DNA from: Natrinema salaciae
GTDB taxonomy: Archaea; Halobacteriota; Halobacteria; Halobacteriales; Natrialbaceae
Direction of reading: 5' to 3'
Length of the DNA stretch: 64,000 bases
Assembly: GCF_900110865.1 (NCBI RefSeq)
Contig: NZ_FOFD01000002.1
Coordinates: forward strand, 740,835-804,834
The notes under the pieces were generated by a model. That model saw nothing but the letters and a program-made list of their open reading frames with translations, was not told the origin of the DNA and made no database searches. Position 1 is the stretch's first letter, and every line of letters starts with the position of its first letter. Both the position numbers and the translations under genes were made by a program. This document shows, piece after piece, positions 1 through 64,000 of this stretch.

Positions 1-1028
1 CACTCGATCGTCTCGCCGCCGTCGAGTTCGACGCGGTAGAGGACCGTGGGGCCGAGATACCGCCGGTAGACGACGCGACCGTCGGCCTCCGGTCCCTCGG
101 CGGGAGCAGCCGTCACGTCGTCCGGGCGCACGAGCAGATCGACGGCGGTGCCGTCGTACTGGTGTGCGAGCCCGTGGACGTCCTCGCGGAGCACGCGGCC
201 GAGCGCGGTGTCGACGTGGTCGCCGTGGACGTCGCCCGAGAGGAAACTGGCGTGGCCGAGAAAGCCGGCGACGAAACGGGATTCGGGCTGCTGGAAGACC
301 TGCTGCGGGGTGTCGATCTGCTCGATGTCGCCGTCGTTCATCACGGCAACCCGATCGGAGATCGACAGCGCCTCCTCCTGATCGTGCGTGACGGAAATGG
401 CGGTGACGCCCGTCTCCTTGATGATCCGGCGGACCTCCTCGCGCATCTCGACGCGCAGGTCCACGTCCAAATTCGAGAACGGCTCGTCGAGCAACAGCAT
501 CTCCGGTTCGGGGGCCAGCGAGCGCGCGAGCGCGATCCGCTGTTGCTGGCCGCCGGAGAGTTCGTTCGGGTAGTCCTCGTCGTGATCCGCGAGGCCGACG
601 AGCTCGAGGAGGTCGTCGACGCGGGCGGCGCGATCGGGTTCGCTCCAGTCCTGCAGGCCGAACGCGACGTTTTCGCGGGCGGTGAGATGCGGAAAGAGCG
701 CGAAATCCTGGAAGACGACGCCGACGCCGCGTTCCTCCGGCGGCACGAAGCGGCCGTCGCCCGCGACGGTCTCGTCCTGGAGTCGAACCCGGCCGGCGTC
801 GGGTTTCTCGAGGCCGGCGATCAGTCGGAGCGTCGTGGTCTTTCCGCAGCCGGACGGCCCGAGCATCGTCAGAATCTCGCCGTCGCGGACGGTCAGCGAG
901 AGGTCGCCGATGACGTCCTCGCTCCCGAACCGTTTCGCGATGCCGTCGAGCTCGAGAACCGTCGGTGCGGTCGTCGGGTCTCGGCCCCGTTCCGTGACCG
1001 TCGTCGTGAGTAGTTGTCCGTTCGCCAT
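1..1028 (-). CDS. ABC transporter ATP-binding protein (iron/spermidine-type), C-terminus cut by window edge
   Basis: Cytoplasmic ATPase of an importer of the FbpC/PotA class. Visible from the N-terminus are Walker A GPSGCGKTT (Lys63), the Q-loop in GVVFQDFALFP, signature LSGGQQQR, Walker B MLLLDEP and the switch His in SVTHDQEEA. A TOBE-like region rich in RPDDV follows and runs off the left edge, so about 342 residues are visible and the end is missing. The start is the ATG at 1026-1028; a TATA-like box and a metalloregulator-type palindrome lie just upstream. Substrate is inferred: the operator and the FbpC-like architecture suggest ferric iron, but thiamine or polyamine ATPases look similar. 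The permease and binding protein would lie outside the window. Confidence 0.9.
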   Translation of the reverse strand, partial: MANGQLLTTTVTERGRDPTTAPTVLELDGIAKRFGSEDVIGDLSLTVRDGEILTMLGPSGCGKTTTLRLIAGLEKPDAGRVRLQDETVAGDGRFVPPEERGVGVVFQDFALFPHLTARENVAFGLQDWSEPDRAARVDDLLELVGLADHDEDYPNELSGGQQQRIALARSLAPEPEMLLLDEPFSNLDVDLRVEMREEVRRIIKETGVTAISVTHDQEEALSISDRVAVMNDGDIEQIDTPQQVFQQPESRFVAGFLGHASFLSGDVHGDHVDTALGRVLREDVHGLAHQYDGTAVDLLVRPDDVTAAPAEGPEADGRVVYRRYLGPTVLYRVELDGGETIE

Positions 1029-1064
1029 GAATCGACCCTCCGGCGTCTGCCGGCGTACATTCCC

Positions 1065-1090
1065 TTTAGGCGAGCCTAAAACACTTATAA
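1065..1090 (-). promoter_or_regulatory. TATA box plus iron-box-like operator of the ABC ATPase gene
   Basis: TTTAGGCGAGCCTAAA at 1065-1080 is a dyad (TTTAGG/CCTAAA, 4-nt spacer). Its core resembles the TTAGG-N4-CCTAA site bound by haloarchaeal DtxR-family iron regulators (Idr/SirR type; consensus recalled, not searched). On the minus strand a TTATAA box at 1085-1090 precedes it, putting the transcription start near 1060. A bound repressor would sit between TATA and start, as expected for iron-dependent repression. A DtxR-family gene lies at 13829-14263. Confidence 0.7.
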
Positions 1091-1131
1091 TTGCCGGTCC
1101 GGTCCCAGTCGATAGGAGCGACGAATCGGTT

Positions 1132-1602
1132 CTAGAGTTCGACGCCGCTCGGGATCAGACTGTGTTGGCGAAGCAAGCTCCCCTCGTCGTCGTAGACGAG
1201 AAAGGTCCGCTTGTCGTAGCTGACGAACGGGTCGCCGTCGAGCGTGATCTCGACTTCGTACCGGCCCTCGTCGTCGGCGGCATCCTCGCCGTAGCCCCGC
1301 GCCGCTCGAATGAACTGGAGGACGTCGTCCGCGTCTTCGTTGAGTTCGAGAATGAACTCGCCGGTGACGCGGTTGGTCACACTCACTACTCCCGTGGTGT
1401 CGTCCCCGAGCGGTCCCTGCAGGCGAAGGGCTGTGTCCGTTTCGCTCGCCTCGAGAACGTCTCCGTCGGGACCAGTGAGGCGCTCGCGAAGCATCGTCGC
1501 CGGGCCGGTGAAATCGATCGATACCGCGGGCTTCGCCGGCTCGCCGCCCGTTTCGACCCAGTCGATGTTGTTGACGTCTAACGTGAAGTGCTCGCGCCTC
1601 AT
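1132..1602 (-). CDS. Haloarchaeal conserved protein (DUF5793-like)
   Basis: A 156-aa acidic protein with no membrane segment or catalytic motif I can name. It begins MRREHFTLDVNNIDW, which matches my memory of the haloarchaeal DUF5793 family. I chose the ATG at 1600-1602 because the family starts there; in-frame starts at 1629 and 1647 would add 9 or 15 residues of poor composition. The C-terminal half alternates beta-strand-like stretches (YEVEITLDG, TFLVYDDEG). It is a single gene between the ABC operon and the divergent pil genes. Function unknown; the family number is from memory. Confidence 0.75.
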   Translation of the reverse strand: MRREHFTLDVNNIDWVETGGEPAKPAVSIDFTGPATMLRERLTGPDGDVLEASETDTALRLQGPLGDDTTGVVSVTNRVTGEFILELNEDADDVLQFIRAARGYGEDAADDEGRYEVEITLDGDPFVSYDKRTFLVYDDEGSLLRQHSLIPSGVEL

Positions 1603-1772
1603 TCCGTGCCCCTGACTTCGTTCTCCCATGGTATGAACGTAACGCACGAAAAATACAGCCGATAGAACAGTTCACTGTGTGGCAGGTACACGAACGGCCA
1701 GCCGGATCGGAGCCGAATCGGCCGTCTCATTTATCACGGTTCCGTCCAGACGTGTCACGAACCCCGCGTTCA

Positions 1773-3539
1773 ATGGCACCCCCAGCACACAGCGATCGGC
1801 CCGAAGACGCTCCCCCGACCGGCGACCGCGAGCCCACTGCGGATCGCGGAGCGGAACCGGACCCGCCGTCCGGCGACGATCGCCGCGAATCGACGATCGA
1901 CGCCGCTCGCCGCACGCTCCGGCGCGTCGCCGAGACCCTTCGGGGATCGACCCTCGACATCGCGGACTACGATCCGGACGCCCACGGACCGCTGGTCGCG
2001 TACGACGGCCCGACAGGGCTCGAGGAGGTCGACCGCTACTGGGTCGACGCGCCGTTCTCGTTCGTTTCGATCGGCTACGATCGCGAGGCGAACGAACACC
2101 GATATCACACCGTCGAGCCGACGCTCCGGGATGACGAGGCGGTCCTGCTCGAGACGCTGTTGGAGGACGTCCGCGATCCGCTGCTCTACCGCGACGACGA
2201 GGGGACCGACATCGAGACGCTGTTGCGGGAGACGATTCGCGACACCCTCGAGCGCTACGGCGCGGAGATCGAGACGGCGACGTTCTACCGCCTGTTTTAC
2301 TCGATCTACCGCGACTTCCGGGGGTACGGAGCGCTCGATCCGATCATGCACGACCCCCACGTCGAGGATATCTCCTGTGACGGCTACGACCTGCCGATCT
2401 TCGTCTATCACGACGAGTACACCGACATCGAAACGTCCGTCTCCTTCGGACAGACCGACCTCGACCGGTTCGTCGTCCGCCTCGCGCAACACTCGGGTCG
2501 TCACATCTCCATCGGCGACCCGATGGTCGAGACGACGCTCCCCGACGGCTCCCGCGCCGAACTCGCACTGGGGGAGGAGGTGACTCCGCGGGGATCGGCC
2601 TTCACGATCCGAAAGTACGCCGACGATCCGTTCACGCCGATCGACCTGCTCGAGTACGGCACGTTCGGCGTCGAGCAGCTGGCCTACCTCTGGCTCGCGA
2701 TCGAGCACAACAAGAGCCTGGTCTTCGCTGGCGGGACCGCGTCGGGGAAGACGACCAGCATGAACGCCATTTCGATGTTCATCCCGCCGCGGTCGAAGGT
2801 CGTCACCATCGAGGACACCCGCGAGCTCCAGCTCTCCCACGACAACTGGCTCTCCTCGCTCACGCGCGAACGCATTCACGAGGGGACGGACGTGACGATG
2901 TACGACCTGCTGCGCTCTGCCCTGCGCCACCGCCCCGAGTACATCGTGGTCGGCGAGGTCCGCGGCGAGGAGGCGATGACCCTCTTTCAGGCGATGAACA
3001 CCGGTCACACCACCTACTCGACGATGCACGCCGATTCGGTGCAGACGGCCATCAATCGCCTCGAGAACGAGCCGATCGACGTTCCGCGGTCGATGGTTCG
3101 GAGCCTCGACATCCTCTCGGTCCAGACGCTGACCCGCTCGGACGACCAGCGGGTGCGCCGGAACAAGGTGCTCGCCGAGATCGAGGGCGTCGACCAGCGA
3201 ACCGGCGAACTCGACTACTCGACGGCCTACACATGGGACAGCGACACCGATAGCTTCCAGCGCAGCGGCAGTCGGGTCCTCTCCGAGATCCGCGACGAGC
3301 GCGGCTGGAGCCAGACCGAACTGCTGGGCGAACTCGAGAATCGCGAGCGGTTCCTCGAGTACCTGCAGGCCAACGGGATCGACGACTACCGTCGGTTCAC
3401 CGCGCTCGTCAACGAGTACTACAGCGATCCGGAGCGCGTCCTCGAGACGATCGACGACCGTGGGTCCGACGATGACGGCGGGTCCGACGACCACCGCGAG
3501 ACAGATCACCGCGCCGATCGAGACCGATGCGACTCGTGA
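1773..3539 (+). CDS. pilB3: Type II/IV secretion system ATPase (PilB/GspE-like)
   Basis: Hexameric ATPase that powers assembly of archaeal type IV pilus-like filaments at the inner face of the membrane. The protein is about 588 aa from the ATG at 1773; in-frame upstream starts extend to 1677 but add an Arg/Ser/Pro-rich segment unlike the rest. Walker A is GGTASGKTT (Lys326), followed by an Asp box (TIEDTRELQL), Walker B-like IVVGEVRGEEA and the His-rich NTGHTTYSTMHADS. A long disordered acidic N-terminus precedes the family domain. It overlaps the next gene (PilC) by 13 bp, so the pair is one operon. The symbol follows haloarchaeal usage for this ATPase/PilC pair and is an assignment by similarity. 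Confidence 0.88.
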   Translation: MAPPAHSDRPEDAPPTGDREPTADRGAEPDPPSGDDRRESTIDAARRTLRRVAETLRGSTLDIADYDPDAHGPLVAYDGPTGLEEVDRYWVDAPFSFVSIGYDREANEHRYHTVEPTLRDDEAVLLETLLEDVRDPLLYRDDEGTDIETLLRETIRDTLERYGAEIETATFYRLFYSIYRDFRGYGALDPIMHDPHVEDISCDGYDLPIFVYHDEYTDIETSVSFGQTDLDRFVVRLAQHSGRHISIGDPMVETTLPDGSRAELALGEEVTPRGSAFTIRKYADDPFTPIDLLEYGTFGVEQLAYLWLAIEHNKSLVFAGGTASGKTTSMNAISMFIPPRSKVVTIEDTRELQLSHDNWLSSLTRERIHEGTDVTMYDLLRSALRHRPEYIVVGEVRGEEAMTLFQAMNTGHTTYSTMHADSVQTAINRLENEPIDVPRSMVRSLDILSVQTLTRSDDQRVRRNKVLAEIEGVDQRTGELDYSTAYTWDSDTDSFQRSGSRVLSEIRDERGWSQTELLGELENRERFLEYLQANGIDDYRRFTALVNEYYSDPERVLETIDDRGSDDDGGSDDHRETDHRADRDRCDS

Positions 3540-5599
3540 CCGCCGTGCCGCTCGTTCTCGTGGCGCTCCTCGTGATTCCCGTCGCGGCCGCCAGGTACTC
3601 GGCACGAGTCGATCGGGTCCTGAGCCGGATCGCGATCCGCGTCTTCGGGGACCACGTCGACGCGTTTCGGGACGAGCATCCGGAGCGGACGGCGGCGTTG
3701 CGGGCCGCACACGCCCCCACGACGATCCGGGAGTACGGGGCGACGACGCTGCTGTACGCCGTGCTCGCCGCGGTCGTCGGCTCCGTGGTCGGCCTCTACG
3801 CTATCTGGGGGCTGCTGGCGCTCCTCTCGATCGATCCGGCGACCATGCGCGCGGCGCTGCCGAGCGCCCTCGCGTTTCTCGCGGTCCTCGGCGGCGTCCC
3901 GACGCTGTCGCTCGGCGAACTGGCCGTCCTGTTGCTGGGGTCCTCGCTCACGCTGGGGGCCGTCGCCGGCGGGGGGACCTACTGGCTCCGGTGGTGGTAC
4001 CCGGGGTACGTCGCCGACGCTCGCGCCCGCCGGATCGAGGCCGGACTTCCCTCGACGGTCGCGTTCATCTACGCGCTCTCGAAGAGCGGGATGGCGTTCC
4101 CGGCAGTCGTCCGCGTCGTCGCCGACCAGGAGGACACCTACGGTGAGGCCGCCGCGGAGTTTTCCGTCGCGGTCCGGAGCATGGACATCGTCGGGACCGA
4201 CGTCATCACCGCCCTCCAGACGATGGGGCGGCGCTCGCCGAGCCCGCAGTTCCGCGAGTTCACCGAAAACCTCGTCAGCGTCCTCCAGAGCGGCCAGGGT
4301 CTCTCCGGGTTCCTCGAGCGCCAGTATCAGGACTACCGCGAGGAGGCCCAGTCGCAGCAGGACGGCATCCTCGACCTGCTCGCGACGCTCGCGGAGGCCT
4401 ACGTCACGGTGCTGGTCGCGGGACCGCTCTTTCTCATCACCATCCTCGTCGTCATCGGGATCGCCGCGGGCGATACGTTCGGACAGCTGCAGGTACTCGT
4501 CTACGTGCTCTTGCCCGTCGCCAACCTCGGGTTCGTGGTCTACCTGAGTATGGTTACCGAGAAGCTCGATCCCAGTAGCGGGGTCGACGGAGCGCGCGCG
4601 GCGGTCGAGCCACCGTCGACGGCGGCGACCCGAACGGGCGGGGCCGCCGGCGAGGAGTCGGGTCCGCGTCCCCACCCCAACGTCGAACGGGTACGGTACT
4701 CCCGACGACTGCAGGGCCTTCGGGACCGCTTCGGTCGTCCCGTTCGGACGCTCGTCGGCCGACCGACGCTCACGCTCGCGATCACCGTCCCGATCGCGGC
4801 CGTCGCGATCACGAGGCGATTGCCCGCGGCCCTCGAGGGGGGGTTCGACGCGGCTGCGGTGGACGATACGATCGCCCTGGGTACGTTCGGCGTCGTGGCC
4901 GTCTTCGCGGTCGCGTACGAACTCCACCGCCGCCGGATCGCGGCGATCGAGGCTGCAGTGCCGGATCTGCTCGATCGACTCGCCAGCGTCAACGAGGCCG
5001 GACTGTCGATCGTGGCGGCGATCGATCGGGTCCGGGGGTCGGATCTGGGCCCGCTCGGCGACGAACTCGACCGCGTCTGGGCCGACGTCGAGTGGGGTGC
5101 AGACCTCCGGACCGCGCTGGGCCGGCTCGAGGGCCGCGTCGGGACCCGATCGATCGCCAGAGTCGTCACGCTGCTGACCGAGTCGATGAACGCGAGCGGC
5201 GACCTCGCGACCACGCTCCGGATCGCCGCGCGGCAGGCGGCGGCCGACCGCCGGCTCGAGCGCGAGCGCAAGCAGGCGATGGTCGAGTACATGGTCGTCG
5301 TCTACGTCTCGTTTCTGGTCTTTCTCTTTATCATCGCGGTGCTCGCGGGCTATCTCCTCCCGAACCTTCCGACGGAGAGCGCGGAGCTGGCGTCCGACTC
5401 CGGCGTCGGAGCCCTCGGCGGTTTCTCGGACGGCGACGCCGACGCCTACGCCACGCTGTTCTATCACGCGACGCTCGTTCAGGGTCTGTGTTCCGGGTTG
5501 ATCGCCGGCCAGTTGAGCACCGGCGACGTCGGCGCTGGCGCGAAACACGCCGCCGCCATGATCGGGCTCTCCGTCCTGCTCTTCGCGCTTCTCGTCTGA
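3527..5599 (+). CDS. pilC3: Type II secretion F-domain membrane protein (PilC-like)
   Basis: A 690-aa polytopic protein, the membrane platform on which the upstream ATPase acts. It begins with a hydrophobic segment (residues 1-20) and contains two T2SSF-type domains separated by a polar linker (about 345-400). Membrane segments are visible around residues 75-105, 115-150, 295-345, 405-425, 440-460, 590-615 and 670-690. This duplicated F-domain layout is typical of archaeal PilC. No prepilin or prepilin peptidase gene follows; the next gene is a ribosomal protein, so pilins must be encoded elsewhere. Confidence 0.88.
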   Translation: MRLVTAVPLVLVALLVIPVAAARYSARVDRVLSRIAIRVFGDHVDAFRDEHPERTAALRAAHAPTTIREYGATTLLYAVLAAVVGSVVGLYAIWGLLALLSIDPATMRAALPSALAFLAVLGGVPTLSLGELAVLLLGSSLTLGAVAGGGTYWLRWWYPGYVADARARRIEAGLPSTVAFIYALSKSGMAFPAVVRVVADQEDTYGEAAAEFSVAVRSMDIVGTDVITALQTMGRRSPSPQFREFTENLVSVLQSGQGLSGFLERQYQDYREEAQSQQDGILDLLATLAEAYVTVLVAGPLFLITILVVIGIAAGDTFGQLQVLVYVLLPVANLGFVVYLSMVTEKLDPSSGVDGARAAVEPPSTAATRTGGAAGEESGPRPHPNVERVRYSRRLQGLRDRFGRPVRTLVGRPTLTLAITVPIAAVAITRRLPAALEGGFDAAAVDDTIALGTFGVVAVFAVAYELHRRRIAAIEAAVPDLLDRLASVNEAGLSIVAAIDRVRGSDLGPLGDELDRVWADVEWGADLRTALGRLEGRVGTRSIARVVTLLTESMNASGDLATTLRIAARQAAADRRLERERKQAMVEYMVVVYVSFLVFLFIIAVLAGYLLPNLPTESAELASDSGVGALGGFSDGDADAYATLFYHATLVQGLCSGLIAGQLSTGDVGAGAKHAAAMIGLSVLLFALLV

Positions 5600-5689
5600 A
5601 CGGGCCAGCAGGCCGCGTCGGTGTCGACGTCGGCGTTAGCCCCGATGTAGAAACCCTTTAGTCCCCGACGAGGAAAGGGACGGTGGGAA

Positions 5690-5768
5690 GCGCACGGCCG
5701 CAAATCCGACTGTGTCACCCCCTTTTCCGGGTGGCTTGGGATTGCGGAAGTGCACGGCGAGAGCCGAT
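5690..5768 (+). other. Structured region (long imperfect hairpin) upstream of rps15
   Basis: Bases 5690-5707 and 5739-5755 form an imperfect stem (CCGCAA-ATCC against GGATTGCGG with one bulge, then GCGCAC against GTGCAC with one mismatch). It is capped by a CACCC/GGGTG stem (5716-5720 / 5729-5733). A GNRA-looped hairpin CGGC-GAGA-GCCG follows at 5755-5766. The region has no ORF and fills most of the pilC-rps15 gap. It could be a structured leader of the S15 mRNA or a separate small RNA. Seen by eye only; no folding energy was computed. Confidence 0.4.
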
Positions 5769-5803
5769 CATACCAGCGGTCAGTGCGATTCCTATCCTCA
5801 ACA

Positions 5804-6277
5804 ATGGCACGAATGCACACCCGCCGTCGCGGCTCGTCCGGTTCGGACAAGCCGTCGGCAGACGAACCACCGGAGTGGAGCGACGTCGACCCCGAAGACA
5901 TCGAAGACCGGGTCGTCGAACTGGCAGAGCAGGGCTACGATCCCAGTCAGATCGGGATGAAGCTGCGCGACGAAGGCGTGACCGGCACGCCCGTTCCGGA
6001 CGTCAAACTGGCGACCGGCAAGAAGGTCACCGAGATCCTCGAGGAGAACGACGCGCGAGCGGACATCCCCGAAGACCTCTGGAACCTGATGGAACGCGCC
6101 GTGCGCCTTCGCGAGCACGTCCAGCAGAACCAGCAGGACTACCAGAACAAGCGCGCCCTACAGAACACCGAAGCGAAGGTCCGCCGCCTGGTCGCGTACT
6201 ACCGCGGCGACGAACTCGAGCCGGACTTCACGTACTCGCCCGACCTCGCGAAGGAACTCATCGAAGACGCCGCGTAA
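5804..6277 (+). CDS. rps15: 30S ribosomal protein S15 (uS15)
   Basis: Small-subunit protein that binds the central domain of 16S rRNA. The 157-aa product has the archaeal/eukaryotic N-terminal extension (MARMHTRRRGSSGSDKP) followed by the four-helix S15 domain, including the archaeal-type GMKLRDEGVTGTP and KVRRLVAYYRG segments. The ATG at 5804 is preferred over the upstream in-frame start at 5750, whose extra residues match nothing in S15. It heads a tight block with a DHH nuclease, pcc1 and rps3ae. Confidence 0.97.
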   Translation: MARMHTRRRGSSGSDKPSADEPPEWSDVDPEDIEDRVVELAEQGYDPSQIGMKLRDEGVTGTPVPDVKLATGKKVTEILEENDARADIPEDLWNLMERAVRLREHVQQNQQDYQNKRALQNTEAKVRRLVAYYRGDELEPDFTYSPDLAKELIEDAA

Positions 6278-6292
6278 CCGGAGTCCAGTCAC

Positions 6293-7519
6293 ATGTCCAC
6301 AGAGGGTCGATCCGCCGAGCCGGCGTCCGCCACGAGCGCGCTCGAGAGCGCCGGCTTCGTCCGACTGGTCGCCCGCGCCGACGGCGACGGGCTCGCGGCG
6401 AGCGGGCTCCTCGCGACGGCCCTCGACGAGCGGGGGACGCCGTTCCAGGTAACCGTCTGTCGGACGGTCGCGGATCGAACCGAACGCGTCCGCACACCGA
6501 CCAACGAGGGCGACGTGACGGTCGTCGTCGGTACCGCCGACGCGGCCGCCGATCCCGACGACCTCGTCCGACTCGCGGCGACCGACCGACCCGCGACCCT
6601 CGAAGCCGTCGATCTCGTCCGCGAAATCGGTGCGACGCCGGAACCGGTACTCGCACTCGCCGGCGTCGTCGCCGGCGGAAGCGAACCGGGTGCGGGCGAG
6701 AGCGAGTGGCTCCTCGAGATCGCACGCGAACGCGGCCTCCTCGAACAGCGGCCGGGCGTCGCGGTGCCGACCGCCGACCCGATCGACGGCGTCGCGCACT
6801 CGACGCGGCTCCGCGCGCCGTGGTCCGGCGATCTCGACGCGGCTCGAGAGGCCCTTTCGGACGCCTTCGACGGCGATCACGACGGCCTCGACGCCGACGA
6901 TCGTCGCGCCATCGGCTCGCTGGTCGCACTCGACGCCGTCGGCGCCGACGGGGCGTCCGACGCCGCGGCCGAGACCGTCGGACGAGCCGTGCGACCCTAC
7001 GCCACGCCGGACGCCCCCTTCGAGACGATCGGCGGCTTCGCCGACGTCCTCGAGGCGCTGGCGCGGACCGACCCCGGCACGGGGACGGCGCTCGCGATGG
7101 GCCACGACGTTTGCGACGCCGCACTCGACGGCTGGCGCGCACACGGCCGCCGCGCTCACGCGGCGCTCGCGGACGCGTCGACGGGCCGCTACGACGGACT
7201 GTTCGTCGTCGGTATCGACGACGGTCCCGTCGAGGCGGTCGCGAGGATCGCGGCGGCGACCCGATCGCCGGAGCCTGCCGTTCTCGCTGTCGGCGCTGGC
7301 GAAGCGGCGATCGCGACCCGCGACGCGGCGTCCCTCGGCGCGACCGTCGAGGGCGTCGCTCGAGAACTCGCGGCTCCCCAGCAGGAGGCGGACGCAGCGA
7401 CCGGCGACGACTCCGGGATCGACGTCGCGTACGACGTCGGTCACCGGCGCGGGTACCTGCGATACGATCCCGACGTGGACGACTCGACGATCATCGCGGC
7501 AGTGAGGAACCTGCTATGA
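6293..7519 (+). CDS. DHH-family RecJ-like protein (archaeal GAN/RecJ group)
   Basis: A 408-aa protein of the archaeal RecJ-like class linked to replication and repair (GINS-associated nuclease group) and often labelled 'exonuclease RecJ' in haloarchaea. The N-terminus has ARADGDGLAASGLLATAL, the remnant of the DHH motif-I region (usually DHDxDG), here as RADGDG. The C-terminus has GHRRGYLRYDPDVDD, resembling a DHHA1-type end. Several acidic metal ligands of active RecJ (DHH) are not evident, so it may be a catalytically reduced paralogue. It starts 15 bp after rps15, and its stop overlaps the pcc1 start (ATGA). Confidence 0.8.
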   Translation: MSTEGRSAEPASATSALESAGFVRLVARADGDGLAASGLLATALDERGTPFQVTVCRTVADRTERVRTPTNEGDVTVVVGTADAAADPDDLVRLAATDRPATLEAVDLVREIGATPEPVLALAGVVAGGSEPGAGESEWLLEIARERGLLEQRPGVAVPTADPIDGVAHSTRLRAPWSGDLDAAREALSDAFDGDHDGLDADDRRAIGSLVALDAVGADGASDAAAETVGRAVRPYATPDAPFETIGGFADVLEALARTDPGTGTALAMGHDVCDAALDGWRAHGRRAHAALADASTGRYDGLFVVGIDDGPVEAVARIAAATRSPEPAVLAVGAGEAAIATRDAASLGATVEGVARELAAPQQEADAATGDDSGIDVAYDVGHRRGYLRYDPDVDDSTIIAAVRNLL

Positions 7520-7851
7520 GCCGACGAGCGACGATCCGGACGACACACGACGACGCGACACTCGTCGCGCGGGCGATTCGCCCGGACAACACCGACGAGA
7601 TGACGACGACCGTCGAGCGCAACGACGCCGCAGACGCGGCCGGGCGCGACGAGCGCGCGGGAACGATCGTCACGCGGATCGACCGCGAGACGACGAGCGG
7701 ACTGCAGTCGACGGTCGACGACTACGTCGTCAACCTCGAGGTCGCGATCGACGTCGTCGAGGGGGCGCGGACCGCACAGCACGCAGAACCGACGGACACG
7801 GGACCTGTGTCCGACACCGATAGCGACTCAGAACACGACACAACACAATGA
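7516..7851 (+). CDS. pcc1: KEOPS complex subunit Pcc1
   Basis: Small dimerisation subunit of KEOPS, which makes N6-threonylcarbamoyladenosine on ANN-decoding tRNAs. The 111-aa product starts MSRRATIRTTHDD at 7516, overlaps the upstream stop as ATGA and overlaps the rps3ae start in the same way. Family features are the basic first strand, the RPDNTDEM segment (Pcc1 consensus near RPDN) and the helix TTSGLQSTVDDYVVNLEVA. An Asp/Ser/Thr-rich tail follows. A much longer frame extends upstream from 5683 but is antisense-free shadow sequence over rps15 and the nuclease. Confidence 0.88.
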   Translation: MSRRATIRTTHDDATLVARAIRPDNTDEMTTTVERNDAADAAGRDERAGTIVTRIDRETTSGLQSTVDDYVVNLEVAIDVVEGARTAQHAEPTDTGPVSDTDSDSEHDTTQ

Positions 7852-8486
7852 GTGAACGATCAGTTTCACGTGCGAAACAGGAAAAGCGGTGGTACACCGT
7901 CCTGGCACCCGAGCAGTTCGACCGCCAGGAACTCGGCGAAACCCCCGCTGACGAACCGGAGAAAGTCTACGACCGAACCATCGAAACGACGCTCGGCGAA
8001 CTCAACAACAACGCCAGCGAGAACAACACGAAGCTGACCTTCAAGATCACCGACGTCGGCAGCGACAGCGCGTACACGGAGTTCGTGGAGCACTCCCTGA
8101 CCCGTGACTACCTGCGCTCGCTGGTTCGTCGCGGTGCGTCGAAGATCGAGGCGTACGTCACCGTCCTCACGACGGACGACTACCGCGTCCAGATCCAGCC
8201 CGTCGCCTTCACGACCAAGAAGGCCGACGCGAGCCAGGAGAAGGCCATCCGCGAACAGATGGTCCAGATGATCGAGGAAGCCGCCGAGGAGCGGTCCTTC
8301 GAGGAACTCATCGACAGCGTCGTCGAGGGCCGTCTCTCCTCGGGCATCTACGGCGAGGCCAAGACGATCTACCCGCTGCGCCGCGTCGAGATCCAGAAGG
8401 CCACCCTCGAGGCCCACCCCGAGGAAGTCGCCGAAGAGGAAGCCGCGTCGGTCGACGTCGACGAAGACGACGTCGCCGCCGACTGA
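7848..8486 (+). CDS. rps3ae: 30S ribosomal protein S3Ae (eS1)
   Basis: Archaeal/eukaryotic small-subunit protein near the mRNA exit platform. At 212 aa the length is normal for archaea. Family segments are KQEKRWYTVLAPEQF at the start, TLGELNNNASENNTKLTFKI, and YLRSLVRRGASKIEAYV. The end is an acidic tail typical of halophiles. Its ATG overlaps the pcc1 stop, completing the rps15-nuclease-pcc1-rps3ae run. Confidence 0.97.
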   Translation: MSERSVSRAKQEKRWYTVLAPEQFDRQELGETPADEPEKVYDRTIETTLGELNNNASENNTKLTFKITDVGSDSAYTEFVEHSLTRDYLRSLVRRGASKIEAYVTVLTTDDYRVQIQPVAFTTKKADASQEKAIREQMVQMIEEAAEERSFEELIDSVVEGRLSSGIYGEAKTIYPLRRVEIQKATLEAHPEEVAEEEAASVDVDEDDVAAD

Positions 8487-8498
8487 TCGCGACGGCAG

Positions 8499-8518
8499 CC
8501 CAGTCGATTTTCGCTGGG
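8499..8518 (+). terminator. Candidate terminator after rps3ae
   Basis: A short inverted repeat CCCAG/CTGGG (8499-8503 / 8514-8518) encloses a TTTT run at 8508-8511, 13 bp after the rps3ae stop. Oligo-T is the main archaeal termination signal, so this is a plausible end of the ribosomal operon; the stem is short. Confidence 0.4.
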
Positions 8519-8645
8519 ACGGCGACGCAGGAATCGATATGTTTGCCGCCGTCGACGACCGACTCGCGTCTCTTGCGGAGCGCACCGGGTCGCGAACGCG
8601 GATCGGATCGCGGGAACGACGGACGAACTGTACCGGACGGCAGTC

Positions 8646-8951
8646 TCAGAGCTCGAGCTCGGTCGCCGAGTCGACGTCGAACCGAATGACGTCCGGCTCG
8701 CCACCGAGCAGTTCCGGCAGGGCGGCCTGGAACTCCCGAAAGTGATCCGTCTGCGTGTGCGCCTCGAACGCGTCCTGATCCTCGTACCGTTCGACGAAGC
8801 GAACGACGTTCGGATCGACGACGTCCGTCGTCGCCCGGTAGTCGACGATTCCGTCCTCCCGCTGTGACTCGGCGACGAGGTCTTCGATCAGGTCCAGTGC
8901 GTCATCGCGTCGGTCGGGGTCGACCGGGAAACTCGCGTGTACAACGATCAT
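8646..8951 (-). CDS. Antibiotic-biosynthesis-type monooxygenase / putative quinol monooxygenase (ABM fold)
   Basis: A 101-aa single-domain protein of the dimeric alpha-beta barrel class. Characteristic segments are the first strand MIVVHASFPVDP, the strand RFVERYEDQDAFEAH and the helix THTD-like HTQTDHFREFQAAL. Such proteins act as cofactor-free monooxygenases or heme-degrading relatives; the substrate cannot be read from sequence. It is a monocistronic gene with the start at 8951. Heme-degrading IsdG relatives need specific Asn/Trp/His residues that I do not see clearly, so the quinol-monooxygenase label is kept. Confidence 0.82.
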   Translation of the reverse strand: MIVVHASFPVDPDRRDDALDLIEDLVAESQREDGIVDYRATTDVVDPNVVRFVERYEDQDAFEAHTQTDHFREFQAALPELLGGEPDVIRFDVDSATELEL

Positions 8952-9073
8952 CTACGACCGGGGTATTCGTCCGTCGGGTGATAAACGTGACTCCGCCGAG
9001 CACGGGTCGTCGGTGATCGGTGGACGGCAGATGCCGGACGGCGGTCGGAAGGCCTCGAAGCCGTCGTCGCCGC

Positions 9074-9523
9074 TCACTCGGTGACGACGACTTCGCCGAC
9101 CATCTCGGCTCCCTCGTGGGGGATACAGAAGTACTCGTAGGTGCCCGCCACCTCGAACGTGTGTTCGTACGTGTCGCGCGTTCCGAGTCGACCGCCGCGT
9201 TCCTCCCACTCCTCGTCGTTCCAGGCGTCGTACGCAGCCTCCTGACTCTCGTAGCCGCCGGACGCGAAGTACTCGGCCGCGTCCGGAATGAGGTTCTCGT
9301 ACGCCGTGACGGTGTGATCAGCCTCGCTGGTGTTCTTCCAGACGACCGTGTCGCCGACGGACGCCTCGTAGCTGACCGGGCGAAACTCGGTTCGGCTCAT
9401 CCCGATGTGGCAGTCCTCGCCGCTGCAGGGGTCGTCCTCGAGGACGCTGAGCGCGGACGAACAGCCGGCCAGACCGACCGAGACGGCGGTGCCAACGGCG
9501 GCGAGATAACGGCGCCGGTGCAT
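9074..9523 (-). CDS. Halocyanin-type blue copper lipoprotein
   Basis: A membrane-anchored electron carrier on the outer face of the membrane. The N-terminus MHRRRYLAAVGTAVS has a Tat-like twin arginine and a lipobox ending LAGC (Cys21). The copper ligands expected for a type I site are visible: His in EADHTVTAY and Cys-x2-His-x4-Met in FCIPHEGAEM. Length is 149 aa, one cupredoxin domain. An unusual insertion rich in Tyr/Trp/Glu lies between the first His and the C-terminal ligands. It has a leaderless-type promoter (TATA at 9546-9554) and is divergent from the phosphatidyltransferase gene. Confidence 0.88.
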   Translation of the reverse strand: MHRRRYLAAVGTAVSVGLAGCSSALSVLEDDPCSGEDCHIGMSRTEFRPVSYEASVGDTVVWKNTSEADHTVTAYENLIPDAAEYFASGGYESQEAAYDAWNDEEWEERGGRLGTRDTYEHTFEVAGTYEYFCIPHEGAEMVGEVVVTE

Positions 9524-9545
9524 ACGTGGTCGTTAGGAGAGTCGC

Positions 9546-9581
9546 GGTATAACCGCCCCGGTTCGATTCTCGAAAACCGGG
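9546..9581. promoter_or_regulatory. Divergent promoter region with dyad between halocyanin and archaetidylserine synthase genes
   Basis: On the minus strand the TATA box GGTTATACC (9546-9554) lies about 25 bp from the halocyanin start. Directly beside it is the dyad CCCGGTT (9557-9563) / AACCGGG (9575-9581), with CGA/TCG inside the arms. It could be an operator serving one or both genes; no regulator can be named. Confidence 0.4.
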
Positions 9582-9632
9582 CAGCCGGGAAAACGAAAAC
9601 ACGTAAGGTAACTCCCCGTCGAATCCGGGCAT

Positions 9633-10358
9633 ATGCTCCCCCGGTTCGTCGGTCGGCTCGGCGTCGCCGACGTGGTGACGATCGCAAACGCCGCCCTGGG
9701 GTTCGTCGCGGTCGTCGTCGCGGTCGTCGATATCGATCTCGCCGCCCGGCTCATCCTCCTGGCTGCTATCGCGGACGGGCTCGACGGCATCCTGGCGCGT
9801 CGCTACGGCGGCACGGACGCCGGCCCGTACCTCGATTCGCTCGCCGACGTCGCCTCCTTCGCCGTCGCCCCCGCCGTCCTCTCGTTCGTCGTCGTGACCG
9901 ACGGGTTCGGCATCGACTTCGGTTCGGTCACCGGCGACCTCCTGCTCGTGACGGCCGTCTGTGCGCTGTTCGTCGCGATGGCCGTCACCCGGCTGGGAAT
10001 GTACACCGCCTACGACATCTCCGGCAGTTACACCGAGGGCGTTCAGACGACGCTCGCCGCGACGATACTCGGCGCGGCGATTCTCGCCGGCGAGACCCAG
10101 CCGTGGCTCGTGCTCGCCGTCACCGGCGCGTTCTGTTACCTGATGGTCTCGCGCATCCAGTACCCCGATCTGCTGGCTCGAGACGCCGCAATCATGGGCG
10201 TCGTCCACGCGCTCGCGATCCTCGTTCCGAATTTCGCCGGCCGAACGTTCCCGTACGCCCTCCTGACGCTCGGTCTGGCGTACATGACGCTCAGCCCCTG
10301 GTTGTACTGGGGCGGGAAGGAACGATCGCCGTCGGTCGACGTGCATGGAAACGCTTAG
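9633..10358 (+). CDS. assA: CDP-alcohol phosphatidyltransferase, archaetidylserine synthase type
   Basis: Integral membrane enzyme that condenses CDP-archaeol with L-serine. In haloarchaea this class (protein-sorting-system PssA/AssA) supplies lipid for archaeosortase-dependent C-terminal lipid anchoring. The family signature is present: DGILAR, then Gly, then LDSLAD with the catalytic aspartates. Length is 241 aa with about seven or eight membrane helices. Start is the ATG at 9633. The symbol is by similarity to haloarchaeal family members. Confidence 0.85.
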   Translation: MLPRFVGRLGVADVVTIANAALGFVAVVVAVVDIDLAARLILLAAIADGLDGILARRYGGTDAGPYLDSLADVASFAVAPAVLSFVVVTDGFGIDFGSVTGDLLLVTAVCALFVAMAVTRLGMYTAYDISGSYTEGVQTTLAATILGAAILAGETQPWLVLAVTGAFCYLMVSRIQYPDLLARDAAIMGVVHALAILVPNFAGRTFPYALLTLGLAYMTLSPWLYWGGKERSPSVDVHGNA

Positions 10359-10424
10359 GGCCGTGCTGACACGACCGTAGAGTATGTACACTGTCACGCG
10401 TCGGCGTCGTCCCGAGGTGGGACT

Positions 10425-11771
10425 ATGAGCGAGGACGAGGCGAACGGTGACGACGCGGCCGCCGAGGCGGACGACCCCGAGCAGTCCGCCGATCTCGAGG
10501 CCATCGGCGAGCGCCTCGACGGGCTCGCGGCGGACCTCGAGGAACTCGACTCGAGCCTCGAGGCCGCCGAGACCGAGGCCGACCTCGACGTCGTCGAGGC
10601 CGACCTCGAGTCGTTCCGCTCCGAACTCGAGAGCGTCGAAGTGCCGGAGCCGCCGGAGACCGACGAGGACGAGGACGAAGATGAGGACGACGAGCCCGCC
10701 CCGGAGGAAGAACTACAAGAGCAGTACGACGAGATCGAGAGCGATCTCTCGGACCTCGAGTCCGACCTCGAGGACCAGCGCGGTCCCTACGGCGAGGACG
10801 TCGTCGGCGAGATCGACAGCGCCAGCGGCACGATCACGGGCACCCGGTGGACCGAGGAGGGCAACGCGGAGCTGATCGAGGCGATCGACGACTTCCTCGA
10901 CGAACTGAACGACCTGCTGGGGAGCTCGGTCACGCTGGTCAACGAGGGCGAGACGGTCGCCGACCAGCTCGAGGCAACCCTCGACGACGCGGCCGACGCC
11001 GTCGACGCCGCCGCCCTCGATGCGGATGACGACGCCGAAACGATCGCCGGCCTGCTCGAGGCGACCGACCAGCTGGAGAGCGACGTCGACAACGCCACCG
11101 AGTGGACCGACCTCGAGGTCCGCGAACAGCTCCGCCGCGAAGGGTACTACGACGTGCTCGACCACGTCAAGGACTTCCCGCCGGAGTGGCACGCACTCAA
11201 GGTCCACGAGAAGCAGGGCAACGTCGACATGATCCTCCTCGCGCTCGAGACGTTCGACTCCGACTACATGGAGGAACACTGCATGGAGGCCCTCGAACGA
11301 ATGGGGCCCGAGGAGGCCATCGACCCGATGCTCCAGAAGGCCAACCGCCGGGACCAGGCCGCGATGCGAATCCTCGGCAAGATCGGCGTCGACGACGAGG
11401 AGATCGTCGACACGCTGGTCGACTACGTCGACTCCAACCCGAACCTCCAGCAGCCGGCCTTCCGCGCCCTCGGCGAAATCGGTGCCGAAGACGCGGTCGA
11501 GCCGATCGCCCAGCAGCTCGTCGCCGACGAGGCCGACGTCCGCAGCTGGGCCGCCCGCGCGCTCGGGCTGATCGGCGACACCCGCGCCATCGACCCGCTC
11601 GCGGACGTCCTCGCGGACGACGAGTCCGATCGCGTCCGAGCCAGCGCCGCGTGGGCGCTCAACCGGATCGGCACCGAAGACGCCCGCGAGATCGTCGCCG
11701 ATTACGGCGACGACCGCGCGTATCTCGTCCAGGCCGAAGCCGAGAACGCCGACCTCGAGCCCGCGGCCTGA
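10425..11771 (+). CDS. HEAT-repeat protein with acidic coiled-coil N-terminus
   Basis: A 448-aa soluble protein. Residues 1-110 are extremely acidic with heptad-like LEE/LES spacing (likely coiled coil), and 110-220 continue helical and acidic. From about residue 225 (REQLRREGYYDVLDHVKDFP) there are HEAT/PBS-lyase-like repeats, e.g. DSNPNLQQPAFRALGEIGAEDAV and DEADVRSWAARALGLIGD. PBS-lyase HEAT repeats act as protein-binding solenoids; no enzymatic residues are visible. A Shine-Dalgarno-like GAGGTG lies just upstream of the ATG. It stands alone in its transcription unit. Confidence 0.88.
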   Translation: MSEDEANGDDAAAEADDPEQSADLEAIGERLDGLAADLEELDSSLEAAETEADLDVVEADLESFRSELESVEVPEPPETDEDEDEDEDDEPAPEEELQEQYDEIESDLSDLESDLEDQRGPYGEDVVGEIDSASGTITGTRWTEEGNAELIEAIDDFLDELNDLLGSSVTLVNEGETVADQLEATLDDAADAVDAAALDADDDAETIAGLLEATDQLESDVDNATEWTDLEVREQLRREGYYDVLDHVKDFPPEWHALKVHEKQGNVDMILLALETFDSDYMEEHCMEALERMGPEEAIDPMLQKANRRDQAAMRILGKIGVDDEEIVDTLVDYVDSNPNLQQPAFRALGEIGAEDAVEPIAQQLVADEADVRSWAARALGLIGDTRAIDPLADVLADDESDRVRASAAWALNRIGTEDAREIVADYGDDRAYLVQAEAENADLEPAA

Positions 11772-11965
11772 CGACCGGGCGACGAGCCCCGTTTTCGACG
11801 GCGCGAGAAGCGAGCCGCTCTCGAGCTACGCGTCCCGCGCCCGCGAGTCGTTCGGACCGCTCGAGCCACGCGAGACGGGAGGAACCACCTCCCGGTGGCC
11901 GAGCAGCAGGCGAGACCGGCATCGACTCCGAGATTTTATGTACGGACACGCGGCCAGACGGAGCG

Positions 11966-13810
11966 ATGGACATCCGCCGGACTACCCTCACCCTCGCCGC
12001 AGTCGTCGCCTGCTGTCTCGTCGGGAGTGCCGCGATCGGTGCGAGCTTCCCGGTCACCGACGGACCGTCGGCTGCCGACCGGTCGACCGCTCGAGCGACC
12101 GCATCGCCGGACGTGAACGCGACCGACCTCGCCTGTCCCCCGCGGGCGGACGACACGGCGGCAACTGCGGACGAGACGGTGGCACCTCCCGGTACCGGTT
12201 CGGCGACGAGCCCGCGGATCGTCACCCTCGCCCCGAACCCCACCACCGACGGCAACGCCGGTGAGTTCGTCGTCCTCGAGACGCCCCCGGAAACCCCGCT
12301 CGGGAACTACACGCTGACGGACGGCCACACGACGGTCTCGCTACCGAACGAGACGGTTTCCGGCCGCGTCGCGCTCAGCGTGGCCCCGAACGTCACGGCA
12401 ACGCTGACGGAGACGCCGGTGCTCGAACTCGAGGGACATCTCGCACTGGCGAACGACGGCGACGACCTGCGACTGCGAAACGCGACGGCCGCGGTCGACG
12501 CGGTATCGTACGACCGGGCGCGGTCCGCCGAACGCTGGTACCGATCGGAGTCCGACGCCACCGACGACACCGATAGCGACGACGCGATCGACAGCACGCC
12601 CGCTCGCGGCCAGTGGTGGCCCCGAGATGCCACCTGTCTCCCCGTCTCGCGTACCGCAGTCGACGAGGCCACGGCGTTCGTCCTCCCGGACGCGCCGGAG
12701 ATACCGCGGGACACGCTCCGATCGGCCGACGACCGACTCCTGCTTGCCGGCTATACCGTCACCTCCGAGGCGATCGCCGCCGACCTCGTAGACGCGGCCG
12801 AGCGCGGGGTCGAGGTCGCTGTCCTCCTCGAGGCGAGTCCGGTCGGCGGCACGCCGGCAGCGACCGCGGAGGTCCTCGAGACGCTCGAGGCCGGCGGCGT
12901 CGAGGTGCGAGCCATCGGCGGTGAGGGGTCGCGCTATCGATACCACCATCCCAAGTACGCCGTTGCCGACGACCACGTCCTGATCACTACCGAGAACTGG
13001 AAGCCCGCGGGCGTCGGCGGTGAGAGTAGCCGTGGCTGGGGCGTTCGACTCGAGGACGATCACTTCGCCGCGGACCTCGCGTCCGTCTTTCGGACCGATT
13101 TCGAGGGGCGTGACACGCTATCTGGGCCGGCCTACCGCGCCAACACCTCGTTCGTCGAGGACGAGGGACCTGTCTTCTCCACGCCGGCCCCCGAGTTCCC
13201 GACGACTCACGAACCCGCGACAGTCCCAGTCGACTCGGCCGAACTCCTGCTCGCACCGGACAACGCCGAGCAGCGGTTGCAGGAGTTGCTGGCCAGCGCC
13301 GACGACGAACTCCTCGTTCTCCAACCCAGTATCGCCGCCGACGTGTCCCTGCTCGAGGCGACCATCGACGCGGCCCGCCGCGGCGTCGACGTTCGGATTC
13401 TGCTCGGGTCGACGCGGTACAACGCCGACGAGAACGAAGCGCTGGCCGCGGACCTCGAACGTGTGGCCGACCGCGAGGACCTCCCGCTCGAGGTTCGGCT
13501 CCTCGAAGACACCGACCGGTTCGAAAAGATCCACGCCAAGGGCGTCGTGATCGATCGGGAGACAGCGATCGTGGGCAGCGCGAACTGGAACGCGAACTCG
13601 CTGGAGAACAACCGCGAGGTACTGGTCGCGCTGCACGGCGCGGCGGTCGCGAACTACTACGCTGACGTGTTCGAATCGGACTGGACCGGCGACTCGCAGT
13701 CGTTTCCGATCGGTCTCGGCGCTGTGATCGTCGTCGCCCTCGCGGCTGCCGCCATCGTCGGGCGAACCTATGTCCGATTCGGTGACCGACCGCCGTCCGA
13801 GCAGACGTAG
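11966..13810 (+). CDS. Secreted phospholipase D-like protein with lamin-tail-type N-terminal domain
   Basis: A 614-aa extracellular, membrane-tethered protein. A Sec-type signal occupies residues 1-28 (LTLAAVVACCLVGSAAIGA). A lamin-tail-like beta domain follows (VTLAPNPTTDGNAGEFVVLE). Two PLD half-domains carry HxKx4D motifs, HPKYAVAD and HAKGVVID, each followed by the GS/N-type element (TTENW; GSANWN). One transmembrane helix near the C-terminus (GLGAVIVVALAAAAIVG) leaves a short basic tail. Both HKD motifs are intact, so phosphodiesterase or nuclease activity on an extracellular substrate is plausible. The start at 11966 begins the signal peptide; the longer open frame upstream overlaps the HEAT gene and is a shadow. 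Confidence 0.85.
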   Translation: MDIRRTTLTLAAVVACCLVGSAAIGASFPVTDGPSAADRSTARATASPDVNATDLACPPRADDTAATADETVAPPGTGSATSPRIVTLAPNPTTDGNAGEFVVLETPPETPLGNYTLTDGHTTVSLPNETVSGRVALSVAPNVTATLTETPVLELEGHLALANDGDDLRLRNATAAVDAVSYDRARSAERWYRSESDATDDTDSDDAIDSTPARGQWWPRDATCLPVSRTAVDEATAFVLPDAPEIPRDTLRSADDRLLLAGYTVTSEAIAADLVDAAERGVEVAVLLEASPVGGTPAATAEVLETLEAGGVEVRAIGGEGSRYRYHHPKYAVADDHVLITTENWKPAGVGGESSRGWGVRLEDDHFAADLASVFRTDFEGRDTLSGPAYRANTSFVEDEGPVFSTPAPEFPTTHEPATVPVDSAELLLAPDNAEQRLQELLASADDELLVLQPSIAADVSLLEATIDAARRGVDVRILLGSTRYNADENEALAADLERVADREDLPLEVRLLEDTDRFEKIHAKGVVIDRETAIVGSANWNANSLENNREVLVALHGAAVANYYADVFESDWTGDSQSFPIGLGAVIVVALAAAAIVGRTYVRFGDRPPSEQT

Positions 13811-13828
13811 CGGTGCCGCTCTGCGAAC

Positions 13829-14263
13829 TCAGTCCGCGCGACCGCCCGCCTCGATCTCGAGTAACTCACAGCAGTCCGCTTCGGGGTCGAAACAGTCGGG
13901 ACACTGCTCGGGGCGGTCGATGATCGTGTCGAGACGCTCCGCGACGGTATCGTCGATGACGCTCTCGAGGGCGCGGGCCTCGTCGCGAAACTCCTCGACC
14001 TCGAGAACGTTCGCGAGGAACCGCTCGATGATACAGTACGTCTGGAGCGCGTTGTGAGCGCGCTCGAGCCCCTCGTCGGTTAGACTGGCACCCTTGTACT
14101 TCTCGTGGTCGACGAGTTCGCGGTCCTCGAGCTTGCCGATCATCTCGTTGACGCTGGCCGGGCTCACCTCGAGCAGGTCCGCGAGCGTGCCGGTCGATGC
14201 GGGGCCGTCCTCGATTCGCTGTGCCAGATAGATCGCCTTGAGATATTGATCTGCGGTGTTCAT
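13829..14263 (-). CDS. sirR: DtxR/MntR-family metal-dependent transcription regulator (SirR/Idr-like)
   Basis: A 144-aa repressor of the iron/manganese-responsive family. The winged helix spans residues 1-65 (TADQYLKAIYLAQ; recognition region LLEVSPASVNEMIGKL). The dimerisation/metal-binding domain follows (AHNALQTYCIIERFL, then ARALESVIDDTVAERL). A Cys-rich end (CPDCFDPEADCCELL) is typical of haloarchaeal SirR and could bind metal. Its ATG overlaps the stop of a 53-codon gene, itself overlapped with the ferritin-like gene. Candidate targets are genes with TTAGG-N4-CCTAA operators, such as the one at 1065-1080. Confidence 0.9.
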   Translation of the reverse strand: MNTADQYLKAIYLAQRIEDGPASTGTLADLLEVSPASVNEMIGKLEDRELVDHEKYKGASLTDEGLERAHNALQTYCIIERFLANVLEVEEFRDEARALESVIDDTVAERLDTIIDRPEQCPDCFDPEADCCELLEIEAGGRAD

Positions 14264-14421
14264 TGCGTCCCTCCGTCGCCGTCGGTCGCACTGCGTGCCG
14301 CGTCGGTCCCTCGCCGGTGTGCGCGATCCCGGGAGTCGATTCGCACTTCGAACGGCGTCCCACCGACCGCCACAGCCGCTGCCGGTGCCGGTGCCGGTGT
14401 CGTCTCCGTCGGCACGATCAT
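14260..14421 (-). CDS. Small 53-aa protein between ferritin-like and sirR genes
   Basis: An ATG at 14421-14419 overlaps the ferritin-like stop as ATGA, and the stop at 14262-14260 overlaps the sirR ATG in the same way, so all three genes are translationally linked. The product starts MIVPTETTPAPAPAAA, then VAVGGTPFEVRIDSR, then a charged Asp/Arg tail. It has no recognised domain and no Cys or His cluster. The exact overlaps at both ends argue that it is real, although a coincidental frame linking the two genes cannot be excluded. Confidence 0.6.
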   Translation of the reverse strand: MIVPTETTPAPAPAAAVAVGGTPFEVRIDSRDRAHRRGTDAARSATDGDGGTQ

Positions 14422-14912
14422 GCTCTGTGCTCCATGATCTCGGTCACTTCCTCGACTCCCTCCTTTTCCTCCTCGCGGATGGCGGACAGCGTCTCGAGCA
14501 ACCGGTCGCGGTCGACGGCGAACTCGGCGTCCGAGGCCTCGATCGCCTGTATCAGATCGTCGTAGAACTTGTACGCCGTCTCCTCGTTCGCCAGCTGATC
14601 GTAGAGGACGCCGTCCGTGTCCTCCGGCGGCCCGTACTGGGCGTCGACCAGCGCGTTGATCTCCTCGTATCCGACCGTCTCCGCCTCGAGATCGTCGATC
14701 AGCGCCTCGAGTCGCTCGCGGTGTTCGGCCGACTCCGCGGCGGCCTCCGCGAGCAACTCTTCCACCTCCGCGTCGAACGCCGCCCGCTCCTCGGGAGGGA
14801 GCGACTCGATGTGGTGGGCGGCGCGTGACTCGACGAGTTCCTCCAGCACGACGCCGATCTGTAGCAATCGGGTCAGCTGGTGGTCGCTCGAGACACGCTG
14901 TCCCAGACTCAT
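14418..14912 (-). CDS. Ferritin-like domain protein
   Basis: A 164-aa, almost entirely helical acidic protein. Helical segments match a four-helix bundle: QLTRLLQIGVVLEELVESRAA (segment 14-34), SAEHRERLEALIDDL, NEETAYKFYDDLIQAIE and LLETLSAIREEEKEGVEEV. Glu/His pairs in EELVESRAAHHIE and SAEHRE could be di-iron ligands, but no complete ExxH pairs in both halves can be assigned. The likely role is iron storage or redox. It leads a coupled unit with the 53-aa gene and the DtxR-type regulator, and lies 97 bp downstream of sufD on the same strand. Confidence 0.75.
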   Translation of the reverse strand: MSLGQRVSSDHQLTRLLQIGVVLEELVESRAAHHIESLPPEERAAFDAEVEELLAEAAAESAEHRERLEALIDDLEAETVGYEEINALVDAQYGPPEDTDGVLYDQLANEETAYKFYDDLIQAIEASDAEFAVDRDRLLETLSAIREEEKEGVEEVTEIMEHRA

Positions 14913-15009
14913 ATCGTGACAAGAGAGCCGCTGTTACTTAGTCGTCTCGGAGAACGGGCGGCCAAAACGGGTAGCCGGCACCGAAACGGGGCGACCGCGA
15001 CGCGGGAGC

Positions 15010-16224
15010 TCAGTCGCGCTGGCGAAGCCGTGCGCCGATCAGCGCTTCGAGGTCGTCGCGGAGTTCGTCGACGTCGACCTCCTCGAGGACGGGCACGAAG
15101 AAGCCCTCGACGAGCATGTTGCGAGCGGCACGTGGGTCGACACCGCGGGAGGTCATGTAGAACAGGTCCTCCGCGTCGATCTGGCCGACCGTCGCGGAGT
15201 GGCTGGCTTCGGTGTCGTGGTTGTTGATGATCAGCTTCGGTGAGGCGTCCGCCTCGCTCTCGTCGGAGAGCATCAGCGTGTTCTCACGCTGGTAGGAGCT
15301 GGTGTCCCAGGCGTCCGCGCCGACGTCCTGAACGCCCTCGTAGACCGAGCGAGCGACGTCGTCGGTGACGCCGCGAGTGACGAGGTCCGCGGTCGTGTGC
15401 TCGGCGCGGTGCCAGACCTTCGCGTCGAGGTCGAAGTGCTGGTCGTTGTGGCCGTAGAAGGCACCGACGATCTGCGTCTCCGAGGAGTCGCCGCGAAGTT
15501 CGGTCGACACTTCCGTCTTGGTCAGCTGCGTCCCGAGGTTGCCCTCGATCCAGTCGATCGTGGCGTAGGTATCGGTGACGCCGCGCTTGACGGTGAAGTT
15601 GTAGGCCTCCTCCGAGAGGTTCTGGAGGCTGCCGTACTGGACGTAGCTGTTCTCACCGGCGGCGACTTCGACGATCCCGCTGTAGTACTGCTCGTCCTGT
15701 TCCGCGCCGGTCGACTGGCGCTCGAGGATCGTCACCGAACTCGATTCCTCGGTGACGACGAGCGTGTAGTTGAACAGCGAACGGGAGTTCTGCTCGGTCC
15801 GGACCGTGACGTCCTCGGCGTCGACGCCCTCGGGGACGTAGATGACGGTTCCGGTGCTGAACAGCGCCGTCGACAGCGCCGTCAGGTAGTTCTCCTGGGG
15901 ATCGACGATGCTGCCGAAGTGCTCCTGCAGGAGGTCCTCGTGCTCCTGAACGGCCTCGGCCCACGACAGGACGTCGGCCTCGTCGGGACCGATCTGATCC
16001 TTGTCCTCGGCCGCGTTCAGCGGATCGACGAGGGACTCGAAGTCCAGGTCGTGGAGGTTCGTCCAGTCCCGACCCGGCGTTCGGATGACGTCGGGCATGT
16101 CGAGCTCCTCGAGCGCGTCGAGGGCCTCGAGACGGATCTCGAGAAGCCACTCGGGCTCGTCGAGGTCGCCCGAAATTTGGCGTACCTGTTCTGCCGTCAG
16201 ATTAGCGTGTACCTGCGTGCTCAT
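15010..16224 (-). CDS. sufD: Fe-S cluster assembly protein SufD
   Basis: A 404-aa beta-helix scaffold partner of SufB in the SufBC(D) complex. The core is a right-handed parallel beta-helix (GTVIYVPEGVDAEDVTV, FNYTLVVTEESSSVTIL, AGENSYVQYGSLQNL). The C-terminal helical domain has ASHSATVGQIDAEDLFYM and the conserved RGVDPRAARNMLVEGF. It begins one base after the sufB stop, so translation of the two is closely linked. The start is the ATG at 16222-16224. Confidence 0.95.
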   Translation of the reverse strand: MSTQVHANLTAEQVRQISGDLDEPEWLLEIRLEALDALEELDMPDVIRTPGRDWTNLHDLDFESLVDPLNAAEDKDQIGPDEADVLSWAEAVQEHEDLLQEHFGSIVDPQENYLTALSTALFSTGTVIYVPEGVDAEDVTVRTEQNSRSLFNYTLVVTEESSSVTILERQSTGAEQDEQYYSGIVEVAAGENSYVQYGSLQNLSEEAYNFTVKRGVTDTYATIDWIEGNLGTQLTKTEVSTELRGDSSETQIVGAFYGHNDQHFDLDAKVWHRAEHTTADLVTRGVTDDVARSVYEGVQDVGADAWDTSSYQRENTLMLSDESEADASPKLIINNHDTEASHSATVGQIDAEDLFYMTSRGVDPRAARNMLVEGFFVPVLEEVDVDELRDDLEALIGARLRQRD

Positions 16225-16225
16225 A

Positions 16226-23514: not shown

Positions 23515-26199
23515 CTACTCCGACGCGAGCAGCGCCGCTTCCGGCGGTTCCCCGCGCTCGAGTCGCGAGCGGTTCGACGTGGCGTCTTTCTCGACGCGGA
23601 CGATCGAATCGGCCGCCCCGACGAGCTCCTCGTCGTGGCTGACGACGACGATCTGCTCGACCCCCAGATCGCGCATCGATTCGACCAGCGAGACCAGTTG
23701 GGTGACGTGACCCGAATCGAGGAAGACGGTCGGCTCGTCGAGGATCAGCGGCGGCATCGGGGCCGTCCCCTCGACGCCCTCGGCGAGCAACCGATAGATC
23801 GCACACCGCAGGCTGAGGTTGAACAGCGCCCGCTCGCCGCCCGAAAGCTGCTCGGGCTCGAGGGCTTCGCCGTCCTTCTGGTAGACCGTCAGCCGGTAGT
23901 CGCCGTCGAGATCGATCGCCGCGTAGGAGTCGTTCTGGTAGACCAGATCGAACGTCTCGTTGAGCAACCGTTCGAGGGTCTCGACGTTGCGCTGGCGCAG
24001 TTCCGCCCGCAGGTCGCCGTAGGTGGTCTGCAGCGTCTCGGCCTCGTCGTACAGCGACTCGAGCCGATCGCACCGATCCTCGACGGTCTCGAGGCGCTCG
24101 CGGAGCCGCTCGAGCTCCGCGAGTTCGTTCTCGACCGCGCCGATCGCGTTCTGGATCTCGTCGCGTCGCTCCGCGAGCTCCGCGAGCTTCTCGTCGACCT
24201 GTTCGATGTACTGCTCGGCGTTTTCCTTGTCCGTGCGGGCGGTTTCCACCCGCTCTTCGTCGAACGCCGACTCGAGATCGCGCTTGCGGTCGCGCTTCGC
24301 CGAGAGCGTCTCCCGGCGCTCGTCGTTCATCGTCACCCAGTCCCGCCGCCGCTCGCGGAGGGTCTCGAGGTCGCTCTCGAGGGCGGCCCGCTCGTCGGCG
24401 ATTTCCGAGACGCGAGTCAGGGTCTCGAGGGTCTCCTTGATCTCCCCACGTTCGGTGTTGATCTCGCCGAGTTCGGCCCGCGCATCGGCGACCTCGGCTT
24501 CCCGCTCCGCGGCCGCGGACCGCTTCTCCTCGGCCTCGGCCTCGGCGGTCGCCGCGTCGTCGCGGCGCTGATCGCGCTGGTCGCGCCGGTCGGCCAGCGT
24601 CTCGCGTTTCTCCGCGAGCAACTGCTCGACGTTGTCGCGGTTCTCCTCGAGCCGGTCGACTCGCCGCTCGGCCTCTCGCAGCTCCTCGGCGCGGTCGATC
24701 CGCTCGTCGATCTCGTCGCGCTCTGCCTCGAGCGCCTCGCGTTCGGCCTCGAGGTCGGCGAGCTCCTCCCGGCGCTCGTCCAGCACGTCGACGTGGGGCG
24801 AGTTCTCGACCGATTGGCCGCACTCGGGACACTTCCCCTCCTCGAGCAGGCGTTCGCCCTCCTCGATCGCGTTCTCCGCGGCTCGGATATCGGCCGTCAG
24901 GTCGCCGATTTCGGACGCTAGTTCGTCGCGCTCGGTCTCGAGTTCGTCGAGGGACGACGCCGCGCCGCCGAATTCGATCGCCGCGTCGTCGAAGACCGCC
25001 CGCGCCGCGTCGATCGACTCCTCGAGCTCGTCGAGGTTCCCCTCGCGGTCGGCGATCGTCTCCTCGTCGGACTCGATCCGGTCGTCGAGGTCGGCGGCCT
25101 CCTCGCGAGCGCGCTCGGCCTCCTCGTCGAGGGCGGTCGCTTCCTCGCGGAGCCGTTCGATCTCGTTGTTCCCTTCCGTGATCGTCACGCGAACGTCCTC
25201 GAGGTCGTCGCGGAGTTCCTCGTCGCGGGCCTCGAGAGCCGCGATGCGGTCCCGAACGGCGTCCGCGTCCGGATCGCCGTCCTCGAGATCGACGGTTTCG
25301 AGGAGGTCGTCGCGCTCGGCTGCAAGCTCCTCCCGACGCTCGCGGAGCTCGCCGATTTCGTCGGTCGCGTCCTCGCGCTCGCGCTCGGTCTCGGCGATCT
25401 TCGATCGCAGTGCCGCGATCTCGTCGTCGAGTTCGTCGATCTCGGCGCGGGTCTCCTCGTGGCGCTCGAGGACGTCTTCGGCGGTCTCGAGGGTGTCCCG
25501 GGCCTGCTCGCGCTGCGTCTCGTAGTGGTCGATTTCGTCGGTGACCTCGTCGCGGCGCGACTCGAGGCCGTTCAGTCGCTCGTGGAGGTCCTTCGCCTCC
25601 TTTTGGTCGACCTGCTTGCGGACGTCCTCGAGGACCTCGCGCTGGCCGTCGAGGACGGTCTTGACGCCCAGTCGTGCCTCGCTGGCCCGCTCGCGGTAGT
25701 CCTCGAGCGCGCCCAGTTGGAGGAGGTCGTCAATCATGTCCTGACGGTCGCTCGGCGAGGCGTGGATGAGCTTGTTGACTTCGCCCTGCCGGACGTACGC
25801 GCAGTTGACGAACGCTTCGGCGTCCATCCGCAGGAGTTCGGTCACCTCGCGGCGGACGTCCCGCGCCCCTTCGATCGCGGCCGTCGGCGTCTCGAGGACG
25901 CACTTGGTCGTGGTCGCACGGTCCCCGCGCAGCTTGAGGCGGCGCTCGACGTGGTACTCGCGGTCGTCGTGGGTGAACCACAGTTCGACCTCGGCGTCCT
26001 CCTCGCCGGTCGTGATGACGTCGTCGAGCGTCCGATCGTCCAGAGCCTTCGAGCCGTAGAGCGCGAAGAAGACCGCCTCGAGCAGCGTCGACTTCCCGCT
26101 GCCGTTGACGCCGTGGACGACGGTGACGCCGCGCTCGAGCGAGAGATCCGCGTCGTCGTAGCACTTGAAGTTCATGAGGCGGACGCGGTCGACCCTCAC
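23515..26199 (-). CDS. rad50: DNA double-strand break repair ATPase Rad50
   Basis: SMC-like ATPase partner of Mre11 in DNA end processing. At 894 aa it has Walker A (GVNGSGKSTLLEA) near residue 35 and long antiparallel coiled coils on both sides of a zinc hook CPEC (Cys457, Cys460). The C-terminal half has the ABC signature LSGGERALFNLSL, Walker B PPLILDEPTVFLD and the His-loop VVVSHDEEL. The GTG start at 26199 overlaps the mre11 stop (GTGA), giving the usual mre11-rad50 coupling. Confidence 0.97.
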   Translation of the reverse strand: MRVDRVRLMNFKCYDDADLSLERGVTVVHGVNGSGKSTLLEAVFFALYGSKALDDRTLDDVITTGEEDAEVELWFTHDDREYHVERRLKLRGDRATTTKCVLETPTAAIEGARDVRREVTELLRMDAEAFVNCAYVRQGEVNKLIHASPSDRQDMIDDLLQLGALEDYRERASEARLGVKTVLDGQREVLEDVRKQVDQKEAKDLHERLNGLESRRDEVTDEIDHYETQREQARDTLETAEDVLERHEETRAEIDELDDEIAALRSKIAETEREREDATDEIGELRERREELAAERDDLLETVDLEDGDPDADAVRDRIAALEARDEELRDDLEDVRVTITEGNNEIERLREEATALDEEAERAREEAADLDDRIESDEETIADREGNLDELEESIDAARAVFDDAAIEFGGAASSLDELETERDELASEIGDLTADIRAAENAIEEGERLLEEGKCPECGQSVENSPHVDVLDERREELADLEAEREALEAERDEIDERIDRAEELREAERRVDRLEENRDNVEQLLAEKRETLADRRDQRDQRRDDAATAEAEAEEKRSAAAEREAEVADARAELGEINTERGEIKETLETLTRVSEIADERAALESDLETLRERRRDWVTMNDERRETLSAKRDRKRDLESAFDEERVETARTDKENAEQYIEQVDEKLAELAERRDEIQNAIGAVENELAELERLRERLETVEDRCDRLESLYDEAETLQTTYGDLRAELRQRNVETLERLLNETFDLVYQNDSYAAIDLDGDYRLTVYQKDGEALEPEQLSGGERALFNLSLRCAIYRLLAEGVEGTAPMPPLILDEPTVFLDSGHVTQLVSLVESMRDLGVEQIVVVSHDEELVGAADSIVRVEKDATSNRSRLERGEPPEAALLASE

Positions 26200-27563
26200 G
26201 CGAAATCACCCAGCGAGGCGGTGTCCGCGTCGGCGGGTTCGTCGCCGGCGTCGTCCGCCGCGCCCGTGTCGGCATCGGTCGCCACATCCGTGTCGGTGTT
26301 GGCGTCGGCCGCTGACGCGGTCGTATCCGGGTCGGCCGCTCCGTCGCCGTCAGCGGCCGCGTCCGTCGCGGAGTCGGACTCGGCTGCGAGCTGATCGGCG
26401 ACCGTCGTCACGTCCTCGTCGCCCGGTTCGCGCTCCGGCGCGGGCTCGAACGCCGACTCGCCGTCCTCGAGCAGGTCGCGGACCCGCCGCTCGACCGACT
26501 CGCGGACGTTCGCGTCGGCGAGGTCGCCGCTCCGGACGGTTTCGTCGATCTCGAGTGCCGCTTCGCTGAGCCCCAGTTCGCGCACCCGTTCGCGGACGGC
26601 GTCGTCCGGGTCGGCGAAGCTCACGGAGACGTCGTCGTCTTCGTCCGGGAGGTCCCGGCGGTCGTTCACGCGGGCGACGAGCGCCCCGCGGTCGATCGCG
26701 AGCTCCTCGATCGCGGCCGGCGCGATGGGGCGTCCCTCGCCGTCGACGGTGACGATGACGACGGCGTCCGCGAGGTCGTGCTGGCGGACGCGTTCCCGAA
26801 CGCGGTCGACCCCCTCGTCGGCCGCGAGTTCCACGTCGACGAAGACGAACTCGCGCGTCGAGTCGAGCCCGCGGCGACTGATTCCGACCCCGTCGTCCGC
26901 GAAGTCGACGAGGTTGTAGCCCCGGTCCTCGCGTTCACTGGCGCTCGCGCGCTCGGTCGACCCGCAGTAGGTGACCCAGGTGTCCAGCACCTCCGCGGTG
27001 CCCGGGTCATGGTTGTCGCCCAGCAGGACGGCATCGAAGTCGACGGGCGACTCCGCGAGGACGGTCTCGGTGTCCCAGTCCGCGTGTGCGAAGGGCTCGA
27101 AGAGGCCGTGGCTCACGAGGGTCGCGTGATCGGCCGCGTCGGGCACCGGCTCGAACACGTACTCGAGATCGTCGCGCCGGGATCGGGGCACGAAGTCCAG
27201 CCCGTAGACGGCGACGTCGTCGACGACGACCGGGTCCGCGCCCAGCCGGGTCGCGAGTCCGAGATCCGCGAAGAGATCGAGCCACTGCGCGTCGCGTTTC
27301 GACTCGTGGTTACCGACGACGGCGAGAAAGGGAATATCCGCGTCGGCGAGCGTCCGGAGGACGTCGACGGTTCCTTGGAGGTCGACCAGACTCGGCCGGC
27401 GGTCGTGAAAGAGGTCGCCGGCGTGAATCACCGCGTCGACGTCGTCTTCGACCGCGTCGTCGACGACGTTCCGAAACCCCTCGAGAAAGTCCCGTCGTCG
27501 CTCGGGCGAGTTGTACTGCTGGTACCCGATGTGGGTATCGCCCGTGTGGAGTACCCGCGTCAT
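26196..27563 (-). CDS. mre11: DNA repair exonuclease/endonuclease Mre11
   Basis: A 455-aa Mn-dependent nuclease. Phosphoesterase motifs are intact: GDTHIG (Asp9, His11), HAGDLFHDRRP (Asp50), VVGNHESKR (Asn85, His86), VSHGLFEP and LLGDNHDP. The long Ala/Asp-rich C-terminal tail (last ~70 residues, ADANTDTDVATDAD-like) is low-complexity and probably disordered. It is the upstream gene of mre11-rad50. A TATA-like CCTTTAGGG about 25 bp upstream suggests a leaderless transcript. Confidence 0.96.
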   Translation of the reverse strand: MTRVLHTGDTHIGYQQYNSPERRRDFLEGFRNVVDDAVEDDVDAVIHAGDLFHDRRPSLVDLQGTVDVLRTLADADIPFLAVVGNHESKRDAQWLDLFADLGLATRLGADPVVVDDVAVYGLDFVPRSRRDDLEYVFEPVPDAADHATLVSHGLFEPFAHADWDTETVLAESPVDFDAVLLGDNHDPGTAEVLDTWVTYCGSTERASASEREDRGYNLVDFADDGVGISRRGLDSTREFVFVDVELAADEGVDRVRERVRQHDLADAVVIVTVDGEGRPIAPAAIEELAIDRGALVARVNDRRDLPDEDDDVSVSFADPDDAVRERVRELGLSEAALEIDETVRSGDLADANVRESVERRVRDLLEDGESAFEPAPEREPGDEDVTTVADQLAAESDSATDAAADGDGAADPDTTASAADANTDTDVATDADTGAADDAGDEPADADTASLGDFA

Positions 27564-27615
27564 TGGCCAGTCGTTGGCGAGCCCACCCTAAAGGAGTTCC
27601 GTGACCGAAGTGAAA

Positions 27616-28680
27616 CTAAAGTGTGTAATCGAACGAGCCGTCTTCGGCCGTGAGGAACGCCTCGAGCAGGTCGATCGTGCCCGCGATGTCGTCGACGTGA
27701 GCGGTCTCGGTGACGGTGTGTAGATACCGTGTCGGAATCGAGATCGCGCCGACGGGTTTCGCGCCGGCGGTGTGTTGGAAGCCGGCGGTGTCGGTGCCGA
27801 CGGCGGGCAGGATCTCGAGCTGGTAGTCGATCGCCTCCTCCTCGGCGATCGACTGGAGCCGCTCGTGGAGCTTCGGGTTGGTGATGACGCTCCCGTCCTT
27901 GAGCTTGATCGCGGTGCCGTCGCCGAGTTCGGTGACGTGCTCGCCGGCGTCGAAGCCGGGGATGTCGTTGGCGACGGTGACGTCGAGCGCGAGCGCGAGG
28001 TCGGGGTCGATGTCGACGCCGAGGGCGCGGGCACCTCGGAGGCCGACTTCCTCCTGGACGGTCGCACAGAAGTGGATCGTCGCCGCGGGGTCGCGCAAGC
28101 GGCGGGCAGCCTCGAGCATGGCGAACAGGCAGACCCGATCGTCGAGCGCTTTGCCGGTGATCGTCTCGCCGACCCGCTCGGTCGTCTGAGCCATCGTGAC
28201 GAGGTCGCCGCGCGAGACCCGCTCTGCGAGTTCCTCGTAGGGGAGGCCGGGATCGACCACGACGTCGTCGACCTCGGGGGTCTTCTCTCGCTGTTCGTCG
28301 TCCAGCGTGTGCGGCGGCGGCGAGCCGATAACGGCCGGAATATCCTCGTCGTCGGTGTGAATCGTCACGCGCTGGGCCTTGAGGACCCGCGCGTCCCAGC
28401 CGCCGAGTGCCTCGAGTTCGACGAAGCCGTAGCCGTCCTCGTCGCCCCGGACGTGACGGACCATGAAGCCGATCTCGTCCATGTGGGCCGCGACGGCGAC
28501 CGAATACTCGCCCTCGCCCTCGAGCGTCCCGACGACGTTGCCCATCGCGTCGGTGCGGACGCGGTCGACCGACTGTTCCAGTTCCCTGACGACGACCTCG
28601 CGAACGCGATCCTCGTAGCCGGGGACGCCACTCGTCTCCGTCAGTTCCGTCAGGAGGTCCAGATCGAACGGGGCTGTCAT
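27616..28680 (-). CDS. M42-family metallopeptidase (TET-type aminopeptidase/deblocking)
   Basis: A 354-aa dinuclear-zinc aminopeptidase expected to form dodecameric tetrahedra that trim peptides in the cytosol. Conserved ligands and motifs visible are AAHMDEIGFMV (metal His), GKALDDRVCLFAML (bridging Asp), TVQEEVGLRGA (catalytic and metal Glu) and RYLHTVTETAHVDD (C-terminal His). The start at 28680 follows a TATA box by about 25 bp. Database labels for this family sometimes say endoglucanase; the peptidase reading is preferred. Confidence 0.92.
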   Translation of the reverse strand: MTAPFDLDLLTELTETSGVPGYEDRVREVVVRELEQSVDRVRTDAMGNVVGTLEGEGEYSVAVAAHMDEIGFMVRHVRGDEDGYGFVELEALGGWDARVLKAQRVTIHTDDEDIPAVIGSPPPHTLDDEQREKTPEVDDVVVDPGLPYEELAERVSRGDLVTMAQTTERVGETITGKALDDRVCLFAMLEAARRLRDPAATIHFCATVQEEVGLRGARALGVDIDPDLALALDVTVANDIPGFDAGEHVTELGDGTAIKLKDGSVITNPKLHERLQSIAEEEAIDYQLEILPAVGTDTAGFQHTAGAKPVGAISIPTRYLHTVTETAHVDDIAGTIDLLEAFLTAEDGSFDYTL

Positions 28681-28698
28681 GCCCGCACCTGAGTGATG

Positions 28699-28820
28699 GG
28701 GCGGTATAAACGCCCGGAAACGATGGGCGTGCTGCCGCGAACTGCGAACGGACGGCCCGTTTGGCGGCGGCGTCGTTTCAGCGGTCCGAACGGTCGCGGT
28801 CGTAACCGCGGGGTATTAAC
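28699..28820. promoter_or_regulatory. Divergent promoters of the M42 peptidase and thiolase genes
   Basis: GTATAAA at 28704-28710 (the minus-strand TATA for the peptidase) is embedded in a dyad GGGCG (28699-28703) / CGCCC (28711-28715). On the plus strand GGTATTAAC (about 28812-28820) lies 26 bp before the thiolase ATG, a leaderless arrangement. The dyad around the TATA box could block TBP binding if a protein recognises it. Confidence 0.5.
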
Positions 28821-28845
28821 GGAGTCGTCCACTACGTCTGTGTAC

Positions 28846-30015
28846 ATGAGTGACGTACGTGTCGCAGGCACAGGGTTGACACCGTTCGGGAACAGCCCCG
28901 AACGGACCGGCCGAGATCTCTTCGCCGAAGCGAGTACCGTGGCCTTCGAGGACAGCGGCGTCCCCCGGGAGGACGTCGAGGCCGTCCTCTACGGCAACTT
29001 CATGGGCGAACTCTCCGAACATCAGGGCCATCAGGGGCCCTTGATGGCCGAAGCGGCGGGGGTCCGAGCCCCGGCGACCCGCTACGAGTCCGCGTGCGCC
29101 TCGAGCGGCGTCGCGGTCCGCGAGGCGGTCAAACGGATCCGTAACGGCGAGAACGACGTGTTGCTCGTCGGCGGCGCGGAGCGGATGACCAACCTCGGCA
29201 CCGCTGGCGCGACCGAAGCGCTCGCGATCGCCGCGGACGACCTCTGGGAGGTGCGGGCCGGGGTGACCTTCCCCGGCGCGTACGCGCTGATGGCCCAGGC
29301 CTACTTCGACGAGTTCGGCGGCGAGCGCGAGGACCTGGCCAACATCGCGGTCAAAAACCACGCGAACGCCCTCACCAACGAGAAGGCCCAGTATCAGCGC
29401 GCCATCGAGGTTTCGGACGCGCTCGAGGCCCCGCCGGTCTCGGAACCGCTCGGGCTCTACGACGCCTGTCCGATCTCGGACGGCGCGTCCGCGCTCGTGC
29501 TCACGAGCGAGTCCTACGCCGCGAACCACGACCTCGAGGCACCGGTTGCGATAACGGGAACCGGACAGGGCGGCGACCGGATGGCGCTGCACGACCGGGA
29601 GCACCTCGCCCGCTCGCCCGCCGCACGCGAGGCCGGCGAGGAGGCCTACGCCGACGCGGGCGTCGACGCCGGTGACGTCGACCTCGCGGAGGTCCACGAC
29701 TGCTTCACGATCGCCGAAGTGCTCGCGCTCGAGGCGCTCGATCTGGAACCGATCGGCGAGGGGATCTCTGCGGCCCGCGACGGCCGGACGACCGCGGACG
29801 GCGAGACGCCGATCAACCTCTCGGGCGGGCTGAAGGCGAAAGGCCACCCCGTCGGCGCGACGGGCGCGTCTCAGATCGCCGAAGTCACCGATCTGCTGGC
29901 CGGCGAACACCCCAACAGCAAGCACGTCGACGGGGCGACGACCGGCGTCGCCCACAACGCGGGTGGCACGGTCGCGAGTGCGACCGTTCACGTCCTGGAG
30001 GTGGTCGACCGATGA
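28846..30015 (+). CDS. Thiolase family protein (acetyl-CoA acetyltransferase / SCP-x type)
   Basis: A 389-aa thiolase of the archaeal type. The acylated Cys lies in YESACASSGVAV, the His in LKAKGHPVGATGASQ, and the C-terminal GVAHNAGGTVASATV replaces the usual Cys-Gly-Gly end. The start is the ATG at 28846; in-frame upstream starts are excluded by the promoter at about 28815. It overlaps (ATGA) a DUF35 OB-fold gene, the arrangement known for archaeal acetoacetyl-CoA thiolases that channel intermediates into the mevalonate pathway with HMG-CoA synthase. A degradative role in acyl-CoA metabolism is also possible. Confidence 0.9.
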   Translation: MSDVRVAGTGLTPFGNSPERTGRDLFAEASTVAFEDSGVPREDVEAVLYGNFMGELSEHQGHQGPLMAEAAGVRAPATRYESACASSGVAVREAVKRIRNGENDVLLVGGAERMTNLGTAGATEALAIAADDLWEVRAGVTFPGAYALMAQAYFDEFGGEREDLANIAVKNHANALTNEKAQYQRAIEVSDALEAPPVSEPLGLYDACPISDGASALVLTSESYAANHDLEAPVAITGTGQGGDRMALHDREHLARSPAAREAGEEAYADAGVDAGDVDLAEVHDCFTIAEVLALEALDLEPIGEGISAARDGRTTADGETPINLSGGLKAKGHPVGATGASQIAEVTDLLAGEHPNSKHVDGATTGVAHNAGGTVASATVHVLEVVDR

Positions 30016-30404
30016 GCGACACCGAACACGTCGCCGACGCCGGCTTCGACGAGTGGCTCACCGCCGCCGAGGAGGGCGACGCCTACTACCTCGAGTGTGC
30101 CAACGGCCACGGTTCGCTGCCGCCCCGTCGGGTCTGCCCCGACTGCGGGTCGACCGATCTCGAGGAGAGCGACCTGCCCGATACCGGCGAAATCCAGACG
30201 TACACCGTCACGCACGTCCCGACGCCGGCCTTCGAAGAGGACGCGCCGTACGCGACGGCCGTCGTGGACTTCGGTCCCGTCCGCCTGACGGGGCAGGTCG
30301 TCGGCGTCGACGTCGCCGACGTCGAAACCGGACAGACGGTCGCACTCGAGATTACGGTTTCGGAGACGACGGGCGAACGCGTGATCGGACTCCGCCCGGC
30401 GTAG
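30012..30404 (+). CDS. Zn-ribbon/OB-fold (DUF35) thiolase partner
   Basis: A 130-aa accessory subunit. The Zn ribbon is formed by Cys residues in YYLECANGHGS and RRVCPDCGSTD. An OB-fold follows (GEIQTYTVTHVPTP; PYATAVVDFG; RLTGQVVGVD). Proteins of this family bridge thiolase and HMG-CoA synthase or bind acyl-CoA. Its ATG overlaps the thiolase stop, so subunit stoichiometry is probably set by coupled translation. Confidence 0.92.
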   Translation: MSDTEHVADAGFDEWLTAAEEGDAYYLECANGHGSLPPRRVCPDCGSTDLEESDLPDTGEIQTYTVTHVPTPAFEEDAPYATAVVDFGPVRLTGQVVGVDVADVETGQTVALEITVSETTGERVIGLRPA

Positions 30405-30487
30405 CCTCCGGGTCGTCCGAGCGACAACGGGTCGTTTTCTCACTCGGCCACGATCGGCGTGACGCGCGAAACAGCCGACTCGATCGG

Positions 30488-31432
30488 TTACTCGTCGCTG
30501 CCGAGACCGGCCCGCGGGAGTTCGGCGCTCAGGTACTCGACGAACTTGTCGGGGTGTTCGGCGTGGGGCAGCTGGGTCGCGTAGTCGATGACGACCAGGT
30601 CGAGGTCGGCGGCCTCGGCGAGGTCCCGGCCCTCGCGGAGCGGGACGAGTTCAGCGTCGCGGCCCCAGACCAGCGTGGTCGGCGTCTCGAGGGCGGCCAG
30701 TTCCGTCGCGAGGTCGAACTCGGGGTCGAGCGTGCCCGCGGCGAAGGAGGCGGTGGCGTAGCGCGCGCCGGGCTGGTGGGCGCTGTCCCAGGCGTAGCCG
30801 ACCTCCTCGTCGCTGATCCGGTCGGCGTCGTAGTAGCCGTCCCGGTCGTAGAAGTACCGGATCGACGGCTTGCTCGCGAGCAGGTTGTACAGCGTCGTGC
30901 CGACGATCGGCGTCCGAAGGAGCGTCCGGACCCACGGCCGCTCGTCGCCCGTCTCGTCGGTCGGACAGATCAGGACGAGGCGTTCGAACGCGGTCTCGGC
31001 GGCGGCGTCGACGGCGAAGGTGCCGGTCAGCGAGGAGGCGACGGCGATCGGTTCGTCGGTGAGCTCGTCCGCGAAGTCGCGAACGAACTCGCCGTAGAGG
31101 GACCCGGAGTACACGAGCGGCGGCCGCTCCGAACGGCCGAAGCCGGGGAGATCCACCGCGTAGACGTGGTAGTCTTCGGCCAATCGTTCGACGATCGGGG
31201 CGAACTCGTGGCTGCTCGCACCCGCGTAGATCCCGTGGAGCAAGAGCATGTCCGGATCGTTCGGATCGCCGGCGACGGTGTAGGTCGTCTCGATTCCCCG
31301 CCAGCGATACGTCCGTTCGATACCGGGAAGCGGGTTCTCGAGGTCGCTCGCGCGTCGCTGGAGGAGGCGGTTGCCGACGACTGCGCCGGCGACGGTTCCC
31401 ACTGCCGCACCGAGGACTGTTCGGGCGTTCAT
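30488..31432 (-). CDS. Alpha/beta-fold hydrolase
   Basis: A 314-aa protein with an N-terminal hydrophobic stretch (VLGAAVGTVAGAVVG) that may anchor it to the membrane. Fold features are the oxyanion strand LLHGIYAGASSHEF, DLPGFGRSERPP, the nucleophile elbow VASSLTG (Ser in AxSxxG), the acid near TLVWGRDAELVP and the His in LPHAEHPDKF. The start is the ATG at 31432; the open frame continues upstream to 31648 but crosses a transposon relic. It could be an esterase or C-C hydrolase; the substrate is unknown. Confidence 0.87.
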   Translation of the reverse strand: MNARTVLGAAVGTVAGAVVGNRLLQRRASDLENPLPGIERTYRWRGIETTYTVAGDPNDPDMLLLHGIYAGASSHEFAPIVERLAEDYHVYAVDLPGFGRSERPPLVYSGSLYGEFVRDFADELTDEPIAVASSLTGTFAVDAAAETAFERLVLICPTDETGDERPWVRTLLRTPIVGTTLYNLLASKPSIRYFYDRDGYYDADRISDEEVGYAWDSAHQPGARYATASFAAGTLDPEFDLATELAALETPTTLVWGRDAELVPLREGRDLAEAADLDLVVIDYATQLPHAEHPDKFVEYLSAELPRAGLGSDE

Positions 31433-31574
31433 AGGAGACCGTAAGCGGGCAACGGCCTTAGACTTCAGGTTCGGGATCAGCACCTGCTGGGACCGGGACA
31501 CGGCGAGGAGCCTGCGGATTCGGCGGATAGCGGCCGCAGACGGCGGACGATCTCGAGGCCGGGGGTCTACCGAC

Positions 31575-31649
31575 GCCACATCGCTCGTTCGCGAGCGGAT
31601 ACGCGAGACGCGAGAAAACCCACGGCTTCGGCCGTGGGAGGAAGTCAAT
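31575..31649 (+). mobile_element. Right-end relic of an IS200/IS605 (IS1341-type TnpB) element
   Basis: A perfect hairpin CCCACGGC-TTCG-GCCGTGGG (31619-31638) is followed by AGGAAGTCAAT (31639-31649). This is the form I know from the 3' ends of haloarchaeal TnpB transposons, where it makes the end of the omega/guide RNA. The plus-strand frame across it reads RENPRLRPWEEVNT, like TnpB C-termini. No transposase core remains upstream, so this is a remnant. Its boundary supplies the stop codon of the neighbouring UPF0058 gene. Confidence 0.55.
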
Positions 31650-31875
31650 ACGGTGCCGTCTGGCGGGAAGATCTCCGAACGCGGTCGCGGATCTCGACCA
31701 GGAGGAGATCCATCGCTCTCTTGTGTGCTTCTTTCGGGCGGTGGATGTGTGGCGGGCGGACCGGTTGTGCGTCGTAGTCGTCGAAGGCGTCAGGGGGCGC
31801 GATGTCCTCCCGCTCGAGATACAGCCGTAGCTCGAACAGCAACGCGTGGAGATGGACGAGTTCCTGTTCGTTCAT
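31645..31875 (-). CDS. UPF0058 family protein
   Basis: A 76-aa cytoplasmic protein of the archaeal UPF0058 family. Conserved features are MNEQELVHLHALLFELRLYL, the centre PPDAFDDYDAQPVRPPHIHRPK and AHKRAMDLLLVEI. Structure is probably a helical hairpin; function is unknown. The last residues (RQTAPY and stop) coincide with the end of a TnpB relic on the other strand, so the native C-terminus may have been replaced. The promoter lies in AT-rich sequence just upstream. Confidence 0.85.
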   Translation of the reverse strand: MNEQELVHLHALLFELRLYLEREDIAPPDAFDDYDAQPVRPPHIHRPKEAHKRAMDLLLVEIRDRVRRSSRQTAPY

Positions 31876-31948
31876 GTGAGACAGTAACAGTGTCCACCGT
31901 GATATGGATTTTTGAGGGCGATACTAGATGTAATAATCCGAGTGACTG

Positions 31949-31996
31949 CCGCCCGACGGAGCCGTCGGGCGGGCATGGTTTCATGCCTGTCCGCCC
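31949..31996 (-). repeat. Strong inverted repeats downstream of meaB (terminator or second transposon end)
   Basis: CCGCCCGACGG (31949-31959) and CCGTCGGGCGG (31962-31972) form a perfect 11-bp stem with an AG spacer. An alternative stem GGCATG/CATGCC (31972-31977 / 31982-31987) extends with GGGCGG/CCGCCC. Read on the minus strand the block ends in CAGTCAC, comparable to the AGTCA at the TnpB relic on the other side of the UPF0058 gene. It lies 21 bp past the meaB stop, so it may simply terminate that operon. Confidence 0.45.
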
Positions 31997-32016
31997 GCCC
32001 TGCTCGAGCGCCGACG

Positions 32017-33126
32017 CTACTCCGCGCTCGAGTCCGCGTCTCGACCGGTCTCGAGGTTCTCGACGCAGGCCTCGACTGGCGCGAGCACGTCGCTGGCGAT
32101 GGCGTAGGGATCGGTCTCGCCCCGCCGAACGGCCTCCGCGAGGTCGTCGATCCCGCCGCGGTCGGCGAGTTCGTCCTCGAGCAGGGCGTGGACGTCCTCG
32201 CGAAGCAGCGTGCGGATCTCTTCGGCGTAGCGCTGGCGGGCTTTCTTGGCGCGGGTGCCGGAGTCCACGAGATAGGTCCGGTGGGTGGCGAGTTCGTCGA
32301 TGAAGTGCTCGACGCCGGTTCCCTTCGTGGCGACCGTTTCGACGATCGGCGGCGTCCAGCCTTCGTCCTCGCCGCCGCCTCCATCGGCGTCGTCGGCCCG
32401 CACCCCGCCGCTACCGCCCGCCATCGCGTCGGCACCGTGGTGCCCGCCACCGCCGCCACCGATCCCGCTCTCCTCGCCGAGGTGGACCATCTCCCGAAGC
32501 TCCTGGACCGTGCGGTCCGCGCCGTCGCGGTCGGCCTTGTTGACGACGAAGACGTCGGCGATCTCGAGGATCCCCGCCTTCAGCGTCTGGATGTCGTCGC
32601 CGGAGCCGGGCGGGACCAGCACGGCGACGGTGTCGGCGGTACGGACGATGTCGATCTCGTTCTGGCCGGCACCGACCGTTTCGATGATGATCTTGTCCTT
32701 GCCGAAGGCGTCCATCGCCTTGACCGCGTCGGCGGTCGCAGTCGAGAGACCGCCGAGCGTGCCGCGGGCGCTCATCGAGCGGACGAAGACGTCCATGTCG
32801 CCGACGGTAGAGGCCATCCGGATGCGGTCGCCGAGCACCGCGCCGCCCGTAAACGGCGAGGAAGGGTCGATCGCGATGATCCCGACCGTCTCGCCGCGGT
32901 CGCGGTACTCCTCGGCGAGCTTGTCGACGAGCGTCGACTTGCCCGCGCCGGGACTGCCAGTGATCCCGATCACGTCGGCGTCGCCCGTGTGTGCGTAGAG
33001 CGCCGAGACGAGGTCGCGATAGCCCGGCGACCGGTTCTCGATCTTCGAGATCGTCCGCGCGAGCGCCCGGTGTTCCCCCGACAGCAGCGCCTCGAGCAGC
33101 GATTCGTCGGCAGCGTCCATGGTCAT
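32017..33126 (-). CDS. meaB: Methylmalonyl-CoA mutase-associated GTPase MeaB
   Basis: A 369-aa G3E-family GTPase that protects and reloads methylmalonyl-CoA mutase. Motifs are Walker A GSPGAGKSTLVDKL, switch region AIDPSSPFTGGAVLGDRIRM, and the G4 motif VVNKADRDGADR. A Gly/Asp-rich insertion (GIGGGGGGHHGADAMAGGSGG region, about residues 220-250) is unusual for the family and probably disordered. Its ATG overlaps the stop of the B12-binding subunit gene, forming a mutase-maintenance operon. The large mutase subunit is not in the window. Confidence 0.93.
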   Translation of the reverse strand: MTMDAADESLLEALLSGEHRALARTISKIENRSPGYRDLVSALYAHTGDADVIGITGSPGAGKSTLVDKLAEEYRDRGETVGIIAIDPSSPFTGGAVLGDRIRMASTVGDMDVFVRSMSARGTLGGLSTATADAVKAMDAFGKDKIIIETVGAGQNEIDIVRTADTVAVLVPPGSGDDIQTLKAGILEIADVFVVNKADRDGADRTVQELREMVHLGEESGIGGGGGGHHGADAMAGGSGGVRADDADGGGGEDEGWTPPIVETVATKGTGVEHFIDELATHRTYLVDSGTRAKKARQRYAEEIRTLLREDVHALLEDELADRGGIDDLAEAVRRGETDPYAIASDVLAPVEACVENLETGRDADSSAE

Positions 33127-33539
33127 CGCTGGGGCGCGTTCTCACGGACGAACTCGATGGTCTCCTCGATCGAGGTGCCGGGGCCGAAGATCGCCGCGAC
33201 CCCCTCGTCTTTGAGTCCCGGACGATCTTCCTCGGGGATGACGCCGCCGACGAGGACGAGCGTGTCGTCCGCGGCACCGTACTCCTCGAGCCCGCCCATG
33301 ATCTTCGGGACGAGCGTGTCGTGTGCGCCCGAGAGGATGGAGATGCCCAGCACGTCGACGTCCTCCTGGACGGCGGCCTGGACGATTTCGTCGGGGGCTT
33401 TGTGCAGCCCCGAGTAGATGACCTCGAAGCCGGCGTCCCGGAACGCGCGCGCGACGACGTGAGCGCCGCGGTCGTGACCGTCGAGACCGACTTTGGCGAC
33501 GAGACACCGAATCGACTCCGCTTCCTGTTCACTGCTCAT
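33123..33539 (-). CDS. mcmA2: Methylmalonyl-CoA mutase B12-binding (C-terminal) subunit
   Basis: A 138-aa cobalamin-binding domain protein. The DxHxxG motif is VGLDGHDRGAH, followed by YSGLHKAPDEIV, the Gly-rich SILSGAHDTL and LVGGVIPEED, typical of the Rossmann B12 domain. The start is the ATG at 33539 with a Shine-Dalgarno GGAGG (33544-33548) close upstream; an in-frame ATG at 33581 would add 14 unlikely residues. It works with the separate catalytic subunit in propionate/methylmalonyl metabolism. Confidence 0.92.
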   Translation of the reverse strand: MSSEQEAESIRCLVAKVGLDGHDRGAHVVARAFRDAGFEVIYSGLHKAPDEIVQAAVQEDVDVLGISILSGAHDTLVPKIMGGLEEYGAADDTLVLVGGVIPEEDRPGLKDEGVAAIFGPGTSIEETIEFVRENAPQR

Positions 33540-33763
33540 ACCCCCTCCTTCTGGGGCCGACTGTTTGACTTTAACGGACATTATTGAGGAATACGGCGGT
33601 CGGCATACGCCGCGTCGTCAGCCGCTCGCGACGGCGCTCCCGCTCGGTTCGTCGACGGGTGTTCCACGACGCTCTCGGACCGAGTCCGTCGTACGAACGA
33701 AAAACGGAGGGGCGAAAGCCGCGGTCGAACTGGATTGCCGAGCAGCCCGACGGCGGTATCGAG

Positions 33764-36700
33764 TCAGCCGCGTATCGGGTCGGCGCTGCCGTCCGCACGG
33801 ATCGGCAGGATCGTCGCATCGTCGGCCGCTTCCACGGTAAGGCCGTCCGTAGCGAGGTCCTGCAGCGTCGACACGGAGTACCGATACGATCCCGGGTCGG
33901 TGTCCGCATCGATCTCGTGGGTGAGCGAGACGACCGCGGACTCCCCGCCCTCGAGCGCGACCGTCGCTGCCGAGTCGATACCGACCGATTCGCGTCGGTC
34001 GGCCGGTGACTGCTCGTCGGTCTCGAGCGCCGGCGACGTCACGTTCCAGAAGAGGTAGACGTCCTGCTCGTCGGCTTCGTCGCCGGTGTTGGTGATCGTC
34101 GCGTCGACCGTGATCGCGTCACCCGCATTGGCGGCGGCCGGCCCGTCGACATCGCTCACGGCGAAGTACGCGGGTTCGGGCTCGCCGGCCTCTGATTCCT
34201 CGATCGTGATGGTCGTCGACGCCACCTCGTCGGCGGAGACGCCGTGTTCGTACTCGCCCGGCTCGTCGTCCTCGGGAATCTCGTAGGTGAACTCGACCGT
34301 CGTCGACTCGCCGCCGTCGAGGGTGACGGTCTCCGACAGTTCGGGCCGATAGTCGACGACGTCCGTTCCGAAGTCGGTTCCCGGCGGGAAGTAGAACGCC
34401 GTTCGGGTGTCCGTCCGGTCACCGGTGTTGGTGATCGTCGCGTTGACCACGATCGTTTCCCCCTGCGTGGCCGTCTCGGGGGCCTCGAGATCGCTGACTT
34501 CGAAGTACGTGCCGAGCGTGAGGTTCGCCGTCGCCGTCGCGCCCGGTTCGACGTCGACGAACTCGATGGTCGAGTCGTCGTAGCCGTCGGCGGCCGCGCG
34601 GAGCGCGTACCGCCCGGGTGCCAGCCCGTCGATCTCGTAGGAGCCGTTTTCGTCGGTCGTCACGCTGAACGCGCCGCCGTCGGCGTCGGCGACGGTCGCG
34701 TCGGCGATCGGAACGCCGGCGGCGTTCGTGACGTAGCCGTCGATCGTACCGGGAGTGCGTTCGATCTCGAAGTCGACGCCGGTGACGTGTTCACCGGGAG
34801 CGACCGTGACGATCTTCTCGGGCCGGTAGCCGGGCGGCGTGTCTGCGACGTCGACGACGTACGTGCCCGCCGAGACGTCCGTGAGCGCGTACGTTCCGTT
34901 CGCGTCGGTCGTCGCCTCGAAAACCTCGCCATCGTCGTTCTCGGCGGCGACCGTGACGTTCGCGACGGGAGTTCCGTCGTCACTCGCGGTCACCTGCCCG
35001 CTCATCGTCGCCGCGGTAGCGCGGAGTTCGACGTGCTTCGTGACGGTCTCGTTTTCGAGGACCGTCACGGTGTCCGTCACCGCCTCGTAGCCAGTCGCAG
35101 CGACCGTGAGGGTGTACTCCCCGGCCGGAACGTCCTCGACGGCGTACGTTCCGTCCGCGTCCGTTACGCCGACGTACGTTTCGTCGTCCCGCTCGAGTTC
35201 GACGGTCGCGTTGGCGACCGGCGATCCGGTCGTATCGTCGGACACCGTGCCGGCGACGGTGCCCAACTGCGCACCGAGTGCAAACGGTGTGCGCACCGCG
35301 TCGTCCTCGCTTTCGACCGCGTGAGCCCACTCGAGTTCGGGATCGAGATCCTCGAGCACGGCGGAGAACTCGACAGTCGACGACTCGCCCGGATCGAGCG
35401 ATACCTCGGTCGTCGTGCGCTCGACGCTCGCTTCGAGGGGGTCGTCGACGTACGTGACCGCGTTCGCGAGGATCGCGTTGGCGTCGTCGGTGAAGTCCCC
35501 GTCCGCGACGAACTGCGTCCGTCCGAACGAGGCCAGCAGAACGTGGTCGCCGTCCTGGCCGACGCCGACCGCGGCACCGTCGGGGCTGCCGGCACCGACG
35601 TCCGCGATTGCGTCACCGCTGTAGTCGTCGAACCAGGCGCGGTCGGCGAAGGTGGCGTCGTGGATTTCGACCGACTCGCCTTCGTCCGCGATGCCGTCGA
35701 ACAGGGCGTGGTCGGCCGTGATATCGAGTTCGACCGGCGGTGAACCGGAGTCGGCGATGTCGACGGCCGCGGGGTCGCCGGTTACATCGGAGCGATCGGT
35801 AATCGCGGTCGAATCGGCGCCCCAGTTCTCGAGGAAGACGACGGCCTGGTCGTCCGCGAGGGTGTCGAGGAACGCCTCGACGTCGGCGTCACCGAAGTCG
35901 TTGACGACGAAAACGTCGTACGCGTCGACCGATGCGAGCAGTTCGTCCGCTCCGAGCGGACTCACGTTGTACGAGTCGTCGAGTTCGCCTTGCAGGGTCG
36001 CGGAGAGCTCGTCGGCAGCATCGGCGAGGTCGTCCCGGTCGCCGTCGACGTTCCGATCGTCGAGGGCGGCCCGGACCGACTCCGTACCGGCCTTGCTGTC
36101 GACGACTGCGACCTCGGTGCGCTCCCGGACGACGTCGTACGTTACCCGTTGCGTGCCCGGCGCATCGCCGGTGTTCTCGACGCCGGCAGTGACGGTGTAG
36201 GCATCACCGGGCTCGAGCCGATCGGGCGCGTCGGCGATCTCGACGTCGAAGAAGGGCTCGAGGATCGTTATATTGCCGGTTGCAGCGTCGTCGTCGGTGA
36301 AGACGCCGTGTTCGTAGGTGCCCGCGGAGACGTTCTCCGTGTCGGCCGCGAACGAGACGGTCGTCTCCGCGCCGGGTGCAAGCGTGACGGACTCCTCGAG
36401 CAGCGTCTCGTCGAGGTCGCCAAAGCGGTACTCGACGGACTGAGTGTCCTCGACGTTGCCCACGTTCTCGACGGTCGCGTTGATGGTGACGTTCTCGCCG
36501 CTGTTGGCCTCGTCGGGCGCGTCGAGAGACGAGACGTCGAACTGCGAGGCCAGGTACGTGAACTCCTCGGTCGCCTCGTCGTCCTCGGTGGTGACGGTGA
36601 CCGCGTACGCTCCGCTCCGGAGGTCGTCGGTGTCGACCTCGAACGTGATCGTCGTTTCGGACGGGGAGCCGATCGGCTCGTCGACGCCTTCAGGGGCCAT

Positions 36701-38545
36701 ATCGACGACCTCGGTCGCGACGGTCTCGCCGTCGCCCGGCTCGGCCGGATCGTCGCTCAGCTGGAGGGAGACTTTCTGGACCGCACCCTCCTCACCGGGG
36801 TTGGTGAGGTCGACGGTGACCTCGAGCGGCTCGCCTTTGTCGACGTTGTCGGGAACGTCGAAGCCGGTCACCGCGATCTCGCCCTCGTCGAGCGACCCCA
36901 GTACCTTGCGCTGGAGCAGGTTCAGATCGGTCGTCGTAACCTCGCCGTCGCGGTTCAGATCGCCGAGATCCTCGCTGAAGGGCTCGGGGGTTTTGTCCTG
37001 CAGGTACTGCTGTGTCAGCCGAACGTCCCGGACCGTGAGCGACTCGTCCCGGTCGACGTCGCCGAGCTCGTACTCGAGCGCAGCGCCACCGACCTCGGCG
37101 ACCGCGGCGCGGACGTCGATGATACCGTGACCGTACCGGACGTCCTTCTCGTCTGGCGCGTCCGCGGGTTTCCAGGCCGTCTCCTCGAGGGTGGACTCGA
37201 TCTCCTCGTCGGAGAGGTCGTCGTTCGCCGAGAGCATGAGTGCGATGGCACCCGACACGTGCGGGGCCGCCATCGATGTCCCCGAGTATCGCTCGTGTCC
37301 GCCGCCGGGTACTGCGCTGAGGACGTCCGCACCCGGTGCGGAGACGTCCGGCTTGACCCACTCGTCGGGCCATTCGGGGTCCGGCTCCTCCCAGTTGTCG
37401 GCCGCGACCGTGCCGCCGCTCGAGAAGTCGGCGATGGTACCGGCCTCGTTGGAGGCACCGATGCTGAACGAGTCGTAGATGTTCGCGGGCGAACCGACAC
37501 AGCCCTCGCCGGAGTTCCCCGCGGAGGTGACCGCGACGACGCCGACGTCGTTGGCGTTCTGTATCGCGGGGATCCAGGCATCCTGGTACACCGGTCCGAA
37601 GGGCCCACAGCCCGCGCCGAAGCTCATGCTGACGACGTCGGTGTCCATCTCCTCGATGACGTACTCGAAGCCGGCGATGGGGTCGGAGTTGGCGCTCGAT
37701 CCGCCGGGCAACACGAGCGCGTGCTGGAGGTCGACGTCGGGGGCGACGCCGTACGCGGGAGTCTCGTTGTCGTCGGGAGCGGCGGCACCGATCGTTCCGC
37801 CGACGTGGGTCCCGTGCGACTGGGTGTCATGTGGTTCGGAGCCCTCGACGGGCTCGCCGTCCGGGCCGATCTCGACCCAGCCGCCGGGGTAGGTCGGATC
37901 GTCCTCGTCCTCCGTGTAGAGGTCGAGGTCGGGATGACTGACGTCGAAGCCGGTGTCGAGGACGGCGACTTTCACGTCCTCGCCCGTGGCATCGAACTCG
38001 TCCCACGTTTCAGTGGCGTTGATCTGCTCGAGCCCGTAGGTGAACTCGTCGGAATCGGGCTCCGCGGCCGGCCGGGCGGCCGTGTCCGGCACGCGATACT
38101 CCGGTTTCGCCGTGATCGATCGGACGCCGTCGATCGTCGCCAGCTCCGATGCGGTGACCGATGTCGTGTCGATCGACGCACGAACGGTGTTCGTAATCCA
38201 GTAGCTGTTGATCACCTCGACACCGCTGCGGGCACCGAGTTGTCGTTTGGCCGTCGCCTGTGACGACTCGGCGTGGTCCTTGAGTTGGGCGATCGCCCGC
38301 TCGCGATCGGCGCTGAGCGCGCCGTCGTACTGATCGAAGGTGAGATAGACCTCCGTGGTCCCGTTTGCGTCCTCGATCGCCGGATCGATCGTCGGCGCTG
38401 CGGTGTCCGTCTCGAGTGATTGCGCGTCGATACCGTCGGTTGCGACCGCGGTTCCTGCTAACCCGCTCCCGGTGATCGCGACGAGCGACACTACCAGCAG
38501 TAGCGACAGCAGGGCGGCCGTAATCCGTTCTCGCGTATCTGTCAT
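33764..38545 (-). CDS. Giant secreted subtilisin-like protease with dockerin, CARDB and carboxypeptidase-regulatory repeats
   Basis: A 1593-aa extracellular protein. A signal peptide (about 1-36) and an I9-like propeptide (60-150) come first. The S8 catalytic domain follows (185-485; Asp197 in VLDTGF, His244 in SHGTHVGG, Asn344, Ser424 in GTSMAAPHV). A dockerin-type calcium pair is at 493-551 (GDVDRDESLTVRDV; GDLNRDGEVTTTDL). CARDB-like adhesion domains, a GATase/ThuA-like segment (VAVVDSKAGT to VLLASFGRTQF), three carboxypeptidase-regulatory repeats (DGTYAVEDVPAGEYTL type) and two more CARDB domains complete it. No PGF-CTERM or membrane anchor is seen, so it is probably released. The leader lacks a clear twin-arginine, unlike classical Tat halolysins. 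Confidence 0.9.
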   Translation of the reverse strand: MTDTRERITAALLSLLLVVSLVAITGSGLAGTAVATDGIDAQSLETDTAAPTIDPAIEDANGTTEVYLTFDQYDGALSADRERAIAQLKDHAESSQATAKRQLGARSGVEVINSYWITNTVRASIDTTSVTASELATIDGVRSITAKPEYRVPDTAARPAAEPDSDEFTYGLEQINATETWDEFDATGEDVKVAVLDTGFDVSHPDLDLYTEDEDDPTYPGGWVEIGPDGEPVEGSEPHDTQSHGTHVGGTIGAAAPDDNETPAYGVAPDVDLQHALVLPGGSSANSDPIAGFEYVIEEMDTDVVSMSFGAGCGPFGPVYQDAWIPAIQNANDVGVVAVTSAGNSGEGCVGSPANIYDSFSIGASNEAGTIADFSSGGTVAADNWEEPDPEWPDEWVKPDVSAPGADVLSAVPGGGHERYSGTSMAAPHVSGAIALMLSANDDLSDEEIESTLEETAWKPADAPDEKDVRYGHGIIDVRAAVAEVGGAALEYELGDVDRDESLTVRDVRLTQQYLQDKTPEPFSEDLGDLNRDGEVTTTDLNLLQRKVLGSLDEGEIAVTGFDVPDNVDKGEPLEVTVDLTNPGEEGAVQKVSLQLSDDPAEPGDGETVATEVVDMAPEGVDEPIGSPSETTITFEVDTDDLRSGAYAVTVTTEDDEATEEFTYLASQFDVSSLDAPDEANSGENVTINATVENVGNVEDTQSVEYRFGDLDETLLEESVTLAPGAETTVSFAADTENVSAGTYEHGVFTDDDAATGNITILEPFFDVEIADAPDRLEPGDAYTVTAGVENTGDAPGTQRVTYDVVRERTEVAVVDSKAGTESVRAALDDRNVDGDRDDLADAADELSATLQGELDDSYNVSPLGADELLASVDAYDVFVVNDFGDADVEAFLDTLADDQAVVFLENWGADSTAITDRSDVTGDPAAVDIADSGSPPVELDITADHALFDGIADEGESVEIHDATFADRAWFDDYSGDAIADVGAGSPDGAAVGVGQDGDHVLLASFGRTQFVADGDFTDDANAILANAVTYVDDPLEASVERTTTEVSLDPGESSTVEFSAVLEDLDPELEWAHAVESEDDAVRTPFALGAQLGTVAGTVSDDTTGSPVANATVELERDDETYVGVTDADGTYAVEDVPAGEYTLTVAATGYEAVTDTVTVLENETVTKHVELRATAATMSGQVTASDDGTPVANVTVAAENDDGEVFEATTDANGTYALTDVSAGTYVVDVADTPPGYRPEKIVTVAPGEHVTGVDFEIERTPGTIDGYVTNAAGVPIADATVADADGGAFSVTTDENGSYEIDGLAPGRYALRAAADGYDDSTIEFVDVEPGATATANLTLGTYFEVSDLEAPETATQGETIVVNATITNTGDRTDTRTAFYFPPGTDFGTDVVDYRPELSETVTLDGGESTTVEFTYEIPEDDEPGEYEHGVSADEVASTTITIEESEAGEPEPAYFAVSDVDGPAAANAGDAITVDATITNTGDEADEQDVYLFWNVTSPALETDEQSPADRRESVGIDSAATVALEGGESAVVSLTHEIDADTDPGSYRYSVSTLQDLATDGLTVEAADDATILPIRADGSADPIRG

Positions 38546-38921
38546 TTATGTCATTTCTAATTAGCTTTCTTTCCCACACACAGCGTGTGTAACCCGGTCC
38601 TTCCAAATTCCTATTTAGAGATTGTTATTTCACACCAGTTGATCACATAATGCACAATGAATTAACTCACTAATATAACTATTGGTAAGCCGTTGTAGTA
38701 ATTGCTCTCGCCCATTTCGGGTGCGGAGCAGACGAATCGTCGTCGAGAAGAGACCGACCAAGCGAGCGGTTTGGAGGCACGGAACGGACCGGCGGCCGCT
38801 TACTTGTCCGGCATCGTGACTGTCACGACGGTCCGAAACCGGTACGAACCAAAGGCTAAAGAACGAAACGACCGAACATTCGGATAATGACTATCGTTCG
38901 TCTATTGCGGAGGGATCTATC
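38546..38921. promoter_or_regulatory. AT-rich intergenic region with dyad upstream of the protease and HD-protein genes
   Basis: This 376-bp gap contains no credible gene. The half beside the protease (about 38550-38700) is much more AT-rich than the rest of the window. It includes the dyad ACACAC-AGC-GTGTGT at 38576-38590, 31-45 bp upstream of the protease start, and several TATA-like runs. Beside the HD gene, CGGAGGGATC gives a good ribosome binding site before the GTG at 38922. Confidence 0.5.
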
Positions 38922-39596
38922 GTGGGCGTTGAAATAAAAGAAAACCGGGTCGCCGACGCCGAATTCGAGGAGATGAAAGGGTTCGTCTTCGAATACCTCG
39001 CGGCCAGCGTGGAGAAGGAAGAGGAGGGTGGCCGCATGCGCTGGTATCCCTGGCACTCCGCGGAGTACCGGCACAACCACATCCTCAACGTCGTCGATCT
39101 CGCCACCGAAATCGCCGAGAAGGAGGGTGCGGACGTCGACGTTACCCGCGTCGCCGCCCTCTTTCACGACGTCGCCAAACTCGAAACCGACCAGGAACTC
39201 CACGCCGAGGCCGGCGCTCGCGTCGCCCGCGAGTACCTCGAGTCGCGCGTGGACTACCCGGAATCGTTCATCCAGCAGGTATGTCGCGCCATCGAACACC
39301 ACTCCTACCAGGGAGACCTGACCGACCTCACGCTGGAGGCCCAGTGTCTCATCGAGGCCGACATGCTCGACAAGGTCGGCGCGAACGGCACCGCACTGAT
39401 GCTGTTGCGGATGGGGTACGAGGCCCGCACGCACATGGACTGCGACGAGATGGTCGAGCGGGTCCTCGAACGGGGCTACGACGCCGCCTCGCGCGTCCAG
39501 AGCGACACCGCCGAGGGGATCGCCCACCAGCGCCTGAAACGCGTCAAGTGGTTCAGCGAGTGGCTCGAGGACGAGATCGCCGCACTCGGCGAGTAG
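38922..39596 (+). CDS. HD-domain phosphohydrolase
   Basis: A 224-aa cytoplasmic metal-dependent phosphohydrolase. HD-superfamily ligands are visible in order: YRHNHILNV (His), ALFHDVAKLET (His-Asp), EHHSYQGDL (His-His) and LIEADMLDKV (Asp). The start is a GTG at 38922 with an AGGAGG-like site upstream. The family acts on nucleotides or RNA ends; this one lacks regulatory domains, and the substrate cannot be inferred. It is monocistronic. Confidence 0.87.
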   Translation: MGVEIKENRVADAEFEEMKGFVFEYLAASVEKEEEGGRMRWYPWHSAEYRHNHILNVVDLATEIAEKEGADVDVTRVAALFHDVAKLETDQELHAEAGARVAREYLESRVDYPESFIQQVCRAIEHHSYQGDLTDLTLEAQCLIEADMLDKVGANGTALMLLRMGYEARTHMDCDEMVERVLERGYDAASRVQSDTAEGIAHQRLKRVKWFSEWLEDEIAALGE

Positions 39597-39736
39597 CCGC
39601 CGCTCGCGACCGGCCGGCGAGCGGTCCGCGCGAGAACTGCCCCGGAGCGGCCGCTCCATCGCGCCGCTCCGGTGCCAGTCCGTTCCGCGTCGGGAACAGT
39701 CGAGGACCGCCGTCGCCGCCCGAACGCGGGTGCCGT

Positions 39737-40417
39737 TCAGACGATCCGTAGCGTCCCCATCGCGAGAAAGAGCAGTCCGAACCCGACGAGGACGACGGCG
39801 CTCAGCGCGGCCACTGCCGGTGCGAACGCGTCGACCCGCCGTCCCGCCGCGGCGAGCGCCGCCGGATAGGCGACGATCCACAGGCCGATCCCCCCGAAGA
39901 ACCCGACCAGCAGCGCCGGGGAGCCGGTCTGGACGACCAGTGCACCCTCGAGCGCCCGTCCCACCAGCGGGGCGTGTGCGAGCACGTCGAGCGTTCCGGG
40001 CTCGAGCAGGCCGACGCCGACGGTGAGCCAGAAGCCGATCTGGTAGGGGTTGGTTAGCGAGAGGACGAACGTCTTCCGGAACCCCGTGGTGGCGGCCCGC
40101 CCGGCGTCGGTAAACGAGGTGGCGGCCCGGGCCTCGTGGATCGCGCCGACCGCGAAGTACAGCATGAGACCGCCGCCGGCCAGGTAGAGCGCGGGCCGAA
40201 CGGCCGGGACGCGGTCGATCACGGCGACGATACCCGCCAGCGTGAGTCCGAAGAAAATCGCGTCCGCCAGCATCGCACCGAGACCGGCCCGGAAGCCGGC
40301 TGGCCAGCCGCGGACCACGCTCTCTTCGGCGATGATCGCGTTCATCGGCCCCGGCGGTGCCGCGAGCGCGAGTCCGAAGGTTACGCCGGCCAGCGCGGTA
40401 ACGACGATGGAAGCCAC
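39737..40417 (-). CDS. LysE/RhtB-family amino-acid exporter
   Basis: A 226-aa six-helix inner-membrane transporter. The family signature near the N-terminus is LALAAPPGPMNAIIAEESVVRGW with the following helix GLGAMLADAIFFGLTLAG. The conserved Asn-Pro-Tyr loop (SLTNPYQIGFWL) is present. It exports amino acids or related metabolites; substrate not predictable. It is convergent with the HD gene upstream. Confidence 0.88.
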   Translation of the reverse strand: MASIVVTALAGVTFGLALAAPPGPMNAIIAEESVVRGWPAGFRAGLGAMLADAIFFGLTLAGIVAVIDRVPAVRPALYLAGGGLMLYFAVGAIHEARAATSFTDAGRAATTGFRKTFVLSLTNPYQIGFWLTVGVGLLEPGTLDVLAHAPLVGRALEGALVVQTGSPALLVGFFGGIGLWIVAYPAALAAAGRRVDAFAPAVAALSAVVLVGFGLLFLAMGTLRIV

Positions 40418-40577
40418 GGTGTCTCGGTCTCGAGTGAGCGAGCGACCGCTAAAAGGGCAGTGAATTCGCCCGCCGCGGTCGAGCGACGGGAATCGGCGGT
40501 CGGCCGGTCGGGCAGTTCCCGCCCGACACAGCCGTCCGACCAGTGATGCTTTGCAACGGGGGCCCGTCTATCGGGCT

Positions 40578-41204
40578 ATGGATGGGACTCGAGGAACCGG
40601 GCGGTCCGGGTTCTCGATCGACCGTCGGGAACTCCTCGCATCGGCGGCCGGGATGCCAGCGCTGGTCGGTTGTCTGGACGGTGGCGCTGACGACGGCGAC
40701 GACGGCGACGGCGGGACTGACACCAGTGGCGACGGGGCCGGCGAACCGCCGTTCGAAATCGCCACGATCGACGCGCCCGGAAGCGAGGCCGGAACCGTCC
40801 AGATCCCGCAGTCTGGACGGGTCACGTGCTGTAATTTCACTCGGACCCAGTGTCCGACGAGCCGCGGTCTGCTGCCGACGCTCGGCGAGGCGAAGACACG
40901 CCTCGAGAACGAGGGCTACGCCGTCGGCGGCGACGATCCCGCGATTCGGTTTCTCTCGGTCACGGACGCCACCAGCGGCCCCTCGCCGTCGGACGACGAA
41001 CTGGCGGCCTGGTTCGACGAGAACGGTGGCGACTGGCCGCTCGGTCGCGACGAGACCGGGGCCAGTTACGAGTACTACGAGATCGACGGCTACCCCACGA
41101 CGATCGTCCTCGATGGGGCCGGGGAGAGCCGCTGGCGTAACGCGGGCGACACGACCGCGAGTACCGTCGTCACGGCGGTCGAAACGGCGCTCGAGGAGGG
41201 CTGA
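40578..41204 (+). CDS. TlpA/Sco-like thioredoxin-fold lipoprotein lacking CxxC
   Basis: A 208-aa Tat lipoprotein: RRELLASAAGMPALVGC with lipobox Cys, then an Asp/Gly-rich linker and a thioredoxin-like domain. The strand-turn GRVTCCNFTRTQCPTSRG sits where the redox motif should be; one Cys (CPTS) remains, so ordinary disulfide exchange is unlikely. A cis-Pro-type YPTTIVLDG near the end supports the fold. It shares the segment IDAPGSEAGTV with the CGHC-bearing paralogue at 42420-43049. The start is the ATG at 40578. It could be a copper chaperone-like Sco relative. Confidence 0.8.
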   Translation: MDGTRGTGRSGFSIDRRELLASAAGMPALVGCLDGGADDGDDGDGGTDTSGDGAGEPPFEIATIDAPGSEAGTVQIPQSGRVTCCNFTRTQCPTSRGLLPTLGEAKTRLENEGYAVGGDDPAIRFLSVTDATSGPSPSDDELAAWFDENGGDWPLGRDETGASYEYYEIDGYPTTIVLDGAGESRWRNAGDTTASTVVTAVETALEEG

Positions 41205-41250
41205 CGATCGGGGATCGGTCGCGGACTGCGGAGTGGCGCGGTTCCGGGGC

Positions 41251-41904
41251 TCACCCACCGCCGTCGGTCTCGGCCGCTCGATTCGGATACGACTGCGTGC
41301 CGCCGCTCGAGCGCCGCGCGACGAGCGTGGCTACCGCGATCGAATCGTCGTCGTCGCCGTCTCCGGTACCGTCCCCGACCGGTCGTCGCCGTTCCTCGTA
41401 CGAGAGGACCGTCAGATCCAGACACGCCCGCAGCAGGTCGTTCGACCGATAGCGATAGCGGTCGGTCGACGGGCCGGCGACCGGATCGCTCGAGCGGAGG
41501 TGGTGCTCGTAAACCAGCACGCCGCCCGGGGTGAGTGCCTCCTTGAGGGCTGGCAGGTGTTCGAGGGCGGCGAAGAAGCCGACCGTGATCACGTCGTAGC
41601 GGCCGCGGCCGAGGTCGACCTCGGCCAGGTCGGCGCGGATCCAGTTCGAGTTCGCCGCGACGCCGCGGTCACTGGCCCGCTCGCGAGCGCGCTCGATCGC
41701 GGCGTCGGAGATATCGACCGCATCGACGTCGTACCCGTGTTCGGCGAGGAAGAGTGCGTTTCGCCCGGTGCCCGTCGCGACGTCGAGTGCGCGCCCGTCC
41801 GGGAACGTCGCGATTCGGCGCTCGAGCGCCGGAATCGGCTCGTCGGCGGGATCGAACGTGCCCTCGTCGTATCGTTCGTTCCATCGCTCGCGGTCGTCGG
41901 TCAC
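41251..41904 (-). CDS. Class I SAM-dependent methyltransferase
   Basis: A 217-aa enzyme with SAM-binding motif I LDVATGTGRNALFL, motif II VDAVDISDAAIE and acidic loop NWIRADLAEVDLG. The N-terminal signature DRERWNERYDEG is typical of the TehB/UbiE-like group. The start is taken as the GTG at 41904, since a TATA-like ACTTAAGC about 25 bp upstream suggests a leaderless message and further upstream sequence is non-homologous. Lipid, small-molecule or protein substrates are all possible. Confidence 0.85.
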   Translation of the reverse strand: MTDDRERWNERYDEGTFDPADEPIPALERRIATFPDGRALDVATGTGRNALFLAEHGYDVDAVDISDAAIERARERASDRGVAANSNWIRADLAEVDLGRGRYDVITVGFFAALEHLPALKEALTPGGVLVYEHHLRSSDPVAGPSTDRYRYRSNDLLRACLDLTVLSYEERRRPVGDGTGDGDDDDSIAVATLVARRSSGGTQSYPNRAAETDGGG

Positions 41905-42153
41905 GGGGACGACGACGGCCGCGAGGCGCTTAAGTCGTACCGTCGGTAAATCGGTGCGTTCGGTTCGCCAACCGATGGTCCGTTTTCTTCGAACCGATCC
42001 GTCTTCGTACGGACGTCCGTTCGGACGCTCGCGGCTGGACCGCCCGATCCGCACCGGACCGAACGAACCCGACCGGCTCTCTGACGCCGGTGAAACGACC
42101 GTGAGACGGACGCGGGAAGCGACGCCGACGAACGACCGGTGCCGTCCAGAACC

Positions 42154-42162
42154 GTTTTTATC
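42154..42162 (+). promoter_or_regulatory. TATA box for the small-membrane-protein/TlpA unit
   Basis: GTTTTTATC at 42154-42162 lies about 26 bp before the ATG at 42184, predicting a leaderless transcript for the two-gene unit 42184-43049. Confidence 0.5.
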
Positions 42163-42183
42163 CTCTCCGACGTAGCCCGTACC

Positions 42184-42423
42184 ATGTCCCCCGCATCCGG
42201 TATTCACGGGCTCCTCGAGACGACGAGATCGCGGCTCGAGTCCCAGCCGATCAGCCACTGGGGAGGTCTCCTGATCGCTACGGGGGCGGTCTACGCGGCC
42301 GCGAGGACGGCGAGCAGCAACGAACCGCTCTCGGTGGCGGCGAACGGGGTCATCTTCTTCGGGACGGCGTTCGCGACCGTTCGCGTCCTCCTCGGGGCGA
42401 TAGACGAGGCTGAGACCGTATGA
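42184..42423 (+). CDS. Small membrane protein coupled to TlpA
   Basis: A 79-aa protein with two hydrophobic helices (WGGLLIATGAVYAAARTA and VAANGVIFFGTAFATVRVLL) and a short N-terminal polar segment. It starts at 42184, directly behind a TATA box, and its stop overlaps the ATG of a CGHC thioredoxin-like gene (ATGA). It may anchor or supply a substrate for that redox protein. No family is recognised. Confidence 0.6.
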   Translation: MSPASGIHGLLETTRSRLESQPISHWGGLLIATGAVYAAARTASSNEPLSVAANGVIFFGTAFATVRVLLGAIDEAETV

Positions 42424-43049
42424 GACGCCGCGAAATCGTCGCCGGCTTCGGCAGCATCGGTGTCCTCGCCGGAGCGACCGGAGTCGCCGTCGGCAAACTG
42501 TTCCTGCCCTCGTTCGGCAGCGACTCCACGACGGACGACGGCGACGGCGGCCACTCGGACGGGCCGGTCGACGTCGAGACGATCGACGCTCGAGGGAGCG
42601 AGGCCGGTACGGTGACAGTCCCCAACGACGGTATTACGGTCGTCTCGTTCTTCGTCACGGGCTGTGGCCACTGTCAGGCGACGATGCCGCGGCTCGCCGA
42701 GGCCCGGTCCCGACTCGTCGAGGACGGCGGGGACGAGCTGACGTTCCTCTCGGTCACCTACCAGTCACTCGATAACAAACCGGCAGACGAGCTCCGCGAG
42801 TGGTGGCGCGCCCACAGCGGCAACTGGAACGTCGGCTACGACCCGAACTCGACGCTCGCGGCGCGCTACGGCGTGTACGGCTACCCCGTCACGGTCGTCG
42901 TCGACGAGCGGGGCGAGAAACACTGGGACAAGCTCGGCATCATAGAGCCCGCGGACCTCGTCGAGGCCGTCGAATCCGTCCTCGAATCTGCCGACGGCAA
43001 CGCATCCGAGTCGGCCGACGGCAACGTGTCCGAATCTGCCGCCGACTGA
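42420..43049 (+). CDS. TlpA-family thiol-disulfide protein (CGHC)
   Basis: A 209-aa membrane-associated thioredoxin-fold protein. The N-terminus MRRREIVAGFGSIGVLAGATG has a twin-arginine but no lipobox Cys, so a Tat signal anchor is likely. The active site is FFVTGCGHCQATMPRL, and the cis-Pro lies in YGYPVTVVVDE. The C-terminal tail repeats ESADGN twice. It probably acts on the extracellular side in cytochrome or copper-centre maturation. It is a paralogue of the CxxC-less gene at 40578. Confidence 0.87.
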   Translation: MRRREIVAGFGSIGVLAGATGVAVGKLFLPSFGSDSTTDDGDGGHSDGPVDVETIDARGSEAGTVTVPNDGITVVSFFVTGCGHCQATMPRLAEARSRLVEDGGDELTFLSVTYQSLDNKPADELREWWRAHSGNWNVGYDPNSTLAARYGVYGYPVTVVVDERGEKHWDKLGIIEPADLVEAVESVLESADGNASESADGNVSESAAD

Positions 43050-43056
43050 CGTCGCG

Positions 43057-46000
43057 TTACGACGACCCGTTCCCGAACCGAGTGAACAGGCCGGAGATCG
43101 AATCCTTCCAAGAGGAGTTGGCGTCCCCGATCGCGGTGATGCCGTCCGGACCGACGAGACAGAGCCGGCCGCTCGCAATCGCGAGTGACGTCGCGCTCGC
43201 GACGGACTCCACCGCGAACTCCCACCGGCGGGTGCCGTCGTCGGTCGTCAGGGCGACGACGTGCCCCTCGGCGGTCCCCAGACAGACGGTGTCGTCGATG
43301 ACGACCGGATCAGTCGTCGTCCCGTCCGTGACGACCCGCCAGCGCTCGGCACCCATCGCCGCGTCGACCGCGTAGACGCTTCCGTCTCCACTGGCAGCGT
43401 AGACACACCCGTTCGCGACGGCCGGCGACGCGACGAGACGACCGCCGGTATCGAATCGAAACCGTCGCGAGCCGTCGGCGGCCGAGAGCGCGCGGAGCGT
43501 CGTCCCGCAGCCGACGTAGACGGTGCCGTTCGCGACCGCGGGCGACGCGGCGACCGATCCCTCGAGATCGATCACAGTCTCCCAGTGCCGGCTCCCGTCG
43601 TCGGCAGCGAGTGCGATCACGCGGTCCTCACAGGCGGCGTAGACGACGTCGTCGTCGACGGCGATACCGACGAGCGGCGCGTCGAACGGGACCGTCCAGA
43701 TCGGATGGCCGGTTTCGGCGTCGATCGCGTGGAGCGTGTCGCTCCCGACGTAGACCGTCCCGTCGACGACGACCGGTGACGTGCGGACGGTGGCGTTCGT
43801 CCGGTATCGCCAGGTCCGCTCGCCCGTTTCGATATCGAGCGCGTAGACCGCCGCGTCGCCGCCGACGTACACGGCGTCGTCGATCACCGCGGGCGTCGTC
43901 CCGATCGGGGCGTCCGTCTCGAACCGCCAGCGCTCGCCGCCGTCCTCGAGCGCCAGCGCGGCGACGGAGCCGTCGTCGCTCGTGACGAAGACGGTCTCGC
44001 CGACCAGCGCCGGCGGCGCGTCGACGCGGCCGTCCGTCTCGACGCGCCACTGCGTCGCGGGGGTCCCGCCGAGCGCATCGCCGTCTCCGACCCGGCCGGT
44101 ACCCGACGGGCCCGCGCGGGTCATTCGCCAGTCGAACGTCTCGTCGCCCTCATCGGAATCGCGCTCGAGTCGGTCGACCGCGGTCGTCGCCGCGCTCGAG
44201 ACCGAGGGAACGGGGTCGTCGACCAGCGGCCGAATCGCGGCCGCGGAATCGTCGGCCTCGATCGCCGTCAACGCCCGGATCGCGCGGGCTCGAACGCGAC
44301 CGTCGGGGTCGGCGAGACGCGGCCGGAGCGCAGCCGCGATCCGATCGACGTCCGCCGCCTCACTGCATTCGTCCGCGGCCGCGGCGAGGACGGTCCCCAC
44401 TGTTGCCCGAACGTCGGCGTCCGGATCCGACAGCGCCACGAGCAACTCGTCGGTCGCCGCGCCGATCCCGTGCGAGTCGTCCGCGACCATCGTCGCCAGC
44501 GTCCGTCCGGCGGTCGCTCGGACGATCGGGCTGTCGACGGTGAGCCCAGCCGCGATCTTCGAGACGCCGGTCGGACGGAGACTCTCGGACTCGTCGGCGA
44601 GCACCGAAAGCGCGAGGACGGCCAGTCCGGCGGCCCACGGGTCGTCTTCGAGTCGCGTCCCCATGCCGGAGAGTTGATTGTTGATTCCGTCGGTGTTGTC
44701 CGGCGTCTCGCCGCCGCTGACGAGCGAAGCCGCGTCGAGCAGCCGATCGTCGACGCCGTCGAGTCCGCCGTCTAGCGCGGAGCCGTCGTCGCGGCCCGTG
44801 ACGGCGAGGCACCCGAGCGCTAGCGCCGCGTATCCGCGGACGGCCTCGTCGTCGTCGTCGAGCAGGTCGACCAGCCGCTCCCGAACGATCGCGACGTCGT
44901 CCGGAGCGGCCGCCGCCAGCCGCGCGAGTTCCCCCGCGACCGACGCGCGGTCGGCCCCGTCCGACGCGAGCTCCTCCAGCAGGAGTTCCGAGACCGAGCT
45001 CCGGTCGGTCTCCGCGACGACGGTCGTCGCCGTGCGGACGACCGCTCGGCGCTGCTCGTCCGAGGAGTCCCGCAGCCGATCGACCAGGAGCGTCGCCCCC
45101 TCGGCGACCAGTTCCGCGTCCGTCCGCGCGACGTCGCCGAGCGCCAGCGCCACCGCCGTCGCGCGCTCGTCCGCGGCGGACAACACCGCCGAGAGCGCCT
45201 CGAGCGGCGTCGGGTCGGTCCCGGGATCCGCCGCGAGGAGCCGCTCGAGCGCGTCCAGCGCGGCGGCGCGGACGGTCGGCGTCGGGTCGACGAACAGGTC
45301 ACAGACGGCACCGACGGCGGCCTCGGTTTCCGCGCCCGTCTCGAGGTCGAGGGCGGCCAGAGTCTCGCAGGCGGCGACGCGGACCGCCTCCTCGTCCGCG
45401 TCGGTCTCCGCGGCGGCGACGGCGACCGTCGGGCGGCAGTCGCTTCGCGAGACGGGTGCGACCGACGCGAGGGTCTCGCGGACCGTCGCGCGGACGCCGG
45501 GATCCGAGTCGTCGACCGCGGCGAACAGGTCGACCAGCGCCGGCCGGACGTCGTCGGGACGGGCCGCCGCGAGCCGCGAGAGCGCGAGCGCCGCGTTGTT
45601 TCGGACGCTCGCGTCGTCGTCGGAGAGCCGACCGCCCAGCGGTGCGACGGCCTCGCTGGTCTCGCGGGGACGCTCGGTGGCGATCGGAACGAGATCCCGG
45701 GTCGCGGACCGCCGAACCGCCACGCTGTCGGCCTCGAGCCGCCGACACAGCGATCGAACGGCCGGGTGTGGATCGACCAGCTGCGACTCGGCGATCTCCG
45801 CCAGCCGGCGGGCGGCGTGGCCGCGAACCCACTCGTCGCCGTCCTCGAGCCGGTCGACCACCGCCGGAACGTCGACGTCCTCGTCCGGGTCCTCGAGCGC
45901 GATCTCGCTCAGCGCGTCGGCCGCACTGTGACGGACCGGTTCGTGCGGATCGTCGAGGCGGTCGGCGAGTCGGGACACGACGGGCCGAACTGCGGCGGGC

Positions 46001-47259
46001 GCGATCGCCGAGACGGCGGCGATCCCTCGAGCGGCCGCCGCCCGGACGTCCTCGTCCTCGTCGTCGAGGACGTCGGCCAGTTCGGCGGCGACGGGTTCGG
46101 CGGCCTCGGGTGTCGTCTCGGCCACGCTGGCGATGGCCGCGACGCCGTGGCTTCGAACCGCCGGCTCGTCGTCCGTTAATCGATCCGCGAGCGGTTCGAC
46201 GGCCGGGACGACCGCCTCGGGTCGGTCCGACGCCAGGGTCGCCAGCGCGGCGGCCGCGTCGACCCGGACCGGCTCGAGCGAGTCGTCGAGTCGCTCGACG
46301 AGCGCGTCGACGGACGGCGAGACCGCATCGGGGGCGACGTCCGTCGCGTTCCGGAGCGCGCTCGCGGTTTCCCGGCGCACGTCGGCCTCGGCGTCGAGGC
46401 TCGCGGCGAGTCGATCCGCCACTTCGCTGACGGAATCCGGGTGCTCCGCCGCGACGGCCGCGAGCGCCGCAGCGGCGTCGGCCCGGACGGATTCGCGGTC
46501 GTCCGTGAGCGCCGTCGCGATCGGCTCGACCGAGGCCGTGACCGCCGACGGCTGGTCGGCCGCAACCGACCGGATCGCCCGGGCGGCGCGCTCCCTGACG
46601 CCCGGCTCGTCCTCGAGCCGAGCGACGAGCCGATCGATCGCGGCGAGAACTGCGTCGGGGTCGTGCGCCGCGACGGCCGCGAGGGTCGCGGCCGTCTTCT
46701 CCCTGACCGCCTCGGTCTCGTCGTCGGTTGCGGCCATGACGACGTCCGCGACGGGGACCACCGACTCCGGATCGTCGGTCGCGATCGACGCGATCGCGTC
46801 CGTCGTTCGGATTCGAACGGTCTCGTCGTCGTCGGTGACGTAGGCCGCGAGTTCCGTCGCCGAATCGGAGATGGCACCCGGGTCGTCGGCGGCGATCGAC
46901 GCGATCGCGTCCGCCGCATCCGCCCGCACCGCCGTCGATCCCTCGAGACGCTCGGTCAGTGCCGGCGCGGCGTCTCGCGTCTCCCGCGGGAAGGCGGCGG
47001 CGACGGCCGCCAGCGCGGCGGCCGCGTGCGATCTGATCGCCGGATCGTCCTCGAGACAGTCGGTCAACGACCCCACGGCGGATCGCACGTCTCTCGGCCG
47101 ATTCGAGGCTTCGTTCGCGAGCGTCTTGGCCGCGTACGCCCTGACTTCGGGGTCGTCGGCCGTCAGGAACTCCTCGAGTTGATCGATTCCGACGGTCACC
47201 TCGACCCCGTCCCCCTCTCCGTCACCCGATCCGTTCGTAATATTATTTATTTCTGACAT
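43057..47259 (-). CDS. Giant HEAT-repeat / PQQ-type beta-propeller fusion protein
   Basis: A 1400-aa soluble acidic protein without signal peptide. Residues about 25-1045 are roughly 27 tandem HEAT units of 36-38 aa (pattern DDxxVRxxAAxALAxVAxxxPxxV). Residues about 1068-1390 are eight PQQ/WD-like repeats of about 40 aa (e.g. WRVETDGRVDAPPALVG, then VYALDIETGERTW), predicted to form a beta-propeller. The last 20 residues are unique (SSWKDSISGLFTRFGNGSS). The start is the ATG at 47259; an in-frame start 72 bp upstream is weaker. No enzyme motif is visible; a scaffold or sensor is likely. PQQ repeats are usually exported, so the cytoplasmic setting is odd. Confidence 0.88.
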   Translation of the reverse strand: MSEINNITNGSGDGEGDGVEVTVGIDQLEEFLTADDPEVRAYAAKTLANEASNRPRDVRSAVGSLTDCLEDDPAIRSHAAAALAAVAAAFPRETRDAAPALTERLEGSTAVRADAADAIASIAADDPGAISDSATELAAYVTDDDETVRIRTTDAIASIATDDPESVVPVADVVMAATDDETEAVREKTAATLAAVAAHDPDAVLAAIDRLVARLEDEPGVRERAARAIRSVAADQPSAVTASVEPIATALTDDRESVRADAAAALAAVAAEHPDSVSEVADRLAASLDAEADVRRETASALRNATDVAPDAVSPSVDALVERLDDSLEPVRVDAAAALATLASDRPEAVVPAVEPLADRLTDDEPAVRSHGVAAIASVAETTPEAAEPVAAELADVLDDEDEDVRAAAARGIAAVSAIAPAAVRPVVSRLADRLDDPHEPVRHSAADALSEIALEDPDEDVDVPAVVDRLEDGDEWVRGHAARRLAEIAESQLVDPHPAVRSLCRRLEADSVAVRRSATRDLVPIATERPRETSEAVAPLGGRLSDDDASVRNNAALALSRLAAARPDDVRPALVDLFAAVDDSDPGVRATVRETLASVAPVSRSDCRPTVAVAAAETDADEEAVRVAACETLAALDLETGAETEAAVGAVCDLFVDPTPTVRAAALDALERLLAADPGTDPTPLEALSAVLSAADERATAVALALGDVARTDAELVAEGATLLVDRLRDSSDEQRRAVVRTATTVVAETDRSSVSELLLEELASDGADRASVAGELARLAAAAPDDVAIVRERLVDLLDDDDEAVRGYAALALGCLAVTGRDDGSALDGGLDGVDDRLLDAASLVSGGETPDNTDGINNQLSGMGTRLEDDPWAAGLAVLALSVLADESESLRPTGVSKIAAGLTVDSPIVRATAGRTLATMVADDSHGIGAATDELLVALSDPDADVRATVGTVLAAAADECSEAADVDRIAAALRPRLADPDGRVRARAIRALTAIEADDSAAAIRPLVDDPVPSVSSAATTAVDRLERDSDEGDETFDWRMTRAGPSGTGRVGDGDALGGTPATQWRVETDGRVDAPPALVGETVFVTSDDGSVAALALEDGGERWRFETDAPIGTTPAVIDDAVYVGGDAAVYALDIETGERTWRYRTNATVRTSPVVVDGTVYVGSDTLHAIDAETGHPIWTVPFDAPLVGIAVDDDVVYAACEDRVIALAADDGSRHWETVIDLEGSVAASPAVANGTVYVGCGTTLRALSAADGSRRFRFDTGGRLVASPAVANGCVYAASGDGSVYAVDAAMGAERWRVVTDGTTTDPVVIDDTVCLGTAEGHVVALTTDDGTRRWEFAVESVASATSLAIASGRLCLVGPDGITAIGDANSSWKDSISGLFTRFGNGSS

Positions 47260-47547
47260 GGTGTCTGCCTGTCTCACGGCATGCGTGATTCCAGTACACG
47301 CAATCGCGTTGATAGTTAAACATGCAGACACACTCAGTTAATTCTACCCCCGGCAGTCCACGATCCAATTTCGCAGTCGACAGATCGGCGCGAGCGATCG
47401 ACGCCGCCCCCTCAGATGCAAGCCGGTCGGCCAACGGGGTTCACCGCGTTGGGTTTCACAGTTGTCCGCCGAGGACGGACCGAGTATGCACCGACCACCG
47501 AGACGACGGCAGCGGATCGCGGTGATCCGAGAGAGACGGGGGCTCGA

Positions 47548-49131
47548 ATGAGCGAGCGGCCGCTCGAGCCGACGCGGCGCGACCTGCTCGCCGGCCTCGG
47601 CACCGCAGGCGGCGGCGCGCTCGCCGGCTGTTCGACGACGCTCGGAACCGGACCGTCGCCGACGTTCCGGGTCGGGACGCTCCGCCCGCCGATAACGCTC
47701 GACCCGATCGAGGCCCGTTCGATCGGCTCCGAACAGGCGATCGGGCGCGTGTTCGACGGACTCTACGAGTACGGCGAGGGGACCGACGTGGTCCCCGCGA
47801 TCGCGGCCGGCGAGCCGGCGTTCGGGACCGACCGCCGCGAGGTCACTGTGGAAATAGACGAGCGGGCCCGGTTCCAGAACGGCCGGGACGTCGTCGCCGA
47901 GGACGTGGTCTACTCGTTCGAGGCACCGCTCGAGACGGACGCACCGACCGCGTGGCGGGTGGAGCCGTTCGACTCGGTCACGGCCGTCGACGAGCGCACC
48001 ATCCGATTCTCGCTCGAGGAACCGTATCCGGGACTCGACTACGCGCTGACGCACCCGATCGTCCCCCGACAGGAGCGGGAAGACGACAGGGAGGCGTTCG
48101 CCACGGAACCGATCGGAGCGGGTCCGTTCGAGGTAACGTCGTTCAGCGCCGAAAAGAAGGCCACGCTGTCCCGCTGGGGCGATTACTGGGGCGATCCGGT
48201 GCCCGAAATCGCTCGGCTCACCATGGCGTACGTCGAATTCCCGATGACCCAACTGACGAGCCTCCGGACGAACCGGAACGACGCGATCGAACCGGTCTCG
48301 CCGCTGATCGTCGATCACGTGAGCGACGTGGCGAACGCCTCGGTGAAACGCCGGCAGGGCTACACGTCGTTCTACTTCGGCTTCAACCTGAACCAGGGAC
48401 CGACGACCGACCCCCGGGTTCGGGAGGCGATCAGCTACTGCATGGACCTCGAGAAAGCGGTCGCCGACTTCGTCGCGCCGATGGGACGGCGTCAGTACAG
48501 CCCGCTACCGCCGCAGGTAGCCGACGACTGGGACATGCCGACCGACGAGTGGGCCGACCTCGCGAACGAGACGAACCCCGAGACGGCCCGCCAACTGTTT
48601 CGCGAGGCCGACGCGGCGAGCGGTCAGCTCCGCATCCTCACGTCGACGGATCCGAAACATAAGGAGTTCGGCGAGGCACTGGCCGGCGGCCTCCGGGACG
48701 CCAGCCGCGGTGCGCTCGTCGTCTCCAAACCCGAATCCAGCTTCCTCGAGACCGTCGTCTCCGGTTCGGCGCGCGACTACTCGGTGTTCGTGGGCGAGAT
48801 CGTCGGCACGCCCGATCCTGACTCGCACCTCTATCCGACGTTCCACGAGAACATGGCGGGGGTGACGAACGGGACCTTTTACCGCGAGGACGCGGTCATG
48901 GAACGGCTCATGGCGGCTCGCGAGACGGAGGACCGCGAGCGGCGACGCCGGCTCTACGAGGCGGCGATCACGCGGCTGCTCGAGGACCGGGTCTGCTTGC
49001 CGATCTGCTCGTTCGAGAACAGCTTCGCCGTGGACGCCGGCGTTCGGAATTTCCGCGTCCATCCGATCGCGGGAGTCAACCCGCGGCTCGCAGCGGGTGC
49101 GGACATCGTAACGATGGAGACGGAACCATGA
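47548..49131 (+). CDS. ABC-type solute-binding lipoprotein (family 5, peptide/nickel type)
   Basis: A 527-aa extracellular binding protein. The N-terminus has a Tat motif TRRDLLAGLG and a lipobox ending LAGC. Family-5 features follow: TLDP-like PITLDPIEAR, NGRDVVAEDVVYSFE and GPFEVTSFSAEKKATL. No ABC permease or ATPase gene accompanies it; instead the stop overlaps the ATG of an APC-family permease. The start is the ATG at 47548, since the in-frame extension to 47416 lacks homology. Confidence 0.88.
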   Translation: MSERPLEPTRRDLLAGLGTAGGGALAGCSTTLGTGPSPTFRVGTLRPPITLDPIEARSIGSEQAIGRVFDGLYEYGEGTDVVPAIAAGEPAFGTDRREVTVEIDERARFQNGRDVVAEDVVYSFEAPLETDAPTAWRVEPFDSVTAVDERTIRFSLEEPYPGLDYALTHPIVPRQEREDDREAFATEPIGAGPFEVTSFSAEKKATLSRWGDYWGDPVPEIARLTMAYVEFPMTQLTSLRTNRNDAIEPVSPLIVDHVSDVANASVKRRQGYTSFYFGFNLNQGPTTDPRVREAISYCMDLEKAVADFVAPMGRRQYSPLPPQVADDWDMPTDEWADLANETNPETARQLFREADAASGQLRILTSTDPKHKEFGEALAGGLRDASRGALVVSKPESSFLETVVSGSARDYSVFVGEIVGTPDPDSHLYPTFHENMAGVTNGTFYREDAVMERLMAARETEDRERRRRLYEAAITRLLEDRVCLPICSFENSFAVDAGVRNFRVHPIAGVNPRLAAGADIVTMETEP

Positions 49132-50483
49132 GCGGGGACGGCGGTGGCGGAAACGGGGACGGCGGGGACGAAAACGGCGGATTCGGCGTCGGAACGGCCG
49201 TCGCGCTCGGCGTCGGCGGCATCGTCGGCGGCGGCATCTACGCCGCGATCGGCATCGTCGTGGCCGCCGCGGGGATCTTGACGTGGTTCGCCTACGCGCT
49301 GGCGACCGTCGTCGTCCTCTGCTGTGCGTACTCGTACGTCAAATTGAACGACGCGACCGACAGCAGCGGCGGGTCGGTCTCGTACATCGAGGAACTCACG
49401 GGGAGATCGACGACGGCGGGCGTCGTCGGCTGGACGCTGGTCGTCGGCTACATCGGGACGATGGCGATGTACGCCTACGCGTTCGGCATGTACGGACAGA
49501 TGCTGATCGGATTCGAGTACGTCTGGGGGCTCCCGATCAGGCAGTTCCTCTCGGTCGGCGTCCTCGCTATCTTTATCGGGTTGAACCTCCTCGGTGCGGG
49601 CTCGTCGGCGGCGGTCGAACGGTATCTCGTGTTCGTCCAGGCGGGGATCATCGCCGCGTTCGGCCTGATCGGCCTGTGGTACGGCGCAGCGAACTATCAA
49701 CTCCGGCTGGGCTTTGCCGAACTCGGGCTCAATCCGATCCTCGCCGCTTCGGTCGGGTTCGTCTCATTCGAGGGGTGGCAACTGTTGTTCTACGATCAGG
49801 AGCAGTTCGACGATCCGGACGAGACGCTGGCGAAGGGGGTGTTCGTCTCGATTCCGATCGCGGCGTCCATCTACATCCTCGTCGGATTCGTGATTACGAC
49901 GCTGTTGCCCGAAGAGGTGGTCACCGCCCAGCCCGAACCGTCGCTGCTCTACGCCGCGTTAGCCGTCTCGAAGTGGCTCGCGCTCGCGGTCGGACTCGCC
50001 GGCCTCATCTCGACGGCCAGCGCGATCAACTCGACGCTGTTCAGCGAGGCCATCTTCGCGAAAATCCTGATCAGCGACGACATCTTGCCCCACGAGATGG
50101 GTGACCCGGACGCCGACGCCGCCCCGAAACGGACCGTGATCGTCATCGGCGTCCTGACGGCCGCGTTCACCGTCCTCGGCAGCCTCGAGGCCGTCGTGGA
50201 GTTCGCCTCGCTGGCCTTCATCGTCGTCTTCGGCGCGATGAGCGCGCTCGCGTTGACGGTCCGCGACGCCGACGACGTCGACGTCAATCCGGTCCCGCCC
50301 CTGGTCGGCGTCGTCGGCTCGGCCGCCTTCTTCGTCATGCTGACGTGGTACCTCTACTCGCAGCTCCCCGCCGTCTTCTGGCTGGTCGTCGTCATCGCGG
50401 CGGCGGTCTTCGCAGTCGAAGCGATGTACTTCAAGCGACAGGAGCTTTCCGAAGGCGTTCAGCAGGTGGAAAAGCGGATCTAA
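49128..50483 (+). CDS. APC-superfamily amino-acid permease
   Basis: A 451-aa secondary transporter with about twelve helices. The Gly-rich unwound helix 1 (VALGVGGIVGGGIYAAIG) is the family hallmark, and helix 6 regions (AASVGFVSFEGWQLLFYD) fit. The N-terminus is a Gly/Asp-rich tail. It overlaps the solute-binding gene at its start (ATGA) and is convergent with topA, whose stop overlaps its own. Substrates are probably amino acids or amines. Confidence 0.9.
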   Translation: MSGDGGGGNGDGGDENGGFGVGTAVALGVGGIVGGGIYAAIGIVVAAAGILTWFAYALATVVVLCCAYSYVKLNDATDSSGGSVSYIEELTGRSTTAGVVGWTLVVGYIGTMAMYAYAFGMYGQMLIGFEYVWGLPIRQFLSVGVLAIFIGLNLLGAGSSAAVERYLVFVQAGIIAAFGLIGLWYGAANYQLRLGFAELGLNPILAASVGFVSFEGWQLLFYDQEQFDDPDETLAKGVFVSIPIAASIYILVGFVITTLLPEEVVTAQPEPSLLYAALAVSKWLALAVGLAGLISTASAINSTLFSEAIFAKILISDDILPHEMGDPDADAAPKRTVIVIGVLTAAFTVLGSLEAVVEFASLAFIVVFGAMSALALTVRDADDVDVNPVPPLVGVVGSAAFFVMLTWYLYSQLPAVFWLVVVIAAAVFAVEAMYFKRQELSEGVQQVEKRI

Positions 50484-52987
50484 GCCTTCGCCTGCCAGCT
50501 CCGGATCCGATCGGCGCTGACGCCCTCGACGTCCGCCGCGATCGCGTCGGGATCGGCGTCGGTCAGGTCCTCGAGGTCCTCGATCCCCGCGTCGGCGAGC
50601 TTTTCGACGGTCTTGGCACCGACCCCGTCGAGCGCCTCGAGGTCCGAACCCGACTCGCTCTCGCGGGCCTGGAACTCCTGATAGTTACAGATCGGACAGC
50701 CCAGCTCCCAGGGGTCGTCGCCGCTGTGGACGACGAGTTCGGGCAGCTCGTGTTCGTCGCAGTACTCGTCGGTGACTTCGATCTCGCCCCGGCGGGGCAA
50801 CGGCAGCGAGTACTCGCAGTCGGGGTAGCGCGTACAGCCGACGAGCCGCGAGCCGTTCTCGAGGGTCTTGACGGCGAGCTCGCCGCCGTCGTCTCGCGAC
50901 GAATCCGTCGTCGCGCTGTCTTCGCCGCACTCCGGACACGCACCCAGCACCGGCCCCTCGCCGGCGTCCTCGGCCTTGCAGAGCGGACAGCCGTGGACGA
51001 ACGTCTGCCGCCCGGCGAGCATCTTGACCTCGTTGAGACCGTGTTCGTCGCACTCCTCTTCCAGGATCAGCGGCTTGCCGGTCGAGGGCAGCGGCAGCGT
51101 GTTCTCGCAGTCCGGATAGCCGTCGCAGCCGATGAAGTACGAGCCGTGGCGGCTCCGGCGGACGAGCAGGTCCTCGCCGCACTCCGGACAGGGGCCGAGG
51201 CGCTTGTCGTCCTTGAGCGACTTCCGGAGGTGGTCGCCGATCTCGTCGCGCGAGTCCGCGAGGTTCGCGAAGATCTCCTCGAGCATCTCCCGGGACTCGT
51301 CGGTGACGTCCGAGAGGTCCGCCTCGCCGCTGGCGATGGCGTCCATGTCGTGCTCGAGCTGGGCGGTCATCTCCTCGCTGACGATTCGGTCGGCGTAGTT
51401 CTCGGCCGCGTCGACGACGGCCATCGCGAGTTTCGTCGGTCGCGGCGGGTCGCCCTCGATGTAGCCGCGATCGTACAGCTTCTCGAGGGTGTTGTGGCGG
51501 GTCGACTTGGTCCCGATCCCCATCTCCTCCATCGTCTCGATGAGCCGCGACTGGCCGTACCGGCGGGGCGGCTGGGTCTGTTTGTCCTCGAGTGCCACGT
51601 CGGAGAGCGCCAGTTCTTCGCCCTCGTCGACGTCGGGAACGTAGTTCTCCGTCGTGGAGAAGTACGGGTAGACGTCGTGGTAGCCGGCCTCGACGAGGCG
51701 CTTGCCGTTGGCCTTGAGCCGGTAGTCGTCGACGTCGGCGACGACTTTGAGGTGCTCCCAGACCGCGGCGTCGGCGACGGTCGCGTAGAACCGCCGGACG
51801 ACGAGTTCGAAGACCTCCCACTCGTCGTCCGAGACGTCGCCGCGGCTCGGAATCTCGCCGGTCGGATGGATCGGCGGGTGGTCGGTCGTCTCCTCGTCGC
51901 CTTCGGTCGGGACGATCTCGTCGGCCTCGAGCAGCGATTCGGCCGACTCGCCGAGCGACGAGTGGCCGACGAACTCGTCGAGGAGCTCCTCGGGGTCCAG
52001 ATCGTCGGGGTAGACGGTGTTGTCGGTTCGCGGATAGGTGATGTACCCGGCGGTGTAGAGGTCCTCCGCGATCGACATCGCCCGCTTGGCCGAGTAGCCG
52101 ATGGCACCTGCCGCACGGATGAACTGGGTGGTGTTGAACGGCTCCGGCGGCGTGTCGGTGCGGGTTCGCCGGTTGACGTCGACGACGGTCGCGGCGTCGC
52201 GGGCGGCCAGGGTCTCGTAGACTTCGTCCGCGGTGGCCTCGTCCCAGACGCGTTCGGCCTCGTTGCCGTCCTCGTCGCGGTAGAAGTACTGGGACTCGAA
52301 GGCGGTGTCGTCCTTCGTGAGGTCCGCGAAGATCTCCCAGTAGTCCTCGGGATCGAACGCCTCGATCTCGCGCTCGCGGTCGACGATCAGCTTCAGCGTC
52401 GGCGACTGCACCCGGCCGACGGAGATGAAGTCGTTCCCCAGCTGGCCCGCGGACAGGGAGAGATACCGGGTGAGCGCGGCTCCCCAGATCAGATCGATGA
52501 TCTGGCGGGCTTCGCCGGCCGCCGCGAGGTCGAAGTCGAGTTCGTCGGGTTCGTCGAACGCGCTCTGAACTTCGTTCTCCGTGATCGAGGAGAAGCGGAC
52601 GCGGCGAATCGGCACGTCCTCGTCGACGTTTCGGACGATGTCGTAGGCCTCCTTGCCGATCAGTTCCCCCTCGCGGTCGTAGTCGGTGGCGATCGTCACG
52701 CGTTCGGCGCGACGGGCCAGCAGGCGCAGCGTGGCGACGATGTTCTCCTTCGTGGCCGTCTTCTCGACGTCGGCGTCGATGAGTTCGACGGGTTCGACGT
52801 CCCGCCAGTCCGAGTACTCCGACGGGAAGTCCACGCCGACCACGTGTCCCGACAGCCCCACGCAGCGCTTGCCGCCCCACTCGTAGACGTTCACGCCGTT
52901 CTCGCGGCTCGAGTCGTAGGTCCCGCCGCTCAGGATGTCGGCGATCCGGCGGGCCGCGTTGTCCTTCTCCGTGATTATCAGCTCCAC
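50480..52987 (-). CDS. topA: DNA topoisomerase I (type IA)
   Basis: An 835-aa enzyme relaxing negatively supercoiled DNA. The Toprim domain starts MELIITEKDNAARRI and has the acidic ATDYDREGELI. The catalytic Tyr is in AGYITYPRTDN, followed by several C4 zinc-finger modules (e.g. CPECGEDLLV, CPLCKAED). The C-terminus holds a helix-hairpin-helix-like region (LDGVGAKTVEKLADAGI). The GTG start at 52987 is supported by a near-perfect Shine-Dalgarno TCACCTCC (complement GGAGGTGA) at 52994-53001, six bases away, unusual in a window dominated by leaderless genes. Confidence 0.96.
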   Translation of the reverse strand: MELIITEKDNAARRIADILSGGTYDSSRENGVNVYEWGGKRCVGLSGHVVGVDFPSEYSDWRDVEPVELIDADVEKTATKENIVATLRLLARRAERVTIATDYDREGELIGKEAYDIVRNVDEDVPIRRVRFSSITENEVQSAFDEPDELDFDLAAAGEARQIIDLIWGAALTRYLSLSAGQLGNDFISVGRVQSPTLKLIVDREREIEAFDPEDYWEIFADLTKDDTAFESQYFYRDEDGNEAERVWDEATADEVYETLAARDAATVVDVNRRTRTDTPPEPFNTTQFIRAAGAIGYSAKRAMSIAEDLYTAGYITYPRTDNTVYPDDLDPEELLDEFVGHSSLGESAESLLEADEIVPTEGDEETTDHPPIHPTGEIPSRGDVSDDEWEVFELVVRRFYATVADAAVWEHLKVVADVDDYRLKANGKRLVEAGYHDVYPYFSTTENYVPDVDEGEELALSDVALEDKQTQPPRRYGQSRLIETMEEMGIGTKSTRHNTLEKLYDRGYIEGDPPRPTKLAMAVVDAAENYADRIVSEEMTAQLEHDMDAIASGEADLSDVTDESREMLEEIFANLADSRDEIGDHLRKSLKDDKRLGPCPECGEDLLVRRSRHGSYFIGCDGYPDCENTLPLPSTGKPLILEEECDEHGLNEVKMLAGRQTFVHGCPLCKAEDAGEGPVLGACPECGEDSATTDSSRDDGGELAVKTLENGSRLVGCTRYPDCEYSLPLPRRGEIEVTDEYCDEHELPELVVHSGDDPWELGCPICNYQEFQARESESGSDLEALDGVGAKTVEKLADAGIEDLEDLTDADPDAIAADVEGVSADRIRSWQAKA

Positions 52988-53318
52988 CGCGGCTCACCTC
53001 CCGGCCCTCGAGCCTCCGGCCGCAGCGACAGCGGACGAGTGTCGTTCATCGTGGCCCGCTACGATTGAGTTGTTGATAACGTTTTCGCCAAAACCGGCAG
53101 ACAGCGCGGGTGTGCGTGCGGTCGGGCGTCGCGCGTGTGTCCGCGAGCGAAGGGATTTCGTTGCTGTCGACACCTTCGGTCACGCGACCGGAGTTCGGTC
53201 GGGGCGACGCGTCGGACTCGAGCGAACGGCCACAATATTGTCTGGTGTGGTACCGATCACCTTCGGTCTGCTCGGAGCCTAAGACGGGCTGCGTACGAAC
53301 GCGGAGAGACAACTACCA
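52988..53318. other. Intergenic region between topA and a DUF2892 gene
   Basis: This 331-bp gap has no convincing gene. Near topA it holds the Shine-Dalgarno and, about 75-95 bp out, a TATA-like GTTATCAAC on the minus strand. In the middle-right is ACAATATTGT, a perfect 10-bp palindrome at 53232-53241. A 70-codon plus-strand frame (53110-53322) ends overlapping the next ATG but has Arg/Cys/Ser-rich, non-acidic composition and is not called. Confidence 0.5.
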
Positions 53319-53585
53319 ATGAAGAAAAACGTCGGCGGATTCGATCGCGTATGGCGGCTCACTGGCGGCGCGATCCTGGCACTCGTCGGTATCGCCGCAC
53401 TCGTCGGGTTCGTCTCGATCGGTGTCGTCCCGGCAGCGGTGATGGTCGTCCTCGGTTGGGTGTTTTTCGCCACCGGAGTCGTCCGGAGGTGCGTCATCAA
53501 CCGGTTCCTCGGAATCGACACCACCCACGGAGAACAGACGGAGTCCAGCGGAATGACCGAGGTCTCCACGAAACGGCCGAACTGA
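53319..53585 (+). CDS. DUF2892-type small membrane protein (YgaP-TM-like)
   Basis: An 88-aa inner-membrane protein: KNVGGFDRVWRLTGG, the classic DUF2892 start, followed by two helices (ILALVGIAALVGFVSIG and VMVVLGWVFFATGVV) and a Cys in RRCVINRFLGIDT. DUF2892 domains often accompany rhodanese or thiosulfate-related proteins; here it stands alone. A T-run terminator follows. Confidence 0.85.
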   Translation: MKKNVGGFDRVWRLTGGAILALVGIAALVGFVSIGVVPAAVMVVLGWVFFATGVVRRCVINRFLGIDTTHGEQTESSGMTEVSTKRPN

Positions 53586-53587
53586 TC

Positions 53588-53608
53588 GGTCGATCCGTTT
53601 TTTCGACC
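53588..53608 (+). terminator. Candidate terminator after the DUF2892 gene
   Basis: Inverted repeat GGTCGA (53588-53593) / TCGACC (53603-53608) with TTTTTT at 53598-53603 in the loop, a few bases past the stop. Oligo-T supports archaeal termination. Confidence 0.5.
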
Positions 53609-53702
53609 AACGACACCCGCTATCGGCGGCGGAGCCGGCAATCCACAACCACGAGCCGAGCCCTTTTACCGCGCCCGAGCGAGGCTCAATGGAGAGTCAG
53701 GC

Positions 53703-55205
53703 GTGGCAACGACCGACACGGACCGATCGCGCGTCGACATGACGACGGGGGCGATCTCCCCGAAACTCCTCCGCCTCGCGTGGCCGCTGGTTCTGGGGAA
53801 CCTCCTCCAGACCGTCTACAACCTCGCGGACATGTTCTGGGTCGGCCGCGTGAGCAGCGACGCCGTCGCCGCCGTCTCCCTCATGTTCCCCCTCTCGTGG
53901 CTGTTCGTCTCGACCGCGATGGGGATCACCGCCGCCACCATCGCCCTGGTCTCCCAGTACGTCGGCGCGGGCGACGATCGGACGGCCGACCGCGTCGTCG
54001 CCCAGACGATCCTGCTCACGCTCGCCGTCTCGAGCGTCCTCGCCGTCCTCGGGTTCGCCGCCCGGCGACCGCTGCTCTCCCTGATCGGCGCTCGCGGGTC
54101 GGTGTTCGTCGAGGCGCTCGCCTACATCGAGGTGATCTTCCTCGCGTTGCCGTTCACGTTCCTCTTCTTCGCCTTCCGGGCCTCGCTGCAGGGCGCGGGC
54201 GACACGAAGACGGCGATGTGGCTCGTGTTCGTCTCGGCGGGGCTCAACGTCGTCGTGGATCCCTTCTTCGTCCTCGGGTGGGGGCCGTTCCCGGCGATGG
54301 GGACGCGGGGAGCGGCCGTCGCGACCTTCCTCTCGCGCGGGCTCGCGACCGCCGCGGGGGTCGCGATCCTGCTGGATGGACGGTTCGGCGTCCGGCTCCG
54401 CCCCGGCGATCTCGCGCCGGATCTCGCGCTCCTGAAGCGACTGGTCGACATCGGCTACCCCGCCACGTTCGACGGCTGGGCCCGGAGCTTCGCGGCGGTG
54501 GCGATGGCGGGATTCGTCGCCCGCTTCGGGGCCGCACCGACCGCAGCCTTCGGAATCGGCGTCCGGCTGATGTCCGTGACGTGGGCCGTCGCGGGGGCCA
54601 TCGGACAGGCGACCGCGACCGGCGTCGGGCAGAACCTGGGCGCGGAGACGCCCGACCGGGCCGCCGCCGTCGCGCGAACGGCGACCGCGGCGACGATGGT
54701 ACTCATCTTCGCCGTTGCCGCCGTCCTGTTCGCGTTTCCGGCCGCAGCGATCCGCGTCTTCGTCGCGGACCCCGCCGTGATCGCCGAGGGCGTCGACTTC
54801 CTCCGGATCACCGCCCTCTTCTGGGCACCCTTCGCCGGCGTCATGGTCATTCAGGGCGCGTTCCGCGGCGCCGGCAACACCCGCGAGGCGATGATCCTCT
54901 CGATCCTCTCGCGGTGGGTTTTCCGGTTCCCGCTGGTGGTGGTACTCGCGTTCGCCTGGTCAGTGACGATTCCCGGCACCGACGTCACCGTCGCCGGCCT
55001 CGGCTGGGGCGTCGAGGGAATCTGGTGGGCATTCGTCGCCGGCATGATCGGCTCGTTCGTCGTGGCCGTCGGCTGGTTCCGACTGGGGACGTGGACCGAG
55101 GGCGTCATCGACGAGACCCACGCCGGGGCGAGCGGCGGCGACGAACGCCCTCGAGACGAGTCGGCTCCCGGCGGCGAGAGCGAATCGGAGTTCGTCGACG
55201 ACTGA
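53703..55205 (+). CDS. MATE-family efflux transporter
   Basis: A 500-aa multidrug/toxin antiporter with about twelve helices in two inverted halves. The first helix region LAWPLVLGNLLQTVYNLADMFWVG and the repeat in the second half (IGYPATFDGWARSFAAVAMAG) are typical. It is driven by Na+ or H+; the Asp in NLADMFWVG may bind the cation. The C-terminus is an acidic hydrophilic tail. The GTG at 53703 is the likely start; an in-frame ATG 36 bp later is an alternative. Confidence 0.92.
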   Translation: MATTDTDRSRVDMTTGAISPKLLRLAWPLVLGNLLQTVYNLADMFWVGRVSSDAVAAVSLMFPLSWLFVSTAMGITAATIALVSQYVGAGDDRTADRVVAQTILLTLAVSSVLAVLGFAARRPLLSLIGARGSVFVEALAYIEVIFLALPFTFLFFAFRASLQGAGDTKTAMWLVFVSAGLNVVVDPFFVLGWGPFPAMGTRGAAVATFLSRGLATAAGVAILLDGRFGVRLRPGDLAPDLALLKRLVDIGYPATFDGWARSFAAVAMAGFVARFGAAPTAAFGIGVRLMSVTWAVAGAIGQATATGVGQNLGAETPDRAAAVARTATAATMVLIFAVAAVLFAFPAAAIRVFVADPAVIAEGVDFLRITALFWAPFAGVMVIQGAFRGAGNTREAMILSILSRWVFRFPLVVVLAFAWSVTIPGTDVTVAGLGWGVEGIWWAFVAGMIGSFVVAVGWFRLGTWTEGVIDETHAGASGGDERPRDESAPGGESESEFVDD

Positions 55206-55332
55206 GCGGCCGAGTGCCGGTACGGACGCCGCTCGAGTCGCCGGGCGGTCGCGGCCGACCGGTTCTCCGGTGCATCCATCGACCGCTGAGATCCTCACGA
55301 ACGATGAGTATATCACGATTAACGGCTGCGAT

Positions 55333-56297
<965 letters not shown>

Positions 56298-56357
56298 TCG
56301 GGCCGTCGACTCGCCGAAACCCATAGCATTTTCGCGCCCCGGCGGCACCGCTCGAGC

Positions 56358-57248
56358 ATGAAGCTCGTCGTTACCGGTGCGACCGGCGGCGCGGGGAGCT
56401 GGATCGTCGATCACTTCGCCAGCGAGGGCCACGACGTCGTCGGCGTCGACCTCGAGCGGCCGCCGGGCGAGCGCGACGGGGTCACGTTCCTCGCGGCCGA
56501 CCTCAGCGACCAGGGGCGGGCCTGGGAGGTAATCCTCGATCACGACCCCGACGCGGTGATCCACTTCGCGGGAATTCCACGACTGGGAATCGCGACCGGC
56601 ACCGAGACGTTTCTGACGAACGTCACGACCGCCTACCACGTGTTCGAGGCCGCCGGGCGGACGGGCGCGGACGTGATCTGGGCCTCGAGCGAGAGCCTCT
56701 ACGGGATGCCGTTCGCCGCGGAGCCGTTCCTCCCCGACTACCTGCCGATCGACGAGGCTCACCCGATGCGGCCGGAAGACGGCTACGGCACCTCGAAGCT
56801 CGTGGGCGAGGAACTCGCGGCGAAGACCGTCCGGCGGTACGGCGTCTCCGTGGCGTCGATCCGCCCCTCGTGGATTCAGTATCCCGGGGCGTACCCCGTC
56901 GCCGACGAGCGAGCGGCGTTCGACCTCGCGACCGCCGACCGGAGCGGCAACTTCTGGTCGTACGTCGACGTTCGCGACGTCGTTTCGATCGTCGACGCCG
57001 CGCTCGAGGCCGAGATCGACGGCCACGAACCGTATCTGGCGGTGGCCGAGGAGAACTACCTCGACCGCGAGACCGCCGCGGTGATCGAGGCCGTCTTCGG
57101 CGACCTCCCCGATGAGTGCACTCTCGACGGGGACGAGTCGGCGTTCTCGACGGCGAAGGCCCGCGAGGAACTGGGCTGGGAGCCCGCCCACTCCTGGCGG
57201 GAGGCGGAGGGAGAAGCCCCGCGAGGACCGACCTTTCTGGAAGAGTAG
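56358..57248 (+). CDS. NAD-dependent epimerase/dehydratase (extended SDR)
   Basis: A 296-aa Rossmann enzyme. The NAD(P) motif is VTGATGGAGSWI, the active-site pair YGTSK (Tyr, Lys) is present with an upstream Ser in WASSESLYG, and RPSWIQYPG marks the substrate side. Extended SDRs of this type act on sugar nucleotides or uronates, but the substrate cannot be read. It lies 60 bp after thi4 on the same strand, perhaps by chance. Confidence 0.87.
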   Translation: MKLVVTGATGGAGSWIVDHFASEGHDVVGVDLERPPGERDGVTFLAADLSDQGRAWEVILDHDPDAVIHFAGIPRLGIATGTETFLTNVTTAYHVFEAAGRTGADVIWASSESLYGMPFAAEPFLPDYLPIDEAHPMRPEDGYGTSKLVGEELAAKTVRRYGVSVASIRPSWIQYPGAYPVADERAAFDLATADRSGNFWSYVDVRDVVSIVDAALEAEIDGHEPYLAVAEENYLDRETAAVIEAVFGDLPDECTLDGDESAFSTAKAREELGWEPAHSWREAEGEAPRGPTFLEE

Positions 57249-57484
57249 CGCACGGCGGGTCGGCTCCCGCCGCCCGTCGCGTCCGCAGCCGTCTCGGACG
57301 CGCGTCGCCTCGCGACCTCCCCGTTACCTCGAACCGCGCGCCTGCACCCGCCTCGGCAACCGCAACCGGTTTCAACCACTCGGTGGTACAACCACGATAT
57401 GAACGCGTCTCGCACCGTCCGTTCGTCCGCCGCCCGCTGTCCGTTCGAACACCCGACCGACCGACCGATCTACACCCACTGACG

Positions 57485-58270
57485 ATGGTCGACCGCGTCA
57501 TCCTCTACCGCGCACCCACGACGGTGGCCGACGTCGACGGGATCGCGGACTGGCTCACGGACCGGATCGACGCCGCCGTGACCGTCCGAGATCGCTTCCT
57601 CGAGGTTCACCGGACGGACGACCTCCCCGAACAGTTCGCCGAGGCGCGCGTTCCCTCACCGTACGAGCGGGAGACGGGCAACACGATGCTCGGAACGATC
57701 CGCTACGAGGAGCGCGCGCTCGAGAATCCCGACCGTGAAGGCGGGGTACTCTACGACGGCGTGCAGATCCAGCGGGCGCTCAACGCCGCGCTGCCTGCCG
57801 ACGAACGGGGGCTCGAGACGCTACACGTCCCGGTTCTCGACCGCGCGATCGGGACGTGGGGCGAGCACGACGGCCGCTGGCACAAGCGCGTGACCGTCCT
57901 CGGACAGCCGGCGCTGGTTTCGGTACCGGGCCTCTACGAGGCACCCGCGAAACCCGAGGCGTACTACAAGGAAAAGCAGCGCCACGCACTCCTCTCCGGC
58001 GACGCACCGCCGCGGGAAATCCTCGAGAACCAGGTCGAGGGCGACTTTCTGATCGCGGACGATCCGCGAACCACCGACGCCCTGAAGGGGTACGTCCTGC
58101 AGGCGTTCCACTATCTCGAGACCGGCGAGACGTTCTGTGATCGAGCGAGTTGTCGACTCTTCAACGCCCACCGTCAGGCGGAGCTATTCGACGCCCAACT
58201 GCGCGAGCCCGCCTTCTGCAGCGAGCACGCGCGACTGTACGAGGGCTCGACGGGGTCGGCGTCGACGTAA
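57485..58270 (+). CDS. DUF6775-like putative metallopeptidase
   Basis: A 261-aa protein starting MVDRVILYRAPTTV. Conserved features are FLEVHRTDD, the signature GTWGEHDGRWHKRVTVLGQPALVS, APAKPEAYYKEKQ and a Cys/His C-terminal cluster (FCDRASCRLFNAHRQ; FCSEHARLYEG). I recall this pattern as an archaeal family annotated DUF6775, putative metallopeptidase (number not verified). A zinc site could be formed by the C-terminal Cys/His residues. A 27-codon ORF ends two bases before its ATG. Confidence 0.7.
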   Translation: MVDRVILYRAPTTVADVDGIADWLTDRIDAAVTVRDRFLEVHRTDDLPEQFAEARVPSPYERETGNTMLGTIRYEERALENPDREGGVLYDGVQIQRALNAALPADERGLETLHVPVLDRAIGTWGEHDGRWHKRVTVLGQPALVSVPGLYEAPAKPEAYYKEKQRHALLSGDAPPREILENQVEGDFLIADDPRTTDALKGYVLQAFHYLETGETFCDRASCRLFNAHRQAELFDAQLREPAFCSEHARLYEGSTGSAST

Positions 58271-58340
58271 GCCACTGGCGTGCGCAAGTGGTCCCGGAAC
58301 CGGTGTGTACTTTTGTCCCAGTCGTCTTCGACAACGCACA

Positions 58341-58751
58341 ATGAGTGCTGAGTTTACCGTCGAAGTTCCCGTTCGCTATCGCGACCTCGATCCGCTGAAC
58401 CACGTCAACCACGCCGTCTACGCGAGCTACCTCGAGGCAGCCCGGACCGACTACCTGCAGGAGGTGGCGGGACTGGCATCCGGGGGGATCTCCTTCGTCA
58501 TCGCGACCCTCGAAATTACCTACGAGCGCCCGATCACCATGGGCGACGACCCCACGATCGCACTCTCGGTGTCACGGCTCGGCGAGTCGAGTTGTACCAT
58601 GACGTACGACCTCCGCGTCGACGGCGACACGGCGGCGACCGCCGAAACGACCATCGTTCACGTCGACCCCGAGACGGAACGCCCGAGCCCGATTCCCGAA
58701 GGGATGGCTCGACGGATTCGAGAGTACGAGGGGCTCGAGGCGGCCGCGTAA
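58341..58751 (+). CDS. Acyl-CoA thioesterase (4HBT hotdog fold)
   Basis: A 136-aa hotdog-fold thioesterase. The family signature VRYRDLDPLNHVNHAVY contains the catalytic Asp and the following Asn/His, then FVIATLEITYERPI on the central helix-strand. It probably hydrolyses medium- or long-chain acyl-CoA in the cytoplasm. The start is the ATG at 58341; the open frame upstream overlaps the previous gene in another frame. Confidence 0.9.
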   Translation: MSAEFTVEVPVRYRDLDPLNHVNHAVYASYLEAARTDYLQEVAGLASGGISFVIATLEITYERPITMGDDPTIALSVSRLGESSCTMTYDLRVDGDTAATAETTIVHVDPETERPSPIPEGMARRIREYEGLEAAA

Positions 58752-58756
58752 AATCC

Positions 58757-59455
58757 CTAGTACTCGAGCCGTCCGCCGGTCAGCCGGACGACGCCGAACA
58801 CGTGCGTCTCGTCCGCGACGGCGACCGCACGCTCGCGAAGCCGGGCGTGGGCGGCGGCTATCTTTTCGTCGAGCCGAACGTGGGGGTCGTTCTCGTAGCG
58901 GAGTCGCGTCGTCGGCGGCGTCGAGAGGACGACGATCGCCCGGAAGACGGCGTTGACCGGCGGCGCGTACCACGCTCGGCTCCGGGCGGCGTTGGCGAGG
59001 ACGACGGTCCCGTCGGGACCGACGAGGTCGCACCAGTCGTCGACCGCACTCGTCGGCTCCTCGAGCATTCCCACGACGAACGTCGCGAGGACGGCGTCGA
59101 TCCCGTCGCCACCCGCCGGGATCGCGCCCTCGAGCGGGGCCCCGACCGGCGGCTGCGTCGCGTCACCTCGAACGACGTGGACGTTATCGGACGCCGCGGT
59201 GGCCGCGCGCGCCCGTTCGAGCACCGGCCGGGTGAAGTCGATCCCGATCACGGTCCCCTCGGGGCCGACCCGCTCGCGGAGGAAGGGGAGGTTCGCGCCC
59301 GTCCCACAGCCCATCTCGACGACCGTGTCGCCGGGCTCGAGGCGACAGGCGGCGGCCGCGCGCTTCCGGAGCCTCGCGATTCCGGGCGTTCGGCGTGCGA
59401 TCAGGTCGTAGAGGCGAGCCCAGCGGCCGTAGAACTCCTGTGCTGATTCGGTCAT
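58757..59455 (-). CDS. Class I SAM-dependent methyltransferase
   Basis: A 232-aa methyltransferase of the UbiE/COQ5-like group. Motif I is VVEMGCGTGANLPFL, motif II VIGIDFTRPVLE, and acidic post-I VHVVRGDATQPPV. The start MTESAQEFYGRWARLYDL resembles other haloarchaeal members. Likely substrates are quinone or small lipid precursors, but this is inference. Its stop lies 6 bp from the convergent thioesterase stop. Confidence 0.87.
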   Translation of the reverse strand: MTESAQEFYGRWARLYDLIARRTPGIARLRKRAAAACRLEPGDTVVEMGCGTGANLPFLRERVGPEGTVIGIDFTRPVLERARAATAASDNVHVVRGDATQPPVGAPLEGAIPAGGDGIDAVLATFVVGMLEEPTSAVDDWCDLVGPDGTVVLANAARSRAWYAPPVNAVFRAIVVLSTPPTTRLRYENDPHVRLDEKIAAAHARLRERAVAVADETHVFGVVRLTGGRLEY

Positions 59456-59489
59456 AGCAGGTCTCGTCGTCGCCGGCTTCGTGCAGCGT

Positions 59490-60389
59490 TCAGAGGAGCG
59501 ATCGAACCGAATCCGCGACCGACTCGGCGTCCGCGCCGAGGACGTAGATCAGCGGCTCGATTCCCATCCCGCCGGTCTGGTACAGCACCGTCGCCTCGGG
59601 GGCGTCCTCGATCGCCGCACCGACGCTCGAGGCGACGTCGCCCGATTCGTCGAACTCGGCGGCCACGTGGTCCTGCTCGGTCAGCTCGTCGACCAGCGCC
59701 GGCTCGTACGCGATGTTGACCGCGGCCGACGCATCCGCGCCGTGGCGGCGCGCGGCCAGCAACACCCGCGCGACGTGCTCGGAAACGCCGAACTCGGGGT
59801 CCGCGGGGATGGTCGTCCGACCTTTGACGTCGAAGATCCGGCCGGGAACGCCCGCGACGTCGTCGACGTTTTCGGCGTCCGGCGTGCAGGCAACCAGGTT
59901 CGAACCGACCGCGGGGATCAACCCCGTGAATCCGCTCGCCGTCTCGAGCATCCCCAGTCCGCGCCGGAGCGACGAGAGCACCCGCTCGCTGGTGCGGAGG
60001 TCGCTCTCGGGATCGTGAACCCGGAAGCTCGCGCCGTGGTCGGCGAGCTCCGGCACGGCCTCCTCGTGGAGCTGCGCGAGGAGGTCCCCGCCGGCCTCGA
60101 GGTCGCGGATCAGGACTTCGATCTCGATCAGCGCCTGAACCGGCGATATCTCGCCGGCCGCCAGCCCGTTTCCGAGGTCGTCGACGAGGGTCCGAACCCG
60201 CTCGTCCTCGGCGATACGATCGTTGACGGTCACGTCGCCGTGAGCGTACTTCGAGACGGCGCTCTGGCTGATTCCGAGCACGGTGGCGACCTCGCTCTGG
60301 GTGAGGTCTCGGTCCCGGAGTTCACCGGCGAGCAGCGACCGGACGGTCGGGAGGAACTCGTCTACGACGATTTCTTCGACGAATTGCAT
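59490..60389 (-). CDS. thiR: ThiR: HTH plus ThiN-domain thiamine regulator
   Basis: A 299-aa protein. The N-terminal helix-turn-helix (LTQSEVATVLGISQSAVSKY, about residues 29-48) is followed by a helical linker and a C-terminal ThiN domain (from about residue 125). The ThiN domain includes GMLETASGFTGLIPAVGSN and QTGGMGIEPLIYVLGADA. ThiN binds thiamine phosphate; fused to an HTH it forms ThiR, the archaeal repressor of thiamine biosynthesis genes. The nearby thi4 promoter carries a dyad suited to it. The start is the ATG at 60389 with a TATA-like AGTTATCCC about 30 bp upstream. Confidence 0.87.
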   Translation of the reverse strand: MQFVEEIVVDEFLPTVRSLLAGELRDRDLTQSEVATVLGISQSAVSKYAHGDVTVNDRIAEDERVRTLVDDLGNGLAAGEISPVQALIEIEVLIRDLEAGGDLLAQLHEEAVPELADHGASFRVHDPESDLRTSERVLSSLRRGLGMLETASGFTGLIPAVGSNLVACTPDAENVDDVAGVPGRIFDVKGRTTIPADPEFGVSEHVARVLLAARRHGADASAAVNIAYEPALVDELTEQDHVAAEFDESGDVASSVGAAIEDAPEATVLYQTGGMGIEPLIYVLGADAESVADSVRSLL

Positions 60390-60483
60390 TCGTTACACGA
60401 TGGTACGACAGCGGACGGGATAACTTGTTGGTCCGGCGGCTACGCGGCTCGAGGGAGCGGCGATCGGCCGCCGACGGGCCGGT

Positions 60484-61089
60484 CTAAACGACGACCGGAG
60501 CGACCATCGACGCGAACTCGTAGGTGAAGACGTGGTTGAGCAAGACGTAGGTGACGACCCCGAGGAAGAGGCTCAGGATCCACGCGGCGGCGGCGATCCG
60601 ACCGATCCGGGCGTGGGGCGTGGTCCGGAGCTCGGCGGGCGTGTGAGTCAGCCCGAGGATCAGCGCGTAGAGGACGACCGGCACCGAGACGATCGAGAGG
60701 ACGATGTGGATCGCCAGCATGACGAGATAGGCGTAGAAGACGCCGTCCGGACCCACGAACTCCTTCGTCCCGCCGCCACCGACCTTGAGCAGGTAGACGA
60801 CCAGAAATCCGAGGATCAGCGTGAACCCGGTCAGCATCGCCAGCCGGTGTTTCTCGATCTCGCCGGCCCGAATCCAGTACCAGCCGAGCACCAGCACCAC
60901 CGTCGCGGTCGTGTTGATGGCCGCGATCACGTGAGAGAGCAGGTCGACCTGCGCGTTCGTGAGGTCGGGGTAGATCGGAACGTCCAGCAGAAACGTCCCG
61001 ATCACTAGCGCGTAGCCGACGATCGTCAGGAGGATCGTGACACCCATCGGCCGCTCCCGGAGCCGTCGTCTCGCGTCAGCGGTTGCCAT
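60484..61089 (-). CDS. DUF420 membrane protein (cytochrome oxidase-associated)
   Basis: A 201-aa protein with about five helices: GVTILLTIVGYALVIGTFLL, a helix near LLSHVIAAINTTATVVLV, TGFTLILGFLVVYLL, and two more to the C-terminus. His residues in LLSHVIAAIN, EIEKHRLAM, AIHIVLS and LLNHVFTYE match the pattern of the DUF420/CtaM-like family linked to heme-copper oxidase assembly. The start is the ATG at 61089; a longer in-frame start at 61119 adds an unlikely basic tail. Confidence 0.85.
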   Translation of the reverse strand: MATADARRRLRERPMGVTILLTIVGYALVIGTFLLDVPIYPDLTNAQVDLLSHVIAAINTTATVVLVLGWYWIRAGEIEKHRLAMLTGFTLILGFLVVYLLKVGGGGTKEFVGPDGVFYAYLVMLAIHIVLSIVSVPVVLYALILGLTHTPAELRTTPHARIGRIAAAAWILSLFLGVVTYVLLNHVFTYEFASMVAPVVV

Positions 61090-61195
61090 TACCGGACGTT
61101 GGGAGCACCGCCGTATCATGCTTGCTGTTTCAGCACACCGCTCCGAGAACGCCGCCCGGCCGTTTCGAGAACGCCGTCCCGTGACGGTCGTCGAG

Positions 61196-61951
61196 TCAAT
61201 CCCGATCGAACGGAAACCGATCGAGCCGCTCGCGAACGAGCGGCTTCAGTTCGAACAGGTACCGTTCGGTGTCCGCGAGGCCGTCACCGTCGGCCGTCTC
61301 GTCGGGAACGTGTTGGGTGTACATCACCTCGCTGACGGTGACGTCGTCGGGAATCTCCTGCGCGATGACGACCCCGTCCACCGCTCGACCGGGCTCGAGT
61401 TCGACCGCTGCTCCGGTCCACCGCCCGGGGAGGTCGGTCGCGTGCGGAGCGGCGATACTCGAGCCCTCGTAGAGGAAGCCGTCGTCGCCGAAGAAGCTCG
61501 TGTTCGTCGTGCCCTGCCAGGCGAGCGATCGCGAGCTCGTATTGTGGACGCGGAAGAACGCGACCGTTCGCGTCGTCGCGGCGGTGACCGGCCCGTCGAT
61601 CAGCGCCGCGACGTCGACGTCGTGTACCAGCCCCGCGAGCGTCAGTGTCAGGTACTCGCCGCTCACCGGTAGCTCGTGGTCGCGCGTCTCGCCGCGTTCG
61701 GCCGGATCGTCGGTCGGCCGGTACTGACACGCGTTCGAGCGCCCGTCCGTGATCGCCCCGCCGTCCGTTTCGTGGTCGTCCGGTGCCTGCTCGCCGAGGA
61801 TCGCCTCGTACGCCCCTTTGATCCGCAGAAACCGCTCTCGAGAGCCACCCTGATCCGGATGGTGATCCTTCAGTAAGGTCCTGTAGGCGCGCCGAACGGC
61901 ACGCTCGTCGGCGTCCGGCGAAAGGCCGAGGACCTCGTAGTGACTCTCCAT
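61196..61951 (-). CDS. J-domain protein with C-terminal DUF4352-like beta-sandwich
   Basis: A 251-aa protein. Residues 1-55 form a J domain: MESHYEVLGLSPDADERAV, the HPD motif in LKDHHPDQGG and FLRIKGAYEAIL. After a linker (60-90) a beta-rich domain of about 150 aa follows: VSGEYLTLTLAGLVHDVD, TVAFFRVHNTSSRSL, FFGDDGFLYEGSS and AVELEPGRAVDGVVI. This resembles the immunoglobulin-like DUF4352 fold normally found in secreted lipoproteins. No signal or membrane segment is visible, so the protein is cytoplasmic and would recruit Hsp70 (DnaK) to the sandwich's ligand. Function is inferred only. Confidence 0.82.
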   Translation of the reverse strand: MESHYEVLGLSPDADERAVRRAYRTLLKDHHPDQGGSRERFLRIKGAYEAILGEQAPDDHETDGGAITDGRSNACQYRPTDDPAERGETRDHELPVSGEYLTLTLAGLVHDVDVAALIDGPVTAATTRTVAFFRVHNTSSRSLAWQGTTNTSFFGDDGFLYEGSSIAAPHATDLPGRWTGAAVELEPGRAVDGVVIAQEIPDDVTVSEVMYTQHVPDETADGDGLADTERYLFELKPLVRERLDRFPFDRD

Positions 61952-62036
61952 TGTGGCAGTAGTCGATCCCTCTCAGAAAAGAGTCTTTCCGTGTTCCGCC
62001 CAGACCAGTGCACGTGGGTCCGCTGGCCACCACCCG

Positions 62037-62342
62037 CTAGTGCGAGCCGTCGTTCCCGGGGTCGGTCGCTTCCTCGAGCGTCACCGCGCCATCGCGGTCG
62101 ACAGTGACGTCGTAGCCGCAGAACGTGAACGAGACGGTCCCGCGCGGTCTGGTCGCGCCGTTGGCCCGCTCCGCGAAGAGCGCGTCGAGCGCCTCGGGAT
62201 CGACGACGGTCTGGAGCGACTCGTACTCCGGTGGCGAGATCGCCGCCGCCGGGACCCCCTCCGCCTCGGCGACCGCATCGATCACCGCTCGACTCGGCGC
62301 GTTCCGGACCGCTCTGCCGCCGCTACCACGACCCTCCACCAT
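62037..62342 (-). CDS. HalOD1 output-domain protein
   Basis: A 101-aa stand-alone HalOD1 domain, a haloarchaeal output module often found behind response regulators. Diagnostic segments are AISPPEYESLQTVVDPEALDALF and VSFTFCGYDVTVDRDG. No receiver domain is attached. The start is the ATG at 62342, with an in-frame upstream start (62390) rejected because it adds 16 atypical residues. It probably works with separate signalling partners. Confidence 0.82.
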   Translation of the reverse strand: MVEGRGSGGRAVRNAPSRAVIDAVAEAEGVPAAAISPPEYESLQTVVDPEALDALFAERANGATRPRGTVSFTFCGYDVTVDRDGAVTLEEATDPGNDGSH

Positions 62343-62447
62343 CGTTCCTCCCCTTCCAAATCCGGTCGAATAAAACTGTCCGTCTCGCACTCGGAACGCG
62401 TCGGGTGGCGGGACGGCACCGTCGACCGGTCGAGCGCCTCGAGACCG

Positions 62448-64000
62448 TCAACTGATGTGGATCGCGGGTTTGCCGGGCCGAGCCTCGCCCGCCCGCTCGT
62501 CGTCGCCGGTCGCTCGACGGACCGTCACGTCCGCATCGAACTCGTCGGTGACGAGCCACGACGCGCTGTCGAGGATCGCCAGTTCGCGATCCCCCGCGAG
62601 CACCTGTCCGCCGTCCCCGCCGTCGCGTCCGGCTATCTCACCGACGAACGCCGCGACGGCGTCCCGATCGGCGTCGATTTCGAGCGTCTCGTCCGCGAGC
62701 AGTCGGTCGGCGATCGAATCGACGTCGGCCTCACCGGCTGCGTCCTCGTCCGCGGACCGACCCGCCAGTTCGACGGCTCGATACTTCCACTCCCGGGCGA
62801 CGACCAGTTCGACCCGCTCGGGCTCGTCGATAGCGGCGACGTCGACGATGTCTCGGACGTCCTCGAGCGTTCGCTCGACGAGCCCGCGCTCGAGCTGGGC
62901 CGCCGACGTGTCCCGATTCGGCTCGGGCCAGTCTGCCTCGACGACGAGTCCCTCGCCCCGGAGTTTGTTCCAGAGCTCCTCGCCGAGGTGCGGGGCCATC
63001 GGGGCGATCAGCGCGGCGAGGGTCAGCAGGCCGCGTCGGTGGACCTCGCCGTGTGGCCGGTCGTACTCGCGATACCGCCGGAGCAGGCGCGCGAGCTCCC
63101 GGATCTCCGTGGCGGCACGGTGGAACCGGAACCGGTCGTACTCCTCGGTGACCACGGCGATCGTGCGGTCGATCTCTCGAGCCACGTAGTCGTCGTGATC
63201 CCGTCGCCTGACGCGGCTGTCGCCCGCCTCGACGAACGCGGTCGCCATCCGGTAGAGCGTCTGCTGGAGGTCGTAGGCCCCGCGGACGTTGTTGGCGGTC
63301 CACTCGAAGTCCTGCTCGGGGTGGGCGGCCGAGAGCACGAACAACCGGGTCGTCTCCGCGCCGTACTCCTCCGGCACGACGACGTTCCCCTTCGAACTGG
63401 ACATCTTCTCGCCGTCGTACAGCACCGTTCCCTGGCTCTTGAGCTCTCGAATCGGCTCTCGTCCCTCGATGAGTCCGATGTCGGCCAGCGCCTTCGTGAA
63501 AAAGCGGGTGTACAGCAGGTGGAGGATGGCGTGCTCGTCGCCGCCGACGTAGACGTCGACTGGCATCCAGTCGTCCGCGAGGTCGGTGTCGAACGGCGCG
63601 TCCGCCAGGTCGGGCGAGAGAAAGCGCAGGTAGTACCACGAGGAGTCGACGAACGTGTCCATCGTGTCCGTCTCGCGCCGCGCGGGGCCGCCGCAGTCGG
63701 GGCACGTCGTCTCGTTCCACTCCTCGGCCGCGTCCAGCGGGTTCCCCGTGGTCCGAACGAATTCGGGGAGCTCCACGGGCAGCTCCTCGTCGGGGACGAG
63801 GACGTGGCCGCAGTCGTCGCAGTGGACGACCGGGATCGGCGTCCCCCAGTAGCGCTGCCGGGAGATCAGCCAGTCCCGGAGCCGGTAGGTGACGTCTTCC
63901 ACGAGCGCGTCGTGGTCGGCCACGAGTCGCTCACCGGCCCGCTCGCTCTCGAGGCCGTCGTACTCGCCGCTGTTCTCGAGGACGCCGTCGCCGGTGTAGG
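62448..64000 (-). CDS. leuS: Leucyl-tRNA synthetase, N-terminus cut by window edge
   Basis: Class I aminoacyl-tRNA synthetase attaching leucine to tRNA-Leu. About 517 C-terminal residues are visible; the frame is open to the edge. Motifs are the post-editing WLISRQRYWGTPIP, a Zn-type CDDCGHVLVPDEE, the KMSKS loop as GEKMSSSKGNVV, and the anticodon-binding helical domain (YDRFRFHRAATEIRELARLL). The C-terminal extension ends PGKPAIHIS, a bacterial/archaeal-type tail. HIGH and most of the editing domain lie outside the window. Confidence 0.95.
   Translation of the reverse strand, partial: YTGDGVLENSGEYDGLESERAGERLVADHDALVEDVTYRLRDWLISRQRYWGTPIPVVHCDDCGHVLVPDEELPVELPEFVRTTGNPLDAAEEWNETTCPDCGGPARRETDTMDTFVDSSWYYLRFLSPDLADAPFDTDLADDWMPVDVYVGGDEHAILHLLYTRFFTKALADIGLIEGREPIRELKSQGTVLYDGEKMSSSKGNVVVPEEYGAETTRLFVLSAAHPEQDFEWTANNVRGAYDLQQTLYRMATAFVEAGDSRVRRRDHDDYVAREIDRTIAVVTEEYDRFRFHRAATEIRELARLLRRYREYDRPHGEVHRRGLLTLAALIAPMAPHLGEELWNKLRGEGLVVEADWPEPNRDTSAAQLERGLVERTLEDVRDIVDVAAIDEPERVELVVAREWKYRAVELAGRSADEDAAGEADVDSIADRLLADETLEIDADRDAVAAFVGEIAGRDGGDGGQVLAGDRELAILDSASWLVTDEFDADVTVRRATGDDERAGEARPGKPAIHIS

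Follow-up and report, generated by a model that had tools for sequence, protein, structure and literature searches.

A conserved haloarchaeal fusion of a long HEAT solenoid and an eight-bladed PQQ-like propeller, proposed as a cytoplasmic scaffold

The window analysed was a stretch of 64,000 nucleotides from Natrinema salaciae (NZ_FOFD01000002.1, positions 740,835 to 804,834). It contains a gene for a 1400-aa protein in which a solenoid of approximately 27 HEAT repeats is followed on the same chain by an eight-bladed PQQ-like propeller. The fusion is a genuine, selected protein family, because its frame is intact in relatives and its dN/dS is low. HEAT repeats and propellers are common building blocks; their combination as a long solenoid without a kinase is new. 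An earlier sequence-only reading of this DNA had called the architecture unfamiliar, and domain searches and the literature searched yielded neither a well-described family nor a description of a HEAT-PQQ fusion. The protein is somewhat better explained than not as a cytoplasmic, non-enzymatic scaffold or adaptor, because it combines two interaction folds with no catalytic domain. A large scaffold was one of the roles put forward in the sequence-only reading and is a reasonable one.

The features of the locus are collected in Table 1. A mechanical ORF call opened the frame upstream, at GTG 47331. The ATG was taken as the start codon on the evidence of aligned orthologs and of the putative promoter element that precedes it. 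The GTG is unlikely as a start, because TAGAATTAACT, read as a TATA region, would imply a transcription start approximately 55-60 nt before the ATG. A single open frame of 1390-1537 codons passed through both domains in 33 of the 36 orthologous loci; of the other three, two had short or broken frames and one lay at a contig edge. The joining of two genes near residue 1050 by a sequencing error, considered in the sequence-only reading, is ruled out by this shared frame.

Table 1. Features of the HEAT-PQQ fusion locus (positions within the window)
Feature	Position	Strand	Description
HEAT-PQQ fusion gene	43057..47259	minus	1400 aa; ATG at 47259, stop 43057-43059
HEAT solenoid	44140..47187	minus	residues ~25-1040, ~27 repeats; from AlphaFold2, helix count and conservation
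N-terminal conserved cap	46945..47202	minus	residues 20-105 (EVTxGIxxLExFLxAxDP...), among the best-conserved parts
Eight-bladed PQQ-like propeller	43120..44061	minus	residues ~1067-1380; from model of 800-1400, Pfam PQQ_2 and fold matches
Conserved C-terminal tail	43069..43119	minus	residues 1381-1397 (NSSWKDSISGLFTRFGN); amphipathic helix by prediction, with a hydrophobic moment of 0.61
Putative promoter element TAGAATTAACT	47336..47346	minus	72-89 nt upstream of ATG in orthologs bearing the element
Inverted repeat in 5' leader	47282..47302	minus	TGCGTG-9-CACGCA; position kept, arms diverge between orthologs

Pfam searches of the 1400-aa protein returned HEAT_2 in 10 stretches (1.4e-46; 157 bits against a cut-off of 27.7), and its tandem antiparallel helix pairs match HEAT profiles. 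Structures were predicted with AlphaFold2 as two overlapping pieces, residues 1-1040 and 800-1400; the placement of solenoid and propeller relative to one another lies outside either model. The model of residues 1-1040 was built on 26 orthologs. It had a mean pLDDT of 89 and contained 55 helices of at least 7 residues, corresponding to the approximately 27 repeats that had been counted from the sequence. Only residues 1-20 and a hinge at 457-495 were poorly defined, the latter containing the invariant residues D475 and W477. Judged by ortholog conservation, the best-conserved parts of the solenoid were residues 20-105, D475/W477 and residues 838-900, which are candidate binding sites.

Foldseek searches with the whole solenoid gave CAND1 and karyopherins as best matches, yet with TM-scores of only 0.16-0.26 (CAND1/karyopherin-like match: E 5e-18, TM 0.24, 15% identity). 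Residues 20-465 superposed on importin-alpha, beta-catenin and Vac8 with Z of approximately 27 over 360-440 residues. The modelled first dozen repeats may be described as an armadillo solenoid, which denotes shape and not ancestry, because repeat proteins match one another easily. Pfam Cnd1 and PDS5 profiles also matched the protein, which represents generic HEAT similarity. A PADLOC match to OloA was set aside as being of the same kind.

Approximately 25 residues join solenoid and propeller and form a disordered linker in the AlphaFold2 model. The propeller matched Pfam PQQ_2 at 8e-47 (160 bits against a cut-off of 27.6). In the model of residues 800-1400 it consisted of eight four-stranded blades, and the ring was closed by an N-terminal strand, residues 1067-1074 (268-275 in model numbering), that completes the last blade. 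With this closed ring and the PQQ repeat motif it belongs to the eight-bladed PQQ-like propellers, as the eight repeats noted in the sequence-only reading had indicated. Its fold matches were the designed protein Cake8, YxaL and BamB (Z 36-40), which are non-enzymatic or designed PQQ-like propellers.

The propeller is followed by the tail NSSWKDSISGLFTRFG, with the core motif SISGLFTRFG. The tail helix was of low confidence in the monomer model (pLDDT <50). A consensus S-S-W-x-D/E-S-I/L-S-G-L-F-T-R-F-G was recognisable, with variations, in full-length orthologs down to 44% overall identity, and tail hydrophobic moments across orthologs were 0.51-0.69. Hydrophobic moment alone is a weak argument for the tail, HEAT helices being amphipathic too. 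Its retention outside any folded domain is the stronger argument.

The repeats are regular, and the sequence-only reading had attributed this to recent internal duplication. For comparison, 35 repeat-sized segments, some overlapping, were placed on the VR-type motif. Segments within the 1400-aa protein shared 20% on average and 47% at most, and a repeat was 45-72% identical to the same repeat in orthologs, above its likeness to other repeats. For two relatives with 62-73% identity the same-position ortholog segment was closest in 35/35 cases; for the most distant relative (44-47% identity) this held in 26-27/35. Recent duplication is ruled out, because a repeat resembles its orthologous counterpart more than it does its paralogs; on these comparisons the regularity of the repeats is old.

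No signal peptide, Tat motif or RR was found at the N-terminus of the 1400-aa protein, and no TM helix was found in the whole protein, which contained no 19-residue segment with mean Kyte-Doolittle above 1.4. A cytoplasmic location, as had been supposed earlier, is probable because an export signal is absent. By contrast, N-termini resembling signal peptides occur in other PQQ proteins encoded by this genome. Searches of Pfam, NCBIfam and PADLOC identified no catalytic domain beyond generic HEAT and propeller matches, which bears out the earlier failure to see an enzymatic motif; in particular, Pfam gave no Pkinase match in the 1400-aa protein. The missing kinase domain, together with an AfsK score of 116 against 1300 bits, places the protein outside the AfsK-type and HEAT-kinase-PQQ kinases. 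Identity with BamB (YfgL) was rejected on the equivalog score (148 against 285 bits) and on the missing lipoprotein export signal.

Natrinema versiforme, N. hispanicum and Natronorubrum texcoconense are among the species with an ortholog, and these named relatives are the basis on which the ortholog set is labelled Natrialbaceae. Of 125 Natrialbaceae genomes searched with the HEAT-propeller junction region, 36 contained the gene, and these belong to 6 of the 29 genera. A 37th row (G001), a HEAT-only match with E 1e-7, is outside this count. Among 242 Halobacteria genomes there was no strong match (E <1e-80) outside Natrialbaceae, and other matches were weak (1e-12 to 1e-15); this search of a class sample used the junction profile only and so covers relatives of this junction, not unrelated HEAT-PQQ fusions. 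The gene is an accessory gene of Natrialbaceae. Over the whole protein dN/dS was 0.17-0.36 in close pairs, with the domains alike, and purifying selection acts on the protein. Its evolution is far faster than that of the neighbouring TopA (44-73% against 82-94% identity among relatives).

The gene adjoins topA in 25 of 27 distinct loci and lies away from it in the genomes of the other two. In some loci a pair of genes for an ABC substrate-binding protein and a permease is inserted between the gene and topA. In nine genomes lacking the gene, topA and the convergent thioredoxin-like gene were 106-267 nt apart, forming clean empty sites. The neighbourhood gives no functional hint, because topA, the thioredoxin-like gene and a methyltransferase stay where the fusion gene is absent. 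A functional partnership with topA or the thioredoxin-like gene is unsupported for the same reason. The protein tree and the topA tree agree in their main clades, and gene-less lineages are nested among gene-bearing ones; this pattern favours vertical inheritance from an early Natrialbaceae ancestor, with repeated loss. Horizontal transfer is not favoured, the main clades following those of topA. The fusion is encoded by a single, well-conserved and dispensable gene; pairs of species with and without it, together with the clean empty sites, make its role directly testable.

As a scaffold, the protein would have two or three binding sites, its two domains bringing two partners together. The HEAT solenoid would wind into a long, flexible superhelix and hold a partner protein or an extended peptide in its groove, and the propeller would provide a second, rigid binding platform. 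The short amphipathic tail may dock the complex on a membrane or a further partner; this is proposed because MinD and FtsA are anchored by C-terminal amphipathic helices of similar size. Against the scaffold reading, HEAT and propeller folds by themselves say little on function, the TM-scores of the whole-solenoid matches are low, the tail helix is modelled with low confidence, and the gene neighbourhood offers no functional link. Very large interaction scaffolds built from a long solenoid and a propeller are usually thought eukaryotic, and the fusion is a haloarchaeal example.

Several known systems resemble parts of the protein. CAND1 and karyopherin-beta, the best Foldseek matches, are similar in solenoid length and kind but are eukaryotic and propeller-less, with 12-16% identity to the solenoid and poor full-length superposition. 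BamB/YxaL-type propellers share the propeller fold but are not fused to a HEAT solenoid. OE2401F, a HEAT_PBS protein of Halobacterium salinarum, functions through its contacts with Che and archaellum proteins (PMC2666748), and so acts by partner binding as proposed here for the fusion protein; unlike the latter, it consists of HEAT repeats alone, and its gene lies in a chemotaxis region.

The closest known architecture is that of the Halomicrobium HEAT-kinase-PQQ proteins. H. mukohataei WP_012807464.1 and Halomicrobium sp. LC1Hm WP_153554981.1 likewise carry N-terminal HEAT repeats and a C-terminal PQQ-like propeller on one haloarchaeal chain, but with a central kinase and only approximately 250 aa of HEAT. 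To this haloarchaeal HEAT/kinase/PQQ module repertoire the fusion adds a kinase-less member. The main rival to a scaffold is accordingly a signalling role, because haloarchaea shuffle these modules: the protein would be a kinase-less relative whose HEAT repeats and propeller act in trans, as sensor or substrate arms, with a separate Ser/Thr kinase. HEAT-Pkinase-PQQ occurs as one chain of 963-966 aa on Halomicrobium plasmids, HEAT-kinase in Halarchaeum and Halorussus, and kinase-PQQ in Halapricum, all three kinds being encoded on haloarchaeal plasmids; the Natrinema salaciae genome itself encodes two kinase-FHA proteins. Those kinase genes are on a different contig from the fusion gene, however, and in the fusion HEAT and propeller are separated merely by the short disordered linker. 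The propeller compares with the kinase-linked propeller at 35.7%, not clearly above other PQQ proteins. The kinase-sensor-like role suggested in the sequence-only reading therefore retains the haloarchaeal precedents but lacks the domain in the protein itself, and we consider it unlikely.

A chromosome-associated protein tied to topoisomerase I and comparable to the HEAT subunits of condensin and cohesin would account for the adjacency to topA and the Cnd1 and PDS5 matches. Those matches are generic, however; topA was present in all genomes tested and was undisturbed by repeated loss of the fusion gene, which sits apart from it in two genomes and has an upstream element of its own, and this explanation is highly improbable. 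Very little credence is given to a coat-like protein polymerising on membranes, akin to the vesicle coat that the sequence-only reading had mentioned. Membrane coats (clathrin/COP/nucleoporin type, PVC coat-like) also carry propeller and solenoid on one chain, the fusion has an amphipathic C-terminal tail, and propeller proteins belong to the proposed Halo_adaptin ESCRT systems (PMC10936438). The coat architecture is nevertheless defined as an N-terminal propeller followed by a C-terminal solenoid (PMC2799638), the reverse of the order found here. A PQQ-dependent enzyme bearing a HEAT extension has almost no likelihood: there are weak matches to Pfam PF01011 and TIGR03075, but the score for the latter, a PQQ-dependent dehydrogenase family, was 65.8 against a cut-off of 480 bits, and the 1400-aa protein has neither a vicinal Cys pair nor an export signal.

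A more specific proposal, which we regard as a long shot, is that the protein is a lineage-specific archaeal cargo adaptor. Its armadillo/karyopherin-shaped groove would bind client peptides and its propeller a second partner, the C-terminal helix would be a membrane tether like those of MinD and FtsA, and a structured 5' leader would set the amount of protein. If so, a solenoid-propeller assembly hub would have evolved independently in a prokaryote.

The upstream element TAGAATTAACT was exact in 19 of 27 orthologs, and the others carried slightly altered forms such as TAGCATTAACT and TACCATTAACT. Across 1.19 Mb of retrieved sequence, exact copies occurred solely at the fusion gene and never at empty sites; in the window there was one exact match, against 0.08 expected even when one mismatch was allowed. 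The element would fit an archaeal TATA region. A promoter and terminator scan was empty, the scan being bacterial and unsuited to archaea.

Between this element and the ATG, an inverted repeat was centred at approximately -30 in 17 representative orthologs, with varying arms (TGCGTG, GATCGCG, ACCGTGCTG, GGAGTCAG). No known RNA family was identified in the leader, two hits falling far under the gathering score. The leader of the window itself folded no better than shuffles (z -0.6). Across orthologs mean stem length was 6.1, against 4.4 +/- 0.2 in 300 shuffles (maximum 5.06) that preserved base composition only, the ortholog leaders being related and hence not independent. Stem lengths upstream of neighbouring genes were 3.9-5.1. 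The repeat centres clustered with an sd of 4.4 nt, against 11.4 nt in shuffles (minimum 6.6), and stem length and clustering together suggest a possible regulatory hairpin or operator.

The HEAT-PQQ ortholog of genome G090 was aligned in a single piece only over residues 499-1064, and its open frame extended to 1000 codons. The upstream element was still present at this broken-frame gene, which is likely a decaying copy.

The Halomicrobium HEAT-kinase-PQQ genes adjoined two more kinases and a TCP-1/cpn60 chaperonin gene. An AAA ATPase and a further kinase were located near the Halarchaeum HEAT-kinase protein. PMC10936438 describes Halo_FHA loci of the ESCRT type, and the kinase-FHA pair of the Natrinema salaciae genome itself might be part of one.

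The substrate-binding protein and permease pair separated topA from the HEAT-PQQ gene in some genomes and was missing from others, and the site adjoining topA was therefore regarded as a hotspot of gene gain and loss. The second thioredoxin-like gene was kept next to topA in many genomes, with or without the HEAT-PQQ gene; in the window, this gene and its paralog flank a methyltransferase gene. In two related genomes, topA carried an in-frame insert of ~540 residues after GIGTK (CLTADTNIL...VVHN|S) that reads as an intein. The topA of the window was without this insert. Two sorts of repeat were seen, by eye only, in the subtilisin-like protease: dockerin-like ones (DVDRDESLTVRDV...LNRDGEVTTTDL) and others of a carboxypeptidase-regulatory-like type.

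Coordinates of the features described (G, genome; C, contig; L, locus)
Feature	Location	Source or remark
HEAT-PQQ ortholog, frame broken	L069:about 8950-12000	G090
HEAT-kinase-PQQ fusion	L114:1261-4152	Halomicrobium plasmid
HEAT-kinase-PQQ fusion	L117:1581-4481	Halomicrobium plasmid
HEAT solenoid with C-terminal kinase domain	L115:2941-6144	Halarchaeum plasmid; annotated as cohesion protein PDS5
Kinase-FHA proteins, pair	L130:5372-6646 and 8353-9627	Own genome, G000:C4 about 354-359 kb
topA with insert	L129:723-4859	G009
topA with insert	G004:C8:92293-96429	G004
Substrate-binding protein and amino-acid permease pair	window 47416-50483	Between topA and HEAT-PQQ gene
Thioredoxin-like (TlpA type) gene, first	window 40551-41204	
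Thioredoxin-like (TlpA type) gene, second	window 42420-43049	
Subtilisin-like protease, secreted, 1593 aa	window 33764-38545
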